Assembly (NCBI RefSeq): GCF_003123745.1
Contig: NZ_QETB01000001.1
Location: 372,001-436,000 of the forward strand
DNA from: Ancrocorticia populi
Lineage (GTDB): Bacteria > Actinomycetota > Actinomycetes > Actinomycetales > Actinomycetaceae
Direction of reading: 5' to 3'
DNA length: 64,000 bases
The notes beneath the pieces were generated by a model. The model made no database searches. It was not told where the DNA came from and saw only the letters and a list, made by a program, of their open reading frames with translations. Shown here piece by piece: positions 1-64,000 of the stretch. A program made the translations under genes and the position numbers. How positions within the stretch are numbered: the first letter of the stretch is position 1; every line of letters starts with the position of its first letter.

Positions 1-653
1 TCATCGCCGCGATCCAAGACAAGTTGGGCCTTAATCGTGTCCCCGCGACCCTCGTAGTGGGTGTCCCGATGGCAGTGGTTTCCCTGTTGCTTTTCCCCAC
101 CACAACGGGCATGAATCTCCTTGACATAACCGATGCCTTCGTTAACAACTTTGGGATCGTCGCGGTTGCGCTGGTTGCGACCGTGACGCTCTCGGCCGGC
201 TTTGGCGCCTTGCCCACCTTGCGGAACCACCTGAACCGCTCCAGCTCCTTCAAGGTAGGGCGCATCTGGCAGATGTTCGTGGGTGGAGTGGCCCCGATCG
301 TTCTGGGCTACATCCTCATCAACGAGATCCAGCGAACTGTCGCCGAAGGATACGGCGGCATGCCCGGCTGGTTCGTGAACGTATTCGGATGGGGCATGGT
401 GATCGCCCTGGTGGTCATGGCCTTCTTGCTGACATCGATTCCGTGGGGTGAGCGTTCAAATGTTCATGTCCTCGATTCGGATGGGGACCTCATACCGCCG
501 CCTATCTTGGATCGCCTCGTGGATCAAGGACGTTTCGGGCAGGTCAAGGCAGATCCAACTATTGCCGGCTACATACTTCCCGATCTGGATGAGCGGGCGG
601 TAGCCGCATCCTCGTCCACACCAGCCTCAACCGATAAGGAGGAACTGCGATGA
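1..653 (+). CDS. metP: Sodium:neurotransmitter-symporter family transporter (MetP-like), C-terminal part
   Basis: The gene runs in from the left edge; the reading frame is open from base 3. The visible part has several hydrophobic segments (around VPATLVVGVPMAVVSLLL and IVAVALVATVTLSAG) and ends in a soluble acidic tail. The N-terminal extension reads IAAIQDKLGLNRVPATL, which fits the NSS (SNF) family. The stop overlaps the start of a 57-residue hydrophobic protein of the MetS type by ATGA. In Corynebacterium glutamicum MetP and MetS together form a sodium-dependent methionine and alanine importer, so the same role is inferred here. The missing N-terminal half, with the sodium sites, cannot be checked. 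Confidence 0.85.
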   Translation, partial: IAAIQDKLGLNRVPATLVVGVPMAVVSLLLFPTTTGMNLLDITDAFVNNFGIVAVALVATVTLSAGFGALPTLRNHLNRSSSFKVGRIWQMFVGGVAPIVLGYILINEIQRTVAEGYGGMPGWFVNVFGWGMVIALVVMAFLLTSIPWGERSNVHVLDSDGDLIPPPILDRLVDQGRFGQVKADPTIAGYILPDLDERAVAASSSTPASTDKEELR

Positions 654-823
654 GCGGAGCCGCCATTGCCATGATGTTGGTTGCCATGGTTGTTATTTGG
701 GGTGGCATGATCGCCTCCGGCCTCTACCTGCGTGCCCACCCCGAGGGTTCGGTCCAGCTACTCGACGAATTTGGGCGGCCTGTTGATCATCCCATGCTGG
801 ACGTTGATCACCCGGAGTCTTAA
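650..823 (+). CDS. metS: MetS-like small subunit of methionine/alanine importer
   Basis: A 57-residue protein, MSGAAIAMMLVAMVVIWGGM at its N-terminus, with one membrane segment followed by a short polar tail (LRAHPEGS). It starts on the ATGA overlap with the transporter stop, and a purine-rich AAGGAGG sits about 8 nt upstream of the ATG. Size, single N-terminal helix and position directly after an NSS transporter match the MetS small subunit known from corynebacteria. It probably assembles with the transporter in the membrane. Identification rests on context and topology. Confidence 0.8.
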   Translation: MSGAAIAMMLVAMVVIWGGMIASGLYLRAHPEGSVQLLDEFGRPVDHPMLDVDHPES

Positions 824-832
824 CACGATTTC

Positions 833-860
833 TTGGGACGACGACGGATTTCTCCCGTCC
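833..860 (+). terminator. Possible weak terminator after metS
   Basis: Ten bases after the metS stop, GACGG and CCGTC can pair around a 7-nt loop, just after a GACGACGACG run. No T-tract follows, so this is a weak call. The rest of the 198-nt gap before dnaX holds a 14-bp perfect palindrome (971-984) and the dnaX -10 box, and no SRP RNA that I can recognise. Confidence 0.25.
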
Positions 861-970
861 GCACCCGCTTGCCGAGGTGGGGTTTACGTTAGGAGACGTC
901 GTTCCACCGAAAGACCTAAGATCCGCAGTTTTGACGCAATCTCTGGGAAAGCGTGGACAAGAGGGTAAGG

Positions 971-984
971 GGCTGTGCACAGCC
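971..984. promoter_or_regulatory. 14-bp perfect palindrome upstream of dnaX
   Basis: GGCTGTGCACAGCC is its own reverse complement. It is centred about 44 bp before the predicted dnaX start, just upstream of the -35 region, a usual place for a regulator site. No known operator is recognised. Confidence 0.3.
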
Positions 985-1009
985 GAACGCACTCGGTGGA
1001 CTTGGCACG

Positions 1010-1015
1010 TAGACT
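1010..1015 (+). promoter_or_regulatory. -10 box of dnaX (leaderless type)
   Basis: TAGACT ends 6 nt before the GTG at 1022, so transcription should begin at or next to the start codon. No Shine-Dalgarno sequence precedes any of the three in-frame starts (1016, 1022, 1028). The -35 region is not convincing. Confidence 0.5.
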
Positions 1016-1021
1016 GTGCCT

Positions 1022-3538
1022 GTGAGTATGGCACTGTATCGGCGTTACCGGCCCCAGAAGTTTCAAGATGTGATTGGCCAAGAGCAAGTCACTAAGCCCC
1101 TGATGGCTGCCCTGCGGGCTGGAAAAACTGCTCACGCCTATCTCTTTTCAGGTCCGCGTGGGTGTGGAAAGACAACATCTGCTCGCATTCTTGCGCGCTG
1201 TCTGAACTGTGTGGAGGCTCCTACGGATACCCCATGTGGGGTATGTGAATCGTGCCGCGAGCTTGCGGCTGAGGGCTCGGGTTCACTCGATGTGGTGGAG
1301 ATGGACGCCGCCAGCCATGGTGGAGTGGATGATGCTCGCGATCTCATTGAGCGGGCATCGTTCGCGCCTGCGCGTGACCGCTACAAGATCTTCATCATTG
1401 ACGAGGCCCACATGGTCTCGAATCAGGGTTTTAATGCGCTCCTCAAATTGGTGGAGGAACCTCCGGACCATATTAAGTTCATCTTTGCCACCACGGAGCC
1501 CGAAAAGGTTATCGGCACCATTCGGTCCCGTACCCATCACTACCCGTTCCGGCTCGTTCCTCCGGACGAACTGGAAGGTTACCTCGGGCAAATCTGTGCC
1601 GAGGAAGGCGTAGATGCGGGCGCTGGCGTTCTGCCGCTCGTGGTCCGCGCCGGTGGTGGGTCCGTACGTGACTCGCTCTCCGTGCTGGATCAGCTCATTG
1701 GCGGTTCGGAAGCCAATAGCCTCACGTACGAATCTGCGATTGCACTGCTTGGATTCACTGATGGCTCCTTGCTTGATGACTCAATCGGTGCCCTCGCCGC
1801 GCGCGATGGTGCCACGCTCTTCGCGGTGGTGGACCGCGTGATTCAGTCCGGTCACGATCCACGCCGGTTCGTGGAGGATCTCCTCCAGAGATTGCGGGAC
1901 ATCGTTGTGATTTCTCTTGCTGGGGAATCCGCGCATGATGTGCTGGTTTCCGTACCCGACGATCAGTACGAGCGGATGGTTCAGCAAGCCAACAATCTGG
2001 GAGCGGCCCGAGCTTCTCACAGCGCCGATCTGGTGAACGACGCGCTCACTCAGATGGCCGGGGCTACCTCCCCGAGGCTCCAGTTGGAACTCCTCTGTGC
2101 GCGCCTGCTTCTGCCGCCCACCGCGCAGGCCGATTCTAGTCAGCCCCGTACAGCCACTGCGGCAGGTGGGGCAAGTGGAGACGGGCCCCAGAGGCCCAAA
2201 CCCTCTAGGGCTACAGAACGCCCGGCTAGGCCGTCCTCTGCCACGCGCCCGGACGCACCGGCACCCAAGCAGCCAAACAACCCGAGTGTGCCCGGCCGTC
2301 AGATCAACGCGCAGTGGGCCGCCCCTGTTTCGCCCGCTTCCGGTGGAGAGAAGACGCCCGACAGAGATTTGACGCAAACCCGGGGTGAGGCCGCGGCTGA
2401 AGCTGAGAAGCCGGCGACACCTAAGGTGCCCACGCCCACCGCGTCAGAGCCACCAGCTGCACCCGAGCCAAGCTCCGGGGACGTCAGCATGATCAGGCAG
2501 CGCTGGAAGGAAATAGTTGCTGACGTACAGGCAACGTCGAAGTCCACCGCCGCCCTCATCCAGACGAATGCACAGGTGGGAGGCCTTGAGAACGGCGTGC
2601 TCACCCTGCTCTTCCAGACCCAGGGTCTTGCAACAACCTTTAACAACCGCGGGCATGGGCCGCGGGTTCAGGCCGCCCTTCATGAGGTCTTGGGCGTGGA
2701 CGCCACGGTGGAAGCCTCGGTAGGGGGCGATGGGAAAGGCCCAAAAGCGCAGGCCGTTCCGGCGGCCAGCCCCAGCAATCAGGCACCGGACCCAGTACCG
2801 TCGCACAAGCCGGTACCAACGCCTGATACATACGACGAGCCCGGAACATCCCGAGATTCCGGACCCTCACCTGATTCGGCGCCCGATCCTGTCCAAGCGC
2901 AGGAACCGGCGCTCCCGCGAAGGCTTTCATCCGTGCCGGATCCCGCTCCGGAACCAGAACAAGCCCCTGCAGCGGACTTGGATCCGGCAGGTGTACTTGC
3001 ACCGCTGCTCGATGGGCCAGTCCTTCAAGCAGTTTCCCCGAATGTGCCATCGGGCGATGAGCCTCCGTTCCCGCAGGATGAGCCTCCGCTGGACGAACCG
3101 TATCTGGACGAACCGCCTCTGGATGAACCGCCAGTGGCTGAGCCGGCTCTGGACGGACCAGCATCCGTTACCTCGGCCGAATCTGACGAGGTACCGTTCT
3201 ATGCTCAACAGATGCCTACGCCGCGAAGGCCCGAGGATATTGGCCCGGAGACGCCGGCAACTCCCAGCTTCTCGATTCCTCAGCGATCTCGGCCTCAGCC
3301 CAGCGCTGAGGAGAAGGCAACGCCTTCGATCGGTGATCGGATTAGAAGGATGCACGGCGGCAGCGCACAGAGCCCCGCTGAACCGCCCCCGCCTCCAGAA
3401 TATGATGAAGATCCGTACGATGAGGGAGTCTCCCCGGACGATCCAACGATCGCACAATCCAACGTGGTGGGAATTGAGGTTGTTCTGAGCACGTTCAAGG
3501 GAACAGTGATCGATGAACAGACCAGAAATGGAGAGTAG
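1022..3538 (+). CDS. dnaX: DNA polymerase III subunit gamma/tau
   Basis: Clamp-loader ATPase of the replisome. Beginning at GTG 1022 (chosen from the -10 spacing), the protein is 838 residues. It shows the N-terminal LYRRYRP signature, Walker A GPRGCGKT near residue 44, a zinc module with Cys 63, 72, 75 and 78, DEAH at 127-130, and the sensor-like TIRSRTH motif. The region after about residue 365 is long, Pro/Glu/Asp-rich and low in complexity, with only a short folded island around 490-570 (the tau-type domain ahead of the tail). A run of DEPP-type repeats lies at about 3059-3165. This tail is longer than in most DnaX proteins. recR follows 3 nt downstream, a common pairing. Confidence 0.95.
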   Translation: MSMALYRRYRPQKFQDVIGQEQVTKPLMAALRAGKTAHAYLFSGPRGCGKTTSARILARCLNCVEAPTDTPCGVCESCRELAAEGSGSLDVVEMDAASHGGVDDARDLIERASFAPARDRYKIFIIDEAHMVSNQGFNALLKLVEEPPDHIKFIFATTEPEKVIGTIRSRTHHYPFRLVPPDELEGYLGQICAEEGVDAGAGVLPLVVRAGGGSVRDSLSVLDQLIGGSEANSLTYESAIALLGFTDGSLLDDSIGALAARDGATLFAVVDRVIQSGHDPRRFVEDLLQRLRDIVVISLAGESAHDVLVSVPDDQYERMVQQANNLGAARASHSADLVNDALTQMAGATSPRLQLELLCARLLLPPTAQADSSQPRTATAAGGASGDGPQRPKPSRATERPARPSSATRPDAPAPKQPNNPSVPGRQINAQWAAPVSPASGGEKTPDRDLTQTRGEAAAEAEKPATPKVPTPTASEPPAAPEPSSGDVSMIRQRWKEIVADVQATSKSTAALIQTNAQVGGLENGVLTLLFQTQGLATTFNNRGHGPRVQAALHEVLGVDATVEASVGGDGKGPKAQAVPAASPSNQAPDPVPSHKPVPTPDTYDEPGTSRDSGPSPDSAPDPVQAQEPALPRRLSSVPDPAPEPEQAPAADLDPAGVLAPLLDGPVLQAVSPNVPSGDEPPFPQDEPPLDEPYLDEPPLDEPPVAEPALDGPASVTSAESDEVPFYAQQMPTPRRPEDIGPETPATPSFSIPQRSRPQPSAEEKATPSIGDRIRRMHGGSAQSPAEPPPPPEYDEDPYDEGVSPDDPTIAQSNVVGIEVVLSTFKGTVIDEQTRNGE

Positions 3539-3541
3539 TTA

Positions 3542-4165
3542 ATGGCGGGCGTTTACGATGGAGCCGTTCAAGAACTCATTGACGAACTGGGTAGGCTCCC
3601 CGGCATCGGCCCCAAGGGCGCCCAGCGAATTGCCTTCCATCTGCTCGAGCAAGATTCGTCAGAGGTTGATGCCCTCGTGGGTGCGATCCAACATGTGAAG
3701 CAACGGGTTCACTTCTGTGAGATCTGCGGAAACGTGACGGAATCCAACGTGTGCTCGATCTGTAGCGATGCCCGCCGCCTCGATTCTGTGATCTGCGTGG
3801 TGGAGGAGGCTAAAGATATCGTGGCGATCGAGCGTACCCGCGAATACCGCGGCCGCTACCACGTATTGGGCGGTTCAATTAACCCGATTCAGGGAGTTGG
3901 CCCGGACGATCTGCGTATCCGCGAGCTCCTGACCCGTTTGCAGGATGGCAAGGTCACCGAAGTTATTCTGGCAACCGATCCGAACATTGAGGGGGAGGCA
4001 ACTGCCGCCTATCTTATCCGTCTCCTCATTCCGATCGGTGTCTCTGTCTCCCGATTGGCTTCCGGCCTGCCCGTGGGTGGCGACCTGGAGTATGCGGACG
4101 AAATCACACTCTCGAGGGCGTTCGAGGGACGGCAACGCGTTCATACTGCGACAGCCGCAAATTAG
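3542..4165 (+). CDS. recR: Recombination mediator protein RecR
   Basis: A 207-residue protein of normal RecR length. It has the N-terminal helix-hairpin-helix ([17 protein letters not shown]), a Cys4 zinc finger (Cys 59, 62, 71 and 74) and a Toprim domain with [12 protein letters not shown] and [12 protein letters not shown]. RecR works with RecO and RecF to load RecA on gapped DNA. The ATG lies 3 nt after the dnaX stop, so the two genes are almost certainly cotranscribed. Confidence 0.95.
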
Positions 4166-4256
4166 GCCTGCTGTCTCATGTCCACGCTGCGATACGTCCC
4201 AAAGCGTGAGCAATTGCGGCGGTTACGATAGGCGAGTCGATTAAAAGGAGCAACCT

Positions 4257-6565
<2,309 letters not shown>

Positions 6566-6582
6566 TCTATTGCTAGATGAGT

Positions 6583-6619
6583 AAGGGCCCCAGTTCATTC
6601 TGAATGAACTGGGGCCCTT
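6583..6619. terminator. Bidirectional terminator between asd and the DUF4032 gene
   Basis: AAGGGCCCCAGTTCATTC and its exact reverse complement face each other with a single base between them, giving about 16 paired bases in practice. It lies between two convergent genes. A run of A bases at 6632-6636 gives no clear T-tract on the plus strand, so termination is inferred from the stem and its position. Confidence 0.75.
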
Positions 6620-6636
6620 CGTCGTCGTCCTAAAAA

Positions 6637-7914
6637 CTATACAAAGTAGCCCGCCATTCCGGACATATCGGAAGTGTCTGGGCCCAGAACTTCCTCCGCG
6701 GCTTTTCCGATGAAAGACTGCTCATCGGGCTTATTGCGCAGGACGTTTTCGATGAAGGACGCAATCACCTGATCACTCGGAATGTCGTAGCCCGCGTTTT
6801 CGGCCATGTACCAGCGGTGCTCCAGAAGCTGATGGAAGATCTCAGCTGGCTCTAGCTTCCCTCGAAGCTCGCGGGGAATCGCGTTGATCGCGGGCTGGTA
6901 CACGTGGGTCATCCACTCGTGCGCGGCGATGGACTGAGGCGTGCTGGATTTGAAGTGCGTGGCGCGATACTGTTCGATATCGTTCATCATGCGCCGCGCC
7001 TGATTCTCCTCAACGTCCATGCCTGTAAGCCGCATGATCTTGCGGGAGAAGTGGCCCGCATCCACCACCTTGGGCTGGATCGAAACCTGAGTGCCGCCCT
7101 TATCCCGAGACATCGAGAGTTCACCTACCTCAAAGCCTAGATCGTTGAGGCGGCGTATGCGCTCGGCGATCTTCCACGTCTCGTTGGCAGAATATGTGGT
7201 GGTTTGCGTCAGGTCTGCCCAGAGTTCGTTGTACCGCTGAACGAAGGTATCGCCAACTTCAATGGCATCCACATCCATCTGGAGAATTTCCCCGGCCTGA
7301 AGGTCCATGAGCTCGCCAATGATGTTCGTGCGCGCCACATCGATATCGTATTCTCGCTTGCCAGTTGTCAGGCTCGGATAGAGTTCGCCGGTCTCCGCGT
7401 CCACAAGATAGGCCGCGAATTCGCCGGCATCCCGGCGGAAAAGAGTGTTGGATAGCGAAACATCGCCCCAGTAGAAGCCGAGCAGGTGTAGGCGCACCAT
7501 CAGCACCGAGAGTGCATCGATGAGCCGCCGCACGGAGTCCTGACGCTGATGCTGGCCGAAGATCGCGCGGTAGGGGAGTGAGAAGACCAGATGTTCGGTC
7601 ACCAACGCATCACTCAGCGGTTCGCCATCCGCCGTGCTGCGTCCCGTCACTACCGCAACTGGCTCAACGGCCGGGGCGTCGTGACGCCCGAGGTCGCGCA
7701 GCATCTCGTATTCCCTGTACGCCACACGCTCGCCGATTTCCTTAACCGCGATGATGCGTTCACCCAGATACACGAAACGCACCGTATGGCGGGATATGCC
7801 GCGGGGAAGCGCGGCAATGATGTCCTCTGGCCACTCCGCAATCGGCGTATCCCACGGCAGATCGAATAGGCCAGGATCCACCTGTGCTGCCATGATTTGG
7901 AGAGACGGATTCAT
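6637..7914 (-). CDS. DUF4032 protein with LPS-kinase/RIO-like N-terminal half
   Basis: A 425-residue protein. The N-terminal part looks like a degenerate small-molecule or protein kinase fold: VRFVYLGERIIAVKEIGERVAYREYEML (possible nucleotide lysine), LHLLGFYWGDVSLSNTLFRRDAG (HxD-loop equivalent, here GDVSLSNT) and YLVDAETGE (the metal-binding position). The C-terminal half is the DUF4032 domain found across Actinobacteria. The substrate is unknown. AAAGGCG stands just upstream of the ATG. The gene is transcribed alone and converges with asd. Confidence 0.8.
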   Translation of the reverse strand: MNPSLQIMAAQVDPGLFDLPWDTPIAEWPEDIIAALPRGISRHTVRFVYLGERIIAVKEIGERVAYREYEMLRDLGRHDAPAVEPVAVVTGRSTADGEPLSDALVTEHLVFSLPYRAIFGQHQRQDSVRRLIDALSVLMVRLHLLGFYWGDVSLSNTLFRRDAGEFAAYLVDAETGELYPSLTTGKREYDIDVARTNIIGELMDLQAGEILQMDVDAIEVGDTFVQRYNELWADLTQTTTYSANETWKIAERIRRLNDLGFEVGELSMSRDKGGTQVSIQPKVVDAGHFSRKIMRLTGMDVEENQARRMMNDIEQYRATHFKSSTPQSIAAHEWMTHVYQPAINAIPRELRGKLEPAEIFHQLLEHRWYMAENAGYDIPSDQVIASFIENVLRNKPDEQSFIGKAAEEVLGPDTSDMSGMAGYFV

Positions 7915-8090
7915 GTGGCGCCTTTCTTTTCAGTACGCGGACTTCTTTAGGGCCAGCTTAGGGAGTGAGCACGGTTTGGGATTGAGGGGCCACGGCGAAT
8001 GGCTCCAACGCACCCTTCCAACCATCCCTTGGGCGCACGCCCTGTGGCCTCGTACATTCTAGCGGTGTCTATGAGGGCCGTGGAAACACG

Positions 8091-8125
8091 AAAAAGGTGG
8101 CGAGAGGATTCCTCCTCCCGCCACC
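8091..8125 (-). terminator. Rho-independent terminator of the ABC ATPase gene
   Basis: On the minus strand GGTGGCG and CGCCACC pair, with GAGGA and TCCTC pairing inside, followed by a T-run (AAAAA at 8091-8095 on the plus strand). It lies 16 nt after the stop of the gene ending at 8141. Confidence 0.85.
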
Positions 8126-8140
8126 CATCGTTAGGTCTGA

Positions 8141-9268
8141 CTAGCTGTTCAGGCGCTCGCCGGTGGCGGCGGAGAAGTAGTGAACAGTTCCGTTGTCAGG
8201 GGTCAGGTTGATGACATCGCCCGGCTGCGGCACAACGTGGGGCTCGATGCGGACGGTGCAATCGGATGCGCCATCGCCGGAACCGAAGGTCTCGGTTTCC
8301 TCATCGGAGCCGTCAACGCGGCCGTACACGTAGGCGTCAGATCCGAGGTGCTCCACGAAGTCCACCTTGAGTGGAATGTTGGAGGCGCCTGCGGCCGATG
8401 CCCACTCGAGGGCCTCGGGGCGGAAGCCCACCATGATCTGGCCGTTGTCCTCAGCAGTGATCTGCTTGGCAACGTCATCGGGGAGAACCAGCTTTGCTTC
8501 ACCGAAGGTAGCGGTGTTGCCCGATACCTTCCACTTGCCGAGGTTCATGGCCGGGGAGCCGATGAAGCCGGCAACGAAGGAGTTGGCCGGGGACTTGTAC
8601 ATTTCGTCAGGGGTGCCAACCTGCTGCAGGAGGCCGTCCTTGAGAACTGCGATGCGATCGCCCATGGTCAGAGCCTCGGTCTGATCGTGCGTCACGTACA
8701 CGGTGGTGATGCCGAGGCGGCGCTGCAGAGAGGCGATCTGGGTGCGGGTCTGAACACGGAGCTTGGCATCGAGGTTGGAGAGCGGCTCGTCCATAAGGAA
8801 CACCTGCGGCTCACGAACAATAGCGCGGCCCATGGCAACGCGCTGACGCTGACCACCGGAGAGAGCCTTGGGCTTGCGGTCTAGGTAGGGCTCCAGATCT
8901 AGGATCTTGGCGGCCTCTTCAACGCGGCGGCGGATCTCATCCTTGGGTTCGCCAGCGATCTTGAGGGCGAAGCCCATGTTGTCCGCCACGGTCATGTGGG
9001 GGTACAGAGCGTAGTTCTGGAACACCATCGCGATGTCGCGATCCTTCGGCGAAACGTCGGTGACATCCCGATCGCCGATGAAGATGCGTCCGGAATTCAC
9101 TTCCTCAAGACCGGCGAGCATACGCAGCGATGTGGACTTTCCGCAGCCGGACGGGCCAACGAGTACGAGGAATTCACCATCTTTGATTTCCAATGAGAAA
9201 TCATCAACAGCTGGGGTATCTGAACCCGGGTAAACACGGGTTGCTTGTTCAAACGTTACGGTAGCCAT
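8141..9268 (-). CDS. ugpC: Sugar ABC transporter ATP-binding protein (UgpC/MsiK type)
   Basis: A 375-residue ATPase of carbohydrate importers. It has Walker A GPSGCGKST (residues 38-46), a Q-loop (MVFQNYALYPHMTV), the signature LSGGQRQRVAMGRA, Walker B VFLMDEPLSNLD, and a C-terminal MalK-type regulatory domain. No permease or binding-protein gene lies nearby, so it probably serves several importers, as MsiK does in streptomycetes. AAGGGA precedes the ATG by 9 nt. The mRNA leader is about 85 nt and contains an inverted repeat. Confidence 0.92.
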   Translation of the reverse strand: MATVTFEQATRVYPGSDTPAVDDFSLEIKDGEFLVLVGPSGCGKSTSLRMLAGLEEVNSGRIFIGDRDVTDVSPKDRDIAMVFQNYALYPHMTVADNMGFALKIAGEPKDEIRRRVEEAAKILDLEPYLDRKPKALSGGQRQRVAMGRAIVREPQVFLMDEPLSNLDAKLRVQTRTQIASLQRRLGITTVYVTHDQTEALTMGDRIAVLKDGLLQQVGTPDEMYKSPANSFVAGFIGSPAMNLGKWKVSGNTATFGEAKLVLPDDVAKQITAEDNGQIMVGFRPEALEWASAAGASNIPLKVDFVEHLGSDAYVYGRVDGSDEETETFGSGDGASDCTVRIEPHVVPQPGDVINLTPDNGTVHYFSAATGERLNS

Positions 9269-9285
9269 GATTCATGGTCCCTTCA

Positions 9286-9303
9286 CCGGCAGGTACGTGC
9301 CGG
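9286..9303. repeat. Inverted repeat in the ABC ATPase leader
   Basis: CCGGCA and TGCCGG are separated by 6 nt. The repeat lies 18 nt upstream of the gene's start and inside the predicted transcript, so it could be an RNA hairpin or an operator. Confidence 0.35.
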
Positions 9304-9333
9304 ACGATCCGAGTGAAAGGTGCCGAGTACGGT

Positions 9334-9387
9334 GTGTCCGCTCTGACACGGTCCATCATTTTTAATGAACCGAGATTATTTTGTCAC
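9334..9387 (-). promoter_or_regulatory. Promoter and operator-like repeat of the ABC ATPase gene
   Basis: On the minus strand a -35 box GTGACA (9382-9387) and a -10 box TAAAAA (9359-9364) are 17 bp apart. Just downstream, GTGTC and GACAC form an inverted repeat (9334-9349) over the expected transcription start, where a repressor could act. The remaining 313-nt gap up to the kinase gene shows only that gene's own -10 box. Confidence 0.5.
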
Positions 9388-9569
9388 GTCCTGAAGTAAA
9401 GTGCCAACTTAGTGTCGGATATCACGCTGCCTGAGCCCGGGATTGTGTCAACTCTCTGGCCGTTCCCGTCATCCCAATACCAGTTATCCCGCCAGCTTTG
9501 GCTGTGCGCACCTTGGGCTCTAATGCGATATTCGCGCCACACCCACGAGCCAAGGTGGGAGGCTCACGG

Positions 9570-9575
9570 TACGGT
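9570..9575 (+). promoter_or_regulatory. -10 box of the Ser/Thr kinase gene (leaderless type)
   Basis: TACGGT ends exactly 6 nt before the GTG at 9582, and no Shine-Dalgarno sequence is present, so the mRNA probably starts at the start codon. Confidence 0.5.
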
Positions 9576-9581
9576 TGAAGG

Positions 9582-11318
9582 GTGAGTGAGCGACGCGCAG
9601 AGATTGGCGGCTATGAAATTGTCCGCAGGATCGGGTACGGCGGCATGTCTACGGTATACGAGGCAAGCGACGCCGAGGGGCATCGTGTTGCCCTCAAACT
9701 CCTCCATCCGCACGTTGCCGATTCAAACAATGGGCGCGAGCGCATGCGCCGCGAGTTCCGCATGCTCCGCAAGGTTAAGGGCCCGTACGTGGCCGAGGTG
9801 CTGGATATTGAGACGGACGATGAGGATGCCTTCATCGTTACCCAACTCATCGATGGCCCTACCCTCGAGGACGATGTTGCTACCGGCGGCATCTACACCG
9901 AAGGCGATCTGACTACCCTGGCTCAGAACCTCCGCAACGCTGTGACGTCGATTCACGGCGCCGGCGTTTTGCACCGGGATATCAAGCCGTCCAACGTGAT
10001 GATGAAGCGCGGCAAGCCGGTTCTGATCGATTTCGGGATCGCCCAGCTTGGCGATGATCCGCGGATCACCCAACAGGGTTCGATCGCGCAGTCCCCGGGC
10101 TACACCGATCCTCAGGTTTTGCGAGGGGCCGAACCGTCCGAGAGTGCAGATTGGTGGTCGCTCGCCGCTGTTCTGGCATACGCCGCCACCGGTTACCCGC
10201 CATTTGGCTCCGACGGCACCATCGCCATCACGAACCGCGTACTGAAGGGGGAGATGAACCTGCCGGGGCTCTCTCCCGGGTTACGCCGCACGTTCGAGAG
10301 AGCCCTTTCGCCCGATCTCGCTTCCCGTATTACGTTTGATCAGCTAGTTGAGGGTACTGAGATTGCCGAGGGCGACGTTTCCGACGACGAGTCCTCTCCC
10401 GCAGTCGTTCCTGGCGCAGTGATGCCCGGCCAACCGGCAGGCGCCACAGAGGTGATTGATGGGCAGCAGACCGCCGCGGAACAGACCGGTGCTAGCCAAC
10501 CTGCTGGGGCTACAGAGGTTGTGGCCGGTGGCGCTGACGCTCGGCCTGCGGGCGCCACTGAGGTGCTGTCCGATCGGGCGATTCCCGAGGCCAGCGATGG
10601 CGCCCGAACTCAGGTCTTCCAGCAACCTGTATCGCAGCCGTATCAAGAGCCTTACCAGCAAGTACAACCTCAGCCGTATCAGCAGCAACCGCAGCCCTAT
10701 TATGGACAGCCCGGGTCTCAGCAATATCCTCCCGAGGTCCCGGCTTGGATGCGGCCACCCGAGCGCGCGCGGCTCATTGTTTGCCTTATCGGCGTTGCAC
10801 TCACGCTGTTTTCTACCGCGTTGCCCGTGGTGTTTCTCCTCATTTTCTGTGGGCTTAGCATCGTGGCGGCCGTGGTAGGCGTGAGTTTCGAGAGCTTGAA
10901 TCGCCGGCGCTTAGAGAAGGGTGGGCGGTTCTCTGGCGAGGGCGGCTGGGTGGCTCTCCGCATGCCGTGGTTCTGTTTTAAGGCACTGTTCTCGCAGCTC
11001 TTCGGCTTCTTCCTAGGAGCTTTGTTCGGCATACTCGCGATCTGGCTGTTATCGATGGTGGATATACTCGATCCCCGGCTCAACGTTGGTATCGGTGCTG
11101 CGATCGCTATCTGCACCTCGTGGTTTATGGCAACCAATCGTCTTGGCCGGGAAGGTGCTCGAAGGATTGTGAAGGCCGTTGCGCCGTCTGGCGGTTATCG
11201 GGCGCTCTGGGTGGTCGTGTGGCTTGCCCTGGTGTTCATAGCAGTTGTTGTGGCGAACGGGAGTGGTGCGCCCGATTGGTACCCGATGTCCAGCCCATTC
11301 TTCTATGACGTGGCGTAG
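9582..11318 (+). CDS. Membrane-associated serine/threonine protein kinase
   Basis: Hanks-type kinase of 578 residues. The glycine loop is GYGGMSTVYEA, the ATP lysine is Lys 39, the catalytic loop HRDIKPSN is at 131-138 and DFG at 150-152. The kinase domain ends near 270. It is followed by a linker with three PAGATEV repeats and a TQVF end, then a Gln/Pro/Tyr-rich stretch and a C-terminal region with about four membrane segments. Threonines in the repeats resemble phospho-acceptor or FHA-docking sites (inference). No PASTA domains are present, so this is not PknB. The leaderless GTG start follows from TACGGT-N6. Confidence 0.92.
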   Translation: MSERRAEIGGYEIVRRIGYGGMSTVYEASDAEGHRVALKLLHPHVADSNNGRERMRREFRMLRKVKGPYVAEVLDIETDDEDAFIVTQLIDGPTLEDDVATGGIYTEGDLTTLAQNLRNAVTSIHGAGVLHRDIKPSNVMMKRGKPVLIDFGIAQLGDDPRITQQGSIAQSPGYTDPQVLRGAEPSESADWWSLAAVLAYAATGYPPFGSDGTIAITNRVLKGEMNLPGLSPGLRRTFERALSPDLASRITFDQLVEGTEIAEGDVSDDESSPAVVPGAVMPGQPAGATEVIDGQQTAAEQTGASQPAGATEVVAGGADARPAGATEVLSDRAIPEASDGARTQVFQQPVSQPYQEPYQQVQPQPYQQQPQPYYGQPGSQQYPPEVPAWMRPPERARLIVCLIGVALTLFSTALPVVFLLIFCGLSIVAAVVGVSFESLNRRRLEKGGRFSGEGGWVALRMPWFCFKALFSQLFGFFLGALFGILAIWLLSMVDILDPRLNVGIGAAIAICTSWFMATNRLGREGARRIVKAVAPSGGYRALWVVVWLALVFIAVVVANGSGAPDWYPMSSPFFYDVA

Positions 11319-11399
11319 TCCATCGTCAGTGCAGCGTCTTACACGGTAAGGTGATTGAGCCGAAGTTTTCGGTCTTCAGTACTTCTCAAGGAACTAGTT

Positions 11400-11405
11400 T
11401 AGAAT
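11400..11405 (+). promoter_or_regulatory. -10 box of the DsbA-like gene (leaderless type)
   Basis: TAGAAT ends exactly 6 nt before the ATG at 11412, and no ribosome-binding sequence is present. Confidence 0.55.
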
Positions 11406-11411
11406 TCAGCT

Positions 11412-12296
11412 ATGGCATCTCGAAACACTCCCGGCACGTCTGGGCAGAACCTCACCAAGCAAGAGCGCCGCGAGCAGGCGCGCGAGGCAGCGCGGAAGCT
11501 GCAGGAACAAGAAGAAAAGCGCGCGAAGCGGAACAAGATTCTTGCGATCGTTGGCGCCATAGCTCTTGTGGCCGTGATTGCGCTGGCAGTTGTGCTCATC
11601 GTGCGTTCGGGTTCCTCGGATAACTCGACCGGTGAAGGCACGGAATCTTCAGAAGACTGGGCTGATTTCACGCGTGCGGATTCAGTTTTCACGGCGGAGA
11701 GCACACCGGAGAACGTGACTGATCAGGGTGGTATCACCGTGGGTTCCAGCCTTGAGGCTGGAACTGTTAACGAGGGTGCTCCGGAGGTAGACATTTACTT
11801 CGATTTCTTGTGCTCATGGTGTAACCGCCTCGAGAATGAGTACTCGGAGGATCTCGCCCAGATGGCCAAAGATGGGGAGATCACCTTGGTGTACATGCCC
11901 GTTGCCATCATGGGAGAGGACTTCTCCACACAGGGAGCAGCGGCCGATTTCTTCATGGCTGAGAATGCCCCAGAGTACTTCCTAGATTTCCACAACACTT
12001 TGTTCGAGGAGAAGACTAATCCTCTCTTCTTGGATGAGAATTCTGACCAGACCCTCCCGACCATCGATGACATCCTTGAGGTGGCAGAGGAAGTGGGCGT
12101 GCCGGATGCAACCGTGGCTGATCTTGAAACCGCTATCAACGATGGTACTTACGACGCCACGATCGAAAGCGCCTACGAGCAGTGGACCGCCAACGGCCAA
12201 ACCGGCACCCCTGGCGTGATCATCAATGATCGCCAGTTGGCTGATTGGACCGAAGGCAAGCTGACCAAGTACGCGGCGGAGGCGGCTGCCGAGTAA
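11412..12296 (+). CDS. Membrane-anchored DsbA-like thiol-disulfide oxidoreductase
   Basis: A 294-residue protein. Residues 1-42 are charged and cytoplasmic and are followed by one membrane helix (ILAIVGAIALVAVIALAVVL). A Ser/Glu-rich linker leads to a thioredoxin fold of the DsbA/thioredoxin_4 type, with the active-site CSWC in IYFDFLCSWCNRLE and the cis-proline loop TGTPGVIIN. It should act outside the membrane in disulfide formation of exported proteins. A hairpin and then tRNA-Thr follow. Confidence 0.92.
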   Translation: MASRNTPGTSGQNLTKQERREQAREAARKLQEQEEKRAKRNKILAIVGAIALVAVIALAVVLIVRSGSSDNSTGEGTESSEDWADFTRADSVFTAESTPENVTDQGGITVGSSLEAGTVNEGAPEVDIYFDFLCSWCNRLENEYSEDLAQMAKDGEITLVYMPVAIMGEDFSTQGAAADFFMAENAPEYFLDFHNTLFEEKTNPLFLDENSDQTLPTIDDILEVAEEVGVPDATVADLETAINDGTYDATIESAYEQWTANGQTGTPGVIINDRQLADWTEGKLTKYAAEAAAE

Positions 12297-12308
12297 GCTT
12301 TCTCGCAA

Positions 12309-12345
12309 CTTGCCAAGTTGGCCCTACAGGGGCGATTCTGGCAAG
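12309..12345 (+). terminator. Hairpin after the DsbA-like gene
   Basis: CTTGCCA and TGGCAAG pair, with GCCCT and GGGGC pairing inside, starting 13 nt after the stop. No T-tract follows, so it may be an inefficient terminator or an RNA end-stabilising hairpin in front of the tRNA. Confidence 0.4.
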
Positions 12346-12376
12346 ATATAGGGCGCTGCGAGTTCGCAGTGTCTGC

Positions 12377-12452
12377 GCCACCTTAGCTCAGTTGGTAGAG
12401 CAGCTGTCTTGTAAACAGCAGGTCATCGGTTCGAGTCCGATAGGTGGCTCCA
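12377..12452 (+). tRNA. tRNA-Thr (anticodon TGT)
   Basis: The acceptor stem pairs GCCACCT with AGGTGGC. The D arm is TAGCTCAGTTGGTAGAGCA, the anticodon loop CTTGTAA has anticodon TGT, and the T arm contains GGTTCGAGTCC. CCA is encoded at the 3' end. It ends 1 nt before the convergent arginase gene. Confidence 0.97.
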
Positions 12453-12453
12453 C

Positions 12454-13332
12454 TTAGTTCGTCAGAGGGGCGCTGCCCAGCAGGTTCTGAAGGAACATGA
12501 CATTGCGGGGGATGAATTCGGCAACTGTCAGCCCAACCACATCGTAAGCCGCAGCAATATCGTCAATCACCCGGCGGGCCTGCTCCGCCAAGAGCCCTCC
12601 CTCATCAAAACCAAGCCCGAGTTGGACCTGATTGGCATCCACCGTGTCCACGTCAAAGTGAATGGCTACCTTCGATGCGCCGGTGCCGGCCAACCAATTC
12701 AACAGAATATCGGAGGTATCGCGAAGGTCCTCTGGAGAGAAAGAGGAAAGTCCCCATGAGGCGATGTTCGGGAAGTCGTCTGCGGTCCAAGAATGAAGGC
12801 CCGCAAGCGCAATCTTGCTTGGGTCCAGCAGCGCCGGTAGTGCGTCTGTGAAGGCGGCATCTACCTTGCCCAAGAGAGCCGAAACTGCCATTGCGTGGTA
12901 GCCAGGGTAATCACTTTCAGGCGTTCCCACGTCCGGGTGTGAATCGATCCAGACCATCGCGAGATCGCTGCCGTACCGGCCTGCCAACCACGAGAAGGGC
13001 GCGACGCTGACGGAGCAATCTCCGCCCACGGTAAAGATCCGCTCGGGGTCGTGGCGCTTGAGCAGCGCGTTGGCGGCTTGAAGCTGCTCAAGCAAGATCT
13101 CGCGATTCTCGATTCCGCCGGACCCTTCATCGTCCGGAATGTTCATCGGCACTGGAACCGTTTCGGTTGGCCCGGAGTGAGGTGGGAGCGTCGCCTCAAT
13201 GACTTTAGTTCCAACGGCGTAGCCGAGCCGTGCCTGATCAGAGGGCAGCTCGTTGAAGGGTAAGGGATAGTTCTCGGAGCCAGCGCCCTGCCATTGTGGC
13301 CAGATGAGCCGGAGCGTCTGCGCTGAAGTCAT
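12454..13332 (-). CDS. Arginase/agmatinase-family (ureohydrolase) protein
   Basis: A 292-residue ureohydrolase fold. The binuclear-manganese motifs are GGDCSVSVAP, IDSHPDVGTP and HFDVDTVD. The first is normally GGDHS, so the His ligand is replaced by Cys, a variant I associate with a subgroup of bacterial arginase-family proteins. The substrate is therefore uncertain (arginine, agmatine or a formimino/guanidino compound). The ATG follows TAGGCT by exactly 6 nt on the minus strand. AGGAG is present but only 1 nt from the ATG, so a leaderless start is favoured. Confidence 0.85.
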   Translation of the reverse strand: MTSAQTLRLIWPQWQGAGSENYPLPFNELPSDQARLGYAVGTKVIEATLPPHSGPTETVPVPMNIPDDEGSGGIENREILLEQLQAANALLKRHDPERIFTVGGDCSVSVAPFSWLAGRYGSDLAMVWIDSHPDVGTPESDYPGYHAMAVSALLGKVDAAFTDALPALLDPSKIALAGLHSWTADDFPNIASWGLSSFSPEDLRDTSDILLNWLAGTGASKVAIHFDVDTVDANQVQLGLGFDEGGLLAEQARRVIDDIAAAYDVVGLTVAEFIPRNVMFLQNLLGSAPLTN

Positions 13333-13371
13333 GCTCCTAGCCTAATCGCGTAGCCGCTTCGGAGCTGGGAA

Positions 13372-13974
13372 CTATGAGAGCTGGAGGGTTGTGAGGCAGG
13401 TGGCGTCGTCGTCCTCAATCGTCGAAATATCCACGGAACCGGACTTGCCCTCGTGCTCAACGTTCAACTCAGCTTCGATTCCCTTCGGGAGCCAAACGCC
13501 AACAAAGCCGTTATCGAAGCTGGAAAGGGTCTCGTCCACGATCGTCTCGCCGGTGTCCGCATCCACGATCTGAACGTCAAACTCCTCGTTGCTCAGCTCG
13601 CCCATGCAGGTGGTGAGGCTGTGGAAGTAACAATCGTGGGTCTGATCAACATAGGGGGCGAAGGAGAGGTAGAACTGATCCTCTGGCAGCGCCATCGGGG
13701 TCTCTTCGCCCGACGCGGTGGTGAACACGACTTCGCTCGGGCGTACCGAGGCAAGGAGATCCTCCGGCCGCTCAGCCACCGGGGCCTGATCCAACGCGTC
13801 CACGATTTCCGCAGCGTCCAGATCCTCTAGGCCGTGGGAGGCAAGTACTTCGGTGAGTTCGTTCGTGGTGGGTGCCGGTGTGGACGTTTCTTCTTCCGAC
13901 GACGAACAGCCCGCCAACCCCAACGCTGCGACGAGGAGCGCGGTGCCAAGGGACGTTGCTTTGCGGATCTTCAT
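13372..13974 (-). CDS. Secreted lipoprotein of unknown function
   Basis: A 200-residue protein. The N-terminus MKIRKATSLGTALLVAALGL ends in the lipobox LAGC, so the mature protein should be lipid-anchored at Cys 23. It is acidic and Thr/Glu-rich after the lipobox, with two further cysteines (CYFHSLTTC) that could form a disulfide. I do not recognise the family. The start at 13974 is preferred over an upstream start because GGAGG stands 8 nt before it. The annotated promoter is at 14030-14057. Confidence 0.8.
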   Translation of the reverse strand: MKIRKATSLGTALLVAALGLAGCSSSEEETSTPAPTTNELTEVLASHGLEDLDAAEIVDALDQAPVAERPEDLLASVRPSEVVFTTASGEETPMALPEDQFYLSFAPYVDQTHDCYFHSLTTCMGELSNEEFDVQIVDADTGETIVDETLSSFDNGFVGVWLPKGIEAELNVEHEGKSGSVDISTIEDDDATCLTTLQLS

Positions 13975-14029
13975 GGGGTTGCCTCCGGTTGGGGTTGGGT
14001 CAAACAATTGATTAGTCAAGTCCACCGCA

Positions 14030-14057
14030 AGTATAAGAAAGTTACATACGGGGTAAA
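14030..14057 (-). promoter_or_regulatory. Promoter of the lipoprotein gene
   Basis: On the minus strand -35 TTTACC and -10 TATACT are 16 bp apart, which gives a leader of about 50 nt carrying the GGAGG site. Confidence 0.5.
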
Positions 14058-14090
14058 TGGGAATTTGGACCTAGTTTCGGTGGGTCGGGC

Positions 14091-14096
14091 TATAGT
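14091..14096 (+). promoter_or_regulatory. -10 box of the methyltransferase gene (leaderless type)
   Basis: TATAGT ends exactly 6 nt before the ATG at 14103. The promoter faces away from the lipoprotein promoter in the same 128-nt gap. Confidence 0.55.
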
Positions 14097-14102
14097 TGGG
14101 CC

Positions 14103-15119
14103 ATGGCGTCAATCCTGAAAACAGTTCTCCGTCGCGGATGGGTGAAGCCGCTGGGCATTATGGCTAGGTGGTTGCCGGGATATCTTCGAGTTGACTTCAT
14201 CAGTGCAGGGCTGCAGTCCGGGATCCTTCAATATCTCAATCAGGGTTCGGCCACGTCGAAGCAAGTGGCACAACACTTCGGGTATGACATGCCGATGATC
14301 GAGGGACTCGAATCCTGGCTTGGGGTTGGTGTCCAGATCGGCGAGCTTCGCCTAGCGCGTGGCCGGTACTCGCTTCGGGGGCGCCGAGTAAAGACGCTGC
14401 TCAAGCCTGAGAACGATCCGATCGCGGCGTTCTTCGAGGAATTCACCAACTTGAACCATCGGCTGGTTATGGAGACTCCCGAGCGGCTGAAGCGTGGGGA
14501 ATGGTTCACGCTGGCCGATGCGGACCCGGATACCGTGGCGCGGACCTCGCGGGCTGGTGAGCCGTGGCTGGCCAGCGCCATCGGGGAGGTGGTGCCGGCA
14601 GAGGGTGCTTTCCGGTTGGTGGAAGTGGGCTGCGGATCCGGCGCCCATATCAAGACAGCCGCGGAGATAAACCCGCGCTTAACGGCTCAGGGGATCGAGC
14701 TACAGGAGTCGGCCGCCGCGCAGGCACGCACGAATATGGCCGAATGGGGGCTTAGTGATCGGGTGGAGATCGAGGTGCGTGACGTCCTAGACCGCGAGGG
14801 CGATGGCACGGCCGATCTTGTGACGTTGCATCAAAACATCTACTACTTCCCAGTCGAGGAACAGTCCGCGGTTCTGCGTCATCTGGGAACGTATCTTGCC
14901 CCGGGCGGCAAGCTGCTTGTTACCACCGTGGTGCGAGACAGCGGCTCGGGATCGGTGGCACTGGACCTGTGGGGTGCCATGACTGAGGGTGCCTCGCGGC
15001 TGCCCACTCCGAAGGAACTGGAAGATCGCTTGGCTGCTGCTGGTTACGCGGACGTCGGCACGCAGAAGCTAGGGCCGGACGGCATGTATTACGCGGCTAC
15101 GGGTACCTGGCGCGGGTAG
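14103..15119 (+). CDS. SAM-dependent methyltransferase (O-methyltransferase-like)
   Basis: A 338-residue class I methyltransferase. An N-terminal helical or winged-helix part (ATSKQVAQHFGYDMPMIEGLE) is followed by the SAM-binding motif I LVEVGCGSGAHIKTAAEINP, the acidic residue after strand 2 in QGIELQ, and motif IV DLVTLHQNIYYF. The N-terminal dimerisation-like domain resembles small-molecule O-methyltransferases. The substrate is unknown. The gene stands alone and is predicted to be leaderless. Confidence 0.85.
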   Translation: MASILKTVLRRGWVKPLGIMARWLPGYLRVDFISAGLQSGILQYLNQGSATSKQVAQHFGYDMPMIEGLESWLGVGVQIGELRLARGRYSLRGRRVKTLLKPENDPIAAFFEEFTNLNHRLVMETPERLKRGEWFTLADADPDTVARTSRAGEPWLASAIGEVVPAEGAFRLVEVGCGSGAHIKTAAEINPRLTAQGIELQESAAAQARTNMAEWGLSDRVEIEVRDVLDREGDGTADLVTLHQNIYYFPVEEQSAVLRHLGTYLAPGGKLLVTTVVRDSGSGSVALDLWGAMTEGASRLPTPKELEDRLAAAGYADVGTQKLGPDGMYYAATGTWRG

Positions 15120-15171
15120 GATCCTACGGTTCGGTGTTACTTACCTCTAGTTGTCGTTATTGCAGATAAGT

Positions 15172-15177
15172 TAGAGT
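15172..15177 (+). promoter_or_regulatory. -10 box of the toxin-antitoxin operon (leaderless type)
   Basis: TAGAGT ends exactly 6 nt before the ATG at 15184. TTGTCG at 15151-15156 is a possible -35 box with a short 15-bp spacer. Confidence 0.5.
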
Positions 15178-15183
15178 TGATGC

Positions 15184-15564
15184 ATGACAACACAGTTGCA
15201 TGCATCAACTATCGACCCTCGTGATCCCGATGTTCGTTCCGATGCTGAGCGCCTCGCTAGCAGGCTGGATGGAGGTTCGCCGGTTGAGGCTGCTCTGCGG
15301 TCGATGCTGAATGACGTGGCCGGCGGCTCGCGGGTGGTTATACTGCGCGTCGAAGATGAAGTGACACCTTCTCAGGCAGCCGAGTTACTTGGCGTCACGC
15401 GCCAATATGTAGATCGTCTTTGTGAGGATGAGGTCCTCCCGTTTCGGAGGCTACCTGAAAGCCGACACCGGCGTATCCGGGTTCAAGACGTAGTAGACGT
15501 GGCCACCGAGCGAGAGCGGCGCCGAACCGGTGGCGATGCCATCCGGGCGGCGCTTGGCGCTTGA
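15184..15564 (+). CDS. Helix-turn-helix (excisionase-type) antitoxin
   Basis: A 126-residue protein. The centre (VTPSQAAELLGVTRQYVDRL to ESRHRRIRVQDVV) is a MerR/excisionase-type DNA-binding domain. It overlaps or abuts the PIN-domain gene downstream, the standard layout of a toxin-antitoxin operon whose antitoxin binds its own promoter (inference). The C-terminus probably contacts the toxin. Confidence 0.88.
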   Translation: MTTQLHASTIDPRDPDVRSDAERLASRLDGGSPVEAALRSMLNDVAGGSRVVILRVEDEVTPSQAAELLGVTRQYVDRLCEDEVLPFRRLPESRHRRIRVQDVVDVATERERRRTGGDAIRAALGA

Positions 15565-15568
15565 TGCT

Positions 15569-16141
15569 GTGGCTCGGTTACAACGGATTTTCATTGACAC
15601 CAGTGAGCTTTTCCCATTCACGATTATGGATGCGTTACTCACTCTGTCGGAAGACTTCATCTTCAGTTGGGTCTGGACCGACGAGGTGCTTGAAGAGTGG
15701 GAGAAGGTAATCGTTCGAGAGGGTCTCAGGTCTGTCGAATCAGCCCGCTCCGTATCCGACGCTGTTCGTGCGCATTTCAATGAGTATCGAATCGATCCGA
15801 TACTCTATCGCGGTCGAGCGACCCCAAATCTCTCACCGGACCCGGATGATCGCCTTCATGCAGCTGCGTGCGTCTATGGAGATGTAGATGTACTCCTAAC
15901 TCGGAATCATAGAGATTTTGCGGCACCGGCCATTGGAGAGGCTGGAGTGCAAGTGATGTCTTCGGATGAGTTTCTTCGCGGTCGACTTAGTCATAGGCGT
16001 CGGTCTGTCATAGAGTCGATTACGCGCACTGCAAATCGTAAGTTGAGTCCGCCGATGTCGCCCATTGAGCTGGCCAATGCAATGGCGAACGCAGGTACAC
16101 CCAAGTTTGCGGCTCGGCTCAAAGCGCTTCTTCCTGAATGA
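15569..16141 (+). CDS. PIN-domain toxin (VapC-like ribonuclease)
   Basis: The PIN fold acidic residues are visible in RIFIDTSE, WTDEVLEEW, DPDDRLHAA and LTRNHRDF, so the nuclease site is intact. About 190 residues. The exact start is unclear: GTG 15569 is 4 nt after the antitoxin stop (likely coupled), while ATG 15536 or GTG 15530 would overlap the antitoxin. It probably cleaves RNA and is held inactive by the upstream HTH protein. Confidence 0.85.
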   Translation: MARLQRIFIDTSELFPFTIMDALLTLSEDFIFSWVWTDEVLEEWEKVIVREGLRSVESARSVSDAVRAHFNEYRIDPILYRGRATPNLSPDPDDRLHAAACVYGDVDVLLTRNHRDFAAPAIGEAGVQVMSSDEFLRGRLSHRRRSVIESITRTANRKLSPPMSPIELANAMANAGTPKFAARLKALLPE

Positions 16142-16170
16142 AAGAGAGGTCGCAAGGGGGAGGGCGCGGC

Positions 16171-16374
16171 CTATTCCGTGCCTAGCTCGGGGAGGAACAC
16201 ATCTTCGATCGCGCAACTGAACGTTGCGGCGATTCGGAAGGCAAGTGGGAGTGAGGGATCGAATCGGCCCTTTTCGATCGATATGACCGTCTGGCGGCTG
16301 ACTCCGAGCTCATCGGCGAGCCTCTGCTGGGACCAGCCGTTGACCGCACGCAGCTCCGATAGCCGGTTCCTCAT
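16171..16374 (-). CDS. XRE-family transcriptional regulator
   Basis: A 67-residue protein that is almost entirely a Cro/CI-type helix-turn-helix (WSQQRLADELGVSRQTVISIEKG), ending IAATFSCAIEDVFLPE. The ATG overlaps the stop of the upstream membrane protein by ATGA. Small XRE regulators of this kind commonly pair with a small membrane protein; the large inverted repeat at the promoter is the likely operator. Confidence 0.9.
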   Translation of the reverse strand: MRNRLSELRAVNGWSQQRLADELGVSRQTVISIEKGRFDPSLPLAFRIAATFSCAIEDVFLPELGTE

Positions 16375-16850
16375 GAGCGCCGCTTCTCCCACAGGTAGGC
16401 CGCCACGAACGTGAGCACCATCAGCCCACACACCGCGATAAGGGTGAGAGAGACTTCGGGGACGTTAGAGGTGAGCGCGGCTCCGATCCCTACGGCAGGG
16501 AAAGTGATCAGGCAAGTTGTCTGGGAGGCCTTGTCCAGCCACGTGGTTTCAACGCTGTATTCCGGCGTTCGGATCGCGCCCGGGATACTATTTCTATCGA
16601 CGACGACGATCCACACCAGCGCCACACATCCCGGTGCAAGGCAGACGGTGTAGATCGCGAACACCCAGACGGAAGCCATCTCGAAGCTGCCGGTAAGGGC
16701 CACGAGTACGCCGGCGAGCACCGCGACGGCAATGCCTGGTAGCGCGGCGAACGTGAGTGCGGAATGCCTCTTGCTCCCAAAGCGGGCGTGCCCGAATCGG
16801 TAGGGCTGAGCCGGTTGATCACCGTGGTTTGTGCTAGTTTCCGGGTTCAT
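16371..16850 (-). CDS. Four-helix membrane protein, partner of XRE regulator
   Basis: A 159-residue protein with four hydrophobic segments (about residues 32-54, 58-80, 112-128 and 133-153). No enzymatic motif is visible. It is cotranscribed with the XRE gene by overlapping stop and start. I do not recognise the family; similar pairs occur in many actinobacteria and firmicutes. Confidence 0.75.
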   Translation of the reverse strand: MNPETSTNHGDQPAQPYRFGHARFGSKRHSALTFAALPGIAVAVLAGVLVALTGSFEMASVWVFAIYTVCLAPGCVALVWIVVVDRNSIPGAIRTPEYSVETTWLDKASQTTCLITFPAVGIGAALTSNVPEVSLTLIAVCGLMVLTFVAAYLWEKRRS

Positions 16851-16861
16851 GCGTCGGTCCT

Positions 16862-16890
16862 ACTACATCTGTTCATGTCGGGCGTGTCAA
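16862..16890 (-). promoter_or_regulatory. Promoter of the membrane protein/XRE operon
   Basis: On the minus strand -35 TTGACA (16885-16890) and -10 TGTAGT (16862-16867) are 17 bp apart. The -35 box lies in one arm of the inverted repeat at 16885-16920, so binding there would block RNA polymerase. Confidence 0.6.
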
Positions 16891-16920
16891 GCTCACTTTA
16901 CAAGTCAAGTAAGCTTGACA
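16885..16920. repeat. Large inverted repeat, probable operator between divergent -35 boxes
   Basis: TGTCAAGCTCACTT and AAGTAAGCTTGACA match at 13 of 14 positions with an 8-nt spacer. Each arm ends in an outward-facing TTGACA. The right arm also fits a rightward promoter (TTGACA, 18 bp, TGGTAT). The XRE protein encoded by the leftward operon is the natural candidate to bind here. Confidence 0.6.
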
Positions 16921-16985
16921 CAAGGCTCGATTTGAACGTGGTATCAGATCGCGTGGGCGGTCCTCTCGCCTTGGGCGTGCCCCTC

Positions 16986-17014
16986 CTACCGTGAGCGTGA
17001 CTCTTCTATGGAGT
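16986..17014 (+). repeat. Left direct repeat flanking the defence island
   Basis: A 29-bp element starting CTACCGTGAG and containing GTGACTCTTCT recurs at 25099-25127 in the same orientation with 3 differences. The two copies enclose the A+T-richer island. Confidence 0.6.
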
Positions 17015-17113
17015 TCCCCAAGGGTGAAATGGGACCCTCCTCGTGCCAACCTCGGCTCAAGCTAATGTTGCTGTAATCTATTGGAAGCACCGATGCTGCC
17101 CCAGAGTAGTGAC

Positions 17114-17359
17114 ATGGCGGACTCGGGACTTTTGAATGCGGCGCAACACCTAGGTGACGCTGAGAAGATGGAGATGATCTCCGTGCTATGGGACTCCATA
17201 GATCATTCAAAGCGCGAACCCCCAGAAGACGTGCTTTCCACGGTGCGAGAGCGAGCAAAGGATGCTGATATTCACCCGCAAGATCAGATGACTTCTGAAG
17301 AGTTCTGGGCACGTATCGAGCGGCGCGATTCGATCGCCTATTTGCGGCGGGTCGAGTAA
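17114..17359 (+). CDS. Addiction-module component (putative antitoxin-like protein)
   Basis: An 81-residue protein resembling the 'putative addiction module component' family: an N-terminal helix LLNAAQHLGDAEKMEMISVLWDSI, then a charged middle and the SEEFWARIERR end that corresponds to the sweEv motif. Such proteins usually sit in front of a RelE/ParE toxin, but none follows here. ATG 17114 fits the family best; ATG 17093 is possible. It lies inside the repeat-bounded island. Confidence 0.7.
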   Translation: MADSGLLNAAQHLGDAEKMEMISVLWDSIDHSKREPPEDVLSTVRERAKDADIHPQDQMTSEEFWARIERRDSIAYLRRVE

Positions 17360-17422
17360 GGCTAACGTAGATCTAGGATGAAGGACTGATGGGGCGGATT
17401 ATTCACACTTTTCGCACACGTA

Positions 17423-17461
17423 CTCTCAGTGCGGTGCAGTGAGTTGCACTGACACTGAGAG
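17423..17461. repeat. Two-tier inverted repeat between addiction gene and res
   Basis: CTCTCAGTG pairs with CACTGAGAG, and GTGCA with TGCAC inside. TTGCACTGA occurs again at 17472. It lies in a 250-nt gap between converging genes and could terminate both, although no clean T-tract is present. Nothing else is recognisable in the gap. Confidence 0.4.
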
Positions 17462-17609
17462 ATGTACTGAATTGCACTGAGCCTCGTCGCTGTTCAGTAA
17501 CAGTAAGCTACTAGCTTCAATACGACAGCGAACTTCGAACCCTGATCTTGACTCAGCTGACCGGATCACCTCTGCAGGTTTCCGGGGCGAGACATCTAGC
17601 AGATCATTG

Positions 17610-20213
17610 TCAGGTGTCGAGTTGCATCTGGGAACTATGAGTTTCGTGCAGCACGTTTGACTTCATGATTTCTGAGGATGGGTACATGATGTATTCGACA
17701 CCGCTGGCGCTCGCGAGTTCCTCAGCCGCGGCGGCTTTTGCTTTCACCAGAGCATCGTCAATCTTGTTGTCTCCCTTCACCTCAATGAGGCGCAAAACTC
17801 CGTCGCTCATGCGGGCTACGAAGTCAGGGTAATAATGACGTATTCGCTGTGAATCTGCGTCATAGTACTGGATTGAAAGGTCGCCTTGATTCGAAGTGAA
17901 CATGCCCGTGAAGTAAATCTCTTGGACTTTGCTATCCTCGATGTACTGCCAGAAAAGTTCACGTTCAGGCTTCGAGTCGAAACAGTAGGTATCGGCGTGG
18001 AAGCTCTTCGCAACTTGATCGGGCTTGAGACCCTTATCTTTGTTGTCAAGAATTAGATCTGGTTTTGTATGGAAGATGTAATACCCACGATCCTTCGGTT
18101 CCCGCAGGAGAGTCATTGAGGTGTCCTCCGTGCGGAGCTCAGACCTCACTTCGTAGAGCTCATGAAAGATACGGGGAATGATTACATCGTCAAGAATTTC
18201 ATTGTACCGATTGATGTACTCCATTACGGCCACAGGCCCGTCCACGGACTCGCGGACGATTCGATCAACAAGTACCGGCGAGATGTTCAGATAGCGTGCA
18301 ACTTCGCCGCATAGCGAGAACAAGCTGTAGGTAACTTGTTCCCGGTATTCGTCAGCGTTTCTTGTCTTGACTGCAGTATTGCTCGTCAGCCTGCTCTTTT
18401 CGTAAAGAACAGCGGCGTACTTGTCCATATCGAGATCCCCAAGCCCGAAGTTGATCGGAGCTTGGTAACCGTTCTCGATTAGCTCGTAAGAGCGCGAGAT
18501 CTTTTTGAGCTTGATCGTTCGGGGAGGTGGAACCACGCGAACTTCGCGCGAAACGGTCTGGGACTTTTTGTCGTTTGTCAGCCCATCCACATCCATGTTG
18601 AAGTTCTTCTCTAACTCATCATCGAGAATGTCAAAGTTCGGCTTGGATAGATACACGCTAGCTGTTTGCTGTTCTTCGGTGATCTGGCGCAGGCACCGCA
18701 TCGTGGCTTGAAGGATGAATATCTTGGACTTTGGACTGCGATACATGGCCACGCCGAAGAGGGAACGGCAGTTCCACCCTTCTCGCCCCTTGCCCACAAG
18801 GATAAGGAATTGCTTTTCGTTACCTACACTCCCCGCAACGTCGAGATTGTTGAAGTTGCGGATGTCTTCATCCTTTGTCAGCTTTTGATCGCCAACGTTT
18901 ACTAGCACCTTTGACGCATCAACATCCAAATCGGCAAGGATTCGTTCCACTGCAGGACGAACTTCGTCCTGTGCTTCTGCAATTGTCGAAGCGAAGATCG
19001 CGAGTTTCGGGGTGAGTCCCTCGTAGGTCTCTCCGCCATATTTGCCCCAGAAGTCCTGGACAATCGCTCTCAGAAACTCTTCGCTCTTTACATTTTCAAA
19101 TGCTTGGAGGAAAGCCTCTTTCAGATAGCCCTTCTGTATGGACTCGCTCAGTCCATAGGCGTAAACCACCTCCGGGAGTGGCTGCTTGTTCACGTACGGA
19201 GTGCCGGTGTAGTTATAACAGGCGACGATGGAGGTATTCTCGGCCAGAAGGTTGATAGTGTCCCTGAGGCTGGTTCTTGCCGCACTCTTAGACCTCAGCT
19301 GTTTTTCGAGGTTAGCCCCGAAGAGATGGTGGGCTTCATCAACATAAACTCCGAGTTGCGAGAGCCGACCCAGCTTCTGGAAGCGCTGGTTCTCTATGAG
19401 CGCGGCTTCATCGGCAACGTCGTCACTCATATCGCCATAGATATCCGCAAGAATAGAGCTTCCGCTAAAGAGCTTCTCCCCGGGAGTGTCTTCTTTGCGC
19501 TTCTTCTTGACGACGATCTTCTGAGTGTTTGAAATGACGATGTTGAAGTCTGAATCGTCGAGCACGTGCAGAGTTGTCCCGGAATCATCGAGGAAGTGTA
19601 TCTTGATGTTTTGATCCAGCACCGCGGCGTACTCAGGCGGGACCACCTTAGTCTTATCGAAGGTGACGATCTCGCGTAGCGATTCCAGCACCGTCTTATC
19701 AGGGGCGAACACCAACGCATTGTGGCAGAACCGCTTGTCTTTCGGGTACTTTCTTGCAAGGAGGAACTCATAGAAGATGCACGTGGCCATGAGGATGGTT
19801 TTTCCCAAGCCCATGGTGAGTGCGTAGATATAGTTCGGATAAGACTCCCGGTACCTCTCCATTTGCTTGAACAGTTTGTCCGTTCGGAACTCGGTCGGGT
19901 CATCAAACAATGTGGCCTGATCATTGACTGCGTAGTAGGAGGCCTCCGAGAATTCGTCCTCACGATTACGCCAAGAATCAAACATATCCGCAACCTGAGC
20001 GTTGTTCATGAATTCCTTGATGAACACGTAGATCTCGAGTGCTTCGAACTGAGGACCACGAAGAAACGCGTCAGGATTTTCTGAGGCGTCGTTATATGCG
20101 AGGAAGTTCCGGGTCAGATCGTTGTAGTGTGAGCGGATCTTGCGTTGGTTGCGGGCGTAGAAGTGCTTTAACTGCTCGTAGAATGCGAAGTCCTCGTTGA
20201 GATTGACCCTCAT
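17610..20213 (-). CDS. Type III restriction enzyme Res-like helicase-endonuclease
   Basis: An 867-residue SF2 ATPase. Walker A is MGLGKT (near 134-139), Walker B VDEAHH near 300, motif III YNYTGTPY, and motif VI region QATMRCLRQ. The C-terminus carries a PD-(D/E)XK nuclease: YYPDFVARMSDG and LIEVKGDN. Helicase followed by a terminal nuclease is the plan of type III Res subunits. Start and stop overlap with mod (ATGA). Res needs Mod for sequence recognition in known type III systems. The gene reads visibly more A+T-rich than the core genes of the window. Confidence 0.9.
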   Translation of the reverse strand: MRVNLNEDFAFYEQLKHFYARNQRKIRSHYNDLTRNFLAYNDASENPDAFLRGPQFEALEIYVFIKEFMNNAQVADMFDSWRNREDEFSEASYYAVNDQATLFDDPTEFRTDKLFKQMERYRESYPNYIYALTMGLGKTILMATCIFYEFLLARKYPKDKRFCHNALVFAPDKTVLESLREIVTFDKTKVVPPEYAAVLDQNIKIHFLDDSGTTLHVLDDSDFNIVISNTQKIVVKKKRKEDTPGEKLFSGSSILADIYGDMSDDVADEAALIENQRFQKLGRLSQLGVYVDEAHHLFGANLEKQLRSKSAARTSLRDTINLLAENTSIVACYNYTGTPYVNKQPLPEVVYAYGLSESIQKGYLKEAFLQAFENVKSEEFLRAIVQDFWGKYGGETYEGLTPKLAIFASTIAEAQDEVRPAVERILADLDVDASKVLVNVGDQKLTKDEDIRNFNNLDVAGSVGNEKQFLILVGKGREGWNCRSLFGVAMYRSPKSKIFILQATMRCLRQITEEQQTASVYLSKPNFDILDDELEKNFNMDVDGLTNDKKSQTVSREVRVVPPPRTIKLKKISRSYELIENGYQAPINFGLGDLDMDKYAAVLYEKSRLTSNTAVKTRNADEYREQVTYSLFSLCGEVARYLNISPVLVDRIVRESVDGPVAVMEYINRYNEILDDVIIPRIFHELYEVRSELRTEDTSMTLLREPKDRGYYIFHTKPDLILDNKDKGLKPDQVAKSFHADTYCFDSKPERELFWQYIEDSKVQEIYFTGMFTSNQGDLSIQYYDADSQRIRHYYPDFVARMSDGVLRLIEVKGDNKIDDALVKAKAAAAEELASASGVEYIMYPSSEIMKSNVLHETHSSQMQLDT

Positions 20214-22000
20214 GCCTGAACCTCGACCTCCAGCGATTCCGAGAGCAGATCAGTGATCTTCACTTTGATGGTTCCTGCAGTATCGGGTACCTCGTAGTAG
20301 CCCTTCACGAAGGTCTTCTTGTCCGGTATATCGGTAACAGAAGGTTCCATCACAACGCCGTCATAGTTCCAATCGATCACTATTGACTCAACCAACTGAC
20401 GCCAGTCCTCAATGTATTCGCGCTGTAGGGAGAGCTTCTGCATGAGATTGAGTGGGTAGAACGAACGGATGACGAGCCGATTACCTTCGAGGACTACTTC
20501 CGCCTCGGCTTCTCGTTTGAACTCCAGTTCCTTTTTGTCTTTAAGGATATCGACGACGGCGACGTCAACCTTGTACTCCGACAACTCAGATTCAAGGGAT
20601 GCCTTAAGATCGGGTTCGTGTCCCATGCACACGAGGGTTACCTGTTCTACTGGCTGAGAGGGATTATCGGCCTTGCGCTTCTCATAGGTCTTATACGGTA
20701 GATTATCTGTGATTACTTTCAGGTCGGCCTTGGTGGCTATTCGATTGACGGGCATGATCTTGACCATGCGGCCATCAAGGGTGCCGTCCCACAAATTGCT
20801 CTGTTCATAGGGCTGAATCTCCAACGCTTCCATGAGGAGGTCCCGCGCTTGGACGGGATTGCGGAACAGGTCATAGTTGTTGACGTTGTAAACCTCAAAG
20901 CCGGTGTAGAAGGTATCGGGATCTGAACCATCGACATCCAGAGATTCCTGTTGTTCTCCGAGGCTGGTCGCGACTGAGAGGAGCCTTTTCGTGGTGGTTT
21001 GGATTGCTCCCAAATTGATGTCTGCACCGATGAACCGACGCCCGAGTTTCATCGCGACAGCCTGCGTTGTCCCGGAACCCATGAAGCAGTCGAAGACGAT
21101 GCCCTCAGGTGAACAGGATGACGAAACTATCCGCTCCAGTAGACGCTCGGGTTTCTGGGTGGGATATGCCAAGCCTTCTTTATCTGAATTGTTAAGCTTG
21201 TCAATCGTCCAAACGTCGTCAATATGCCTCCCGTCAGCTATGGCTTCGTCGAGGTAGCGTTTCACCCTCTTGCCAGCTCCGCCGTCAGAGAGTACGTACT
21301 TGCGACCTGATTCTTCCTCAATCAGAACTTTTTGCTTTCGGGCTTTTGCATATTCCTCGGGTGACGACCATGCGAGTTTAAATGGTTCAAAATATGGAGA
21401 ATTTGTCTTCGTGTAGAAGAGAATGGTGTCGTGACGGCGATTGAAATAGCTTGAGTTTTTGCGATTCCACCCAGAGTACTGCCATACTATTTCGTTTTGA
21501 AATAGTTTTGGTCCGAAAACTTCATCCATGAGCATCCGCAGATGGTGACTCTTGTGCCAGTCACAGTGGAGATAGATGCTGCCCGTGTCTGAGAGTAGCT
21601 CCCGGCAGAGGGTTAGCCGCTCGTACATGAACTGCAAATACTGATCATTCGTCCAAATGTCGCCGTACTGCTTATCTTCGAAGGATGAAGAATCGTTGGC
21701 AACAGTGGAGTCCTTCAGCTTGATCTTCTTCTTATAGTCCGCTTTGGAATCGAAAGGTGGATCGATATAAATGAGGTCAACTTGGCCGCGGTATTCGTGC
21801 AGAAGGTGGCTCATCACCTGCAGGTTGTCGCCCCAGAAGAGCTTGTTGATCCAGCCGTCAGTCTCAGTGCCGTAGCGCTCACGAAGCTGAGCGGGGTAAT
21901 AGACCGTTCCACGATAGGGGCGTTTTCCGGTCCATTGCAGCTGCGGGTAGCCTTTAATAGGTGGGCGGACATCGAATTCGAATGACTGTTGTTCCTGCAT
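20210..22000 (-). CDS. Type III-like site-specific DNA adenine methyltransferase (Mod)
   Basis: Counted from ATG 22000, where GGAAAG lies upstream, the protein has 596 residues. Catalytic motif IV LIYIDPPFDS is at about 77-85, and the SAM-binding motif FDCFMGSGTT at about 303-312. This order (DPPF first) makes it a beta-class N6-adenine methyltransferase, with the target-recognition region between the two motifs. The C-terminal region after about 350 is probably the Res contact. It starts 13 nt after the helicase stop and overlaps res, so the three genes form one operon. Confidence 0.92.
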   Translation of the reverse strand: MQEQQSFEFDVRPPIKGYPQLQWTGKRPYRGTVYYPAQLRERYGTETDGWINKLFWGDNLQVMSHLLHEYRGQVDLIYIDPPFDSKADYKKKIKLKDSTVANDSSSFEDKQYGDIWTNDQYLQFMYERLTLCRELLSDTGSIYLHCDWHKSHHLRMLMDEVFGPKLFQNEIVWQYSGWNRKNSSYFNRRHDTILFYTKTNSPYFEPFKLAWSSPEEYAKARKQKVLIEEESGRKYVLSDGGAGKRVKRYLDEAIADGRHIDDVWTIDKLNNSDKEGLAYPTQKPERLLERIVSSSCSPEGIVFDCFMGSGTTQAVAMKLGRRFIGADINLGAIQTTTKRLLSVATSLGEQQESLDVDGSDPDTFYTGFEVYNVNNYDLFRNPVQARDLLMEALEIQPYEQSNLWDGTLDGRMVKIMPVNRIATKADLKVITDNLPYKTYEKRKADNPSQPVEQVTLVCMGHEPDLKASLESELSEYKVDVAVVDILKDKKELEFKREAEAEVVLEGNRLVIRSFYPLNLMQKLSLQREYIEDWRQLVESIVIDWNYDGVVMEPSVTDIPDKKTFVKGYYEVPDTAGTIKVKITDLLSESLEVEVQA

Positions 22001-22013
22001 AATTCTTTCCGGG

Positions 22014-24905
22014 TTAGTTACGGGCCATACCGCAGTAGAAATGGAAATCGCACTCGTCACATGTCTTCTGCTTCTTTGCGCGAGTGTTGTATTGCTTGTG
22101 GAGGATTCGGTGGACGACGTCGTCGAAAACGTCAATGGTCGCGTCTACGGAAGTCTTGGTATAAGGGAACGTGATGGTCGGGACGCCATCCTCTTCGCCC
22201 GTGTAGTAGAGGTGCATCTTCGAGACCTTCTCGCCAGTGCGTTGTTCTACGAGGTGCGCGTACACGTGGAGTTGCCTGCGATATCGCTCAAGGAGTTCGC
22301 TCTCGCTGTGAATATCGGGCTTCTTGGAGGTCTTGAAATCGACGATCTCAACTGTGTTATCACTGCCACGGATGAGATCGATGGTGCCGTCGATGATGTA
22401 GTCACGTTTTACTAGGCTGACGTTGACCTCGGCCTCCTTGATGGCGTCCCAATTGCTGCGCTGGTTTGAGACGTACCGATTCACTTGAGCGAGTGCAGTG
22501 TTGCGTTGCGCTTCAGCCAGATAGGTGTGCTCAGCTCTAGAGAGATATACATAGTTCATCTCGAACCACTGAGCGATGTTGCTGGGAGTGATGAGTTGTT
22601 GTTCGCCGCGAAGTGCGGCTCGGTGGATGTCCTCAATAGTTTGGTGGACTAATCGGCCGAAGAGCATGGCGTTGACTCGTATCGGCATGAATGCTAAGTC
22701 TCGATAGAACTTGTATTGGAGCGAGCACGTCTCATACACCGTGATATGGGAGGTGAAGGAGAACGCCTCCTTGATATTGACGTCCTTGACGCTTTCTAGG
22801 GTTAGCTTGGCTGGGTCGAATTCACCGCCATGGATATCGGGCAGGGTTCGATATACCTCTTTGAAGTACTTGCTGGGGGTACGGGAGTTTTCATCGCAGG
22901 TTAGGACCAGAAGGTTCTGTGCCCTTGAGAACGCGGTGTAATACTGACGCCAGAAGTCAAAGAACTTGATCTGGTCTTTCGGCTCAAATGCGGAACGGTG
23001 GAAGTATTGTTCGGACACCTTGTCGATCAGTGAGTTGCTCTGCTTTCGGGGCACGCTGTGCAACGAATCAACAATGACAACCGGGAACTCCATTCCCTTG
23101 GACTGGTGGATTGTCAGAAACGAGACGCAGCCACTTGGCGCATACTCTGAATCGTCTTCGTATTCGGCTATGCCGCCCTCGTATAACAAACGCAGATATA
23201 GGTTGAAGAACTTCTCTGTGGATTGATCTATGCGGCGTTTCCCGTGCACGAGCGTGGGGGAGAGAAGGTTGATCCCATGGAGGTACTCGAATTTTCCTAT
23301 GATGTGGCTGAGCTGAGCTAGGTTGCGGCTCGGGCGAAGATCCACCACACCTGAGTCCATCGGCCGTTCGAGTATCCCGCTGAACGGCTCGAACTGGAGC
23401 ATCATATAGAAGAGCCCCGAGTATGCGTAATCGGTTGGCTGTTTCAGCTGGAAGTGCGATGACCCATAATGCTGTACCCATTTAAGAAACTTCAGGTTCT
23501 CCGGCCTCTTTAAGTGCTCGGTTGCCTCAGCAAGACATGAGGTCAGATATGCGCGGTAATCATCCTTCAGCCATTCGAACTCGTCCTTCTCAAAGGACTG
23601 CACATAGTTGGGGAAGAGTATTAGCAGAATGCCAATCGCGAGCTTGATCTCCGCACGCTCAAAGAAGAGAGCTGAACGTGGAGAGTAGACGTTGATCCCG
23701 TTCTGTTCTAGATACTTGGCTAATCCGACGGCGTTTCTGTGTTTAACAGAGTTGAAGAGGAAGGCCAACTGGTTGTAATCGGTGAGTGTGCCTGATTTCT
23801 CTAGGGAGCGAATGAACGAGAGTATCTCGCGATACCACTCGTCGGTATTGTCTTGACTGGACACTTTGATGACAGTTGGGGTCTCTGGCTCTACGCCGCC
23901 CGCGGCCTTGATAGTTTTGGAATATCGATAACCGTTCCACTCAAACTTGAAGCGAGCTCCAGACGTCGTCTCCATCCAGTTGTTGTAGAAGATAACGATC
24001 TCTTGCGTTGACCGGTAGTTGTCCACAAGCGGGATGACTTGGCAGGACCGGCCCTCGAACTTGCTTGGGAACTCGAGAATGTTGCGGATTGTTGCACCAC
24101 GAAAACGATAGAGACCTTGGTCATCGTCTCCCACCACACAGATATTTTGGTGGTTCTCACCGAGTAAGAAGACGAGCTGTTCCTGGATGTAATTCGTGTC
24201 TTGATACTCGTCGATCATGATGTACCGAAGTGCCTCAGCGTATTTGCCCAGCACTGCTGGATTTTCGCTCAACACCCGATATGCCTCGGTTTGGATCGAG
24301 GAGAAATCAAGCAAATTTTCTTCGGCAAGTAGATCTTGATAGGTTCCGCAGATCTTGCCGAGAACGCTCATTTCCGCGTCTTGAGACGTCTCTAGACTTG
24401 AAACACTCACCATCTCTTCGGCGATCGTGTTAGCCCATGAGCAGATTTGGAGCGACTTCTTCCACATGCCTACATTAGGAAAGACGAGCTCGCTGTTCTC
24501 AAGGTTGCTGAACCGGTGGAAGTTCTGGAAGATCAAGTAGCTTTGATCGAAGCTGTCAAGGATACGAAAACCGTTCTTCAGCCTTGTGTATTCGAGGTTT
24601 TCCTTGAGTATGCGCAGGCACAGCGAATGGAAAGTCCCCACATACATATCGTTGATATTGGCAGTGATCCCACGTTCATCGAGCTCGTTAGTGATGCGAG
24701 TGATGAGTTCCTTCGCCGCCTTCTCGGTGAAGGTAGCGATCATGATTTCTTCGGGTCTTACGTCTTCTTCTTCGATTAGGTAGATGGCGCGCTGAACCAA
24801 CGTGAAGGTTTTTCCTGTTCCCGGTCCAGCAGTAATAAGCACCGGCCCGTCCACCGCTGCGATGGCACGTTTCTGGGCCTCATTAGCTCTTCCAAAGTCA
24901 AACAC
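22014..24905 (-). CDS. UvrD-like SF1 helicase fused to Fe-S PD-(D/E)XK nuclease
   Basis: A 963-residue protein starting at GTG 24905. UvrD/Rep motifs: Walker A AGPGTGKT (26-33), motif Ia ATFTEKAAKEL, motif II IDEYQDTN, motif III VVGDDDQGLYRFRGA, motif V VSFLTIHQSKGMEFPVVIV and motif VI YTAFSRAQNLLVL. The C-terminal about 250 residues are a RecB/Cas4/AddB-like nuclease: GTIDLIRG and VEIVDFKTSKK. Cysteines in YETCSLQY and CDECDFHFYC fit a 4Fe-4S staple. So helicase and nuclease motors are on one chain, like a shortened AddAB. It is the first gene of the defence operon. Confidence 0.92.
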   Translation of the reverse strand: MFDFGRANEAQKRAIAAVDGPVLITAGPGTGKTFTLVQRAIYLIEEEDVRPEEIMIATFTEKAAKELITRITNELDERGITANINDMYVGTFHSLCLRILKENLEYTRLKNGFRILDSFDQSYLIFQNFHRFSNLENSELVFPNVGMWKKSLQICSWANTIAEEMVSVSSLETSQDAEMSVLGKICGTYQDLLAEENLLDFSSIQTEAYRVLSENPAVLGKYAEALRYIMIDEYQDTNYIQEQLVFLLGENHQNICVVGDDDQGLYRFRGATIRNILEFPSKFEGRSCQVIPLVDNYRSTQEIVIFYNNWMETTSGARFKFEWNGYRYSKTIKAAGGVEPETPTVIKVSSQDNTDEWYREILSFIRSLEKSGTLTDYNQLAFLFNSVKHRNAVGLAKYLEQNGINVYSPRSALFFERAEIKLAIGILLILFPNYVQSFEKDEFEWLKDDYRAYLTSCLAEATEHLKRPENLKFLKWVQHYGSSHFQLKQPTDYAYSGLFYMMLQFEPFSGILERPMDSGVVDLRPSRNLAQLSHIIGKFEYLHGINLLSPTLVHGKRRIDQSTEKFFNLYLRLLYEGGIAEYEDDSEYAPSGCVSFLTIHQSKGMEFPVVIVDSLHSVPRKQSNSLIDKVSEQYFHRSAFEPKDQIKFFDFWRQYYTAFSRAQNLLVLTCDENSRTPSKYFKEVYRTLPDIHGGEFDPAKLTLESVKDVNIKEAFSFTSHITVYETCSLQYKFYRDLAFMPIRVNAMLFGRLVHQTIEDIHRAALRGEQQLITPSNIAQWFEMNYVYLSRAEHTYLAEAQRNTALAQVNRYVSNQRSNWDAIKEAEVNVSLVKRDYIIDGTIDLIRGSDNTVEIVDFKTSKKPDIHSESELLERYRRQLHVYAHLVEQRTGEKVSKMHLYYTGEEDGVPTITFPYTKTSVDATIDVFDDVVHRILHKQYNTRAKKQKTCDECDFHFYCGMARN

Positions 24906-24984
24906 CTTGCGGCCCCCACTTCACGCGACGGTTGGAAAAAGCAACGAAGGAATCTACTTCACTCGTTGAAGTACTTCCAGACGC

Positions 24985-25027
24985 TACCGGGTATACCCCG
25001 CATAGCTAGCTACAATACCGGGTGTAC
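24985..25027. promoter_or_regulatory. Pair of TACCGGGTRTAC operator-like repeats before the defence operon
   Basis: TACCGGGTATAC (24985-24996) and TACCGGGTGTAC (25016-25027) are in the same orientation 31 bp apart, three helical turns. Each carries a palindromic core (GGGTATACCC and GTGTACAC). They lie about 80-120 bp upstream of the helicase start, where a regulator of the operon could bind. Confidence 0.45.
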
Positions 25028-25098
25028 ACGGTAATTTCATAATGACTTGCGGCACCTTGTTGGTGCGTTGCCCAGTCGAGTGCGTGAGCGCACCCTGC

Positions 25099-25127
25099 CT
25101 ACCGTGAGGGTGACTCTTCTTTGGGGT
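25099..25127 (+). repeat. Right direct repeat flanking the defence island
   Basis: Second copy of the 29-bp element at 16986-17014 (26 of 29 identical), same orientation. Upstream similarity continues weakly for about 18 bp. Confidence 0.6.
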
Positions 25128-25163
25128 GCTGTGAGGGTGTGAGGGGTGCTCTCACCGCGCTGA

Positions 25164-25196
25164 ATGAGTGCTGAGCGGTTAGCCTATGCTTCATGA
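25164..25196 (+). CDS. Ten-codon upstream ORF duplicating the start of the next gene
   Basis: Encodes MSAERLAYAS and stops on the ATGA of the gene at 25193, which itself begins MSAERFEHH. The 17-nt start region is repeated 29 bp apart with one change. It may be a translated leader or only a small duplication. No ribosome-binding site is seen. Confidence 0.25.
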   Translation: MSAERLAYAS

Positions 25197-25540
25197 GTGC
25201 TGAGAGGTTCGAGCATCACCGGCGTGAGGACGGGGAACTGCTCGGGTGGATCGAGGAGCGCGGTGATGGCTTCGTGGCCATCGACCGGTTTGGATACGCG
25301 CGCTCAGACGTCACCGATTGGTTCGAGGTGGAGAGCGCGCTAGACGAACTCGGCCTCAGCTACCTTGCCGAGCGCTATGAGTTCCTCCGCGAAGACGGAA
25401 CGCGCCTCAACGTGAGGATTGCGGAGGCGCGGGAGGACTCCGTTGTGGTTAAGGAAGACGGCGGCGGCGCAGTAGGTGCCCCTCAAATCTTCTACACGCT
25501 CCCAATCCCGGTGGACCGGGCGCGCTTGTACCTCAGATGA
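25193..25540 (+). CDS. Hypothetical acidic protein
   Basis: A 115-residue soluble protein (GWIEERGDGFVAIDRFGYARSD) with no signal peptide, membrane segment or catalytic motif that I can see. Repeated charged beta-type segments suggest a small barrel. A TAGCCT box ends 7 nt before the ATG, so it may be leaderless. I do not recognise the family. It is the first gene right of the defence island. Confidence 0.65.
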   Translation: MSAERFEHHRREDGELLGWIEERGDGFVAIDRFGYARSDVTDWFEVESALDELGLSYLAERYEFLREDGTRLNVRIAEAREDSVVVKEDGGGAVGAPQIFYTLPIPVDRARLYLR

Positions 25541-25678
25541 GGTGACCGCCGATTGGTTTCGAGCTTCTTACGGCTCCGATGCGGTCTGCCGGAGCTGTAA
25601 ACCCGAGGAGACACAACAAAGTGAAGTGCTCTACCTCCACCGAGGAGATGAGTATGCCGTCAGCTTCTGATTCTTCTC

Positions 25679-26563
25679 CTAATCCTGGGCATGAGGCTGG
25701 AAGACCGTGACAATTTGGGAATCGTCAGAGGTATTCAGCTCGTGGTTGGCGCCCAGAAGGTACGCCTGCTCGGCCGCAGCCGCCACCGGCGTGGGGATGG
25801 AGGCGTGCTTCGCGGCGGACGTCACGATGTTCATGTCCTTCGTGAAGATGTCCAGCCGAGACTTGACCTCAGGCGTGTCCCCCTGCATCGTCTGGATCAT
25901 GCGCGGGCCGCGATCGCCCAGCATGAAGGAGGCCGCAGCACCGGACATCAGTGCTTCTAGAGCCTGCTCGAGGTTCAGGCCTAGAGAATCGGCGAGGGCT
26001 AGGGCTTCACCGGCCGCGGCGATGTGTACGCCGCACAGCAACTGGTTGACCGTCTTCATGGCTTGGCCTTTGCCGGGCTCGTCGCCCACGTTGACCAGGG
26101 TGGAGGACATCTTCTCCAGAATCGGAAGTGCCTTGCGGTAGGCATTCGGTTCAGCGCCCACGACAACGAGAAGGTCTCCACTTCCCGCGCGGACTGGGCC
26201 ACCTGAAACAGGGGCATCGATGAGGCTGATGTCCAGCTCCGCCAGTTCGGCGCCAACGGCCGTGACGGCTTCGATGCCAACCGTGGATGTCAGGATAATG
26301 AGGGTTCCTTCGCCCATAGCGCCCGCGATGCCCGACTCGCCGTACAGGAGCGACCGGAGCTGTGCTTCGTTTCGCACGGCGATGAGAACAACGTCTGCCT
26401 CTGAAGCACACTCCTGAGCGCTCGCGGCTGTTCTCAGGCCGGCCTCGGCGGCTGCAGCAGTGCGTTCGGCTGAAACATCGAAGGCTTGGACGGAAAAGCT
26501 TGTGGCGAGGTTGGTGGCCATGGGCAGTCCCATAGCGCCGAGACCTAATACTGAAATAGTCAT
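25679..26563 (-). CDS. ltnD: L-threonate dehydrogenase-like NAD-dependent oxidoreductase
   Basis: A 294-residue beta-hydroxyacid dehydrogenase: Rossmann motif VLGLGAMGLPMATNL, substrate motif DAPVSGGPVRAGSG and catalytic lysine in GKGQAMKTVNQLL. The family also holds 3-hydroxyisobutyrate and tartronate semialdehyde reductases. The neighbouring four-carbon acid sugar kinase points to LtnD, which oxidises L-threonate (or D-erythronate) at C2. The gap to otnK is 131 nt and holds nothing I recognise. Confidence 0.85.
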   Translation of the reverse strand: MTISVLGLGAMGLPMATNLATSFSVQAFDVSAERTAAAAEAGLRTAASAQECASEADVVLIAVRNEAQLRSLLYGESGIAGAMGEGTLIILTSTVGIEAVTAVGAELAELDISLIDAPVSGGPVRAGSGDLLVVVGAEPNAYRKALPILEKMSSTLVNVGDEPGKGQAMKTVNQLLCGVHIAAAGEALALADSLGLNLEQALEALMSGAAASFMLGDRGPRMIQTMQGDTPEVKSRLDIFTKDMNIVTSAAKHASIPTPVAAAAEQAYLLGANHELNTSDDSQIVTVFQPHAQD

Positions 26564-26694
26564 TGTGATTCTCCTCGAGATGAATTGTTGGATGAGTGCG
26601 AAATGAAGTGCCGTGTTAACAGGCGGTTCGCTTACGTGAAGCGCGGGGTAAACGAAGTGTCGGTCATGAGTAGTGTCCGCTGTACGAAGCGCGA

Positions 26695-28143
26695 TCAGGA
26701 ATCATGTGCTGCTGCAATGAGTTTCTGCACTACCTGAACCATGGAGTCTTCGTTACCAACATTGCCTGCGAAGACGATGAAGGGAATGCCAGCGGCAGGC
26801 CCCTCTTCGGGCCTCCACAGGGAGACGATGCCCGGAAGCATCGGTCCGATAACGGTGGCGCGGGAGATGGCGAGGCCTTTCGTGGCAACGTCCGATGAGG
26901 TGATGCCGCCTTTGGCAATGACGAAGATCGGCCGAACGATTGCTGTGACGCGTTGTACTACGTCGGTCACGAACGATGAGACGTCGCGGGCGATTCGCAG
27001 TGAATCGGTCTCGTCAATTCCGCGAACGAGGGTCCGCGACGTTGCCAGAATAGTTGTGCCGTTGCGAAGGCCGTTGACCACCGAAGTCACAATAGAATCC
27101 AGATACTCATTGCGTAGATCACGGGAGATCGCTTTCTCAACGTCAATCTCTACGGACTGCGCTGAGACATCTTCCTTGAGCTTGGTGACCTGCTTGGTGG
27201 TAAGTGAGACGTGGGAGCCCACCACAACGAGGCCACCATGCGCGACTTCCTGACTTGGAGTAGGCGTGGGGATCTCCTGCGGCGTGAGCGGCTCACGGAC
27301 CTCTTGCCCGATCATTGCCCGAACAAAAGGCGGGCCAACTCGATAGATGAAGCGAGCGCCTTGTTCTTCCGCTTCTATTAAGGCTAGGGCGAGGTGGCGT
27401 AGATCGTTTTCGCACGTGCAGTCGCAGACGATGGCGCGGCGATCGCTTGAGGCGAGAAGTTCAGATACGACGCCCGAGCGGTCCGTCCGCAAGGCCTGTA
27501 GATCAATGACCAGTACGGATTCTGCGGTCACCTTTCCACCCGTCTTTTCTTCGACCCACGAAGGAAGGAACGAGTTGTGGTAGCCAAAGGTGGCGTCCTG
27601 CGAGAACTCCGTCTGGGCAACGGGCACATATCCCTCTTCATCTGACCCGGCGTAGTGGACCCCATTGACGGTGATTCGCCCGGCCTGACTGAACGCGGGC
27701 ACCAACACCACGCCGTTGACCTGGACATCCAGCTGCGATAGCTCCTCGACAATCGTGTCAGTTTCCAACGGGAAATGGCCGCGCAGTGTGGAATCTGAAC
27801 GTGAGACGAAGCGCGGCTTCACCCCCGCCGTCTCGCTGGCGCTGTTGGCGGCGGCAATGACTTCGCGATTGATCTTGGCGGCGTTATCTGGGGCCAGTGA
27901 TCGAGAGTTGGTTAGAACGTAGATGGCCGCAGGGTTGTCTTGGAGAGCCCAGAGAAAGTCATCCACTTCCCAGGAGGTGAGAATTGGCAGATCGGCAACG
28001 GACTGAGTGCCCGTCGGATCATCATCCAACACCACCAGTATGTCCTGCTGGGAGCGGCGAGCCTGAGCGGCCCGCACATCTTCCGCGCTGATTGGAGCGC
28101 CCGCGGCAATTCCTTGTTCAATTTCTACTAATGTTTGACTCAT
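26695..28143 (-). CDS. otnK: Four-carbon acid sugar kinase (DUF1537 family)
   Basis: A 482-residue protein with the N-terminal motif VVLDDDPTGTQSVADLPILT, the substrate stretch SRSDSTLRGHFPLE, and a C-terminal nucleotide-binding half with FVIAKGGITSSDVATKGL. OtnK phosphorylates 3-oxo-tetronate made by LtnD. The ATG at 28143 is chosen because AAGGA lies 9 nt upstream; an ATG 9 nt earlier has no room for a ribosome site. It is divergent from a FadR-type regulator that probably controls it. Confidence 0.9.
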   Translation of the reverse strand: MSQTLVEIEQGIAAGAPISAEDVRAAQARRSQQDILVVLDDDPTGTQSVADLPILTSWEVDDFLWALQDNPAAIYVLTNSRSLAPDNAAKINREVIAAANSASETAGVKPRFVSRSDSTLRGHFPLETDTIVEELSQLDVQVNGVVLVPAFSQAGRITVNGVHYAGSDEEGYVPVAQTEFSQDATFGYHNSFLPSWVEEKTGGKVTAESVLVIDLQALRTDRSGVVSELLASSDRRAIVCDCTCENDLRHLALALIEAEEQGARFIYRVGPPFVRAMIGQEVREPLTPQEIPTPTPSQEVAHGGLVVVGSHVSLTTKQVTKLKEDVSAQSVEIDVEKAISRDLRNEYLDSIVTSVVNGLRNGTTILATSRTLVRGIDETDSLRIARDVSSFVTDVVQRVTAIVRPIFVIAKGGITSSDVATKGLAISRATVIGPMLPGIVSLWRPEEGPAAGIPFIVFAGNVGNEDSMVQVVQKLIAAAHDS

Positions 28144-28246
28144 AACTATCATTCCTTGTGTAGGCCTCCCGTCACGCTCGTAAAACCCGTCCGGAGGTTA
28201 ATCGATCCGGTTTTTGCTGATGCGGGTCAAATTGATAGGGGAGCAG

Positions 28247-28963
28247 ATGACCGATACGCGAGTATCACAGGCAATCGATCAGATTCTCGATGCTATTGCC
28301 TCAGGAGCTTTCGCACCGGATTCGCCACTTCCGCCCGAGATTGAATTAATGCAGTTCCTCGATGTTTCCCGTTCTACTATGCGTGAAGCCGTTCGAGACC
28401 TCTCGGCACGCGGCGTCCTAAACGTTGTCCATGGCCGTGGGACGTTCATCAACCCAATCTCCCAGTGGTCAGATTTGGCCATGGTCGCTCGGTTTTTGAC
28501 CGCCACGGCGTCTCCGCATCGCGTCGGCATGCTGCTGATCGAAGTCCGCAGGATGATCGAAGTGGGGAGTTGCGGCTTAGCAGCTGAGAACCGAACCGAG
28601 GATGACCTAGCCGCTATGGTGCGAGCACTCGAGGCGTTCGATGCGGCGGCGGGAAACAAGGACATTGAGAAGGTTGCCAACGCCGATGTGGCATTCCACA
28701 ATGCAATTCTTCGTGCTTCAGGCAATCCCTTCCTGCCTCCCATCATGCAGCCTCTTCAGGAGGCGCTTGAATCTTCCCGTCGCCACACCAGTGCAAATCC
28801 ATCGATTCGAAACCGTGCCCGCTCCCACCACTGGGCTATTTTTGAAGCCATTAAAGTGGGGGACCAGAACGGTGCCAAGGATGCGATGCGTGACCACATG
28901 ACGCAAACTCGCAGTGATATTGACGCATTCTTGACAGACCAGCCGGACCAGCCTGAAAGCTGA
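28247..28963 (+). CDS. FadR/GntR-family transcriptional regulator
   Basis: A 238-residue protein with an N-terminal winged helix (LPPEIELMQFLDVSRSTMREAVRDLSARGVL and VVHGRGTFI) and an all-helical FCD domain. Possible metal or ligand residues are in EVRRMIEVGSCGLAAEN, ADVAFHNAIL and HHWAIFEAIKVGD. GGGGAG lies 5 nt before the ATG. Transcribed away from otnK across about 100 nt, so it is the likely repressor or sensor of the sugar-acid genes. Confidence 0.9.
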   Translation: MTDTRVSQAIDQILDAIASGAFAPDSPLPPEIELMQFLDVSRSTMREAVRDLSARGVLNVVHGRGTFINPISQWSDLAMVARFLTATASPHRVGMLLIEVRRMIEVGSCGLAAENRTEDDLAAMVRALEAFDAAAGNKDIEKVANADVAFHNAILRASGNPFLPPIMQPLQEALESSRRHTSANPSIRNRARSHHWAIFEAIKVGDQNGAKDAMRDHMTQTRSDIDAFLTDQPDQPES

Positions 28964-28967
28964 GCGC

Positions 28968-29654
28968 CTAGTCCTCTACCCATGCCATCGCGCAAACCTG
29001 AGACGAATCGACGCCCTTGACGCGCAGCGGCCCAAGCGTGATGACCTTGATCGTCTTGTCACCCAACTCCGCCATGGGCATGTCCTCGATGGCTGTGATG
29101 ATGTGATCCGTGTAGTTGCCGAGGAGCCAGTGATGAGCCTCCTCGCCGTAGTCATTCGTGGGGGAGGCTACGGAAAGCCAGTCCATCGCGACGCAGTCGA
29201 GCTCAGGGAACTCCTCGTTCAACCATTGGCATAGATCAGGATGTAGGCTCGGACCTTCCATCTGGTAGAAGGTCGGGTCGCTGTCGCGATACTTCTCAAA
29301 GCCGGTGCGAAGAAGCAAGAAGCGCTTGCCCTTCAGTTGATCGGCAAAAGGTTCTAGATCTTCCTTCTTGACTAGTGCGGCACGCGTACAGCACTGGGGA
29401 ATGTCGGCTACCAAGACGTCCGGACCCTCGAATCCAAACCGCTCCACAGGGAGATCATTGAATGAATCGCCCACGGTGTTGAAGTGATGCGGGCCATCCA
29501 TGTGGGTTGCGAAATGGTTCGGGGGCGTTGTGACATACGAGTTGAATGGCTTGCCGCTCGTGCCGATCACGCTATCTGCCTGGACGTCAGCAATTGGCTC
29601 ACCGGGCCACGCAAACCCATCAGGGTCAACCGGATGCGCAAGATGAATGAACAT
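28968..29654 (-). CDS. Cyclase-family metal hydrolase (kynurenine formamidase-like)
   Basis: A 228-residue protein of the cyclase family (PF04199). The metal motif usually written HxGTHxDxPxHF reads NHFATHMDGPHHF here, keeping the THxD and HF parts. Members hydrolyse N-formylkynurenine, isatin and other amides or lactones. Next to sugar-acid genes, a lactone or amide of a C4 acid is a possible substrate (inference). It converges on the FadR gene with 4 nt between stops. Confidence 0.8.
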   Translation of the reverse strand: MFIHLAHPVDPDGFAWPGEPIADVQADSVIGTSGKPFNSYVTTPPNHFATHMDGPHHFNTVGDSFNDLPVERFGFEGPDVLVADIPQCCTRAALVKKEDLEPFADQLKGKRFLLLRTGFEKYRDSDPTFYQMEGPSLHPDLCQWLNEEFPELDCVAMDWLSVASPTNDYGEEAHHWLLGNYTDHIITAIEDMPMAELGDKTIKVITLGPLRVKGVDSSQVCAMAWVED

Positions 29655-29833
29655 ATTCTCTCCTTCGAGTAAATACTGGCGGCGCGAATTCTGCTTTAAC
29701 CAAAAAGCGCCAGTGACCTACGTCTCGAATATACCTAAGAGGTCAGAGGACTTCAAGAGCTGCTTTGATGACCGGCTCGGTCGCGCATGGACCCAGAGAG
29801 TACGTGGTTGGGTGAGTTTTGATTGCGGGAGGT

Positions 29834-29865
29834 TTCGTCGTCGTTATTTTCTTAACGACGACGAA
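29834..29865. terminator. Hairpin near the end of purU
   Basis: TTCGTCGTCGTTA and its exact complement TAACGACGACGAA surround a TTTTCT loop, 31 nt after the purU stop. No T-run follows on the minus strand. The rest of the 241-nt gap shows nothing recognisable. Confidence 0.5.
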
Positions 29866-29895
29866 TCCGACTAGCCTCTTAGCAAAAACCGGAAG

Positions 29896-30741
29896 CTAGT
29901 CAAACACCACCGTGGAGCTGCCGTTGAGGAGAACTCGGTGTTCGGCGTGCCAGCGGACGGCGCGGGTAAGTACACGGCGTTCCACATCTTCGCCCTGGGA
30001 CATGAGCTCTTCGACGGAATCGGAGTGCTTCACGCGCACCACGTCCTGCTCGATGATCGGCCCTTCGTCTAGGTCCGGCGTGACGTAGTGGGCGGTGGCG
30101 CCGATCAGCTTGACGCCGCGGGCGTGGGCCTGTGCGTAGGGGCGGGCTCCCTTGAAGGACGGGAGGAACGAGTGGTGGATGTTGATGATGCGGCCGGCCA
30201 TTGCCTCACATACGCGGTCAGAAAGGACCTGCATGTAGCGGGCCAAGACAACCAGTTCGGCATCGGCATCCTTGATCACCTCAAGGAGAGCAGCCTCCGC
30301 CTCGGGCTTCGTCTCCTTGGTAACGGGGATGTAGATGAAGGGAATGCCGTAGAAATCAGCGAGGGGCCGGAGGATCTCGTGATTCGACACCACTGCCGAT
30401 ACCTCGATCGGGATCTTCCCTTCCTTCGTGTGATAGAGCAGATCCGAGAGGCAGTGAGCCTCCTTGGACGCCATGATCACCGTGCGAATCTTGCGATCCT
30501 TGCGGTTGATCTCCCAATTCATTTCGAGGGCGCCGCCCAACGTCTGCATCCGATGGCGAAAACCCTCGGGATCGGCAATGTGCTCCGTCTCCACGCGCAT
30601 GTGGAAGTTGCCCGATGAGGTATCGCCAAACTGCTGGGATTCAACGATGTTGCCGCCCAGCTCGGTGATTGCGCCACTGACGGCGCGCACAATCCCGGAA
30701 CGGTCGGGGCAGCTCAACTTCAAAATCAACTCATCAGACAT
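29896..30741 (-). CDS. purU: Formyltetrahydrofolate deformylase
   Basis: Releases formate from 10-formyl-THF. The 281-residue protein has an N-terminal ACT domain (ILKLSCPDRSGIVRAVSGAI) and a formyltransferase-fold domain with the catalytic NIHHSFLPSFKGA and GATAHYVTPDLDEGPII. The start is placed at ATG 30741 because a TATCAT box ends 7 nt upstream and the ACT domain begins directly after it; an upstream in-frame start would add 25 unrelated residues. Confidence 0.93.
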   Translation of the reverse strand: MSDELILKLSCPDRSGIVRAVSGAITELGGNIVESQQFGDTSSGNFHMRVETEHIADPEGFRHRMQTLGGALEMNWEINRKDRKIRTVIMASKEAHCLSDLLYHTKEGKIPIEVSAVVSNHEILRPLADFYGIPFIYIPVTKETKPEAEAALLEVIKDADAELVVLARYMQVLSDRVCEAMAGRIINIHHSFLPSFKGARPYAQAHARGVKLIGATAHYVTPDLDEGPIIEQDVVRVKHSDSVEELMSQGEDVERRVLTRAVRWHAEHRVLLNGSSTVVFD

Positions 30742-30908
30742 GGTGAGCATGATAGCAATGTGAGGCGGGGTCGCCGCGAGGCGCCCACGAGGGGAATGAG
30801 AAATCGGATCGTCCACGGCTATATGTCAGTTGATCCAGAGGTTGTCCGAATCACGGCAGCGGCAGAACTTGCGCAAGTTGAATAGCAAATTCGCGGGTGG
30901 CTCACTCG

Positions 30909-31580
30909 CTAGGGCAGCTGCCAATCGATCGGCTCGGCCCCCTGCTCGATGAGGAGCTGGTTAGCGCGCGAGAATGGGTGCGAGCCAAAGAATCCTCGGC
31001 TCGCGGACAGCGGCGAAGGGTGAGGGGACATGACCACGGGAGTATCACCTAGAAGTGGGCGCAACTCCTGGGCGGGGCGTCCCCAAAGGATCGCTACAAG
31101 AGGCTGATCACTTCCGGCAAGTGCCCGGATCGCGTGATCTGTTACTTGCTCCCAGCCCTTGCCGCGGTGAGATGCGGCCTTGCCGGGCTGGACTGTGAGC
31201 ACCCTGTTGAGCAGCATGACGCCACGATCACACCATGGCGAGAGATCGGGAGTGGACGGCATGGGCGTGCCCAGATCGTCATGCATCTCCTTGAAGATGT
31301 TGACGAGTGATCGTGGAAACGGGCGCACGTTTGGTTCGGCGGAGAAGCTGAGGCCCACCGGATGCCCGGGGGTTGGATAGGGATCTTGCCCCACGATGAG
31401 TACTTTGACTTGGTCCATCGGGTAGGTGAATGCCCGTAATACGTTCCGTCCGGCGGGAAGGTAACCGCGCCGTGCCTCCAGTTCGTCCCGTAAGAATGCG
31501 CCCATCTCGTGGATTCTTGGTTCCACCGGCGCTAGGGCCGCGGCCCATTGTTTATCGATGATCTGATCCAGAGGCTCCAT
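30909..31580 (-). CDS. ung: Uracil-DNA glycosylase
   Basis: Removes uracil from DNA in base-excision repair. The 223-residue protein has the family 1 water-activating loop [16 protein letters not shown], the uracil-binding [10 protein letters not shown] and the C-terminal [21 protein letters not shown]. The start is set at ATG 31580: TAGACT ends 7 nt upstream and homologues begin near MEPLDQII. An upstream in-frame start would add 19 residues. Confidence 0.95.
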
Positions 31581-31658
31581 GACGGTAAGTCTAGCTACCT
31601 TGGGAGCTTTGTCTTGGGCGTGGCCGCGCGTGGTCATGTACAGGCCGCCGTGCCACAG

Positions 31659-31727
31659 ATGCTTGGTGCCCTATATACGAAGCAACGCTTTGTGGCGCGT
31701 CAGTGTGTACGCCGAATTACCAAGCAT
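31659..31727. ncRNA. Candidate structured RNA with a three-way junction
   Basis: ATGCTTGGT and ACCAAGCAT form a perfect 9-bp outer stem 51 nt apart. Inside it CGAAGC/GCTTTG form a hairpin with a 3-nt loop, and GGCG/CGCC a second one with a 12-nt loop. The segment sits in a 226-nt gap between two genes predicted to be leaderless, so it would belong to neither mRNA. Strand is undetermined; a TATATA lies inside. No known RNA family is recognised. Confidence 0.3.
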
Positions 31728-31806
31728 GAGCTCTGGCGAGGGACGAGATGCCGGGATGTGGTGGACGTAGATGGGCATGGTGGAGGCGGCGGGTAGGGTA
31801 AGGACA

Positions 31807-32052
31807 GTGAATAGGGGCGAGGAATTAACGGACGAAGAGGCGCGCGTTCTGGAGTTCGAGCGGACGTGGATGGAACGCGGGCGGCGCAAGAACGCCGCGA
31901 TTGCGGAAATGGGTATGACGGTTTCCCACTACTACGTTGTGCTAAATAGCGCGATCGCCAAGCCGATCGCCGAGCTAGAGAACCCTGAACTGGTTCGGCG
32001 GCTCAAGGCGATGCGGTCCGTGCGTGAATCCGAACGGTACGGTAGGCGCTGA
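31807..32052 (+). CDS. DUF3263 protein (putative DNA-binding)
   Basis: An 81-residue protein with LEFERTWMERGRRKNAAIAEMGMTVSHYYVVLNSAI, matching the DUF3263 pattern of an acidic FE-W start, a helix-turn-helix-like middle and the YY-VLN motif. This family is restricted to Actinobacteria and resembles small sigma/HTH regulators. GTG 31807 is chosen because TAGGGT ends 7 nt upstream. Confidence 0.88.
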   Translation: MNRGEELTDEEARVLEFERTWMERGRRKNAAIAEMGMTVSHYYVVLNSAIAKPIAELENPELVRRLKAMRSVRESERYGRR

Positions 32053-32078
32053 TGGGCGGGACAAGATAGGCTTACGCC

Positions 32079-32696
32079 GTGGCTGACAAAGAATTTCCAG
32101 TTGATGAATTCGATCGTCTTGCATCAGATCGTAAGGTGCGCGGGGCGCATCGCCGTCAAGAATCGAACCGCAAGTGGTGGATCGCGCTCATAGCTATCGT
32201 TGTGTGCGCGCCGCTGCTGGGCTGGGGCATCGTCCAGTGGGCTGGACATAGGTCCGACAGCACGGGAGACGAACCGACCACTTCAGTCACGGCGGAGGCA
32301 ACTGCCACACCTGCGGAAGAGTCAACTACGGCACCCGAGGGTGATGAAGAAACGACCGAACCGGCAGCTGAACCCACTGAAACCGAAGAACCGGCCCCTG
32401 AGGCCGATCTGGCAACTCCTGTTCAGATAAGGAACGCCTCCATGGTTGCCGGGCATGCCGCCGCTATGCAGCAGACACTCGCGGAAGCCGGTTTCACCGC
32501 AGTTGAAGCAAACAACTATCCGAACACCAGCCCCGCAGTCTCTCAGGTGTTCTATCCGGACGAATCCTTTGAGGGCACCGCGCTCGCGGTTGCTGAAGCT
32601 CTGGGAATTCCCGCCGATGAGGAACATGTGATTGAAGGCGAAGGGACTGAGGGGACTGGCACGGTCATCGTTGTGCTGGCCGGTGATCTCGGGTAA
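32079..32696 (+). CDS. Membrane-anchored LytR_C-domain protein
   Basis: A 205-residue protein: a cytoplasmic basic N-terminus, one membrane helix (WWIALIAIVVCAPLLGWGIV), a Thr/Glu/Pro-rich wall-spanning linker, and a C-terminal LytR_C domain (TPVQIRNASMVAGHAAAMQQTLAEAGF). It follows the DUF3263 gene by 26 nt, an arrangement common in actinobacteria. TAGGCT ends exactly 6 nt before the GTG start, so it also has its own leaderless promoter. Confidence 0.88.
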   Translation: MADKEFPVDEFDRLASDRKVRGAHRRQESNRKWWIALIAIVVCAPLLGWGIVQWAGHRSDSTGDEPTTSVTAEATATPAEESTTAPEGDEETTEPAAEPTETEEPAPEADLATPVQIRNASMVAGHAAAMQQTLAEAGFTAVEANNYPNTSPAVSQVFYPDESFEGTALAVAEALGIPADEEHVIEGEGTEGTGTVIVVLAGDLG

Positions 32697-32741
32697 CTGT
32701 TCGCCGACAGTATGATCGGTCGCTCATAGTTTTGGCTCATC

Positions 32742-32768
32742 TTGCACTCGAGGGCTGAGAGTGCCAAA
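32742..32768 (+). promoter_or_regulatory. CIRCE element 1 overlapping the groEL promoter
   Basis: CTTGCACTC and GAGTGCCAA are separated by 9 nt, as in the HrcA-binding consensus TTAGCACTC-N9-GAGTGCTAA. A promoter (-35 TTGCAC at 32743, 17 bp, -10 CAAAAT at 32766-32771) lies in and across it. Confidence 0.85.
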
Positions 32769-32775
32769 ATCTAGT

Positions 32776-32802
32776 TAGCACTCTCGCAGTGAGAGTGACA
32801 AA
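32776..32802 (+). promoter_or_regulatory. CIRCE element 2
   Basis: TTAGCACTC matches the left consensus arm exactly. After 9 nt comes GAGTGACAA. It lies 7 nt after the first CIRCE, so HrcA can repress groEL at two adjacent sites. Confidence 0.85.
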
Positions 32803-32890
32803 GTCTCACAGTTGGTGAGGGGCTGAGCGTGCCGGGACGTGACCGGCTCGCGAGGTTCCGTCCGTCGCGGGCACCGGCTGGCAGATCTAA

Positions 32891-34546
<1,656 letters not shown>

Positions 34547-34576
34547 ACCACACCATTTCGCAGCAGTAGCTGCTTG

Positions 34577-34612
34577 GAGGGCTCCGCAGTTTCGGCTTCG
34601 GGGCCCTCTTTT
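34577..34612 (+). terminator. Rho-independent terminator of groEL
   Basis: GAGGGCTCCG pairs with CGGGGCCCTC (one G-T pair) and is followed by TTTT. It begins 30 nt after the stop. Confidence 0.9.
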
Positions 34613-34720
34613 GTTCGGTGGTGTTCCGCTTCAGGCGCCCGCTCCCGAGTTTGCGCCAAGCCTGTGGGTTGAGATTAGTTGGGTAGGTTTTGGGACGACG
34701 ACGTTAAATCCGCCAGCGAC

Positions 34721-35467
34721 CTACGCAGCAGTATCTCCGCAGTCTGACGGCGGATCGAAGGGCGAACGTCCATCTATTTCTGGGTGAGGAGTGCCTTGAT
34801 CGAGCATCGCCTGAATGGCAACGAAGGTCCGTGCCATGAGCTCGTCGGGCGTCTCATCCGGCATGCCGTACATGGGTTTGCCGATAAACAGGAAGACTTC
34901 GTTGCCCACCTTCGGGAACGGCGCGCCAACGGGCATGGCTTCGTGTCCGCCAGCCATGGCGACGGGTACAAGAGGAATGCTGTTCTGGATGGCGAGGGCC
35001 GCGGCCCCTGCTTTGGGCGTGCCCATTTGCCCATCCCGCGAACGGGTGCCTTCGGGAAAAACGAGGATGGGAACGCCGGCCCGCAAGAGCCGCCCAGTCA
35101 TCCCAGCGGCTCTGCCGCCCTGCGTGTTTTTGCCTTTGCGCTCGATGGGGTAACTGTTGAAAAAGAGTGATGTGAGACCGGAGATGAATCGCCGCCGGTA
35201 AAAGTAATCGGCGGCCGCGCCCGTTGCCAGCCGCTCGGTGAGCGTCTCGGGCAGCAGAGAAAAGACCATCGGGGCATCGAGGTGGGAGGAATGGTTTGGA
35301 GTAATGATGAAAGCGCCTTCGAGATCCCGAACGTTTTCTTCCCCAAGAACGGTGGGCCTCACAACAGTGGATATCACTGGGCGCGTGACGAGGTGCCGTA
35401 CCCAGTGGCGGCGGCGTTGACGGCCGCCGTTTAGGTAAGGCTCGAGAGGCTCCAAGTTCTCTGGCAT
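34721..35467 (-). CDS. plsC: 1-acyl-sn-glycerol-3-phosphate acyltransferase
   Basis: A 248-residue PlsC-type acyltransferase. The catalytic block is TPNHSSHLDAP (NHx4D) and the glycerophosphate-binding block VFPEGTRSRDG. It acylates lysophosphatidate on the membrane surface in phospholipid synthesis. The ATG is 5 nt after the SDR stop, without a ribosome site, so translation is probably coupled. Confidence 0.92.
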   Translation of the reverse strand: MPENLEPLEPYLNGGRQRRRHWVRHLVTRPVISTVVRPTVLGEENVRDLEGAFIITPNHSSHLDAPMVFSLLPETLTERLATGAAADYFYRRRFISGLTSLFFNSYPIERKGKNTQGGRAAGMTGRLLRAGVPILVFPEGTRSRDGQMGTPKAGAAALAIQNSIPLVPVAMAGGHEAMPVGAPFPKVGNEVFLFIGKPMYGMPDETPDELMARTFVAIQAMLDQGTPHPEIDGRSPFDPPSDCGDTAA

Positions 35468-35472
35468 GTAAC

Positions 35473-36270
35473 TTAATCACGACCCTTGTTGATATGCGAA
35501 GTCACGGCTTCCACTGCCGGACGCGGAGCGTGCTCGGCTAAGGCCGCGATGACTTTGAACCGCTTCGAGGGTACCGAATATGTCTTGCCGCGTTCAACGT
35601 CGTGCAGGCAGTCTCGTGCCACTCGCTCGGCGCTGAGCCAGATGGCGTTTGGTAGGTTTGACGTGCTAATCCCGGAACGTTCGTGCAGTTCGGTGCGTAC
35701 CCACCCAGGCATAAATGTCATGACCTGCACACCGTGTGGCTTCAGCTCGATGGCGAGAGAGCGCGACCATTGGCGAACCAGCGCTTTTATCCCCGAATAC
35801 AGTCCCATCGGAACTAGGCCTGACACGGATGCCGTGTTGATGATCACGCCATGGCCGCGCTTAGCCATGGCATATCCCGCGGCGCCTCCGACGCGAACGG
35901 TAGCTGTGGCCATGACATCGATTGCCTGAGTCAGTGGCTCATGATCGAGGGTGGCCAACTTGTGGTGTAGTCCAAATCCGGCGTTGTTCACGAGGATCTC
36001 GATCGGTGAGTCCTCGCTATTGAGGCGATCGCACGCCTTCTCAATGCCCTCATCGGTCTGGAGATCGGCTTGGAGGATCTCGCAGGTGATACCTTGCTCC
36101 TCAAAGCTACGGGCTTGTTCCTCGAGCCGCGATAGTGACCGGCCCAGTAGAACAAGTTCGCAGCCGCGCTTGGCTAGTTCTCGGGCGAAAGCGAGACCTA
36201 TTCCTGAGGTTCCACCAGTGACTAGGGCCCTTCCTCGCAGAGGTGAAGCTGAATTTCCAGTTAGTCGCAC
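35473..36270 (-). CDS. Short-chain dehydrogenase/reductase
   Basis: A 265-residue classical SDR: TGGTSGIGLAFARELAKRG (NAD(P)-binding), LVNNAGFG, catalytic Ser in NTASVSG and YSGIK (Tyr-x3-Lys). A C-terminal tail resembles lipid- or ketone-acting members. The start is GTG 36270, where TACCGT ends exactly 6 nt upstream; a longer frame would add 47 residues before the Rossmann fold. Cotranscribed with plsC, so lipid metabolism is a reasonable inference. Confidence 0.9.
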   Translation of the reverse strand: MRLTGNSASPLRGRALVTGGTSGIGLAFARELAKRGCELVLLGRSLSRLEEQARSFEEQGITCEILQADLQTDEGIEKACDRLNSEDSPIEILVNNAGFGLHHKLATLDHEPLTQAIDVMATATVRVGGAAGYAMAKRGHGVIINTASVSGLVPMGLYSGIKALVRQWSRSLAIELKPHGVQVMTFMPGWVRTELHERSGISTSNLPNAIWLSAERVARDCLHDVERGKTYSVPSKRFKVIAALAEHAPRPAVEAVTSHINKGRD

Positions 36271-36411
36271 GTTACTACGGTAGTTCACGAAGGGAAGTTT
36301 ATGCGTCTTTTGGGTGAGGTGTGGTACTGGCTTGTTGCAAGAATCTACGATGGGGCTAGAATCGCGTGGTCTGAAATTTCGATGGTTTCTTGACTGATGT
36401 GAGGAGGTCAC

Positions 36412-37854
36412 ATGTCAACGGAGGTGCCTCAGTGGCTCGTGCAGGCGTTTGTCCGCTCTGTGCAGGCGGCTGGATCGGCGGAATCTAAAGAAGAGATTGC
36501 CTCTGTATGCCGTTCGCTCATCGGGCGGTGGACTACATCTGATCGTTCCTATCACGGCGTGACCCACCTCATTTACGTTCTCACACGGTTAGAAACACTG
36601 TTGCCGGAGGCGCGCGAGCCCGATCTGGTGAGACTGGCCGCATGGTACCACGGTGCATGTTTCTCCACCGCTGAAGAGGACGCCTACACGCACAACGGGG
36701 GCGAGAACGAGGCCGAGTCCGCGAAGGTCGCGGAGGCCGAACTAGCCAGTCTCGGGGTGGCCCCGGAGAAAACCGAACGGATCGGAACGCTGATTCGGGC
36801 GCTGGGACCTCAAGTCAGTAGCAGTACGCAAACTCTGGAAAATACTCATGCTTTTGATCTGGATGAACAAACGCTGCGCGATGCTCATCTAGGAACTCTC
36901 GCAGTGGAGCCACAGCGCTATAAGAACTATGTGGCTCGGGTTGCGGAAGAGTATGCACATATACCTCGCCGCGACTTTCTTCTGGCGCGGCGCCAGATTG
37001 TCTCGCGCCTCTTGTCGCGTAAGCAGCTCTTTCTAACCCCGCTCGCCCGCCAATGGGATGAGCCGGCGCGGGAGAATCTCGCGGCGGAACTAGAACGCCT
37101 AAACAACTCTCTGGAGCAAGCCGAGCTCTCGGCTGTCAATCCATCGGAGGCCGTAACCCGAGAGAATCCGACGCCTTCGGAAGAAGATCTGGAAAGCCCC
37201 GGAGCCGCAGCGCCCGAAACCTCGGTGCCCGAAACTTCAGGAGTATCGAGCTCAGGGACAGATAGTTCGGTGACTGTTGGTGACGAAGATCAGGAGGATC
37301 TGAGCCAAGCCAGCACGCTGGAAGAAGTCCCAACACCCGAGGCCGATGATCCAGTGCCCACCGGCACATTCGATTCGATCCTTATGGCATCCGAGGAAGA
37401 AGAGCCGGCACCGGAAGCTCCGCACCGCGAGGAACCATTACCGGCGGGGCCCGCACCATCGGCTGAATCGTCCGATACTCTCTCAAGTCTCGAATCATGC
37501 GCGGAGAGTGTGGAACCTGGCTCTAGGCCGGTGGCTCCTAGCACTCCCGAGGCCGCACGGAAGGCTCGGCGCGATCAGATCGCGGAGGAGATGCGCCAAC
37601 GTATCGAACAACGCCATCAGGCCGCGGATACGATGCGAATGAGCAGAATTGAGGCCGAGCCACCGAACAGCCCAGCTTCGGCGGAAACTGCCAAATCCGC
37701 GACTACTGCTGCTTCAGCGAACTCGCCGGATTCGTCTGCGCCTCACAGGGTCTCCGTGTGGGAGCGGGTGAAGGAGGGCGCCAGCGCCGATGAGGATGCT
37801 GAGAATCTGGGATATAGCCCAACGCACGGAATTGAGCGGGAACCCGACGTTTAG
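36412..37854 (+). CDS. HD-superfamily phosphohydrolase-like protein, degenerate, with acidic tail
   Basis: A 480-residue protein. Residues 1-230 match a COG4339-type HD protein: SYHGVTHLIYVL, LAAWYHGACF, ENEAESA and RYKNYVARVAEEYAHIP. The metal-binding HD dyad is HG here, and the later DADL-type position is DAHL, so activity may be lost. Residues from about 235 on are a long Glu/Pro/Ser-rich low-complexity tail. GAGGAGG precedes the ATG. Function unknown. Confidence 0.8.
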   Translation: MSTEVPQWLVQAFVRSVQAAGSAESKEEIASVCRSLIGRWTTSDRSYHGVTHLIYVLTRLETLLPEAREPDLVRLAAWYHGACFSTAEEDAYTHNGGENEAESAKVAEAELASLGVAPEKTERIGTLIRALGPQVSSSTQTLENTHAFDLDEQTLRDAHLGTLAVEPQRYKNYVARVAEEYAHIPRRDFLLARRQIVSRLLSRKQLFLTPLARQWDEPARENLAAELERLNNSLEQAELSAVNPSEAVTRENPTPSEEDLESPGAAAPETSVPETSGVSSSGTDSSVTVGDEDQEDLSQASTLEEVPTPEADDPVPTGTFDSILMASEEEEPAPEAPHREEPLPAGPAPSAESSDTLSSLESCAESVEPGSRPVAPSTPEAARKARRDQIAEEMRQRIEQRHQAADTMRMSRIEAEPPNSPASAETAKSATTAASANSPDSSAPHRVSVWERVKEGASADEDAENLGYSPTHGIEREPDV

Positions 37855-37893
37855 CAACGCACCTGAAAAATCCTGAGGATAGGGAGCTAGGCG

Positions 37894-39501
37894 TTATTCG
37901 CCACGCTTCCCACCATTCTTGGGTTTCGATCGCCCGCGCATTCCTCGGCTTCGTGCCCCCTTTTCCTTCTCGTTGCCCTTTTCTTCTTGTGCTTCGGAGT
38001 CTTCTGAATCGGGTGTCTCGGCGCTTTCCTCGACGAAGCCGATGGGGAAGGTGAGCCGGACCGTGAGTCCACCACCGGGTGTTGGGAGAACCTCTGCGGT
38101 GCCCTCGTGGGCAGCCATGATGGAGGAAACGATGGCCATGCCAAGCCCGGATCCCCCGGATTCACGCGACCTGGAGGAATCGGTTCGGTAGAAGCGCTCA
38201 AAGAGATGATCAGCATCCTCTGGCGAGACTCCGGGCCCGTGGTCACGTACTTCGATAACCGCGTGTGTGGGAGAGATCCGACCAACCGCTAGCTCTGTGG
38301 GAGTACCGGGCGGTGTATGCGTCAACACGTTACCGAGAATGTTTGTGATCACCTGAGTGATCTTGTCCTTGTCCCCGATGATATTGACCTCGGGCACGCT
38401 TTCCCCGTCCAAACCGATCAGTCGAGGATGGCGGGAAGAATCTCTGGCGTGCATATCGGAGATGGCGTTTGCACATGAATGGGTGATGTTGACGAGAGAA
38501 GGATCGAGTGGGCGGCCTTCGTCCAGTCTTGCGAGTTGGAGCAAATCCTCCACTAGACGGCTCATGCGCTTAGATTCCGATTCGATGCGCTCCATGGTGG
38601 GCGTTATCTGATCATCGGGCACGCCCCCCAGCCGATACAGTTCGGCGTATCCGCGCACGGTGGCAAGAGGAGTGCGGAGTTCGTGGGAGGCGTCCGAAAC
38701 GAACTGCCGCATGTGGCGTTCAGAGCGTTCCTTATCGGCGAATGCAAACTCGATTTGTGACAACATCACGTTGATGGAGCTGGCCAGCATGCCAACTTCG
38801 GACCCCGGATTCTCCTCGGGCACTCGCTGAGAAAGGTCACCAGCTGCAATCGCATGAGTGGACTTTTCGATGCCGTGCAGCGATCGTAGGTGTCTGCGCA
38901 CCAGCCACGAAGCGACTACAGTTCCAACAGCCAACACGCACAACCCCACCAACACGAGGAGCCGCGTCACCAAAGCCACTGTATTGTTCACCTGTGCCAA
39001 TGGCCGTGCCACCAGAACGGCGCCCACAGGCTGAGCTTGATCCGTCAGACTTGTGGATGTAACTGGAAGGACAATTACTCGCCACTTCTCCCCGGACTTG
39101 GTGCTCTCGACGGTTTGGGGCGAATCACCGGCACTGCTGAGCAGCTCCGTGGCATCAACCGGGGTGCCATAGTAAGCGAGGGTCTGCGAAGAGATCCGTG
39201 TAGACGTAACGAAGTCGCCCTCACGCTGATCGTAGATCATCGCCTTGAGATAGAAATCGGAGAGGTTGAGGTTACTTCCATTGCCGGCGTCTGTGGCCCT
39301 CATATCGTCGATGATCTGGACGGCAACAAGCTTCCCAGATGATCGCAGGCCGTCATCGAGATTCCGGACGAGGTACCGCTCTAGCAGAGTTACCGTGATC
39401 GTACTGACCACGATGATCGCAACCACTATGAGCGATACAAAGGTGAAGAGTAGCCGAAAACTCAGGGTGTTGGTGATTTTCGGCCGGTCAGTGGCGTGCA
39501 A
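37894..39501 (-). CDS. Two-component sensor histidine kinase
   Basis: A 535-residue membrane kinase: two membrane helices around an outer sensing domain (about residues 18-40 and 175-198), HAMP, the phospho-acceptor motif FVSDASHELRTPLATVRGYAELY, and the ATPase with NILGNVLTHTPPGT, VRDHGPGVSPED and GGSGLGMAIVSSI. The Lys/Glu-rich tail is unusual. It follows the response-regulator gene by 4 nt and starts at TTG. It resembles the MprB/TcrY type of actinobacterial envelope sensors. Confidence 0.93.
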   Translation of the reverse strand: MHATDRPKITNTLSFRLLFTFVSLIVVAIIVVSTITVTLLERYLVRNLDDGLRSSGKLVAVQIIDDMRATDAGNGSNLNLSDFYLKAMIYDQREGDFVTSTRISSQTLAYYGTPVDATELLSSAGDSPQTVESTKSGEKWRVIVLPVTSTSLTDQAQPVGAVLVARPLAQVNNTVALVTRLLVLVGLCVLAVGTVVASWLVRRHLRSLHGIEKSTHAIAAGDLSQRVPEENPGSEVGMLASSINVMLSQIEFAFADKERSERHMRQFVSDASHELRTPLATVRGYAELYRLGGVPDDQITPTMERIESESKRMSRLVEDLLQLARLDEGRPLDPSLVNITHSCANAISDMHARDSSRHPRLIGLDGESVPEVNIIGDKDKITQVITNILGNVLTHTPPGTPTELAVGRISPTHAVIEVRDHGPGVSPEDADHLFERFYRTDSSRSRESGGSGLGMAIVSSIMAAHEGTAEVLPTPGGGLTVRLTFPIGFVEESAETPDSEDSEAQEEKGNEKEKGARSRGMRGRSKPKNGGKRGE

Positions 39502-39505
39502 GGGG

Positions 39506-40249
39506 TTACTTCCCCGCGCGTAGAACGTATCCGATACCGCGTTTGGTGTGGATCAGTGGAGTGAGAGCACGGGCTTCGTCTGGATCGGTGATTCCCAGAT
39601 TCTCGGGGGAATCAACCTTGCGGCGTAGGTAAGATATATAGGATTCGACGATCGAAATCTCGCCATCCCAGTTGTAATCCCACACGTGATCGAGGATCTG
39701 CATCTTGGATACAACGCGTTCGGCATTGATCATCAGGTAACGAAGCAGCTTGAATTCTGTGGGAGATAGCTCCACGGACCGCCCGGCTCGATGAACCTCG
39801 TACGAATCCTCGTTGAGCTGGAGATCCGCGTATTGAAGTATTGGCGCCTCGCCCTCAGCAGGGTGAGTTCGCCTCAGGACGGCGCGGATCCGCGCAACAA
39901 CCTCTTCCAGAGAGAAGGGCTTGGTGATGTAGTCATCTCCGCCAACAGTGAGGCCCTGAATCTTATCCTTGATATCGTCACGGGCAGTTAGGAACAGTAC
40001 CGGGAGCTCGGGATCGCGCTCGCGCAGACGGCGCAAAACCTCGAAGCCATCCATATCCGGCAGCATGATGTCCAGAACTACAAGATCGATCTGACTACCA
40101 GATTGATGATGGAGAGCCTCGTGCCCATCCGCCGCGGTCAGCACGGAGAAGCCCGCGAAACGAAGAGAAGCAGAGAGCAGCTCGCGGATCGAGGGCTCGT
40201 CATCAACTACGAGCAGGGTCGCTTCAGGTGTCTGGTCAGCAGTACTCAT
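39506..40249 (-). CDS. OmpR-family response regulator
   Basis: A 247-residue regulator. The receiver domain has LLVVDDEPSIRELL and the phospho-acceptor aspartate in LVVLDIMLPDMDGFEVL, then TARD and a conserved Lys (ITKPFSLEE). The C-terminal winged helix contains LSPTEFKLLRYLMINAERVVSK. A TTAAAT box ends exactly 6 nt before the ATG, which suggests a leaderless operon start. It partners the kinase downstream. Confidence 0.95.
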   Translation of the reverse strand: MSTADQTPEATLLVVDDEPSIRELLSASLRFAGFSVLTAADGHEALHHQSGSQIDLVVLDIMLPDMDGFEVLRRLRERDPELPVLFLTARDDIKDKIQGLTVGGDDYITKPFSLEEVVARIRAVLRRTHPAEGEAPILQYADLQLNEDSYEVHRAGRSVELSPTEFKLLRYLMINAERVVSKMQILDHVWDYNWDGEISIVESYISYLRRKVDSPENLGITDPDEARALTPLIHTKRGIGYVLRAGK

Positions 40250-40330
40250 AGATCCATTTAAGGCCGGTTAGCTGGGAGTTTCCTTTGAGAAGTTTGGATC
40301 TGGTTATTTGTGACAATGATGGACCCGCAG

Positions 40331-40370
40331 AAAAAACGGGCCCACAGGACAAAATGCCGTGAGCCCGTTT
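40331..40370 (-). terminator. Rho-independent terminator of the pspA operon
   Basis: On the minus strand AAACGGGC and GCCCGTTT pair, with CAC/GTG pairing inside, followed by a run of T (AAAAAA at 40331-40336 on the plus strand). Confidence 0.8.
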
Positions 40371-40412
40371 CTAGGGATCTGACGCAAACCCGGGAAAATG
40401 GGGAAACGTCTC

Positions 40413-41183
40413 TCAGTAGGAGGTGAAGTCCCCGCCCTCGATCTGTGGCTTTTCCTCGCCCGGATCCTGTGCATCGGCCTTGAGCGCCGCAAGCCGCGCC
40501 TCGATCTCAAAATCGTTGGAGTGATCCTCTAGCTCAGCGAACTGATCCTCCAGAGATGACGTTGCGATTTCGGCTTTGCCCATGGCGAGCGCCTCTTGGC
40601 GGCGTACGCGCTCCTCGTAACGGCCCAGCTCCGAGGTGGGATCAAGCACGTTGATCGAGGAGATGGCGTCCTGAACCTGATTCTGGGCATCTGCAGTTTT
40701 CTCCCGGGCTACCAGCTGATCGCGCTTGGACTTCAGCTCGTTGAGCTTGCCCTTCATCTGCTCCAAGCCGGTCTTGAGCTTCTCAACAACCTCTTCTTGG
40801 GACTTGATCATGGGCTCGGCATCCTTGGCTTCTTTTTCGGAGGCGAGCTGGTTCGTGATGGCCACTTTAGCGAGGTTATCGAAGCGGGCGGCCTCGGACT
40901 CATTACCAGCCGTCCTCAACGAGTCCGCACGGGTGGAGGCTGCGAGTGCCTTCTGGCCCCACTGCTTTGCGGTTTCCACGTCCTCGTTGTAATCGGCCTG
41001 TGCGAGGCGCAGGTTGCCCACTGTCACGGCCACGGCGTCTTGAGCCTCAGCAATCGAGTTCGTGTAATCGCGCACCATCTGATCGAGCATCTTCTGCGGA
41101 TCCTCTGCCCGGTCAAGAAGTGCATTCACGTTTGCCTTGGCGAGCTGACTGATACGCCCAAGAATTGTTTGCTTTTCTGACAT
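40413..41183 (-). CDS. pspA: PspA/IM30 family envelope-stress protein
   Basis: A 256-residue protein, nearly all coiled coil, starting LGRISQLAKANVNALLDRAEDPQKMLDQMV as PspA proteins do. It binds and stabilises stressed membranes. It follows the TPM-domain gene by 52 nt and ends in a terminator. PspA and TPM-domain (YgcG-like) genes are often adjacent. Confidence 0.93.
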   Translation of the reverse strand: MSEKQTILGRISQLAKANVNALLDRAEDPQKMLDQMVRDYTNSIAEAQDAVAVTVGNLRLAQADYNEDVETAKQWGQKALAASTRADSLRTAGNESEAARFDNLAKVAITNQLASEKEAKDAEPMIKSQEEVVEKLKTGLEQMKGKLNELKSKRDQLVAREKTADAQNQVQDAISSINVLDPTSELGRYEERVRRQEALAMGKAEIATSSLEDQFAELEDHSNDFEIEARLAALKADAQDPGEEKPQIEGGDFTSY

Positions 41184-41235
41184 GGCTTGCCTTTCGTTGG
41201 GTTTGAAACCGTTGATTGAAACTGTAGCGAATTAT

Positions 41236-43194
41236 TTAGAAGGAATCGCCAAATCCCTTGCCACCTCCGAAGCCACCGCCTCCGCCAGGGCGGCCGCCTC
41301 CGAAGCCGCCGGGAGGACGCCCACCACCAAAGCCGCCGGGCCGTCCGCCGAAGGAGCCGCCGGGCCGTCCGCCGAAGGAGCCGCCGGAGTAGCCGCCACG
41401 GCCGCGGCCTCCGGACAGAAGTGACCCGATGATCATTCCGCCCACAATAGAACCCCAATCGGAGTTCCCTCCCTGATTCTGGCGGCTCTGTTCATCGGAA
41501 ACGGCGCGCTCGGCGATCCGTCTGGCATTATCTGCCTGCGCTCGCGAACGCTCGAAGGTTTGCGCCTTGGCGGGGCCATCTGTGCTGTCTGACGCCTCAT
41601 TGAATGATTTTCGGGCCGCGGCAAGTTCCGTGCGTGCCTGCGCCGGGACGTATCGAGAGTACTGATCAATGTAGGAATCCGCATCAGAAATCGCTGCCTG
41701 GGCAAGAGTCCGATTTCGCTGGATCAGAGCTTGTGCGCGCTGTCTGTTCTCATCGGCGTTCCGTGCCTGTTCGAGTGCGGCATCAAGGGCAGTTTCTGCC
41801 TCGGTTAAATCGGCCACTGCCTTGACGGGGTCAACCGTGTTGCCGGTGGCGTAGTCAATGGCCTTCTGGGCGGCGGCAGCACGGGTCGCGATCACTGGAT
41901 CGCCCCCGCCGAGCCTCTTGGCATCGGCAACGTCTTGGCTGATAGATGTGAGGTTCTCGCGCATCTGCGCGCTCGCTTGTTCTAGCGACGAGCGAGCGTT
42001 CGTGAGCTTCTGTGCGAGTGCGCGGGCCTGACGAAGAGTGTCCTCGCCAACTCGGGCGTACACGACCGCCTTGTTCTGCTCCTGATCCGCAACAAGCTTG
42101 CGGCCTTCGGCGACGGTTTCGGCCACGGACCCGAGTAGGTTAAGTATCTGTGACGGATACGAGCGCAAGGTCTCCAGCGCGGACTCGGGGTACGTGAGGG
42201 CGAGTGAATCGAGCTGGGCGTTCGCGGTAGAGATCTGCTCGGCGATCTCCTTGGTCCGGGCATCCAGATCATCGAGGTGTTGACCTACCGTAGCTCCAAG
42301 GTTGCGGAGCTTCTGGAATTCGGCCTCTTGGGCGGCGATGGCCTGTTCGGCGCGCGCTGTCAGATCGATGATCTGACGATTCATTGACACCTGTTGGGCA
42401 GGAGTCTCGGGAATATCATCATCCAACAGCTTTTGAATTTCGAAGGCCTGCTGCACAGCGTCTTGGGCTTCAACTAGAGCCTCAGAGAAGGCGGAAGTGG
42501 CTTCCGAGCCGAACTCTGCCCGTGCGAACTCGAGTTCCGCAGAAGCGGAGCGCACGCCGTCGTCGGCAGAAAGAAGGCTACCCGAAGCCTGCTTTTCCAA
42601 TCGATCCAACTCGGCGGCAGATTCGCGGCCCTTTGCGGCTTCGCGCCTCCGGGTCCAAATCCAGTAGGCGAGGGCCGCAATAACAATGATGAGGGCGCCG
42701 ATGAGGATCGGTGCCCAGCTCACACTCCCAGAGCTTGCTAGTGAATCGGCCACGAGGATTGTTCCTTCCTCCCAGTTGCTGTTGCGCCACTGTTCGCGGA
42801 CGTCATCGGTAATGGCATCGCTGAGTTCGTTAGATGTGAAACCCTCGCCACCGGCCCACACGGAAATCTGGCGGGTATCGGTGGCAACGGCCAAGAGTGC
42901 ATCGCGGCTGCCGAATCCAGATTCGCGGAATGTATCGCGCGCCCATTCATCGGAGCTGGCTGATTCAAAGGTGTTGACGAACACCACACGTAGGCTGTTT
43001 CCGGCGGAGTCCTGAAGATCCTCGAGGGCTGACTCGATGCTCTCTGTATCGCCAACGGCGCCGGATTCATCGGTGACCAAGTTCGTCACGGCGAATGGCT
43101 CCTCCGCGCTAGCAGCAGGCAGCGCGAGAAGGCTCGCGGTCAGGGCCGCGAGCAGGGCGAAGAAGGCAGAAAATACTCGATGCTCAGATCTCAC
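41236..43194 (-). CDS. TPM-domain (YgcG-like) membrane protein with Gly-rich tail
   Basis: A 652-residue protein with a signal peptide (AFFALLAALTASLLALPAASA), an external TPM domain (residues about 32-165, with DALLAVATDTRQISVWAGGEG), a membrane helix near 172-190, long coiled-coil segments, and a C-terminal repeat of GGSFGGRPGG and GGFGGGRP units. The tail resembles those of holdfast-like YgcG proteins. Function is unknown but tied to pspA by position. The start is GTG, preceded 6 nt upstream by CATGAT. Confidence 0.88.
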   Translation of the reverse strand: MRSEHRVFSAFFALLAALTASLLALPAASAEEPFAVTNLVTDESGAVGDTESIESALEDLQDSAGNSLRVVFVNTFESASSDEWARDTFRESGFGSRDALLAVATDTRQISVWAGGEGFTSNELSDAITDDVREQWRNSNWEEGTILVADSLASSGSVSWAPILIGALIIVIAALAYWIWTRRREAAKGRESAAELDRLEKQASGSLLSADDGVRSASAELEFARAEFGSEATSAFSEALVEAQDAVQQAFEIQKLLDDDIPETPAQQVSMNRQIIDLTARAEQAIAAQEAEFQKLRNLGATVGQHLDDLDARTKEIAEQISTANAQLDSLALTYPESALETLRSYPSQILNLLGSVAETVAEGRKLVADQEQNKAVVYARVGEDTLRQARALAQKLTNARSSLEQASAQMRENLTSISQDVADAKRLGGGDPVIATRAAAAQKAIDYATGNTVDPVKAVADLTEAETALDAALEQARNADENRQRAQALIQRNRTLAQAAISDADSYIDQYSRYVPAQARTELAAARKSFNEASDSTDGPAKAQTFERSRAQADNARRIAERAVSDEQSRQNQGGNSDWGSIVGGMIIGSLLSGGRGRGGYSGGSFGGRPGGSFGGRPGGFGGGRPPGGFGGGRPGGGGGFGGGKGFGDSF

Positions 43195-43243
43195 CCTTAG
43201 ATCATGGCGTATCGGCGCGTAGGGCGAAAGAGCGAAACGCTAG

Positions 43244-43265
43244 ATACTCTCTGGGCGGAGAGTAT
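43244..43265. repeat. Perfect inverted repeat between TPM and cold-shock genes
   Basis: ATACTCTC and GAGAGTAT are separated by 6 nt. It lies in the 161-nt divergent gap and may be an operator for one or both genes. Confidence 0.35.
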
Positions 43266-43355
43266 GCGAGTATCGCCATAGTCCCTCTAACGTCCGGTGA
43301 TAGAGAGGCTAGACTAAGGGACAGTATGTGTTCCGTATGATGAAAGTGAGTTGCC

Positions 43356-43730
43356 GTGCCTACGGGTAAGGTTAAATTCTTCGATGAGAAGAAGGGGTTC
43401 GGCTTTATTGCCGGCGACGACGGAGAGGAAGTCTATCTTCCCTCCTCCGCAGTGTCGATTGGCGCCAAGCTGCGTCCCGGTACTCGTGTCGAATATGGCG
43501 TAGCTGAAACGCGGCGCGGCCCACAAGCCCTCTCTGTTTCTCCTGTGAAAAAGGTGGAGTCACTGGCGCGGAAGAACCGGCGCTCGCCAGAGGATATGGT
43601 GGGGATTGTTGAGGATCTTATCAAGATCCTTGACCATGCCTCTGGGCAGTTGCGGCGGGGGCGCTACCCGGAAGGCGGCCGCCGGATCGCCGAGGCCCTA
43701 CGAAAACTAGCGGATGATTTTGATGCCTGA
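43356..43730 (+). CDS. Cold-shock-domain protein with C-terminal helical extension
   Basis: A 124-residue protein. Residues 1-65 are a cold-shock domain with the RNA-binding GKVKFFDEKKGFGFI motif; the second RNP motif is modified (EEVYLPSSAV). The C-terminal 60 residues (MVGIVEDLIKILDHASGQL) are helical and absent from ordinary CspA. TATGAT at 43336-43341 is the probable -10 box. It overlaps the DUF3027 gene. Confidence 0.9.
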   Translation: MPTGKVKFFDEKKGFGFIAGDDGEEVYLPSSAVSIGAKLRPGTRVEYGVAETRRGPQALSVSPVKKVESLARKNRRSPEDMVGIVEDLIKILDHASGQLRRGRYPEGGRRIAEALRKLADDFDA

Positions 43731-44490
43731 ACGAATTGAGCTCTCGAAAGGGCCCGGCAAAGAGCATATCCTCGCGGAAGCGGTGGATTTTGCACGCGGG
43801 GCTCTCGATGAACTGACGCGCCCGGAGAGTGTGGGCGAACATGTGGGAGTTGTTGTTGAGGGCGATCGCGTCCTGACGCACTGCTTTGCGTGCCTCCTGC
43901 CCGGATACCCGGGCTGGTTCTGGACTGTGACTCTTGCTCGCATCCCGCGGTCCAAGCGCCCCACGATCAACGAGATGTCGCTTAGGCCCGGGCCAGACGC
44001 GCACTTGGCGCCCGATTGGGTTGCGTGGGCCGATCGCCTCAAGCCTTCTGATGTGCAGTCAACAGATCGGCTTCCCTACGTTGAATCCGACGATCGCCTG
44101 CAGGCCGGCTTCGAGGAGACGGGGGAGGACGCCGATCAGCTCGAGGATTTTGAGCTCGGGATCGGCCGGGAGCGTGTCCTGTCCCCTAAGGGGCGTGATG
44201 AGGCCTTCGCACGCTGGTATAGCGGCGAACACGGGCCTGACAATCAGGCCACGCGTTCGGCTTCGGCCTCGTGTTCCACCTGTGGGTTCCTCATGCGAAT
44301 GGATGGTTCGGCGCGCACTGTTTTTGGCGTGTGTGCAAACGAATGGTCTCCATTCGATGGAAAGGTAGTTTCGCTGGACCACGGATGCGGATCGCATTCG
44401 CAAACGGACGTGCCCGGCCAGAAGCTCTTATGGGACCAAACGTCCCCGGTGATCGACGAAATGGATCTTGACGTCCTAGCGGCTGAGTAG
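43723..44490 (+). CDS. DUF3027 protein with zinc-ribbon-like cysteines
   Basis: About 255 residues, a family seen across Actinobacteria. The core contains HCFACLLPGYPGWFWTVTLAR, and the C-terminal half has CSTCGF, CANEWSPFDG and DHGCGSHSQ, likely zinc ligands. Function unknown. The start overlaps the cold-shock gene stop; ATG 43714 is the alternative. The stop is directly followed by the manA ATG. Confidence 0.85.
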   Translation: MPERIELSKGPGKEHILAEAVDFARGALDELTRPESVGEHVGVVVEGDRVLTHCFACLLPGYPGWFWTVTLARIPRSKRPTINEMSLRPGPDAHLAPDWVAWADRLKPSDVQSTDRLPYVESDDRLQAGFEETGEDADQLEDFELGIGRERVLSPKGRDEAFARWYSGEHGPDNQATRSASASCSTCGFLMRMDGSARTVFGVCANEWSPFDGKVVSLDHGCGSHSQTDVPGQKLLWDQTSPVIDEMDLDVLAAE

Positions 44491-45732
44491 ATGGAACGGC
44501 TGCAAGGTAGGGCCCGGGACTATGCTTGGGGTGGCCCGGAGGCTATCCCGGGGTTATTTGGGTATCCTCCTGCGCGCGGTCCGGTGGCCGAGGTGTGGTT
44601 GGGTGCCCATCCGGATGATTCAGCGCGGGTTGGGGTTGCCAGCTCAGAACCGCTTTTTGATCCGGCTCAGCTCTATGGGATTGGGGAAGGCGCGGCCGTC
44701 CACGAACAGACCCTCGAAGATTTTATCGCGTCGGATCCGTTGAGAGCACTGGGTGAGGACATCCTTGAGGGGTACGGTTCCACGCTTCCCTATCTCATCA
44801 AACTCATTGCTCCCACGCAGCCGCTTTCGCTTCAGGTCCATCCTTCAAAGGCTCAAGCTCAGGAGGGCTTCGATGCCGAGGAAGCGGCCGGGATTTCGCG
44901 CAGTGCTTCCACCCGAAACTACCGGGACCGCAACGCAAAACCAGAACTCGTGTACGCCCTATCTTCATTCGAGGCGCTGGTAGGGTTCAGGACACCCCGG
45001 CGTATTGCCGAGGTTATCAAGGGGCTGCGCACGCCGCTTGCGGAGAAGCTGCGGCGCATGGTCCTACGAGAGGGAGTGCAGGCAGCGTTCTCCTACCTTG
45101 TTTCTCCCGAGACCGCCCCAAGCTCAGACCGGGTGGTGAAACTGGTGGAAGCGTGTGCTGAACGTGACCCGGAAAAGTCCCCCTCTCGCAGGGCTGATGC
45201 TGCCGTTGTCTCTCTTGCGGATACCTATCCCGAAGATCCGACGGTGCTGGCATCACTGCTTATGAACCCGGTTTCGCTTCGGCCGGGGGAGGCGCTCTAT
45301 ATCCCGGATGGGACTGTTCACGCCTACCGGCGAGGTGTGGCCGTTGAGATCATGGCCTCTTCGGATAATGTGCTGCGCGCCGGCCTTACCGAGAAGCATA
45401 TTGACGTGCCCGAACTCCTGAAGATTGTTCGCGCCGATGCGGCACCGCCAATGAGAATTGCTCCAGAGCGAGTTTCTCCTTCCACTTCGGTGTTTTATGC
45501 GCCCGTGGAGGATTTCGAGCTCTCCATCGTGAATTTGGCGGACGCCAACGTATGGGATTCCCAGCGCAGTGAGGGGCCTCGGACTGTGGTGTGCTTGGAG
45601 GGAGCCGTTCGCATACAGGCAGGCGGCCAGACGATGGTTGTGAATCAGGGGCAGGCAGCCTTTGTAGGTGCTGACGAGGGCCGGTTGTGGCTGCGCGGCT
45701 TTGGGAAAGTTGTGATTGCCGCGGTTCCATAG
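44491..45732 (+). CDS. manA: Mannose-6-phosphate isomerase, class I
   Basis: Interconverts mannose-6-phosphate and fructose-6-phosphate. The 413-residue cupin enzyme has the zinc motif SLQVHPSKAQA, NAKPELVYAL and the GTVHAYRRGVAVEIMASSDNVLRAGL block. It starts immediately after the DUF3027 stop (TAGATG), so it is in that operon. In actinobacteria the product feeds GDP-mannose and mannosylated cell-envelope molecules. Confidence 0.94.
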   Translation: MERLQGRARDYAWGGPEAIPGLFGYPPARGPVAEVWLGAHPDDSARVGVASSEPLFDPAQLYGIGEGAAVHEQTLEDFIASDPLRALGEDILEGYGSTLPYLIKLIAPTQPLSLQVHPSKAQAQEGFDAEEAAGISRSASTRNYRDRNAKPELVYALSSFEALVGFRTPRRIAEVIKGLRTPLAEKLRRMVLREGVQAAFSYLVSPETAPSSDRVVKLVEACAERDPEKSPSRRADAAVVSLADTYPEDPTVLASLLMNPVSLRPGEALYIPDGTVHAYRRGVAVEIMASSDNVLRAGLTEKHIDVPELLKIVRADAAPPMRIAPERVSPSTSVFYAPVEDFELSIVNLADANVWDSQRSEGPRTVVCLEGAVRIQAGGQTMVVNQGQAAFVGADEGRLWLRGFGKVVIAAVP

Positions 45733-45922
45733 GGCCGCACGTGCTCGAGGTCTCAGTGCTAGGAGCCAGCTCACGAATTGGAGCCGGACGCCCGGTCCGC
45801 GAGTTGGAAAGGCAGCGGCAGATCCACGCGAAATCCGGGAAAACTCAGGGAATGTTGGCCATGGAGGCCGGGCTGCCGGATCGGGCGGAGTCCCGTTTTT
45901 CGAGAATTAGGGTGTCCAATAT

Positions 45923-47431
45923 GTGGAAGCTCCCTTGATCTCTTTCGTCCGTAGCGTGAGACTCAATCAAGTGATAGACACGAAGACGCCGCCTGAAACC
46001 GAAAAGGCTGGCCTGCTGGACAAATATTTCCACCTGACCGAGCGTGGCTCCACGCTTGGCCGCGAGATTCGCGGAGGGCTCGTTACCTTCTTCGCGATGG
46101 CTTACATCCTGATTCTCAACCCGATCATCCTGTCGGGTCCGGATTCCACTGGCGCCTACCTTGGCGGTGGCGATGAGCCAAACCTCGCCGCAATTTCGGC
46201 AGGTACGGCACTGGTTGCCGGAATCATGACGATTCTTATGGGAGCGGTAGCCAACTTCCCGATCGGCCTTGCGGCGGGCCTCGGATTGAACTCCATGGTT
46301 GCGTTCACCATCGTGCAACTCCCCGGTATGACGTGGGCCGATGGCATGGGCATCATCGTGCTCGAAGGCATCGTGATTGTGCTCCTCGTGGTGACCGGAC
46401 TGCGCGAAGCGATCTTCCGCGCCGTACCGATGTATCTACGTACGGCAATTTCGGTGGGCATTGGCATGTTCATCACGTTGGTTGGCCTAGTCAACGCGGG
46501 GATGGTGCGCACCGGCGGTGGCACGCCGCTCACCTTCGGCGTAGAGGGCTCCGTCTCCACGATCCCGATGGCCGTCTTCGTAATTGGCCTCTTTGTGACC
46601 GCTATTCTCATGGTGCGCAAGGTCAAGGGCGCTATCCTCATCGGCATCGTCAGCTCGACCGTCCTAGCAGTGATCGCCGAGGCCGTGGGCAAGTTGGGTG
46701 TGGTTGGTGAGGACAACCCTGGTGGCTGGAACCTATCCGTGCCCTCCATTTCGGGTTCGCCTATCCAGCTTCCTTCCTTCGCAACTCTTGGCGAATTCTC
46801 CATCACCGGCCCGTTCCAGAAGCTTGGCGTGATCGCGGTTGTGGTATTGACCTTCTCCGTGCTGCTTGCAGATTTCTTCGACACTATGGGCACGATGGTT
46901 GCCGTGGCAACCGAGGGTGACCTCCTCGATGAGGACGGGAACCCCGAGGGCACCAGCCGCATTCTGCTGGTGGATTCCGTTGGAGCCATCGCCGGCGGTA
47001 TGGGTGGCGTTTCATCCAACACCGCCTTCGTAGAGTCTTCTACCGGAGTGGCGGATGGCGGACGTACCGGCCTAACCTCCATCGTCACGGGCATTGCTTT
47101 CCTCCTTGCCACCTTCCTTTCGCCGATCGTGGCACTTGTCCCGAACGAAGCGGCGGCTCCCGCATTGGTTGCCGTTGGCTTCCTCATGATGCAGCAGGTG
47201 CCCGATATTAATTGGAACAAGCTCTCAACGGGCATCCCGGCATTCTTGACGATCGTCATGATGCCGTTCGGGTATTCGCTGACAGTTGGTATTGGCGTTG
47301 GCTTCATCGCCCACGTTGTTCTTCAGGTTGCCACGGGTAATGCGAAGAAGGTCCACCCGCTTCTGTGGCTGGTTGCGATCCTCTTTGTTCTTTACTTCCT
47401 TATGGGACCGATTCAATCGGCGCTCGCATAG
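45923..47431 (+). CDS. NCS2-family purine (adenine/hypoxanthine/xanthine) permease
   Basis: About 500 residues with 12-14 membrane segments. AzgA-type motifs are FHLTERGSTLGREIRGGLVTFFAMAYILILNP and GGVSSNTAFVESSTGVADGGRTGL. It should import purine bases with protons. The start is uncertain: GTG 45923 is the first candidate, but GTG 45956 or 45971 would fit the family N-terminus better. The 190-nt upstream gap shows no purine riboswitch; it holds a TAGGGT box and a 5-codon ORF. Confidence 0.9.
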   Translation: MEAPLISFVRSVRLNQVIDTKTPPETEKAGLLDKYFHLTERGSTLGREIRGGLVTFFAMAYILILNPIILSGPDSTGAYLGGGDEPNLAAISAGTALVAGIMTILMGAVANFPIGLAAGLGLNSMVAFTIVQLPGMTWADGMGIIVLEGIVIVLLVVTGLREAIFRAVPMYLRTAISVGIGMFITLVGLVNAGMVRTGGGTPLTFGVEGSVSTIPMAVFVIGLFVTAILMVRKVKGAILIGIVSSTVLAVIAEAVGKLGVVGEDNPGGWNLSVPSISGSPIQLPSFATLGEFSITGPFQKLGVIAVVVLTFSVLLADFFDTMGTMVAVATEGDLLDEDGNPEGTSRILLVDSVGAIAGGMGGVSSNTAFVESSTGVADGGRTGLTSIVTGIAFLLATFLSPIVALVPNEAAAPALVAVGFLMMQQVPDINWNKLSTGIPAFLTIVMMPFGYSLTVGIGVGFIAHVVLQVATGNAKKVHPLLWLVAILFVLYFLMGPIQSALA

Positions 47432-47452
47432 GTGACGCCAAGAACTTGCAGT

Positions 47453-47478
47453 TGATGCACAAATTGTCAGGTGCATCA
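47453..47478. repeat. Inverted repeat downstream of the purine permease
   Basis: TGATGCAC and GTGCATCA, perfect 8-bp arms 10 nt apart, between the permease stop and the terminator. Possible operator or RNA hairpin. Confidence 0.3.
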
Positions 47479-47487
47479 TGGTAAGAG

Positions 47488-47525
47488 AAAACTGGCGGGG
47501 CTAGAATTATAGCTCCGCCAGTTTT
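47488..47525 (+). terminator. Rho-independent terminator of the purine permease gene
   Basis: AAAACTGGCGGGGCTA pairs with TAGCTCCGCCAGTTTT (one G-T pair) around a GAATTA loop. The 3' end supplies a T-tract. Confidence 0.92.
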
Positions 47526-47564
47526 CTGCATATTCTCACCTGTTCTTTGAAAGGATGCCGCGCA

Positions 47565-48983
47565 TTGGGACGCACCTTCGCGAGCCTGAAGTATTACAAC
47601 TATCGTGTGTGGTTTTTCTGCGCACTCGTGGCCAACACCGGCACTTGGATGCAGCGCGTTGCCCAAGACTGGCTGGTGCTCGCCGTCCTCACGGAAGATA
47701 GCTCGTTCGCAGTGGGGTTGGTGACGGCCCTTCAATTCGTGCCCATGCTGTTCTTTATGCCGTTTGCTGGCGCGGTTGCTGACCGATTCGATAAGCGCAA
47801 GATCCTTTACTGTACCCAGTCCCTTCAGGGCCTGTTGGCGTTCGGACTGGGCGCCATGGTCTTACTGGATGCGGCAAGTGTGTGGCACGTGTGCCTCTTC
47901 GCCTTTGCACTGGGCACGGTTGGCGCCTTCGACGGCCCGCCGCGCCTCGTGTTCATCTCCGAGCTGGTCCCGCCGCGGTCCCTTCCGAACGCGGTTGGGC
48001 TCAACTCCACCAGCTTCAACATCGCGCGCCTCATCGGGCCCGCCCTTTCCGGCGTTCTGATCGCGTGGGTAGGCATTGGTTGGGTGTTCATCATCAACGG
48101 CTTCTCGTTCGTGTTCACCCTCTTTGCGCTTTCGATCATGCGCCCAAGTGAGTATTACCGTGCAAGCGATAAGGCAGCGGACGCTCAGCAAGACACATCA
48201 GATTCGCCGGCCCAACCCGCCGAAAAGTCGAAGCGCCCCAAGGGGCAAGTCCGCGAGGGCCTGAAGTATGTGCTCGCTCGCTCGGATCTACGCGTCATCT
48301 TCATCGTGACTGGCGTTGTTTCTTGCCTTGGCATGAACTTCCAGCTCACATCGGCGTCCATGGCCCGTGTGGTGTTTGGCCTAGAGGCAGATGGCTATGG
48401 GTTCCTCGGATCGATCCTAGCGATCGGCTCGCTCACCGGCGCGCTCTTCGCAGCTCGGCGCCAGACCCAGCCACGGGTACGAGTGGTGGTTATGGCGGCC
48501 TTTGCATTCGCCATCGCTGCGTCCCTGAACGCCCTCATGCCTACCTTCCCGTTGTACGCGGTTTCGCTGGTCCTAGTTGGGCTCACGATGCTCACGCTCC
48601 TGACGAGCGCAAATACGGCCGTCCAAATGTCCACCGACCCGAGGATGCGGGGGCGTGTGATGGCCCTGTATCAGACGGTGATGCAGGGGTCTACACCTAT
48701 CGGTGCCCTTCTGGTGGGGTGGATTTCGGAAGCACTCAGCCCGCGCTGGGGTGTAGGTATTGGGGCAATCTCCGCATTCCTAGTGGTGGCTGGCGCCTAT
48801 ATCTGGGGCCGGCGCACGTGGGATGTTCAGGTGCGCTACCACCTTCGTTCGCGCCCCCACTTCGATATCCGGGGGCCGCTTGAGCACGAGCGGGACGCGG
48901 CCGTTGAGACCGCTCAAGACCAAATCAACCGCGAAATCGCGCAATCTCAGGGCGACAAAACCCCGGGAGACCACGCCCGCTAA
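47565..48983 (+). CDS. MFS transporter (enterobactin-exporter / multidrug type)
   Basis: A 472-residue transporter with about 12 membrane segments, beginning FASLKYYNYRVWFFCALVANTGTWMQRVAQDWLV, typical of EntS-like MFS exporters, with the DRFDKRK loop between helices 2 and 3. The start is TTG 47565, with AAAGGA 9 nt upstream. It lies 40 nt after a strong terminator, so it needs its own promoter. The substrate is unknown. Confidence 0.9.
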   Translation: MGRTFASLKYYNYRVWFFCALVANTGTWMQRVAQDWLVLAVLTEDSSFAVGLVTALQFVPMLFFMPFAGAVADRFDKRKILYCTQSLQGLLAFGLGAMVLLDAASVWHVCLFAFALGTVGAFDGPPRLVFISELVPPRSLPNAVGLNSTSFNIARLIGPALSGVLIAWVGIGWVFIINGFSFVFTLFALSIMRPSEYYRASDKAADAQQDTSDSPAQPAEKSKRPKGQVREGLKYVLARSDLRVIFIVTGVVSCLGMNFQLTSASMARVVFGLEADGYGFLGSILAIGSLTGALFAARRQTQPRVRVVVMAAFAFAIAASLNALMPTFPLYAVSLVLVGLTMLTLLTSANTAVQMSTDPRMRGRVMALYQTVMQGSTPIGALLVGWISEALSPRWGVGIGAISAFLVVAGAYIWGRRTWDVQVRYHLRSRPHFDIRGPLEHERDAAVETAQDQINREIAQSQGDKTPGDHAR

Positions 48984-49005
48984 GACCCTCTGTTCCAGCT
49001 CCGCC

Positions 49006-50112
49006 CTACCGCTTGGAGTCGATGACCCAATCGAGGCAGGCGAGGAGCGCCTCCACGTCCTCAGGATCAACGTTGGGGAACGTTCCAATGCGGAGCTGGT
49101 TGCGGCCGAGTGATCGGTAGGGATCGATGTCCACAACACCATGGTGCCTCAGGGTTTTGCTCACGCCCGCTGTATCCACGGTCTCGTCAAAGTCCACGGT
49201 TGCCACTACGGGTGACCGGTATTCGGCTTGAGCAACAAAGGGTGTGGCGTCCTCGCGCTTGAGCGCCCAGTCGTAGATGGCCGCCGAGGAACGCTCGGTC
49301 CGTGCCGCCATGGCGTCCAACCCACCCTGCTCAAGCATCCACTGAAGCTGCTCGTCAATCATCAAGAGGGTGGCGATAGCCGGGGTGTTCAGCGTCTGGT
49401 CTTTGAGGGAATTGTTCACTGCCAACTGGAGGTTCAGGATGTCCGGGACCCAGCGCTCACTCGTCAGCTTCTGGATCCGCTCCAAAACCGCAGGTGAAGC
49501 GATGGCGAGCCACAGTCCGCCGTCGGCCCCAAAATTCTTCTGGGGAGAGAAGTAGTACAGGTCAGTCTGTCCAATATCCACGCTCACCCCGCCCGCAGCC
49601 GAAGTGGCATCAACGATCGTGAGGGCCTCGCCGCCCCCGAACCTGGCCACGGGAGAAAGGGCGCCAGTGGAGGTCTCATTGTGTGCGTACAGATAGGTGT
49701 CGATTCCCGGCGCGGTTTCACACAGCGCGACGCCGCCCGGGGTGCTGCGGCGGATGTCCACACTGTCGATCCATGGTGCGCGGGAGATGGCTTTGACAAC
49801 CTTCCCAGAGAACTCGCCGAATACGGCCGCCTGCGGGCGCGATTCCACAAGGCAGAACGTGATTGCGTCCCATAGCAGGGAGGCGCCGCCGTTGCCGAGG
49901 ATTACCTCGTAGCCGCTGGGGATGTTGAAGAGATCGGCCACCTGCCCTCGGATACTCGCCACGAGGCCGCGTACGGGCTTTTGCCGGTGCGAGGTACCAA
50001 GCGGGCTGTCTGGGGCAGCGAGCCGCGCGATCTGCTGACTACGGAGCTTCGATGGGCCGGAGCCGAATCGGCCATCGCGGGGGAGCAGGTGGGCAGGAAT
50101 CTCGAGTGTCAT
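49006..50112 (-). CDS. serC: Phosphoserine aminotransferase
   Basis: Serine synthesis, second step. A 368-residue PLP enzyme of the actinobacterial SerC branch: FGSGPSKLR start, GNGGASLLWDA, DATSAAGG and the PLP lysine in YFSPQKNFGADGG. The ATG is 6 nt after a CAAAAT -10 box, so the mRNA is probably leaderless. Confidence 0.95.
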   Translation of the reverse strand: MTLEIPAHLLPRDGRFGSGPSKLRSQQIARLAAPDSPLGTSHRQKPVRGLVASIRGQVADLFNIPSGYEVILGNGGASLLWDAITFCLVESRPQAAVFGEFSGKVVKAISRAPWIDSVDIRRSTPGGVALCETAPGIDTYLYAHNETSTGALSPVARFGGGEALTIVDATSAAGGVSVDIGQTDLYYFSPQKNFGADGGLWLAIASPAVLERIQKLTSERWVPDILNLQLAVNNSLKDQTLNTPAIATLLMIDEQLQWMLEQGGLDAMAARTERSSAAIYDWALKREDATPFVAQAEYRSPVVATVDFDETVDTAGVSKTLRHHGVVDIDPYRSLGRNQLRIGTFPNVDPEDVEALLACLDWVIDSKR

Positions 50113-50118
50113 GAGACC

Positions 50119-50147
50119 ATTTTGCCCCCTTGCTGCGTTCTGCCCAA
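50119..50147 (-). promoter_or_regulatory. serC promoter (leaderless)
   Basis: On the minus strand -35 TTGGGC, a 17-bp spacer and -10 CAAAAT (50119-50124), then exactly 6 nt to the ATG. Confidence 0.55.
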
Positions 50148-50261
50148 TTTGGTGAGGAAAAGTGCGTATAAACGCTTGAGGCTCGACTATTCCGTGAGAG
50201 GATACATAGGCTCACATACAGTAGTGGCCAAACGGCTGTTAGACCCGGCAAGGAGCAATCA

Positions 50262-50963
50262 ATGAGTGGCGATCTCGTGGACACCACGGAGATGTATCTC
50301 AAGGCGATTTATGAGCTTGAGGAAGAGGGCGTCCCGCCGCTGCGCGCGCGTCTGGTTGAGCGTCTTGGCCAATCCAAGCCCACGGTGTCAGAGACGGTGG
50401 CTCGCTTGGAACGCGATGGGCTGCTTTCCATCGTTGGTTCGCGGACCATTGAGCTATCCCCGGAGGGGCGCCGCCAAGCCACGAACGTGATGCGCAAGCA
50501 CCGTCTGGCCGAACGTCTGCTTCTGGACGTTCTGAACGTTGATTGGGTGGATATTCACGATGAGGCGTGCCGCTGGGAGCACGTCATTTCCGACGGCGTA
50601 GAGGAGAAGATCGCCGAACTGCTTTCGGACGATCTCGAGGATCCGTTCGGCAACTCCATTCCTGGCCTAGGCGTGGATGGGCCCGGTATCCAGGCCGCCG
50701 AGCCGTCCGGCCTAATACGGGTGGTTGATTTTTTGAGTGAGAACGACGACGGCGGGACAGTACACCTCCGTCGCATTGGAGAGGTCCTTCAAACCGATGC
50801 TGGGCTCCTCAAGCAGTTCCAAGACGCTGGCTTTACCTCTGGTGTTGAGGTGGATATTACGCGGAGCAACGAGAAGTCGTGGAGCATGCACTTCCCGAGT
50901 GGTGCAACCATCGCGTTAAGTCCATGGACTCAAGGCCATCTGCTTGTTGAGGATGCTTCATAA
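50262..50963 (+). CDS. DtxR-family metal-dependent repressor
   Basis: A 233-residue protein with all three DtxR parts: winged helix (LVDTTEMYLKAIYELEEEG, LGQSKPTVSETVARLERDGLL), the metal and dimer domain (KHRLAERLLLDVL, HDEACRWEHVISD, carrying the His and Glu ligands), and a C-terminal SH3/FeoA-like domain. It should sense Fe(II) or Mn(II). AGGAG is 7 nt before the ATG. In actinobacteria this type (DtxR/IdeR or MntR) controls iron or manganese uptake; which one cannot be told. Confidence 0.93.
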   Translation: MSGDLVDTTEMYLKAIYELEEEGVPPLRARLVERLGQSKPTVSETVARLERDGLLSIVGSRTIELSPEGRRQATNVMRKHRLAERLLLDVLNVDWVDIHDEACRWEHVISDGVEEKIAELLSDDLEDPFGNSIPGLGVDGPGIQAAEPSGLIRVVDFLSENDDGGTVHLRRIGEVLQTDAGLLKQFQDAGFTSGVEVDITRSNEKSWSMHFPSGATIALSPWTQGHLLVEDAS

Positions 50964-50988
50964 CGGCCAACGTTACGTGTGACAGTTA

Positions 50989-51148
50989 GGTCACGAAAAT
51001 AGGCTGAACTGCGTCACATTTCGTTATATTCTTCGTGATCTAGCACGCTAAATCAGTAGGTGCAGGTTCTGAAAGCCACGGAATAGCGCCAAAAAAATAG
51101 AAATATGACCTGCGTCATACACCGTTATATAAACGTGACATTGCGTTA
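50989..51148 (+). promoter_or_regulatory. Cluster of GTNAYA-N3-CGTTA boxes before the NlpC/P60 gene
   Basis: Three 14-nt boxes of the same form lie at 51013-51026 (GTCACATTTCGTTA), 51114-51127 (GTCATACACCGTTA) and 51135-51148 (GTGACATTGCGTTA). An inverted repeat GTGAC/GTCAC is at 50989-51004. The last two are 21 bp apart. Direct repeats of this kind recall MtrA response-regulator sites before actinobacterial cell-wall hydrolase genes, which I infer from memory. The 266-nt gap holds no recognisable ydaO riboswitch. Confidence 0.45.
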
Positions 51149-51229
51149 GATAACCGTTAGTGTTTTACACAGACAAAGTTCGTAGTGGTTTTGCCGCGCG
51201 AACAACTGATGTAACAAGGAGACAACGCG

Positions 51230-52048
51230 ATGACCGGACGCCATGCGATTACACGCGAGGCTGCTCTCAATTCCGTTAACACGCCCGCTGGCCGTGGCCT
51301 CATCGCCGCTATGGCCGTGGGAACCGCTTTTGGTGTCACGATGCCGGCTGCAAACGCCGCCGAAGGCACTACAGAGCTGAATGACGCTGCGGTACTCACC
51401 GTCAAGTCCGATGCGGCTGACGCAGATGCTGCTGAGAAGACATCGGCGGTTACCACTCAGGATGACGTTGAGTGGTCAACCAGCCTAGACAACGACTCTG
51501 GCAAGGAAAGCAGCTCGATCGACGCTGCCGCGCAGGTTGAGATCGAAGAAGAGCCCGAGCCCGCTGTTGAAGAAGAGCCTGTAGCGGAGACTGAAGCTAC
51601 AGAGACCGCTGCAGCAGACACGGAGACCACAGCGGCTGCAGCCGATACCACGGCCGCTTCTTCCAGCCAGTCCAGCGCTACCGAGACTGCCTCGGTTAGC
51701 TCCTCGGTTTCGTCTTCCGCCATCGTGAACACCGCGATGTCCTACACTGGCTCGCCCTACGTTCACGGCGGCACCACTCCTTCCGGTTGGGACTGCATCG
51801 GCTTCGTCCGCTACGTCTTCGCCCAGCACGGCGTTTCGATCGGTGGGTACACGACCTCGGTTCTCTCCGCAGGCACCACTGTTCCTTACTCACAGGCTCA
51901 GCCTGGCGATATCCTGTACTGGCCCGGCCACGTGGCGATCAGCCTTGGTAACGGCCAGAACGTTGCCGCTTGGAACCCCGGTATGGGCACCACAGTTGGA
52001 CCTGATTCCTATGTGGGCGGCACCCCAACGGTTATCCGGGTTGGCTAA
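51230..52048 (+). CDS. Secreted NlpC/P60 cell-wall endopeptidase
   Basis: A 272-residue protein with a twin-basic N-terminus and a signal region (GLIAAMAVGTAFGVTMPAANA), a Glu/Thr/Ala-rich linker (residues about 50-155), and a C-terminal NlpC/P60 domain. Catalytic Cys is in GWDCIGFVRYVF, where the usual Ser after Cys is Ile. His is in YWPGHVAISL. It should cut peptidoglycan peptides. AAGGAG lies 8 nt before the ATG. A strong terminator follows. Confidence 0.92.
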   Translation: MTGRHAITREAALNSVNTPAGRGLIAAMAVGTAFGVTMPAANAAEGTTELNDAAVLTVKSDAADADAAEKTSAVTTQDDVEWSTSLDNDSGKESSSIDAAAQVEIEEEPEPAVEEEPVAETEATETAAADTETTAAAADTTAASSSQSSATETASVSSSVSSSAIVNTAMSYTGSPYVHGGTTPSGWDCIGFVRYVFAQHGVSIGGYTTSVLSAGTTVPYSQAQPGDILYWPGHVAISLGNGQNVAAWNPGMGTTVGPDSYVGGTPTVIRVG

Positions 52049-52056
52049 TCTAACTT

Positions 52057-52096
52057 AAGAAAAAAGAGGCTAGCATCTGCTAGCCTCTTTTTTCTT
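52057..52096. terminator. Bidirectional terminator after the NlpC/P60 gene
   Basis: A perfect 19-bp inverted repeat, AAGAAAAAAGAGGCTAGCA and its complement, with 2 nt between. A- and T-runs at both sides give an effective terminator on either strand. Confidence 0.93.
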
Positions 52097-52201
52097 GCCT
52101 TGCGCCACTTGCTCACGGTCAGCCGAGATAGTTTGCCTTGAACCGGGCGTAAACGCTTCCGACGTGCCAGAATTGGAGTACACGGCAGTTATCCTGTGGA
52201 G

Positions 52202-53125
52202 GTGGCAAGCATGGCGTATCGTCACGAAAACCTTGTGGTTTGCGGTATCGACGGATCCGAAGCTTCGTTTAACGCTCTGGAATGGGCGGCACAAGAAGCA
52301 AAGGTTCGAGGCGCACACCTCGATGTCATCTGCTGTTACGAGCGGCCGGGGTACTCGCCTGGCGATGCTCAGCCGTCGGGGCATCTGCTTGAGGCTGGCG
52401 CTCAGAAGATCCTCGAAAAGGCTGCGGAACAGGTCAAGGACGTTGTACTCGATTATGCAACGCACCTGTCACCCGAGGATCCCACCAGCGAACTCCTCGA
52501 GCGTTCAAAATCCGCGGCACGGATTGTGCTGGGCGCGCGGGGCGGCTCTGGCGGCTTTGCCGATCGTCTCCTAGGGTCCGTGGCAACTGCGGTTTCCTCT
52601 AGGTCATATTGCTCCGTGGTTATCATTCCTTCTGGTCCAGTAAACGAAGTTCTTCCCGTCAAGCACATCGTGTGCGGTGTGGACGGCTCTGAGTCATCCA
52701 TCGTGGCCCTGAATCTCGCGGTGCGCGAAGCGGTGCGTTGGGGCGCCCGCCTCTCGTGCGTGGGCGCAGTTAGCTTCGCTGGGTCGGCATGGCTGCCCGG
52801 GGGCGGCTACCATCAAGAGGTTCTAGACGATGTTCGTGCTGGCCTAAAGGAGGCCGTCGAGGGTGCTCGTCAGGGATACGACCTAGACGTTCGGTGCCAT
52901 GCGATTGAGGGTAACCCCGCCGCACTCATGACGGAGTTTTCCACCGCGGTTGATCTTCTCGTGGTCGGCTCGCGCGGCCGGGGAGGGTTCGCGGGCCTGC
53001 TACTCGGGTCAACGAGCCAGTCGATTATTCAGCATGCTGCCTGCCCGGTTGTGGTTGTGCCGCGGCGTACCCGTCACAACGAGGATCTTGGCGGGCCTGC
53101 GGTTCCGTGGAGCCGCAAGCCTTAG
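52202..53125 (+). CDS. Universal stress protein with two Usp domains
   Basis: A 307-residue tandem UspA protein. Domain 1 (residues about 10-145) has VVCGIDGSEASFNALEWA, and domain 2 (about 155-290) has VVGSRGRGGFAGLLLGSTSQSIIQHAACPVVVV, the ATP-binding Gx2Gx9G(S/T) signature. Domain 1 has GARGGSGGFADRLLGSVATAV. The GTG at 52202 is chosen because TATCCT ends exactly 6 nt upstream; ATG 52211 is the alternative. Confidence 0.9.
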   Translation: MASMAYRHENLVVCGIDGSEASFNALEWAAQEAKVRGAHLDVICCYERPGYSPGDAQPSGHLLEAGAQKILEKAAEQVKDVVLDYATHLSPEDPTSELLERSKSAARIVLGARGGSGGFADRLLGSVATAVSSRSYCSVVIIPSGPVNEVLPVKHIVCGVDGSESSIVALNLAVREAVRWGARLSCVGAVSFAGSAWLPGGGYHQEVLDDVRAGLKEAVEGARQGYDLDVRCHAIEGNPAALMTEFSTAVDLLVVGSRGRGGFAGLLLGSTSQSIIQHAACPVVVVPRRTRHNEDLGGPAVPWSRKP

Positions 53126-53177
53126 TTAGGTTGCTCATGCACCAGCGATCAAGTCGGTGTCCGCCCTGAAATCTGGC

Positions 53178-53183
53178 TACACT
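53178..53183 (+). promoter_or_regulatory. -10 box of tRNA-Arg
   Basis: TACACT lies 10 nt before the tRNA 5' end. Confidence 0.5.
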
Positions 53184-53193
53184 AGTGGGGTCC

Positions 53194-53265
53194 GCCCTCG
53201 TAGCTCAGGGGAAGAGCGACCGCCTCCTAAGCGGTAGGTCGAAGGTTCGAATCCTTTCGGGGGCA
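53194..53265 (+). tRNA. tRNA-Arg (anticodon CCT)
   Basis: The acceptor stem pairs GCCCTCG with CGGGGGC. The anticodon stem-loop is CCGCC-TCCTAA-GCGG with anticodon CCT, and the T loop is GGTTCGAATCC. No CCA is encoded. It reads the rare AGG codon. Confidence 0.95.
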
Positions 53266-53276
53266 CTCAGAGAAAC

Positions 53277-53308
53277 GCCCGCCATCTCAACAAAACGAGA
53301 CGGCGGGC
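53277..53308 (+). terminator. Terminator after tRNA-Arg
   Basis: GCCCGCCATCTC pairs with GAGACGGCGGGC (one mismatch), 12 nt after the tRNA. Only a poor T-tract follows (TATCTTTG). Confidence 0.7.
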
Positions 53309-53371
53309 TATCTTTGTCTCTGGGGGCCAGAATTCGTCGAGCCCGCTCACGGATCACGCTGCATGACGCGT

Positions 53372-54775
53372 CTACTTTCTGGGAGATTCCTTGGGTGCCT
53401 TGATGGCGATGAACGCAGCGGCAGCAAGCCCAAGGATGGCAAGCAGGCAGCTGGCAAGGAATGGGTTATCTGCGTGGAGCGCGGGGGCGAATCCGATTCC
53501 AATGTAGAGGGTAGTGCCCGTTGCTCCACCGAGTTGGTCAGCTGCTCGTTGTACTCCCGAAGCCGTTCCGGCGTCGTATTCGGTGGTATCGCTGACTGCC
53601 TGATATTGCAGGCCGATGATGCCGAATCCCATGCCTGCCGCAACCAATATCATCGCTGGAAGCAGCCAGCCGGGTCCGGCGCCGACCGTAGTCACCACAG
53701 CGATGGCAACCATAGCTCCCGCAGTGGATGCCAGTCCGATCGCCACGCAGGTGTAGGCACCCCACCGTGTCATGAACCGCGGTGCCACCAACGCGGCGGC
53801 TACGAGGGCAATGGCTAGCGGCAACATGACCAATCCTGATTCCAGTGGACCAACACCAAGGTTGTCCTGCAAGTAGAAGGTGAAGAGCAGAAAGGATGAA
53901 GACAGGGCGGCAGACAGCAAGATGGTGCCCAGATTCGCATGTACCCGCCCCGTATGAGAGAAGAAGCCAAGCGGAATGAGAGGGTTGGCGGCGCGCCGCT
54001 CTACACGAACGAACATCACCGCTGTAACGATCGAACCGCTGATCGCGATCACTGCGATTGGCCAGCTTGTATTGGATTCGCCCGCCGTGACAACGCCGGA
54101 GGCAAACAATAGTGGGCAGGCTGTCAATAGGATCGTACCGGGCACGTCTAACGGGACCGGACGATCAGAATGGGGACGGTCGGGCTCCAGTAGGGCCAAG
54201 GTGGCAATGATGACCACGAGCACGAACGGCAGACAGATCAGGAAGATCCACCGCCACCCAAGAAACGCGGTGATTATTCCGGACAGGGCAAAGCCCACGA
54301 CGAGTCCGCCGCTAGCCACCGCCGCCCATATTCCTAGAGCTTTTGATCGCGCCGGACCCTCAGGAAACAACAGGATGATGGTTGCCATGGCGGCAGGCAG
54401 CGCAACCGCCTCACCAACGCCTTGTACCAGACGTGCCGCAACAAGTAACTCAAAAGTGGGAGCAAGGCCCGCCACTAACGAGGCACCACCAAACACGACG
54501 GTTCCAGTTAAGAGCATGCGACGCCTGCCGAACAGGTCCACAAGGCGGCCGCCCAGCATAAGAAGGCCACCTGCGGTGATGGTATAGCCGACCATGACCC
54601 ACGTGAGCGCACCACCACTCACGTGGAATGCCTCGCCGATGGACGGCAGAGCGATGTTGACGACTGTAACGTCAACGGCGATGAAGAATTGCAGGCAAGA
54701 CATTGCCAACAACAGCAGCCACGCGCGTGTTGACGAAGGGTTCCTTCGTGAGGAAGGGATATTTGGGAACTGCAA
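53372..54775 (-). CDS. DHA2-family MFS multidrug exporter
   Basis: About 467 residues and 14 membrane segments. DHA2 landmarks: FFIAVDVTVVNIALPSIGEAF in helix 1, GRLVDLFGRRR between helices 2 and 3, and the helix-5 region GWRWIFLICLP. It should export drugs or toxic compounds with protons. The start is set at TTG 54775, with GGAG 5 nt upstream; a TTG at 54808 lacks a ribosome site. Upstream lies a 160-nt leader with an ORF and hairpins that may regulate translation or termination. Confidence 0.88.
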   Translation of the reverse strand: MQFPNIPSSRRNPSSTRAWLLLLAMSCLQFFIAVDVTVVNIALPSIGEAFHVSGGALTWVMVGYTITAGGLLMLGGRLVDLFGRRRMLLTGTVVFGGASLVAGLAPTFELLVAARLVQGVGEAVALPAAMATIILLFPEGPARSKALGIWAAVASGGLVVGFALSGIITAFLGWRWIFLICLPFVLVVIIATLALLEPDRPHSDRPVPLDVPGTILLTACPLLFASGVVTAGESNTSWPIAVIAISGSIVTAVMFVRVERRAANPLIPLGFFSHTGRVHANLGTILLSAALSSSFLLFTFYLQDNLGVGPLESGLVMLPLAIALVAAALVAPRFMTRWGAYTCVAIGLASTAGAMVAIAVVTTVGAGPGWLLPAMILVAAGMGFGIIGLQYQAVSDTTEYDAGTASGVQRAADQLGGATGTTLYIGIGFAPALHADNPFLASCLLAILGLAAAAFIAIKAPKESPRK

Positions 54776-54783
54776 GGAAACTC

Positions 54784-54810
54784 CGTTGCTAGTGATGTGT
54801 CCGAGCAACG
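54784..54810 (-). promoter_or_regulatory. Leader hairpin next to the exporter's ribosome site
   Basis: CGTTGCT and AGCAACG pair around 13 nt. The 3' arm directly abuts the GGAG at 54781-54784, so pairing could hide the ribosome site of the exporter. Confidence 0.45.
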
Positions 54811-54821
54811 CAACTTAGCGC

Positions 54822-54844
54822 CGCTTCGAAATGGTCACGAAGCG
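54822..54844 (-). repeat. Leader hairpin or operator
   Basis: CGCTTCG and CGAAGCG, perfect 7-bp arms 9 nt apart, between the upstream ORF and the exporter. Confidence 0.4.
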
Positions 54845-54866
54845 ACGGGAGAAACCAGAAGATAAA

Positions 54867-54903
54867 TGACTGTTGTCCCGCCGCTAGCGGGACACCTCAG
54901 TCA
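54867..54903 (-). repeat. Two-tier hairpin over the end of the upstream ORF
   Basis: TGACTG/CAGTCA form the outer stem and GTCCCGC/GCGGGAC the inner stem. The stop codon of the upstream ORF (54884-54886) is in the loop. Confidence 0.5.
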
Positions 54904-54937
54904 CTGCCGCACAGGCGGCGGAGCAAGAAGCTGACAT
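54884..54937 (-). CDS. Leaderless 17-codon upstream ORF before the DHA2 exporter
   Basis: Encodes MSASCSAACAAVTEVSR and a TAG stop. A TAGGAT -10 box (54945-54950) ends 7 nt before the ATG, and TTGAAC (54969-54974) is a fitting -35 box 18 bp upstream. The stop lies in the loop of a strong hairpin. The layout looks like a leader peptide that couples ribosome stalling to exporter expression (inference). Peptide sequence itself is probably not conserved function. Confidence 0.45.
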   Translation of the reverse strand: MSASCSAACAAVTEVSR

Positions 54938-54944
54938 GGGCGTT

Positions 54945-54974
54945 ATCCTACGGGTGGCCAAGTGCCTAGTTCAA
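54945..54974 (-). promoter_or_regulatory. Promoter of the exporter transcript
   Basis: On the minus strand -35 TTGAAC, 18-bp spacer, -10 TAGGAT. The predicted start of transcription is at the upstream ORF's ATG. Confidence 0.5.
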
Positions 54975-55107
54975 CTGGGATATCTTGGCACCGATGCAAC
55001 GGTGAGCCGCGTCTTGGAAGCTCACGACGATGGTTGTGCGATAGGTGCTGTGATACGGTCAATCGCCGGTGATAGTGTTGCTAGAGAGCCGAATGTGAGG
55101 AGCCATA

Positions 55108-55692
55108 ATGAGCAGTACGCAGCCGAATGAGTATCGCAGTGGACAAGTGCATCCCTTTGAAGAGATGAAAGACGTGTCCCGCGTGTGGCTCTTTGTGCAA
55201 GGCGCTTTGAGCTTGATCGTAGGAATCGTGTTCCTAGCGGCTCCAATTAAATCCGCGTTTGTGATCGCGATCTTCTTCGGAGCCTGGCTTGCCGTGACTG
55301 GGTTTACTGGGATTATTGCGCACTTTACACGCGATAAGGACCTGCGAAGCGGCTGGGGTTTGTTCTCCTCGATTATGTCCCTGTTGGCTGGTATCGTCGC
55401 GATGATCCAGCCCGGGACCGCGGCCTTTGCCATCACAGTCGTCGTGATCGCGTGGGGTTTCGCGATGGGCTTCGGCTACATCACCTCCTCATTCCAGTTC
55501 AAGAAACTGGGTGCGCGGTACTGGTGGGCTATTCTCATTGCTGGCATTGTAGCCGTGGGCGTTGCCGTTGTGATGGCGGCAGTCCCAGGGGCAACCCTGC
55601 TGGGACTCGTCTGGACTATTGGTATCTTTGCGATCGTTGACGGTGTTTCCGAGATCCTGCTCGGTTTCCGCGTCAAGAAGTCAGCGAACTAG
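55108..55692 (+). CDS. DUF308 / HdeD-family membrane protein
   Basis: A 194-residue protein with six hydrophobic segments from residue 25 on (VWLFVQGALSLIVGIVFLAAP, AFVIAIFFGAWLAVTGFTGII and four more), typical of DUF308 proteins related to HdeD. GAGGAG lies about 8 nt before the ATG. In E. coli HdeD is linked to acid resistance; here the role is unknown. Confidence 0.88.
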   Translation: MSSTQPNEYRSGQVHPFEEMKDVSRVWLFVQGALSLIVGIVFLAAPIKSAFVIAIFFGAWLAVTGFTGIIAHFTRDKDLRSGWGLFSSIMSLLAGIVAMIQPGTAAFAITVVVIAWGFAMGFGYITSSFQFKKLGARYWWAILIAGIVAVGVAVVMAAVPGATLLGLVWTIGIFAIVDGVSEILLGFRVKKSAN

Positions 55693-55747
55693 GGGACAAA
55701 TTCGGAACAACTCGGCGTGCTCCGCGCCAAACACGCGTGCGTGCGGT

Positions 55748-55753
55748 TACCGT
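55748..55753 (+). promoter_or_regulatory. -10 box of the large helicase-like gene (leaderless type)
   Basis: TACCGT ends exactly 6 nt before the GTG at 55760. It moves the start 141 nt downstream of the longest open frame. Confidence 0.5.
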
Positions 55754-55759
55754 GGTATT

Positions 55760-58700
55760 GTGACTCCTTTCTTTAAGCGCAAGCGTGACCGCGGCGAGGT
55801 ACCCGAGGTACCTACGTCCCCGGAAACTTCGGTAACCCTAGATAACGATCCGGGCACCGAAGCTCAAGGTGATGTTGTCACTTCGAGCTCTCCGGCCCCT
55901 GAGGCAGACGAGGATCCTCGCCCCGAGGGCCCGTCAGCCCACGAAATGGTGGATCGTGCCTTCTACAAGTGGCGCCGTCAGTTGGCTGAGGAATCTGGTG
56001 CTGCTGTTAAGCCGCTGAGCTCCCTCGACCCATCCGTGGTGGATCTGTCCAGTCAGCATCCCACTGGCGGAGCTCAGCTCGCCTCTGGCATGCCCACGCT
56101 CCTGAGCTCTCTCATCCGTGAGGAAGGTGCCCTGCAGGTAGCGCGCGGGCGGCTAGCCAGCCTCCAGCACCAGCTCTCTCTGCTGAACGAAACCTACGGC
56201 TACGCACCGGTCTCCTTCGCCATTGGGGAGATCTCGTGGCGGTCCCAGGCCCAGAGCAGTCCAATTTCGGAGCCAACCGACAGCGACGATCCCGATTCGG
56301 AGCTAGCTGGTGCTGATGTCGAGGGCACTTCAAGTGGTGACGCTGCGCGCTCTGCGGCCCCGAGCCCCGAGGATTCAAGCCCTGTGTCCCCTGAGCCTGC
56401 TGCGTCAACATCTCCGGTGTCAGCATCTGCGGAGCCAGCTTCTTCCATCGATGATGATTCCGATGGCTTAGAGCTCGATTTCGAGGGTTTTGGCGAGGAA
56501 GAGAACGAGTCAGAGGTTCCGGAGTGGGCGAAGGACCCTGCTGAGGAAGCCGAGCCACCGGCACAGACCGAGTCACCAGCACAGCCCGAGGCGGCCGCTG
56601 AAAACGAGATGGTCGAACCGGCTGAGACATCAACACAGGCCGAATCACCCGCACAAGCCGAATCGCCCTCACAATCTGAGGCGCGCGTGGTGGAGGCGGC
56701 GGAACCCGAGGAGCGTACCGAGGCAGCCCTCTATCGCGAGGTTCGCTTGACGGCACATGGTGACGCGGACGCATATATCACTCTCACCGCGAAGTGCAAG
56801 GTTAATCCGGCACTGGAGAAGGAACTGATCGCGGCTGGAGCGAATCCCGACGATCTTAAAGAGATTCACAAGCTTGTGGCAGATCCGACCGAGGAAGAGG
56901 CCGGCCTGACAGAGCTGCGGGATCTGTGCCGGCGCTATCTGGATGATTATGGATATGAGCCGAAGGTTCTGCTCGGCAACTTCACGCATCCAGGTGCCGT
57001 CCTGTTGGCGGATCTGGAAGCGATGCATCCCTACATCGAATCTTCCGGTGTCATGGCGGCGCTTGCGGGGGATAAGCAAACCCGTGGCCTTTCATCAGCA
57101 CCGCTACCGCCGCCGGAACTGAGCGACCGATCTCCTGAGGCCGAACGTGGCGCGGGCGATCGGGACGTCGAAGAACTCGCGGCAATCGAGGCTGTTGCCT
57201 CGGGCCGTTCAGTTGTCATCAACACTCCTCCAGGCTCCGAGAAGGTAGGCACTCTTGCCGGCATCGTGGCGGATGCGGCAGCCTCTGGCCGCTCGGTGCT
57301 ATACATTCCCGGCGGTGCCACCGCGGGCCGCGCTCTGATCGATGAGCTTGAGAACCTTGATCTGGGCGATATCGCCCTGGACTTCTCTGACGTAGAAAGT
57401 GTTGCGATGCGCCTGCGCACCGGAATGAGGCTCCGCCACAAGGACGCCCCATCGGTGCAGATCTCCGCAAATCGCTCGCAACTTGTGAGCGTGCGTAAGG
57501 AGTTGACCTCATACTTTGATGCTCTTCATAGTGTGGACGAGGAGTGGGGCGAATCCGTTTACTCGCTTCTGGAGCGTCTGGCTGAGCTCACGGCCACGGA
57601 GGATGGGCCCACCAGCAGGATCCGAGTCCAAGACGATGCGCTGAAAACCCTGCACGAATCGCGCGAGGAAGTGATTGATCAGTTTACCGAACTTGCTCGG
57701 CTCGGTACGTTCTCGCCGCACGGCGCTGCATCGGCGTGGACTGGTTCGCGGATCAATACGGTGGATGAAGCCACGAAGGCTCTGGAGCGCGCAACACGGC
57801 TTTCGCAGGAGTCCCTGCCAGTTGTGATCGCGCAGGCCCAGCGTGGTGCTGGCGAGGCAAGCATTACTAGAGCAGCGTCTCTAGATGAGTGGGTTGAACA
57901 AATCAAGATGCTCTCGGGCATCGCGGATACTCTGGATGTGTTCCTTCCTCAGGTTTACGAGCGGAGCGCGGAGCAGATGGTGATCGCCACCGGCTCGAAT
58001 GAGTGGCGTGAGCAGCATGGGCATTCTATGAAGCGCTCCGAGCGGCGGCATCTGACCCGGCAGGCACGTGACCTCGTGCGGCCCGGTGCTACCGCCACAG
58101 ATCTGCATGCTGAGCTCGTCAAGGTTCAGGATCTCCGCGATGTTTGGCGCCGATACAGCTCGGAAGGAGGTTGGCCGACGCTTCCGGACGGGATGAACCA
58201 AATCAAGATCATTGCCTCTGAGGTGTACAACGAGGTCGAAGCCCTCGAAGCCGTGCTTGCCCCCGGCACCGATCTATCCGGTATGCCGTTCGAAGACCTG
58301 CTGGTCTACCTGCGCCAACTAGCGTCCGGGCAGGATGCAATGGCAACGCTCCCGCGCCGGAACGCCCTTATTGACGATCTTCAAGATGCAGCACTCGGGG
58401 ATATCTATGATGAACTGGCCAGCCGCCACGTTGCGGCAGATAAGGTCCGAGGCGAAATCGAGCTGATCTATACGAACTCCGTGTTTGAGCGCCTTGTGGT
58501 GCGGTCCCCGCTGCTGTCGGGAATGGGCCCTGGTGAACTGACGCGCCTAACCGAGGAATTCAGGTACCTCGATAAGGAACACACCGCTACCCTTGCTGGC
58601 CCGGTTCATCGTGCAGTAGTCCGCCTGATGCGTGAGACCATCTCCAAGCGCCGCGAGGAGACCGTTGCACTCGATGAGCACCTGGCCCGCTACGATTCGG

Positions 58701-60382
58701 GCGGGCTCCGCGATGCAATCACCAGCTACACGCGGATCGTCCAAGTGGCGCGTCCCGTGTGGGTGATGCCTTCGATGATGGCGGCGGAGTTCATTCCCGC
58801 GATGCCATGGGTGGACCTTGTGATTATGGACGAGATGGACGCCGCAAAGCTCCACAGCTCAATCTCCATGCTCATGCGCGGGCGCCAGATCGTAGTGATG
58901 GGGGATATGCGCCGCGCTACGGCTGATTCGGCAATCAAGGCTCTAGCCGATGTGCTTCCAGTCTGCCCGCTGCCCACCATCCGCGCAAAGTACGATGAGC
59001 TTGCCACTCAAACGCTTCGCGAGCAGGGATATGGAGATCTCCTCCAAATGGTCCCTGCCCTACCACGCACTGATCGGGCCCGCTTGGTGACGGTGAACGG
59101 CCGTGGCGTCCCCAGCCCCGCCACCGGCACCGTGGAAGGCACGCAGGCCGAAGTGGATGCCGTGGTGGACATGGTGGTTGAGCACACCCTAACTCAGCCG
59201 GAGAAGTCTCTGGCCGTGGTATGCGTGTCCGAACACCACGCCGCCCGCGTTCGCGAGGCAATGCGCCAGACCATCGCAAAGTCCACAGTTCTCGGCTCGC
59301 TCACGGAACGCGATACCCACGAGCCGTTCGTCATTTTGGACATTACCAAGTGCTCCGGACTGCGCCGCGATTCCGTTATCCTCTCCGTAGGTTACGGAAA
59401 GACTGTTCACGGCCGCGTCCTTCATTCCTTCGGCTCGCTTGCCACGCCCCGCGGTGTGGCCGGGCTGGTTGATGCCGTTGAGGCTGCGCGCGGTGAGCTC
59501 ACGATTATCTCAGCGCTCGGACCCGGAGAGATCGGCGTGGAGAACATTACCGCTCCCGGCCCGCGACTGCTGGGCAAGCTGATCGATCGGGCTGGCGGGG
59601 CCGTGGTCCAGTTGGATCCCACGGAGTCCGGTGCGCCGGTTGCTCCGCTGCTTGCGGAGCTTTCCGCCCGCCTCGAGCGCGCCGGATGGCAGACCGCTGC
59701 CCACTTCGGCTACGAGGATGGTGTTCGGATTCCGTTGGTGGCCGGCCACTCACGGTTCCGCGGTACGTGGAGGGTTGCCATTTTGATTGACGACGACGAA
59801 TACGTTGCCGAACAATCCCTTCGGCGGCGTGATCGTTACTGGGTCGAGAGGCTTACCTCCCGAGGCTGGAGTGTGTTCCGCACGTTCTCCACATCGCTGT
59901 TCGTGGATCCGAAGGGCCAGGCTCAGGCTGTTATTGACATCTTGGAAAAGACCAAGCGCTCTGAGCTTGGTGCAGCGGTGCTCCCAGTGGAACCAGCGCC
60001 TAGCCTCACCAATGATTCTTGGAGCGTCTCGACCCCCGCACCTCTGCCCGCGCCAGCGCCACAACCTGCCGAGGTTCGTGCAAAGCCGCGTGGAACGCGT
60101 CCGCAGTTAACGCCCGGTTTGCCGCTGGCGGCCTACAGCGACGATCAGTTGGATGACATCGTGACGTGGATTTCCTCTGACGGTGTGCCCCGTACTGAGG
60201 ACGAGCTTGTCGCGGCAATCCGGGAGGAGCTCGATATTCACCGCCGGGGGAGCCAGACAGATGCTGTGCTTCGAAACGTTGTGAGCCGTTCGCGGGCTGG
60301 CCAAGAGGATGAGTTTGGAGCAGGCGAGGGGCCAGCCACCTTGGGTGATATCACTGCGGTGAGGCCCGATGACGAAGCCTAG
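55760..60382 (+). CDS. Very large SF1 helicase-like protein with Vsr-like nuclease tail
   Basis: 1540 residues. Approximate parts: an acidic Pro/Glu/Ser-rich stretch (residues about 15-80 and 175-330), a helicase core with NTPPGSEKVGT in place of Walker A (the Gly before Lys is Glu and Thr after it is Val), a long helical insert, motif II VIMDEMDAA and motif III VVMGDMRRAT, then a nuclease-like region (WRVAILIDDDEY, RRRDRYWVERLTSRGWSVFRTFSTSLF) like the MTES_1575/Vsr endonuclease domains of DUF4011-type helicases. The ATPase may be inactive. A 70-residue ORF overlaps its end. Confidence 0.8.
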   Translation: MTPFFKRKRDRGEVPEVPTSPETSVTLDNDPGTEAQGDVVTSSSPAPEADEDPRPEGPSAHEMVDRAFYKWRRQLAEESGAAVKPLSSLDPSVVDLSSQHPTGGAQLASGMPTLLSSLIREEGALQVARGRLASLQHQLSLLNETYGYAPVSFAIGEISWRSQAQSSPISEPTDSDDPDSELAGADVEGTSSGDAARSAAPSPEDSSPVSPEPAASTSPVSASAEPASSIDDDSDGLELDFEGFGEEENESEVPEWAKDPAEEAEPPAQTESPAQPEAAAENEMVEPAETSTQAESPAQAESPSQSEARVVEAAEPEERTEAALYREVRLTAHGDADAYITLTAKCKVNPALEKELIAAGANPDDLKEIHKLVADPTEEEAGLTELRDLCRRYLDDYGYEPKVLLGNFTHPGAVLLADLEAMHPYIESSGVMAALAGDKQTRGLSSAPLPPPELSDRSPEAERGAGDRDVEELAAIEAVASGRSVVINTPPGSEKVGTLAGIVADAAASGRSVLYIPGGATAGRALIDELENLDLGDIALDFSDVESVAMRLRTGMRLRHKDAPSVQISANRSQLVSVRKELTSYFDALHSVDEEWGESVYSLLERLAELTATEDGPTSRIRVQDDALKTLHESREEVIDQFTELARLGTFSPHGAASAWTGSRINTVDEATKALERATRLSQESLPVVIAQAQRGAGEASITRAASLDEWVEQIKMLSGIADTLDVFLPQVYERSAEQMVIATGSNEWREQHGHSMKRSERRHLTRQARDLVRPGATATDLHAELVKVQDLRDVWRRYSSEGGWPTLPDGMNQIKIIASEVYNEVEALEAVLAPGTDLSGMPFEDLLVYLRQLASGQDAMATLPRRNALIDDLQDAALGDIYDELASRHVAADKVRGEIELIYTNSVFERLVVRSPLLSGMGPGELTRLTEEFRYLDKEHTATLAGPVHRAVVRLMRETISKRREETVALDEHLARYDSGGLRDAITSYTRIVQVARPVWVMPSMMAAEFIPAMPWVDLVIMDEMDAAKLHSSISMLMRGRQIVVMGDMRRATADSAIKALADVLPVCPLPTIRAKYDELATQTLREQGYGDLLQMVPALPRTDRARLVTVNGRGVPSPATGTVEGTQAEVDAVVDMVVEHTLTQPEKSLAVVCVSEHHAARVREAMRQTIAKSTVLGSLTERDTHEPFVILDITKCSGLRRDSVILSVGYGKTVHGRVLHSFGSLATPRGVAGLVDAVEAARGELTIISALGPGEIGVENITAPGPRLLGKLIDRAGGAVVQLDPTESGAPVAPLLAELSARLERAGWQTAAHFGYEDGVRIPLVAGHSRFRGTWRVAILIDDDEYVAEQSLRRRDRYWVERLTSRGWSVFRTFSTSLFVDPKGQAQAVIDILEKTKRSELGAAVLPVEPAPSLTNDSWSVSTPAPLPAPAPQPAEVRAKPRGTRPQLTPGLPLAAYSDDQLDDIVTWISSDGVPRTEDELVAAIREELDIHRRGSQTDAVLRNVVSRSRAGQEDEFGAGEGPATLGDITAVRPDDEA

Positions 60383-60581
60383 CCACCGGGCCGTGAGGCT
60401 CTCGCGTGTGGATAGCGAGCGCATTAGCCGTGGTGAGCTTGGCTCAGAGGCCGAGGCGCTTCACGAGGCCCTCACGGAAGAGACTGGCGACGGACCCAGC
60501 AGTGACGAAAAAGTGGAGGCGAGAGATGCTCGGGAGCGTCAGCTCCTCGAAGATCTCCCGCCTCACTTTGGCAAGATTTAG
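60369..60581 (+). CDS. Small acidic hypothetical protein
   Basis: A 70-residue protein (VRLSRVDSERISRGELGSEA) with a charged, possibly helical makeup. The ATG lies 14 nt before the helicase-like gene's stop, so it may be translated with it. I do not recognise the family. Ends near the convergent mscL. Confidence 0.6.
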   Translation: MTKPSHRAVRLSRVDSERISRGELGSEAEALHEALTEETGDGPSSDEKVEARDARERQLLEDLPPHFGKI

Positions 60582-60599
60582 CCTTTTGAGCCGCAGCGG

Positions 60600-61016
60600 C
60601 TAGTTTTCGCTGTGCTTGCCGGTGCCACCAGTGCCGGGTGCATTTGCGGCCAGCAGATCGCGAATTTGGCCAAGAAGCTCGTTGGTGTCCGCCTCCGCAG
60701 GCTCTTCTTCCTTGCGCGCTTCCTGACGCTCGTGCCACTTGTTCATGGGCAGAACAACGAAGAAGTACAACGCCGCGGCGATCAGTAGGAAGTTGACGAG
60801 TGCGGTGAGGATCGTGCCGGGAGTAGCTTGAGCACTACCGACGGAAAGAGTCCAGACATTATCAAAATCAGGCTCGCCAACAAGACCCGCGATGATTGTC
60901 ATGAGGAGATCGCTGATCGCTTCGATAATCGGGGTGAAAGCTGCGCCGATGATGATGCCGACGGCAAGATCGATAACGTTGCCGCGCGTAATAAAATCGC
61001 GGAAGCCCTTGAGCAT
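60600..61016 (-). CDS. mscL: Large-conductance mechanosensitive channel
   Basis: A 138-residue MscL: N-terminal FRDFITRGNVIDLAVGIIIGAAFTPII (helix 1 and the gate), second helix NFLLIAAALYFFVVLPMNKW, and a C-terminal helical bundle. It releases solutes on sudden drop of outer osmolarity. AAAGGA precedes the ATG. Confidence 0.95.
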   Translation of the reverse strand: MLKGFRDFITRGNVIDLAVGIIIGAAFTPIIEAISDLLMTIIAGLVGEPDFDNVWTLSVGSAQATPGTILTALVNFLLIAAALYFFVVLPMNKWHERQEARKEEEPAEADTNELLGQIRDLLAANAPGTGGTGKHSEN

Positions 61017-61055
61017 TGGGTGTCCTTTCGCTAAATAACTGACATGCGGACCACC

Positions 61056-61688
61056 TCATGCGGCATTAAGGACAATGCGCATGGCCGTCCTTGTACCGTA
61101 CCCAAGCACAAGATTAACGGCATCTTGAGGAATTGCCAGAAATATCGTCCGAGTATTCTCCGAATCACTGAGAAAGCCGTCACTATCGGGGAGTTTCCCG
61201 TGCCCTACAACAATCGCGTGCTCTGCCACGATCACTGCTTCGGCGGATTCATCGAACTCGGGTGGAGGCGCGTAAAGAGCCACACTCGTGCCGGGAGTTG
61301 CTAGGTCCTCTGTCCCGTCTGCAACGATCGTGACCGGCATGACGGCGTATCCTTCAGGTGCCGAATCCAAGAATTCGGAGGTGAGCAGCAGGGAATCAGG
61401 TAGGGGCATTCCCTTGGGTAAACCGCTCACAAGGATTTCTCCGGCGGCGTGGTCAATGGAGGTCAATGCGCCATCAGGAACCATATCAATGGGGACGTCC
61501 GCGACTCTTAGGTCTGCCTCCTTCAATGCACTCCCGGCGGCTAGTTGCTGGGAGGAAACTACCACCTGGCGGGTAGGTGGCGCGAGGCCGCTGGCAGCCT
61601 GAACAACCGCGAGAAGGCATGCGATCGCGGTCAGTGCGATGAGGATATGGCGGATACGCCAAAGGATTCCCCGAAAACGTTGAAACAT
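61056..61688 (-). CDS. SAF-domain (CpaB/RcpC-like) membrane protein
   Basis: A 210-residue protein with one N-terminal membrane helix (HILIALTAIACLLAVVQAASG) and an external SAF domain (RQVVVSSQQLAAGSALKEADL and GEILVSGLPKGMPL). CpaB proteins serve tad pilus assembly, but no pilus genes are near. TAACGT ends exactly 6 nt before the ATG, so it is probably leaderless. Similar SAF proteins are placed beside fmdB-type genes in actinobacteria. Confidence 0.85.
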   Translation of the reverse strand: MFQRFRGILWRIRHILIALTAIACLLAVVQAASGLAPPTRQVVVSSQQLAAGSALKEADLRVADVPIDMVPDGALTSIDHAAGEILVSGLPKGMPLPDSLLLTSEFLDSAPEGYAVMPVTIVADGTEDLATPGTSVALYAPPPEFDESAEAVIVAEHAIVVGHGKLPDSDGFLSDSENTRTIFLAIPQDAVNLVLGYGTRTAMRIVLNAA

Positions 61689-61783
61689 AGCTCCACGTTA
61701 GGAGAATGGAACCAGGACGGCTGTGCTGTCACGCATCCTGTGGAGAGAAACTACCCGAAGCGATTCGGGGGAACCGCGAGGTG

Positions 61784-62110
61784 CTATGCGGTACGTCCGG
61801 GTGCGGCCATTGCGGCCTTGGTTTTGGAGGTGCTGGAAGAATCGGCCGGCTTCGAATCGGTGGGCGCGGAATCGCCTGACGAAGAATCCGTGGACGAGGA
61901 AGGCGTTGAAGATGACGCATTCAAGCTGGCATGAGACTTCGAATCGTTGTGATAAAAGCCCGAGCCCTTGAAGACGATACCAACCGAATTAAAGAGCTTG
62001 CGCAGCGTGCCACCGCAGTTCTCGCATACGGTCAGCGCATCGTCCGTGAAAGACTGCCGTACGTCAAACTCATTGCCGCACACTGTGCAGCGGTACGAAT
62101 ACGTTGGCAC
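61784..62110 (-). CDS. FmdB-family zinc-ribbon protein
   Basis: A 108-residue protein. Residues 1-45 form the FmdB zinc ribbon (TYSYRCTVCGNEFDV and CENCGGTLRKLF), the rest is a Ser/Asp-rich tail. Regulatory role is assumed for the family but not established. GTG 62110 is chosen with GAAAGGA 6 nt upstream; the longer frame lacks a ribosome site. Confidence 0.88.
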   Translation of the reverse strand: MPTYSYRCTVCGNEFDVRQSFTDDALTVCENCGGTLRKLFNSVGIVFKGSGFYHNDSKSHASLNASSSTPSSSTDSSSGDSAPTDSKPADSSSTSKTKAAMAAPGRTA

Positions 62111-62200
62111 GTTTCGTCCTTTCCAAGCACTCAAAGATTCCGAGTGCCAACTTTACGCCGAGCATTCCACCCGAAGCTAGGTCCCGCCGCAAGAATCACA

Positions 62201-62824
62201 CTATGTGCCGCCGCAGGCTCCCCAGCGGTCCGGCAGAATCACGAACGCTACCGATCGGTCCATGGGATCCTGGGGTAGCTCAATATCCACGTATTCCTCG
62301 GGATATACCATCGCGCCCACTCGGGTGTTGGAACTGACTTGCTTGAGCACGCGATCGTACCATCCGCCGCCTTGACCAATTCGCCTGCCTTCGCGGTCCA
62401 CGAGTGTTGCGGGGATGATGAGGACGTCCACAGTGGAGAGTATTTCCGAGCTCAGAGCCTCACCGGATGGCTCGGGTGGCCGACCTGGGGCGTTGACTTT
62501 CATATCCTCCGCGCCCTGATACCACGCCCATTCCCGGGAAAGGCCCGGGCCGAGTTTGGGCAAGAGTAGATCGCATCCCTTATTTGCGATCGCCTCGCAC
62601 AGCTTCAGCGTGGGCGGCTCATTGTTGACCGCCACGTAGCACGCGACCGTGCGAGCCTCGCCTATAAAATCGAGCGCTGTTGATACCCACTGTGCCCCAA
62701 GTTCCTCCCGAGCTGCCGCGGATCGCCGTTTCCTGACATCACGGGCAACAGAGCGGAGGGCCTGTTTGGCATCTTCGACATCCAGACCAGTGACATCAGG
62801 CAGAGCCACCTCATTCTTTCCCAT
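62201..62824 (-). CDS. 5-formyltetrahydrofolate cyclo-ligase
   Basis: Converts 5-formyl-THF to 5,10-methenyl-THF with ATP. A 207-residue protein with IIPATLVDREGRRIGQGGGWYDRVL, the conserved folate and ATP block. AACAAT ends 6 nt before the ATG, compatible with a leaderless start. It complements the folate deformylase PurU found at 29.9 kb. Confidence 0.92.
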   Translation of the reverse strand: MGKNEVALPDVTGLDVEDAKQALRSVARDVRKRRSAAAREELGAQWVSTALDFIGEARTVACYVAVNNEPPTLKLCEAIANKGCDLLLPKLGPGLSREWAWYQGAEDMKVNAPGRPPEPSGEALSSEILSTVDVLIIPATLVDREGRRIGQGGGWYDRVLKQVSSNTRVGAMVYPEEYVDIELPQDPMDRSVAFVILPDRWGACGGT

Positions 62825-62968
62825 GCCGTCATTGTTTCATGGTCTAGATCACAATCCCAGTTGAAAGGCGTTATTCCGCCAAACGAGAAGTGACGACGGG
62901 AGGCGTACCGTGGCATCGTTGCGGTCACTGTATTCTGGGGTGGTTGGGTCCTCAGGCTAGGAGAGATT

Positions 62969-64000
62969 ATGAAGAGCGTGGATGTTCATCTGCAGGACTG
63001 TCTTGAGCTTGCCGTCCCCATGGAGCGCTATGAGGCGGAGTTATCTGACTCACTCGGCTGCATTTTGGCCGAAGACGTTCTTTCCCTTATCGATGTACCG
63101 TCCGCCAACATTGCCTCGTTGGATGGCTATGCGGTGCTGGGCTCTGACACCATCGGGGCATCTGGCGATCATCCAGTTCGGCTGCGCGTGCTCGGAGAGG
63201 TTTTCGCGGATTCTAGGGATTCTTCTACGGTGTTCGAAGGAACCGCGATGAAGGTGGCCTCAGGAGCTCGCCTTCCGAGCGGCGCTGATTGTGTGGTACC
63301 GCTTGAATCCACCGATCAGGGAACTGTGGAAGTGACGTTTTACCAGAGCGTTCGCGCCGGCGATTATGTTCGCACGCAGGGATCGGACCTGAGCGTGGGT
63401 GGCGTAGCCCTGAAAGAGGGAACGCGCATCGCCTCCCGGCATATTGCGCTGCTAGCCAGCGCCGGAAGGTCTCTGGTTCCCGTTCGCCCCGCTCCCCGAG
63501 TTGTGATAATCAGCGTGGGAAGCGAGCTTGTGGCGCCCGGCCGAGGCGCTAGCCGGGGCACAACCTATGATGCTAACTCCCATGCGTTGGCCGCAGCCGT
63601 GAGAAGTGCCGGAGGGGTCGCCTACCGCGTGGGCGGAGTATCGGACGAAAAGAGTGTGCTTCGCGAAGTGCTCGAGGATCAGCTCTTACGGGCCGATGTC
63701 ATTATCACCACTGGCGGCTTGTCCTATGGCGGCGGAGATACCGTCAAGGAGGTCCTTTCACCTCTTGGAACCGTGCGGTTCGATAACGTGGCAATGAACC
63801 CGGGGCGTCAACTTGGGGTAGGCACGTTAGAAGACGGAACAGTTATCTTTTGCCTGCCGGGTAACCCGGTGGCGGCACTTGTCAGCTTCGAGATCTTTGT
63901 GCGGCCCGCTCTGCGAAAGATGGCCGGTTACGCATCGCTGGGGAACCGCTCCATCCGGGCTGCCTCCTCAGAGACGTTCTTCTCTGGCGAAGGAGAACGG
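62969..64000 (+). CDS. moeA: Molybdopterin molybdotransferase MoeA, N-terminal part
   Basis: Open to the right edge (344 residues visible). MoeA motifs: VPSANIASLDGYAVLG (usual PxxxNSAMDGYA, changed to NIASLDGYA), SGARLPSGADCVVPLE, IISVGSEL, TYDANSHALAAAVRSAGG and ITTGGLSYGGGDTVKE with FCLPGNPVAALVSF. It inserts molybdate into adenylated molybdopterin. AGGAGAG lies 3-5 nt before the ATG and TATTCT (62931-62936) is a likely -10 box. Divergent from the cyclo-ligase gene. Confidence 0.93.
   Translation, partial: MKSVDVHLQDCLELAVPMERYEAELSDSLGCILAEDVLSLIDVPSANIASLDGYAVLGSDTIGASGDHPVRLRVLGEVFADSRDSSTVFEGTAMKVASGARLPSGADCVVPLESTDQGTVEVTFYQSVRAGDYVRTQGSDLSVGGVALKEGTRIASRHIALLASAGRSLVPVRPAPRVVIISVGSELVAPGRGASRGTTYDANSHALAAAVRSAGGVAYRVGGVSDEKSVLREVLEDQLLRADVIITTGGLSYGGGDTVKEVLSPLGTVRFDNVAMNPGRQLGVGTLEDGTVIFCLPGNPVAALVSFEIFVRPALRKMAGYASLGNRSIRAASSETFFSGEGER

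What the first reader, a model, noticed from the sequence alone, without database searches (positions are those of the whole stretch)
17610..24905. Three-gene defence operon: UvrD-Fe-S nuclease, beta-class Mod, type III Res
Seen: three adjacent genes with 13 nt between the first two and an ATGA overlap between the last two. The first joins a full UvrD/Rep helicase core to a Cas4/AddB-like nuclease with an Fe-S cysteine set. The other two look like a type III restriction-modification pair, with the Mod DPPF and FMGSGTT motifs and the Res Walker motifs and terminal PD-(D/E)XK. Known: type III systems consist of Mod and Res only. Inference: the helicase-nuclease adds a function, perhaps degrading ends made by Res, or a second layer of attack on DNA. 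I do not know this exact trio as a named system.
Basis: partly seen in the sequence, partly recalled or inferred. Interest (0 to 1): 0.75.

Follow-up and report, generated by a model that had tools for sequence, protein, structure and literature searches.

The report
Restriction operon with extra DNA shredder
Three neighbouring genes encode a DNA-marking enzyme, a DNA-cutting enzyme and a motor-driven DNA-degrading enzyme that travel together between distant bacteria, probably to destroy invading DNA; the combination was described in print before, but what the third enzyme does appears untested.

Summary
On the minus strand lie H (UvrD-type helicase fused to a Cas4-like nuclease with four invariant cysteines, 24905-22014), Mod (22000-20210) and Res (20213-17610), with a 13-nt gap and an ATGA overlap. 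The trio recurs as a unit: all 14 plasmid records with a near-full-length Res of this clade carry H-Mod-Res in order, as do 13 of 15 viral Res loci and 3 of 5426 E. coli genomes. H and Res distances correlate at r=0.98 over 28 loci. Between two E. coli copies H and Res stay mostly above 90% alike, while the middle of Mod falls to 12-42%. H also sits beside unrelated Mod-Res pairs, and some phages carry the Mod alone. The gene trio is not new: Hudaiberdiev et al. 2017 described UvrD-Cas4 fusions whose commonest neighbours are type III Mod and Res and predicted a defence role; Murray et al. 2021 described another three-gene type III layout whose helicase is said to lack a nuclease. Eight full-text searches showed no functional test of H. 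Most likely mechanism (inferred): Mod-Res cuts unmodified DNA, and H unwinds and shreds the ends like a dedicated RecBCD/AdnAB.

The parts
22014..24905 (-). H: UvrD-type (SF1) helicase fused to a Cas4-like PD-(D/E)XK nuclease, 963 aa
22821..24905 (-). H motor, residues 1-695: GPGTGKT 27, DEYQDT 232, GDDDQ 259, HQSKG 600, YTAFSR 656
   Evidence: superposes on UvrD, PcrA, AdnB
22017..22787 (-). H nuclease, residues 707-963, with C727, C949, C952, C958 (Fe-S cluster inferred)
   Evidence: closest: Cas4-family ACE1
22001..22013 (-). 13-nt spacer between the H stop codon and the Mod ATG
20210..22000 (-). Mod: beta-class amino-methyltransferase, 596 aa from the ATG at 22000
21176..21475 (-). Hypervariable middle of Mod, about residues 176-275, taken as the target recognition region
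   Evidence: conservation along A3 falls to 0.31-0.47; the corresponding part differs between two E. coli copies
20210..20213 (-). ATGA overlap of Mod stop and Res start
17610..20213 (-). Res: SF2 helicase-like ATPase with C-terminal nuclease, 867 aa
17679..18005 (-). Res nuclease region, about residues 737-845 (E750, D797, E811, K813 invariant in 16 of 16)

Best explanation
A three-component, ATP-dependent restriction-modification system of the type III kind. Mod recognises a short site and methylates it for self-protection (base and site unknown). Mod with Res senses unmodified sites and Res cuts. H then loads on the ends, unwinds the DNA with its UvrD motor and degrades it with its Cas4-like nuclease, so that cut invader DNA cannot be re-joined, recombined or repaired. 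Shown: the three genes, their intact active-site residues, conserved order, H and Res diverging in step, and variation concentrated in the middle of Mod. Inferred: the restriction phenotype, the order of events, H acting on Res-made ends, the Fe-S cluster and the 3'-5' polarity (from the UvrD family).
For: Order H-Mod-Res in 14 of 14 plasmid records with near-full-length Res, 13 of 15 viral Res loci and 3 of 3 E. coli genomes. H-Res distance correlation 0.981 against at most 0.409 in 2000 permutations. H and Res stay fixed while the middle of Mod changes, so H is not tied to one target site. H is shared by at least three Mod-Res classes. H folds as an AdnB/UvrD motor plus Cas4-family nuclease, the layout of end-degrading enzymes. 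Relatives of H lie beside NurA and HerA, an RNase_T exonuclease, and genes that read by eye as SbcD/SbcC and RadC.
Against: No functional datum for H. Type III Mod-Res pairs work without such a protein in the cases of PMC8259958; related but diverged Mod-Res pairs without H exist (Ideonella; Paenarthrobacter; Acinetobacter; G928). 5 of 8 plasmid H records outside this class have no Mod-Res beside H. Among 19 viral Mods of this clade, 5 lack a whole H. Relatives share ancestry, which inflates the correlation.
Confidence: 0.5

Rival explanations
1. H is a structural or motor subunit of the restriction complex itself: it helps Mod-Res to move, to communicate between sites or to make the first cut, rather than degrading ends afterwards.
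For: Tight packing of the genes and near-perfect H-Res co-divergence would fit a physical complex. The Res model is weakly type III-like, so it might need help.
Against: Res keeps its own ATPase and nuclease residues in 16 of 16 sequences; H also serves quite different Mod-Res classes. In Eco86II, a three-gene system with another helicase, the third protein was not detected in the cutting fraction (PMC8259958).
Confidence: 0.18
2. H is an independent second layer: a Gabija-like or abortive effector triggered by free DNA ends or by phage inhibition of RecBCD, merely carried in the same cassette.
For: PADLOC hits of the motor to GajB and RTasHel models. H occurs without Mod-Res in some records (searches show mixed contexts). 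A preprint abstract proposes that Gabija restricts phages that antagonise RecBCD (PMC12407980, listing only).
Against: The order and co-divergence with Res are tighter than a loose cassette would need; no OLD or TOPRIM partner among the nine window proteins scanned.
Confidence: 0.15
3. H is a safety and repair factor: it processes accidental breaks that Res makes in the host genome and so lets the system be carried.
For: AddAB, AdnAB and RecBCD, which share its layout, act in break repair. The trio moves on plasmids and Hudaiberdiev et al. [quoted passage not shown]
Against: No recombination partner was found in the operon, and a general repair role does not require an H specific to the Res clade.
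Confidence: 0.12

Closest known systems
UvrD-Cas4 fusion with type III Mod and Res (Hudaiberdiev et al. 2017, PMC5704561; passages and section 8 read)
   Same: UvrD-like SF1 helicase fused to a pfam12705 nuclease, next to type III Mod and Res; predicted defence role.
   Different: Nothing in layout that I can see; their figure and supplementary trees were not held, so identity of subfamily was not tested. Added here: counts of co-occurrence, co-divergence, change confined to the middle of Mod, fold.
Three-gene m4C type III systems Eco86II and BspHIV (Murray et al. 2021, PMC8259958; whole text)
   Same: An extra helicase-like ATPase gene directly 5' of mod and res.
   Different: Their third gene is described as having SF2 motifs and no PD-ExK or other nuclease motif. 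The E. coli version of the present trio was found in 3 of 5426 genomes, not in the held NCTC86 chromosome.
EcoP15I and other type III restriction-modification enzymes
   Same: Mod profile's best PDB match is EcoP15I Mod, 2.7e-33; Res has SF2 motifs and a C-terminal nuclease.
   Different: Third gene H; Res profile finds no PDB sequence at E<=1.
AdnAB, AddAB and RecBCD end-processing nucleases
   Same: SF1 motor followed by a PD-(D/E)XK nuclease; AdnB motor Z 24.6, rmsd 3.8, 596 aligned.
   Different: No heterodimer partner beside H; the nuclease is closest to the Cas4-family protein ACE1 (9iac, Z 16.5, rmsd 3.6, 229 aligned); coupled to a restriction-modification pair.

Membership tests
UvrD-Cas4 plus Mod plus Res (Hudaiberdiev 2017) | UvrD helicase fused to a pfam12705 nuclease | tested here: met
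   Pfam PF00580 and PF12705 in one protein
UvrD-Cas4 plus Mod plus Res (Hudaiberdiev 2017) | Mod and Res genes adjacent | tested here: met
UvrD-Cas4 plus Mod plus Res (Hudaiberdiev 2017) | Helicase falls in their single monophyletic branch | not tested
   their trees and sequences were not held
Type III restriction-modification | Beta-class Mod (motif IV, then target recognition region, then motif I) | tested here: met
   DPPF at 80, variable middle, FMGSGTT at 306; EcoP15I Mod best PDB match
Type III restriction-modification | Res with SF2 ATPase and C-terminal PD-(D/E)XK nuclease | tested here: met
   motifs invariant in 16 of 16; Pfam ResIII and TnsA-like N just above cut-off
Type III restriction-modification | Res shares the fold of EcoP15I Res as a whole | tested here: inconclusive
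   model pTM 0.42; SF2 helicases and an HsdR fragment (3h1t Z 15.9, rmsd 8.0, 316 aligned) lead the list
Type III restriction-modification | One-strand methylation of an asymmetric site and ATP-dependent cutting about 25-27 bp away | not testable with these tools
   needs methylome and enzymology
Three-gene m4C type III (Murray 2021) | Third gene 5' of mod is an SF2-type helicase without a nuclease motif | tested here: not met
   H is SF1 UvrD with PD-(D/E)XK; their description, their sequence not seen
Three-gene m4C type III (Murray 2021) | Homology to the Eco86II locus of E. coli NCTC86 | tested here: inconclusive
   NCTC86 not among 3 of 5426 genomes found, but DNA searches miss distant relatives and the locus itself was not retrieved
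Three-gene m4C type III (Murray 2021) | N4-cytosine methylation | not testable with these tools
   no methylome
Gabija | GajA OLD-family nuclease beside the GajB helicase | tested here: not met
   GajB models match the UvrD core of H; none of the nine window proteins scanned has an OLD or TOPRIM family

The most novel reading that the evidence does not exclude
The trio is a separate class of restriction system, cut and shred: Res and H form one functional unit, and a dedicated, host-independent RecBCD substitute makes each cut irreversible even when a phage inhibits the host's own RecBCD. Specificity is renewed by exchanging the middle of Mod while H and Res stay fixed.
Probability: 0.3. Interest if true: 0.65.

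Novelty: new member of a known kind. Interest (0 to 1): 0.42.

Why it matters
If H is a built-in degrader, restriction does not always rely on host RecBCD to finish off cut DNA, and phage RecBCD inhibitors would not rescue cut genomes. The association has been in print since 2017 without a functional test that I could find, and copies exist in E. coli (3 of 5426 genomes), so the question of what the third protein does can be tested directly. PADLOC's models see the Mod clearly and the Res only weakly (10 of 11 Res relatives match one model, best 1.1e-9), so such systems may be recorded as lone methyltransferases (my inference; I did not run the annotation programs).

Tried and rejected
Scans with H alone found nothing in genome contigs and viral contigs (6 and 3 stretches matched a peptide pattern, none a relative), because the patterns were too specific. 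The genus search found only the window's own genome.

Considered and rejected: (a) Gabija or DRT, from PADLOC hits: these reflect the shared UvrD core. (b) H as an ordinary UvrD, PcrA, Rep, AddA or RecB: below the cut-off of all 17 NCBIfam models matched. (c) Identity with the third gene of Eco86II: the published description differs. I could not retrieve the NCTC86 locus, and the DNA searches reach only DNA roughly 65-70% alike or more. (d) A whole-protein fold assignment for Res: the model is middling (pLDDT 71.5, pTM 0.42); EcoP15I Res was not among the 50 rows shown by either fold search, which excludes nothing. hhalign of Res against one Pfam-typical type III Res (Peribacillus) aligned only 193 columns, probability 88.8. 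(e) Regarding Mod as bound to H: phage contigs L134, L137 and L163 carry it alone.

Literature: eight answered full-text searches (one search looked for Eco86II only). I read whole: PMC8259958; section 8 and passages of PMC5704561; passages only of PMC2292703, PMC3702460, PMC12458937, PMC7365801, PMC5399273, PMC12707154 and PMC11514479. Other papers were seen as listings. Most subscription papers are not covered.

Full report
WHAT IS THERE. On the minus strand, 24905 to 17610, three genes are packed like one operon: H (963 aa), Mod (596 aa from the ATG at 22000) and Res (867 aa), with a 13-nt gap and a 4-nt ATGA overlap. The block has 50.8% G+C against 58.1% for the window and 58.9% and 58.6% in the stretches to its left and right, and the change is sharp, as expected for acquired DNA. 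H is present once in the 2.65-Mb genome; the other five hits are partial, at most 42% identical.

H. Pfam finds a UvrD helicase (1.3e-74), a PD-(D/E)XK nuclease (PF12705, 2.5e-22) and weaker Cas4 similarity (2.2e-7). It is below the cut-off of all 17 NCBIfam models that it matches. In 20 aligned sequences the nuclease residues and cysteines 727, 949, 952 and 958 are invariant. The predicted structure (pLDDT 83.0, pTM 0.78) superposes residues 1-695 on UvrD, PcrA and AdnB motors (4c30 Z 29.6, rmsd 3.0, 458 aligned; 9np6 AdnB Z 24.6, rmsd 3.8, 596 aligned) and residues 708-963 on the Argonaute-associated Cas4-family protein ACE1 (9iac Z 16.5, rmsd 3.6, 229 aligned). That the cysteines hold an Fe-S cluster is inferred from the Cas4/AddB pattern, which I recall.

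MOD AND RES. The Mod profile's best PDB sequence match is EcoP15I Mod (2.7e-33), then another Mod (6k0w, 5.8e-33), ahead of type II enzymes (MboIIA 3.5e-26). The middle of Mod is hypervariable while both ends are conserved. Res keeps SF2 motifs and a C-terminal nuclease in 16 of 16 sequences, but matches library type III Res only weakly and no PDB sequence at E<=1. Its predicted structure is middling (pLDDT 71.5, pTM 0.42); SF2 helicases and an HsdR fragment lead the fold lists.

PLASMIDS, PHAGES, E. COLI. Among 72,556 plasmid records H is found in 22, 19 with at least 80% coverage; Res in 25, 14 with at least 80%; Mod in 19, 15 with at least 80%. All 14 near-full-length Res records also hold H and Mod in the order H-Mod-Res, by the coordinates; in one (Spirosoma) two extra ORFs lie between H and Mod, and in one (NZ_KJ645709.1) H is annotated as two genes. 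The other 11 Res records are 10 truncated Enterococcus copies and one diverged pair in Ideonella (about 30% identity, order Res then Mod); none of the 11 is among the H records. The 15th Mod is the Ideonella one; the four partial Mods are in records without an H match. Of the 8 H records outside this class, two are Priestia, of which I opened one (a 989-aa Mod with DPPYNT and a 1069-aa Res); Peribacillus has a split H with a Pfam-typical type III Mod and Res; Annamia, Geminocystis, Nostoc, Fusobacterium and Natronococcus have no Mod-Res pair beside H. Of these, Geminocystis and Nostoc H are broken or cut short, and Annamia keeps a 39-residue piece of Mod 3.5 kb away. Viral contigs: of 15 Res loci, 13 (L109-L121; L114 and L115 look like the same sequence, and their H is cut by the contig end) have the trio, L108 begins inside Mod at the end of the held stretch and cannot tell, and L122 has Mod and a 151-residue piece of Res without H in the held stretch. 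Of 49 viral Mod loci, 19 are of this clade (48% or more over most of the length): 14 with H, three with Mod alone, one with a Res piece (the same contig as L122) and one with a 77-residue H remnant; the other 30 are more distant Mods, one of them with a 33% H (L165). Phages: H in 1 of 50,697 records, with Mod and Res and one ORF between. E. coli: 3 of 5426 genomes, each with all three genes.

WHOLE GENOMES. With the H profile: 2 of 199 relatives (E<=1e-150); at E<=1e-120, 3 of 396 in the window's phylum and 2 of 398 and 3 of 398 in two other phyla, each count including the genome at the centre. In these searches few candidates per genome were scored, so the counts are lower bounds. They give nine distinct genomes. 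H has Mod and Res beside it on one contig in six: the window's own; G069; G326 and G207, with Mod and Res of another class; G809; G585. In G590 H is split into two frames with Mod beside it at a contig end, and a full-length Res starts near the edge of another contig. In G1286 H lies beside an ORF that looks to me like the end of a Res, without a Pfam match, at a contig end. G1309 (28% identity) shows none. In the reverse direction 3 of 398 genomes have Res at 1e-60: G590 and G809, both with H, and G928 with a diverged pair (32-35%) and no H. Of seven genomes reached through H loci of genome contigs, four have Res of this clade; the other three (L022-L024, 43-45% H) do not.

CO-INHERITANCE AND SPECIFICITY. 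Over 28 loci with a full trio, pairwise protein distances correlate at 0.981 (H-Res), 0.82 (H-Mod) and 0.838 (Mod-Res); the largest of 2000 label permutations was 0.409, 0.434 and 0.384. I left out duplicate loci of the same contigs, loci with a cut or split H, and plasmid records that I had not fetched. Shared ancestry inflates such values, but the set spans three named phyla and mobile elements, so the genes have moved as a block. Two E. coli copies show how specificity changes: 40-column blocks of H are 0.82-1.00 identical and of Res 0.88-1.00, while Mod falls from 0.97 at its start to 0.12 in the middle and is 0.92 at its end.

HOW IT LIKELY WORKS. Mod gives site recognition and self-marking; Mod-Res cuts unmodified DNA; H degrades from the ends. 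The last step is inference. It rests on fold, on H staying fixed when Mod's middle changes, on H being shared among different Mod-Res classes, and on H relatives lying beside NurA and HerA, an RNase_T exonuclease and genes that read by eye as SbcD/SbcC and RadC. Against it: no functional datum, diverged Mod-Res pairs that lack H, and H records without Mod-Res.

WHAT IS KNOWN. Hudaiberdiev et al. 2017 (PMC5704561, section 8 read) described the UvrD-Cas4 fusion, its monophyly, its commonest neighbourhood (type III Mod and Res) and a predicted ancillary role in defence; they also noted a Dcm/Vsr context and stand-alone copies. Murray et al. 2021 (PMC8259958, whole text) described two-gene and three-gene m4C type III systems; their third gene is said to have SF2 motifs and no nuclease, to occur beside Mod and Res in more than 500 genomes, not to be needed for methylation, and was not seen in the Eco86II cutting fraction. 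The present trio fits the first description and, as far as their text goes, not the second. PADLOC 2.0 and NCBIfam gave no specific model for H. I found no experimental study of H.

VERDICT. A real, conserved, mobile three-gene restriction system by its anatomy; a new member of a described and, as far as I found, untested kind.

Noticed in passing
L134, L137, L163 (viral contigs): Full-length Mods of this clade (53-54% identity) on viral contigs without Res or H in the held stretch: possibly phage-borne self-protection against such systems.
   Followed up: partly
L183:6078-16590: NurA and HerA genes directly upstream of an H relative (35%) with its own Mod and Res: an end-processing set joined to a restriction-modification pair.
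   Followed up: partly
L165:451-12421: Viral contig with H relative (33%), a 1510-aa sacsin/NO VEIN-domain protein, Mod and Res in a row.
   Followed up: partly
L184:3562-13391: H relative (33%) between a gene that reads as RadC and a DUF4062/HATPase_c_4 protein, then Mod and Res.
   Followed up: partly
L022:8657-12880; L023:4588-8829: H relatives of another branch: one in a 1407-aa protein behind a part that looks RecQ-like by eye, one directly followed by an RNase_T exonuclease gene.
   Followed up: no
L016:8989-15666: Fusobacterium H relative (32%) directly followed by genes that read as SbcD and SbcC (by eye).
   Followed up: no
L101, L106 and the other truncated Enterococcus rows: Ten Enterococcus plasmid records hold only a truncated Res; the two opened have it beside IS1216 transposase genes, with no H or Mod annotated in the stretch.
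   Followed up: partly
window:24985-25026: Two 11-nt near-repeats (reading TA[C/T]ACCCGGTA on the minus strand) 31 bp apart upstream of H, possibly an operator; seen by eye, no significance test.
   Followed up: no
window:15184-16141 and 17081-17359: An HTH_17 gene followed by a PIN_3 gene, possibly a toxin-antitoxin pair; a 92-aa ORF downstream of Res reads like an addiction-module antitoxin but has no Pfam match.
   Followed up: no
L107:95-5156 and 9733-17027: The trio of G069 lies near genes that read as serine recombinases and a relaxase (by eye), suggesting a mobile element.
   Followed up: no
L021:12938-13843; L026:12889-13656; L174:11889-12629; L015:11915-13496: Some trios carry one or two extra ORFs between H and Mod; of the three scanned (L174, two of L015) none has a Pfam family above its cut-off.
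   Followed up: partly
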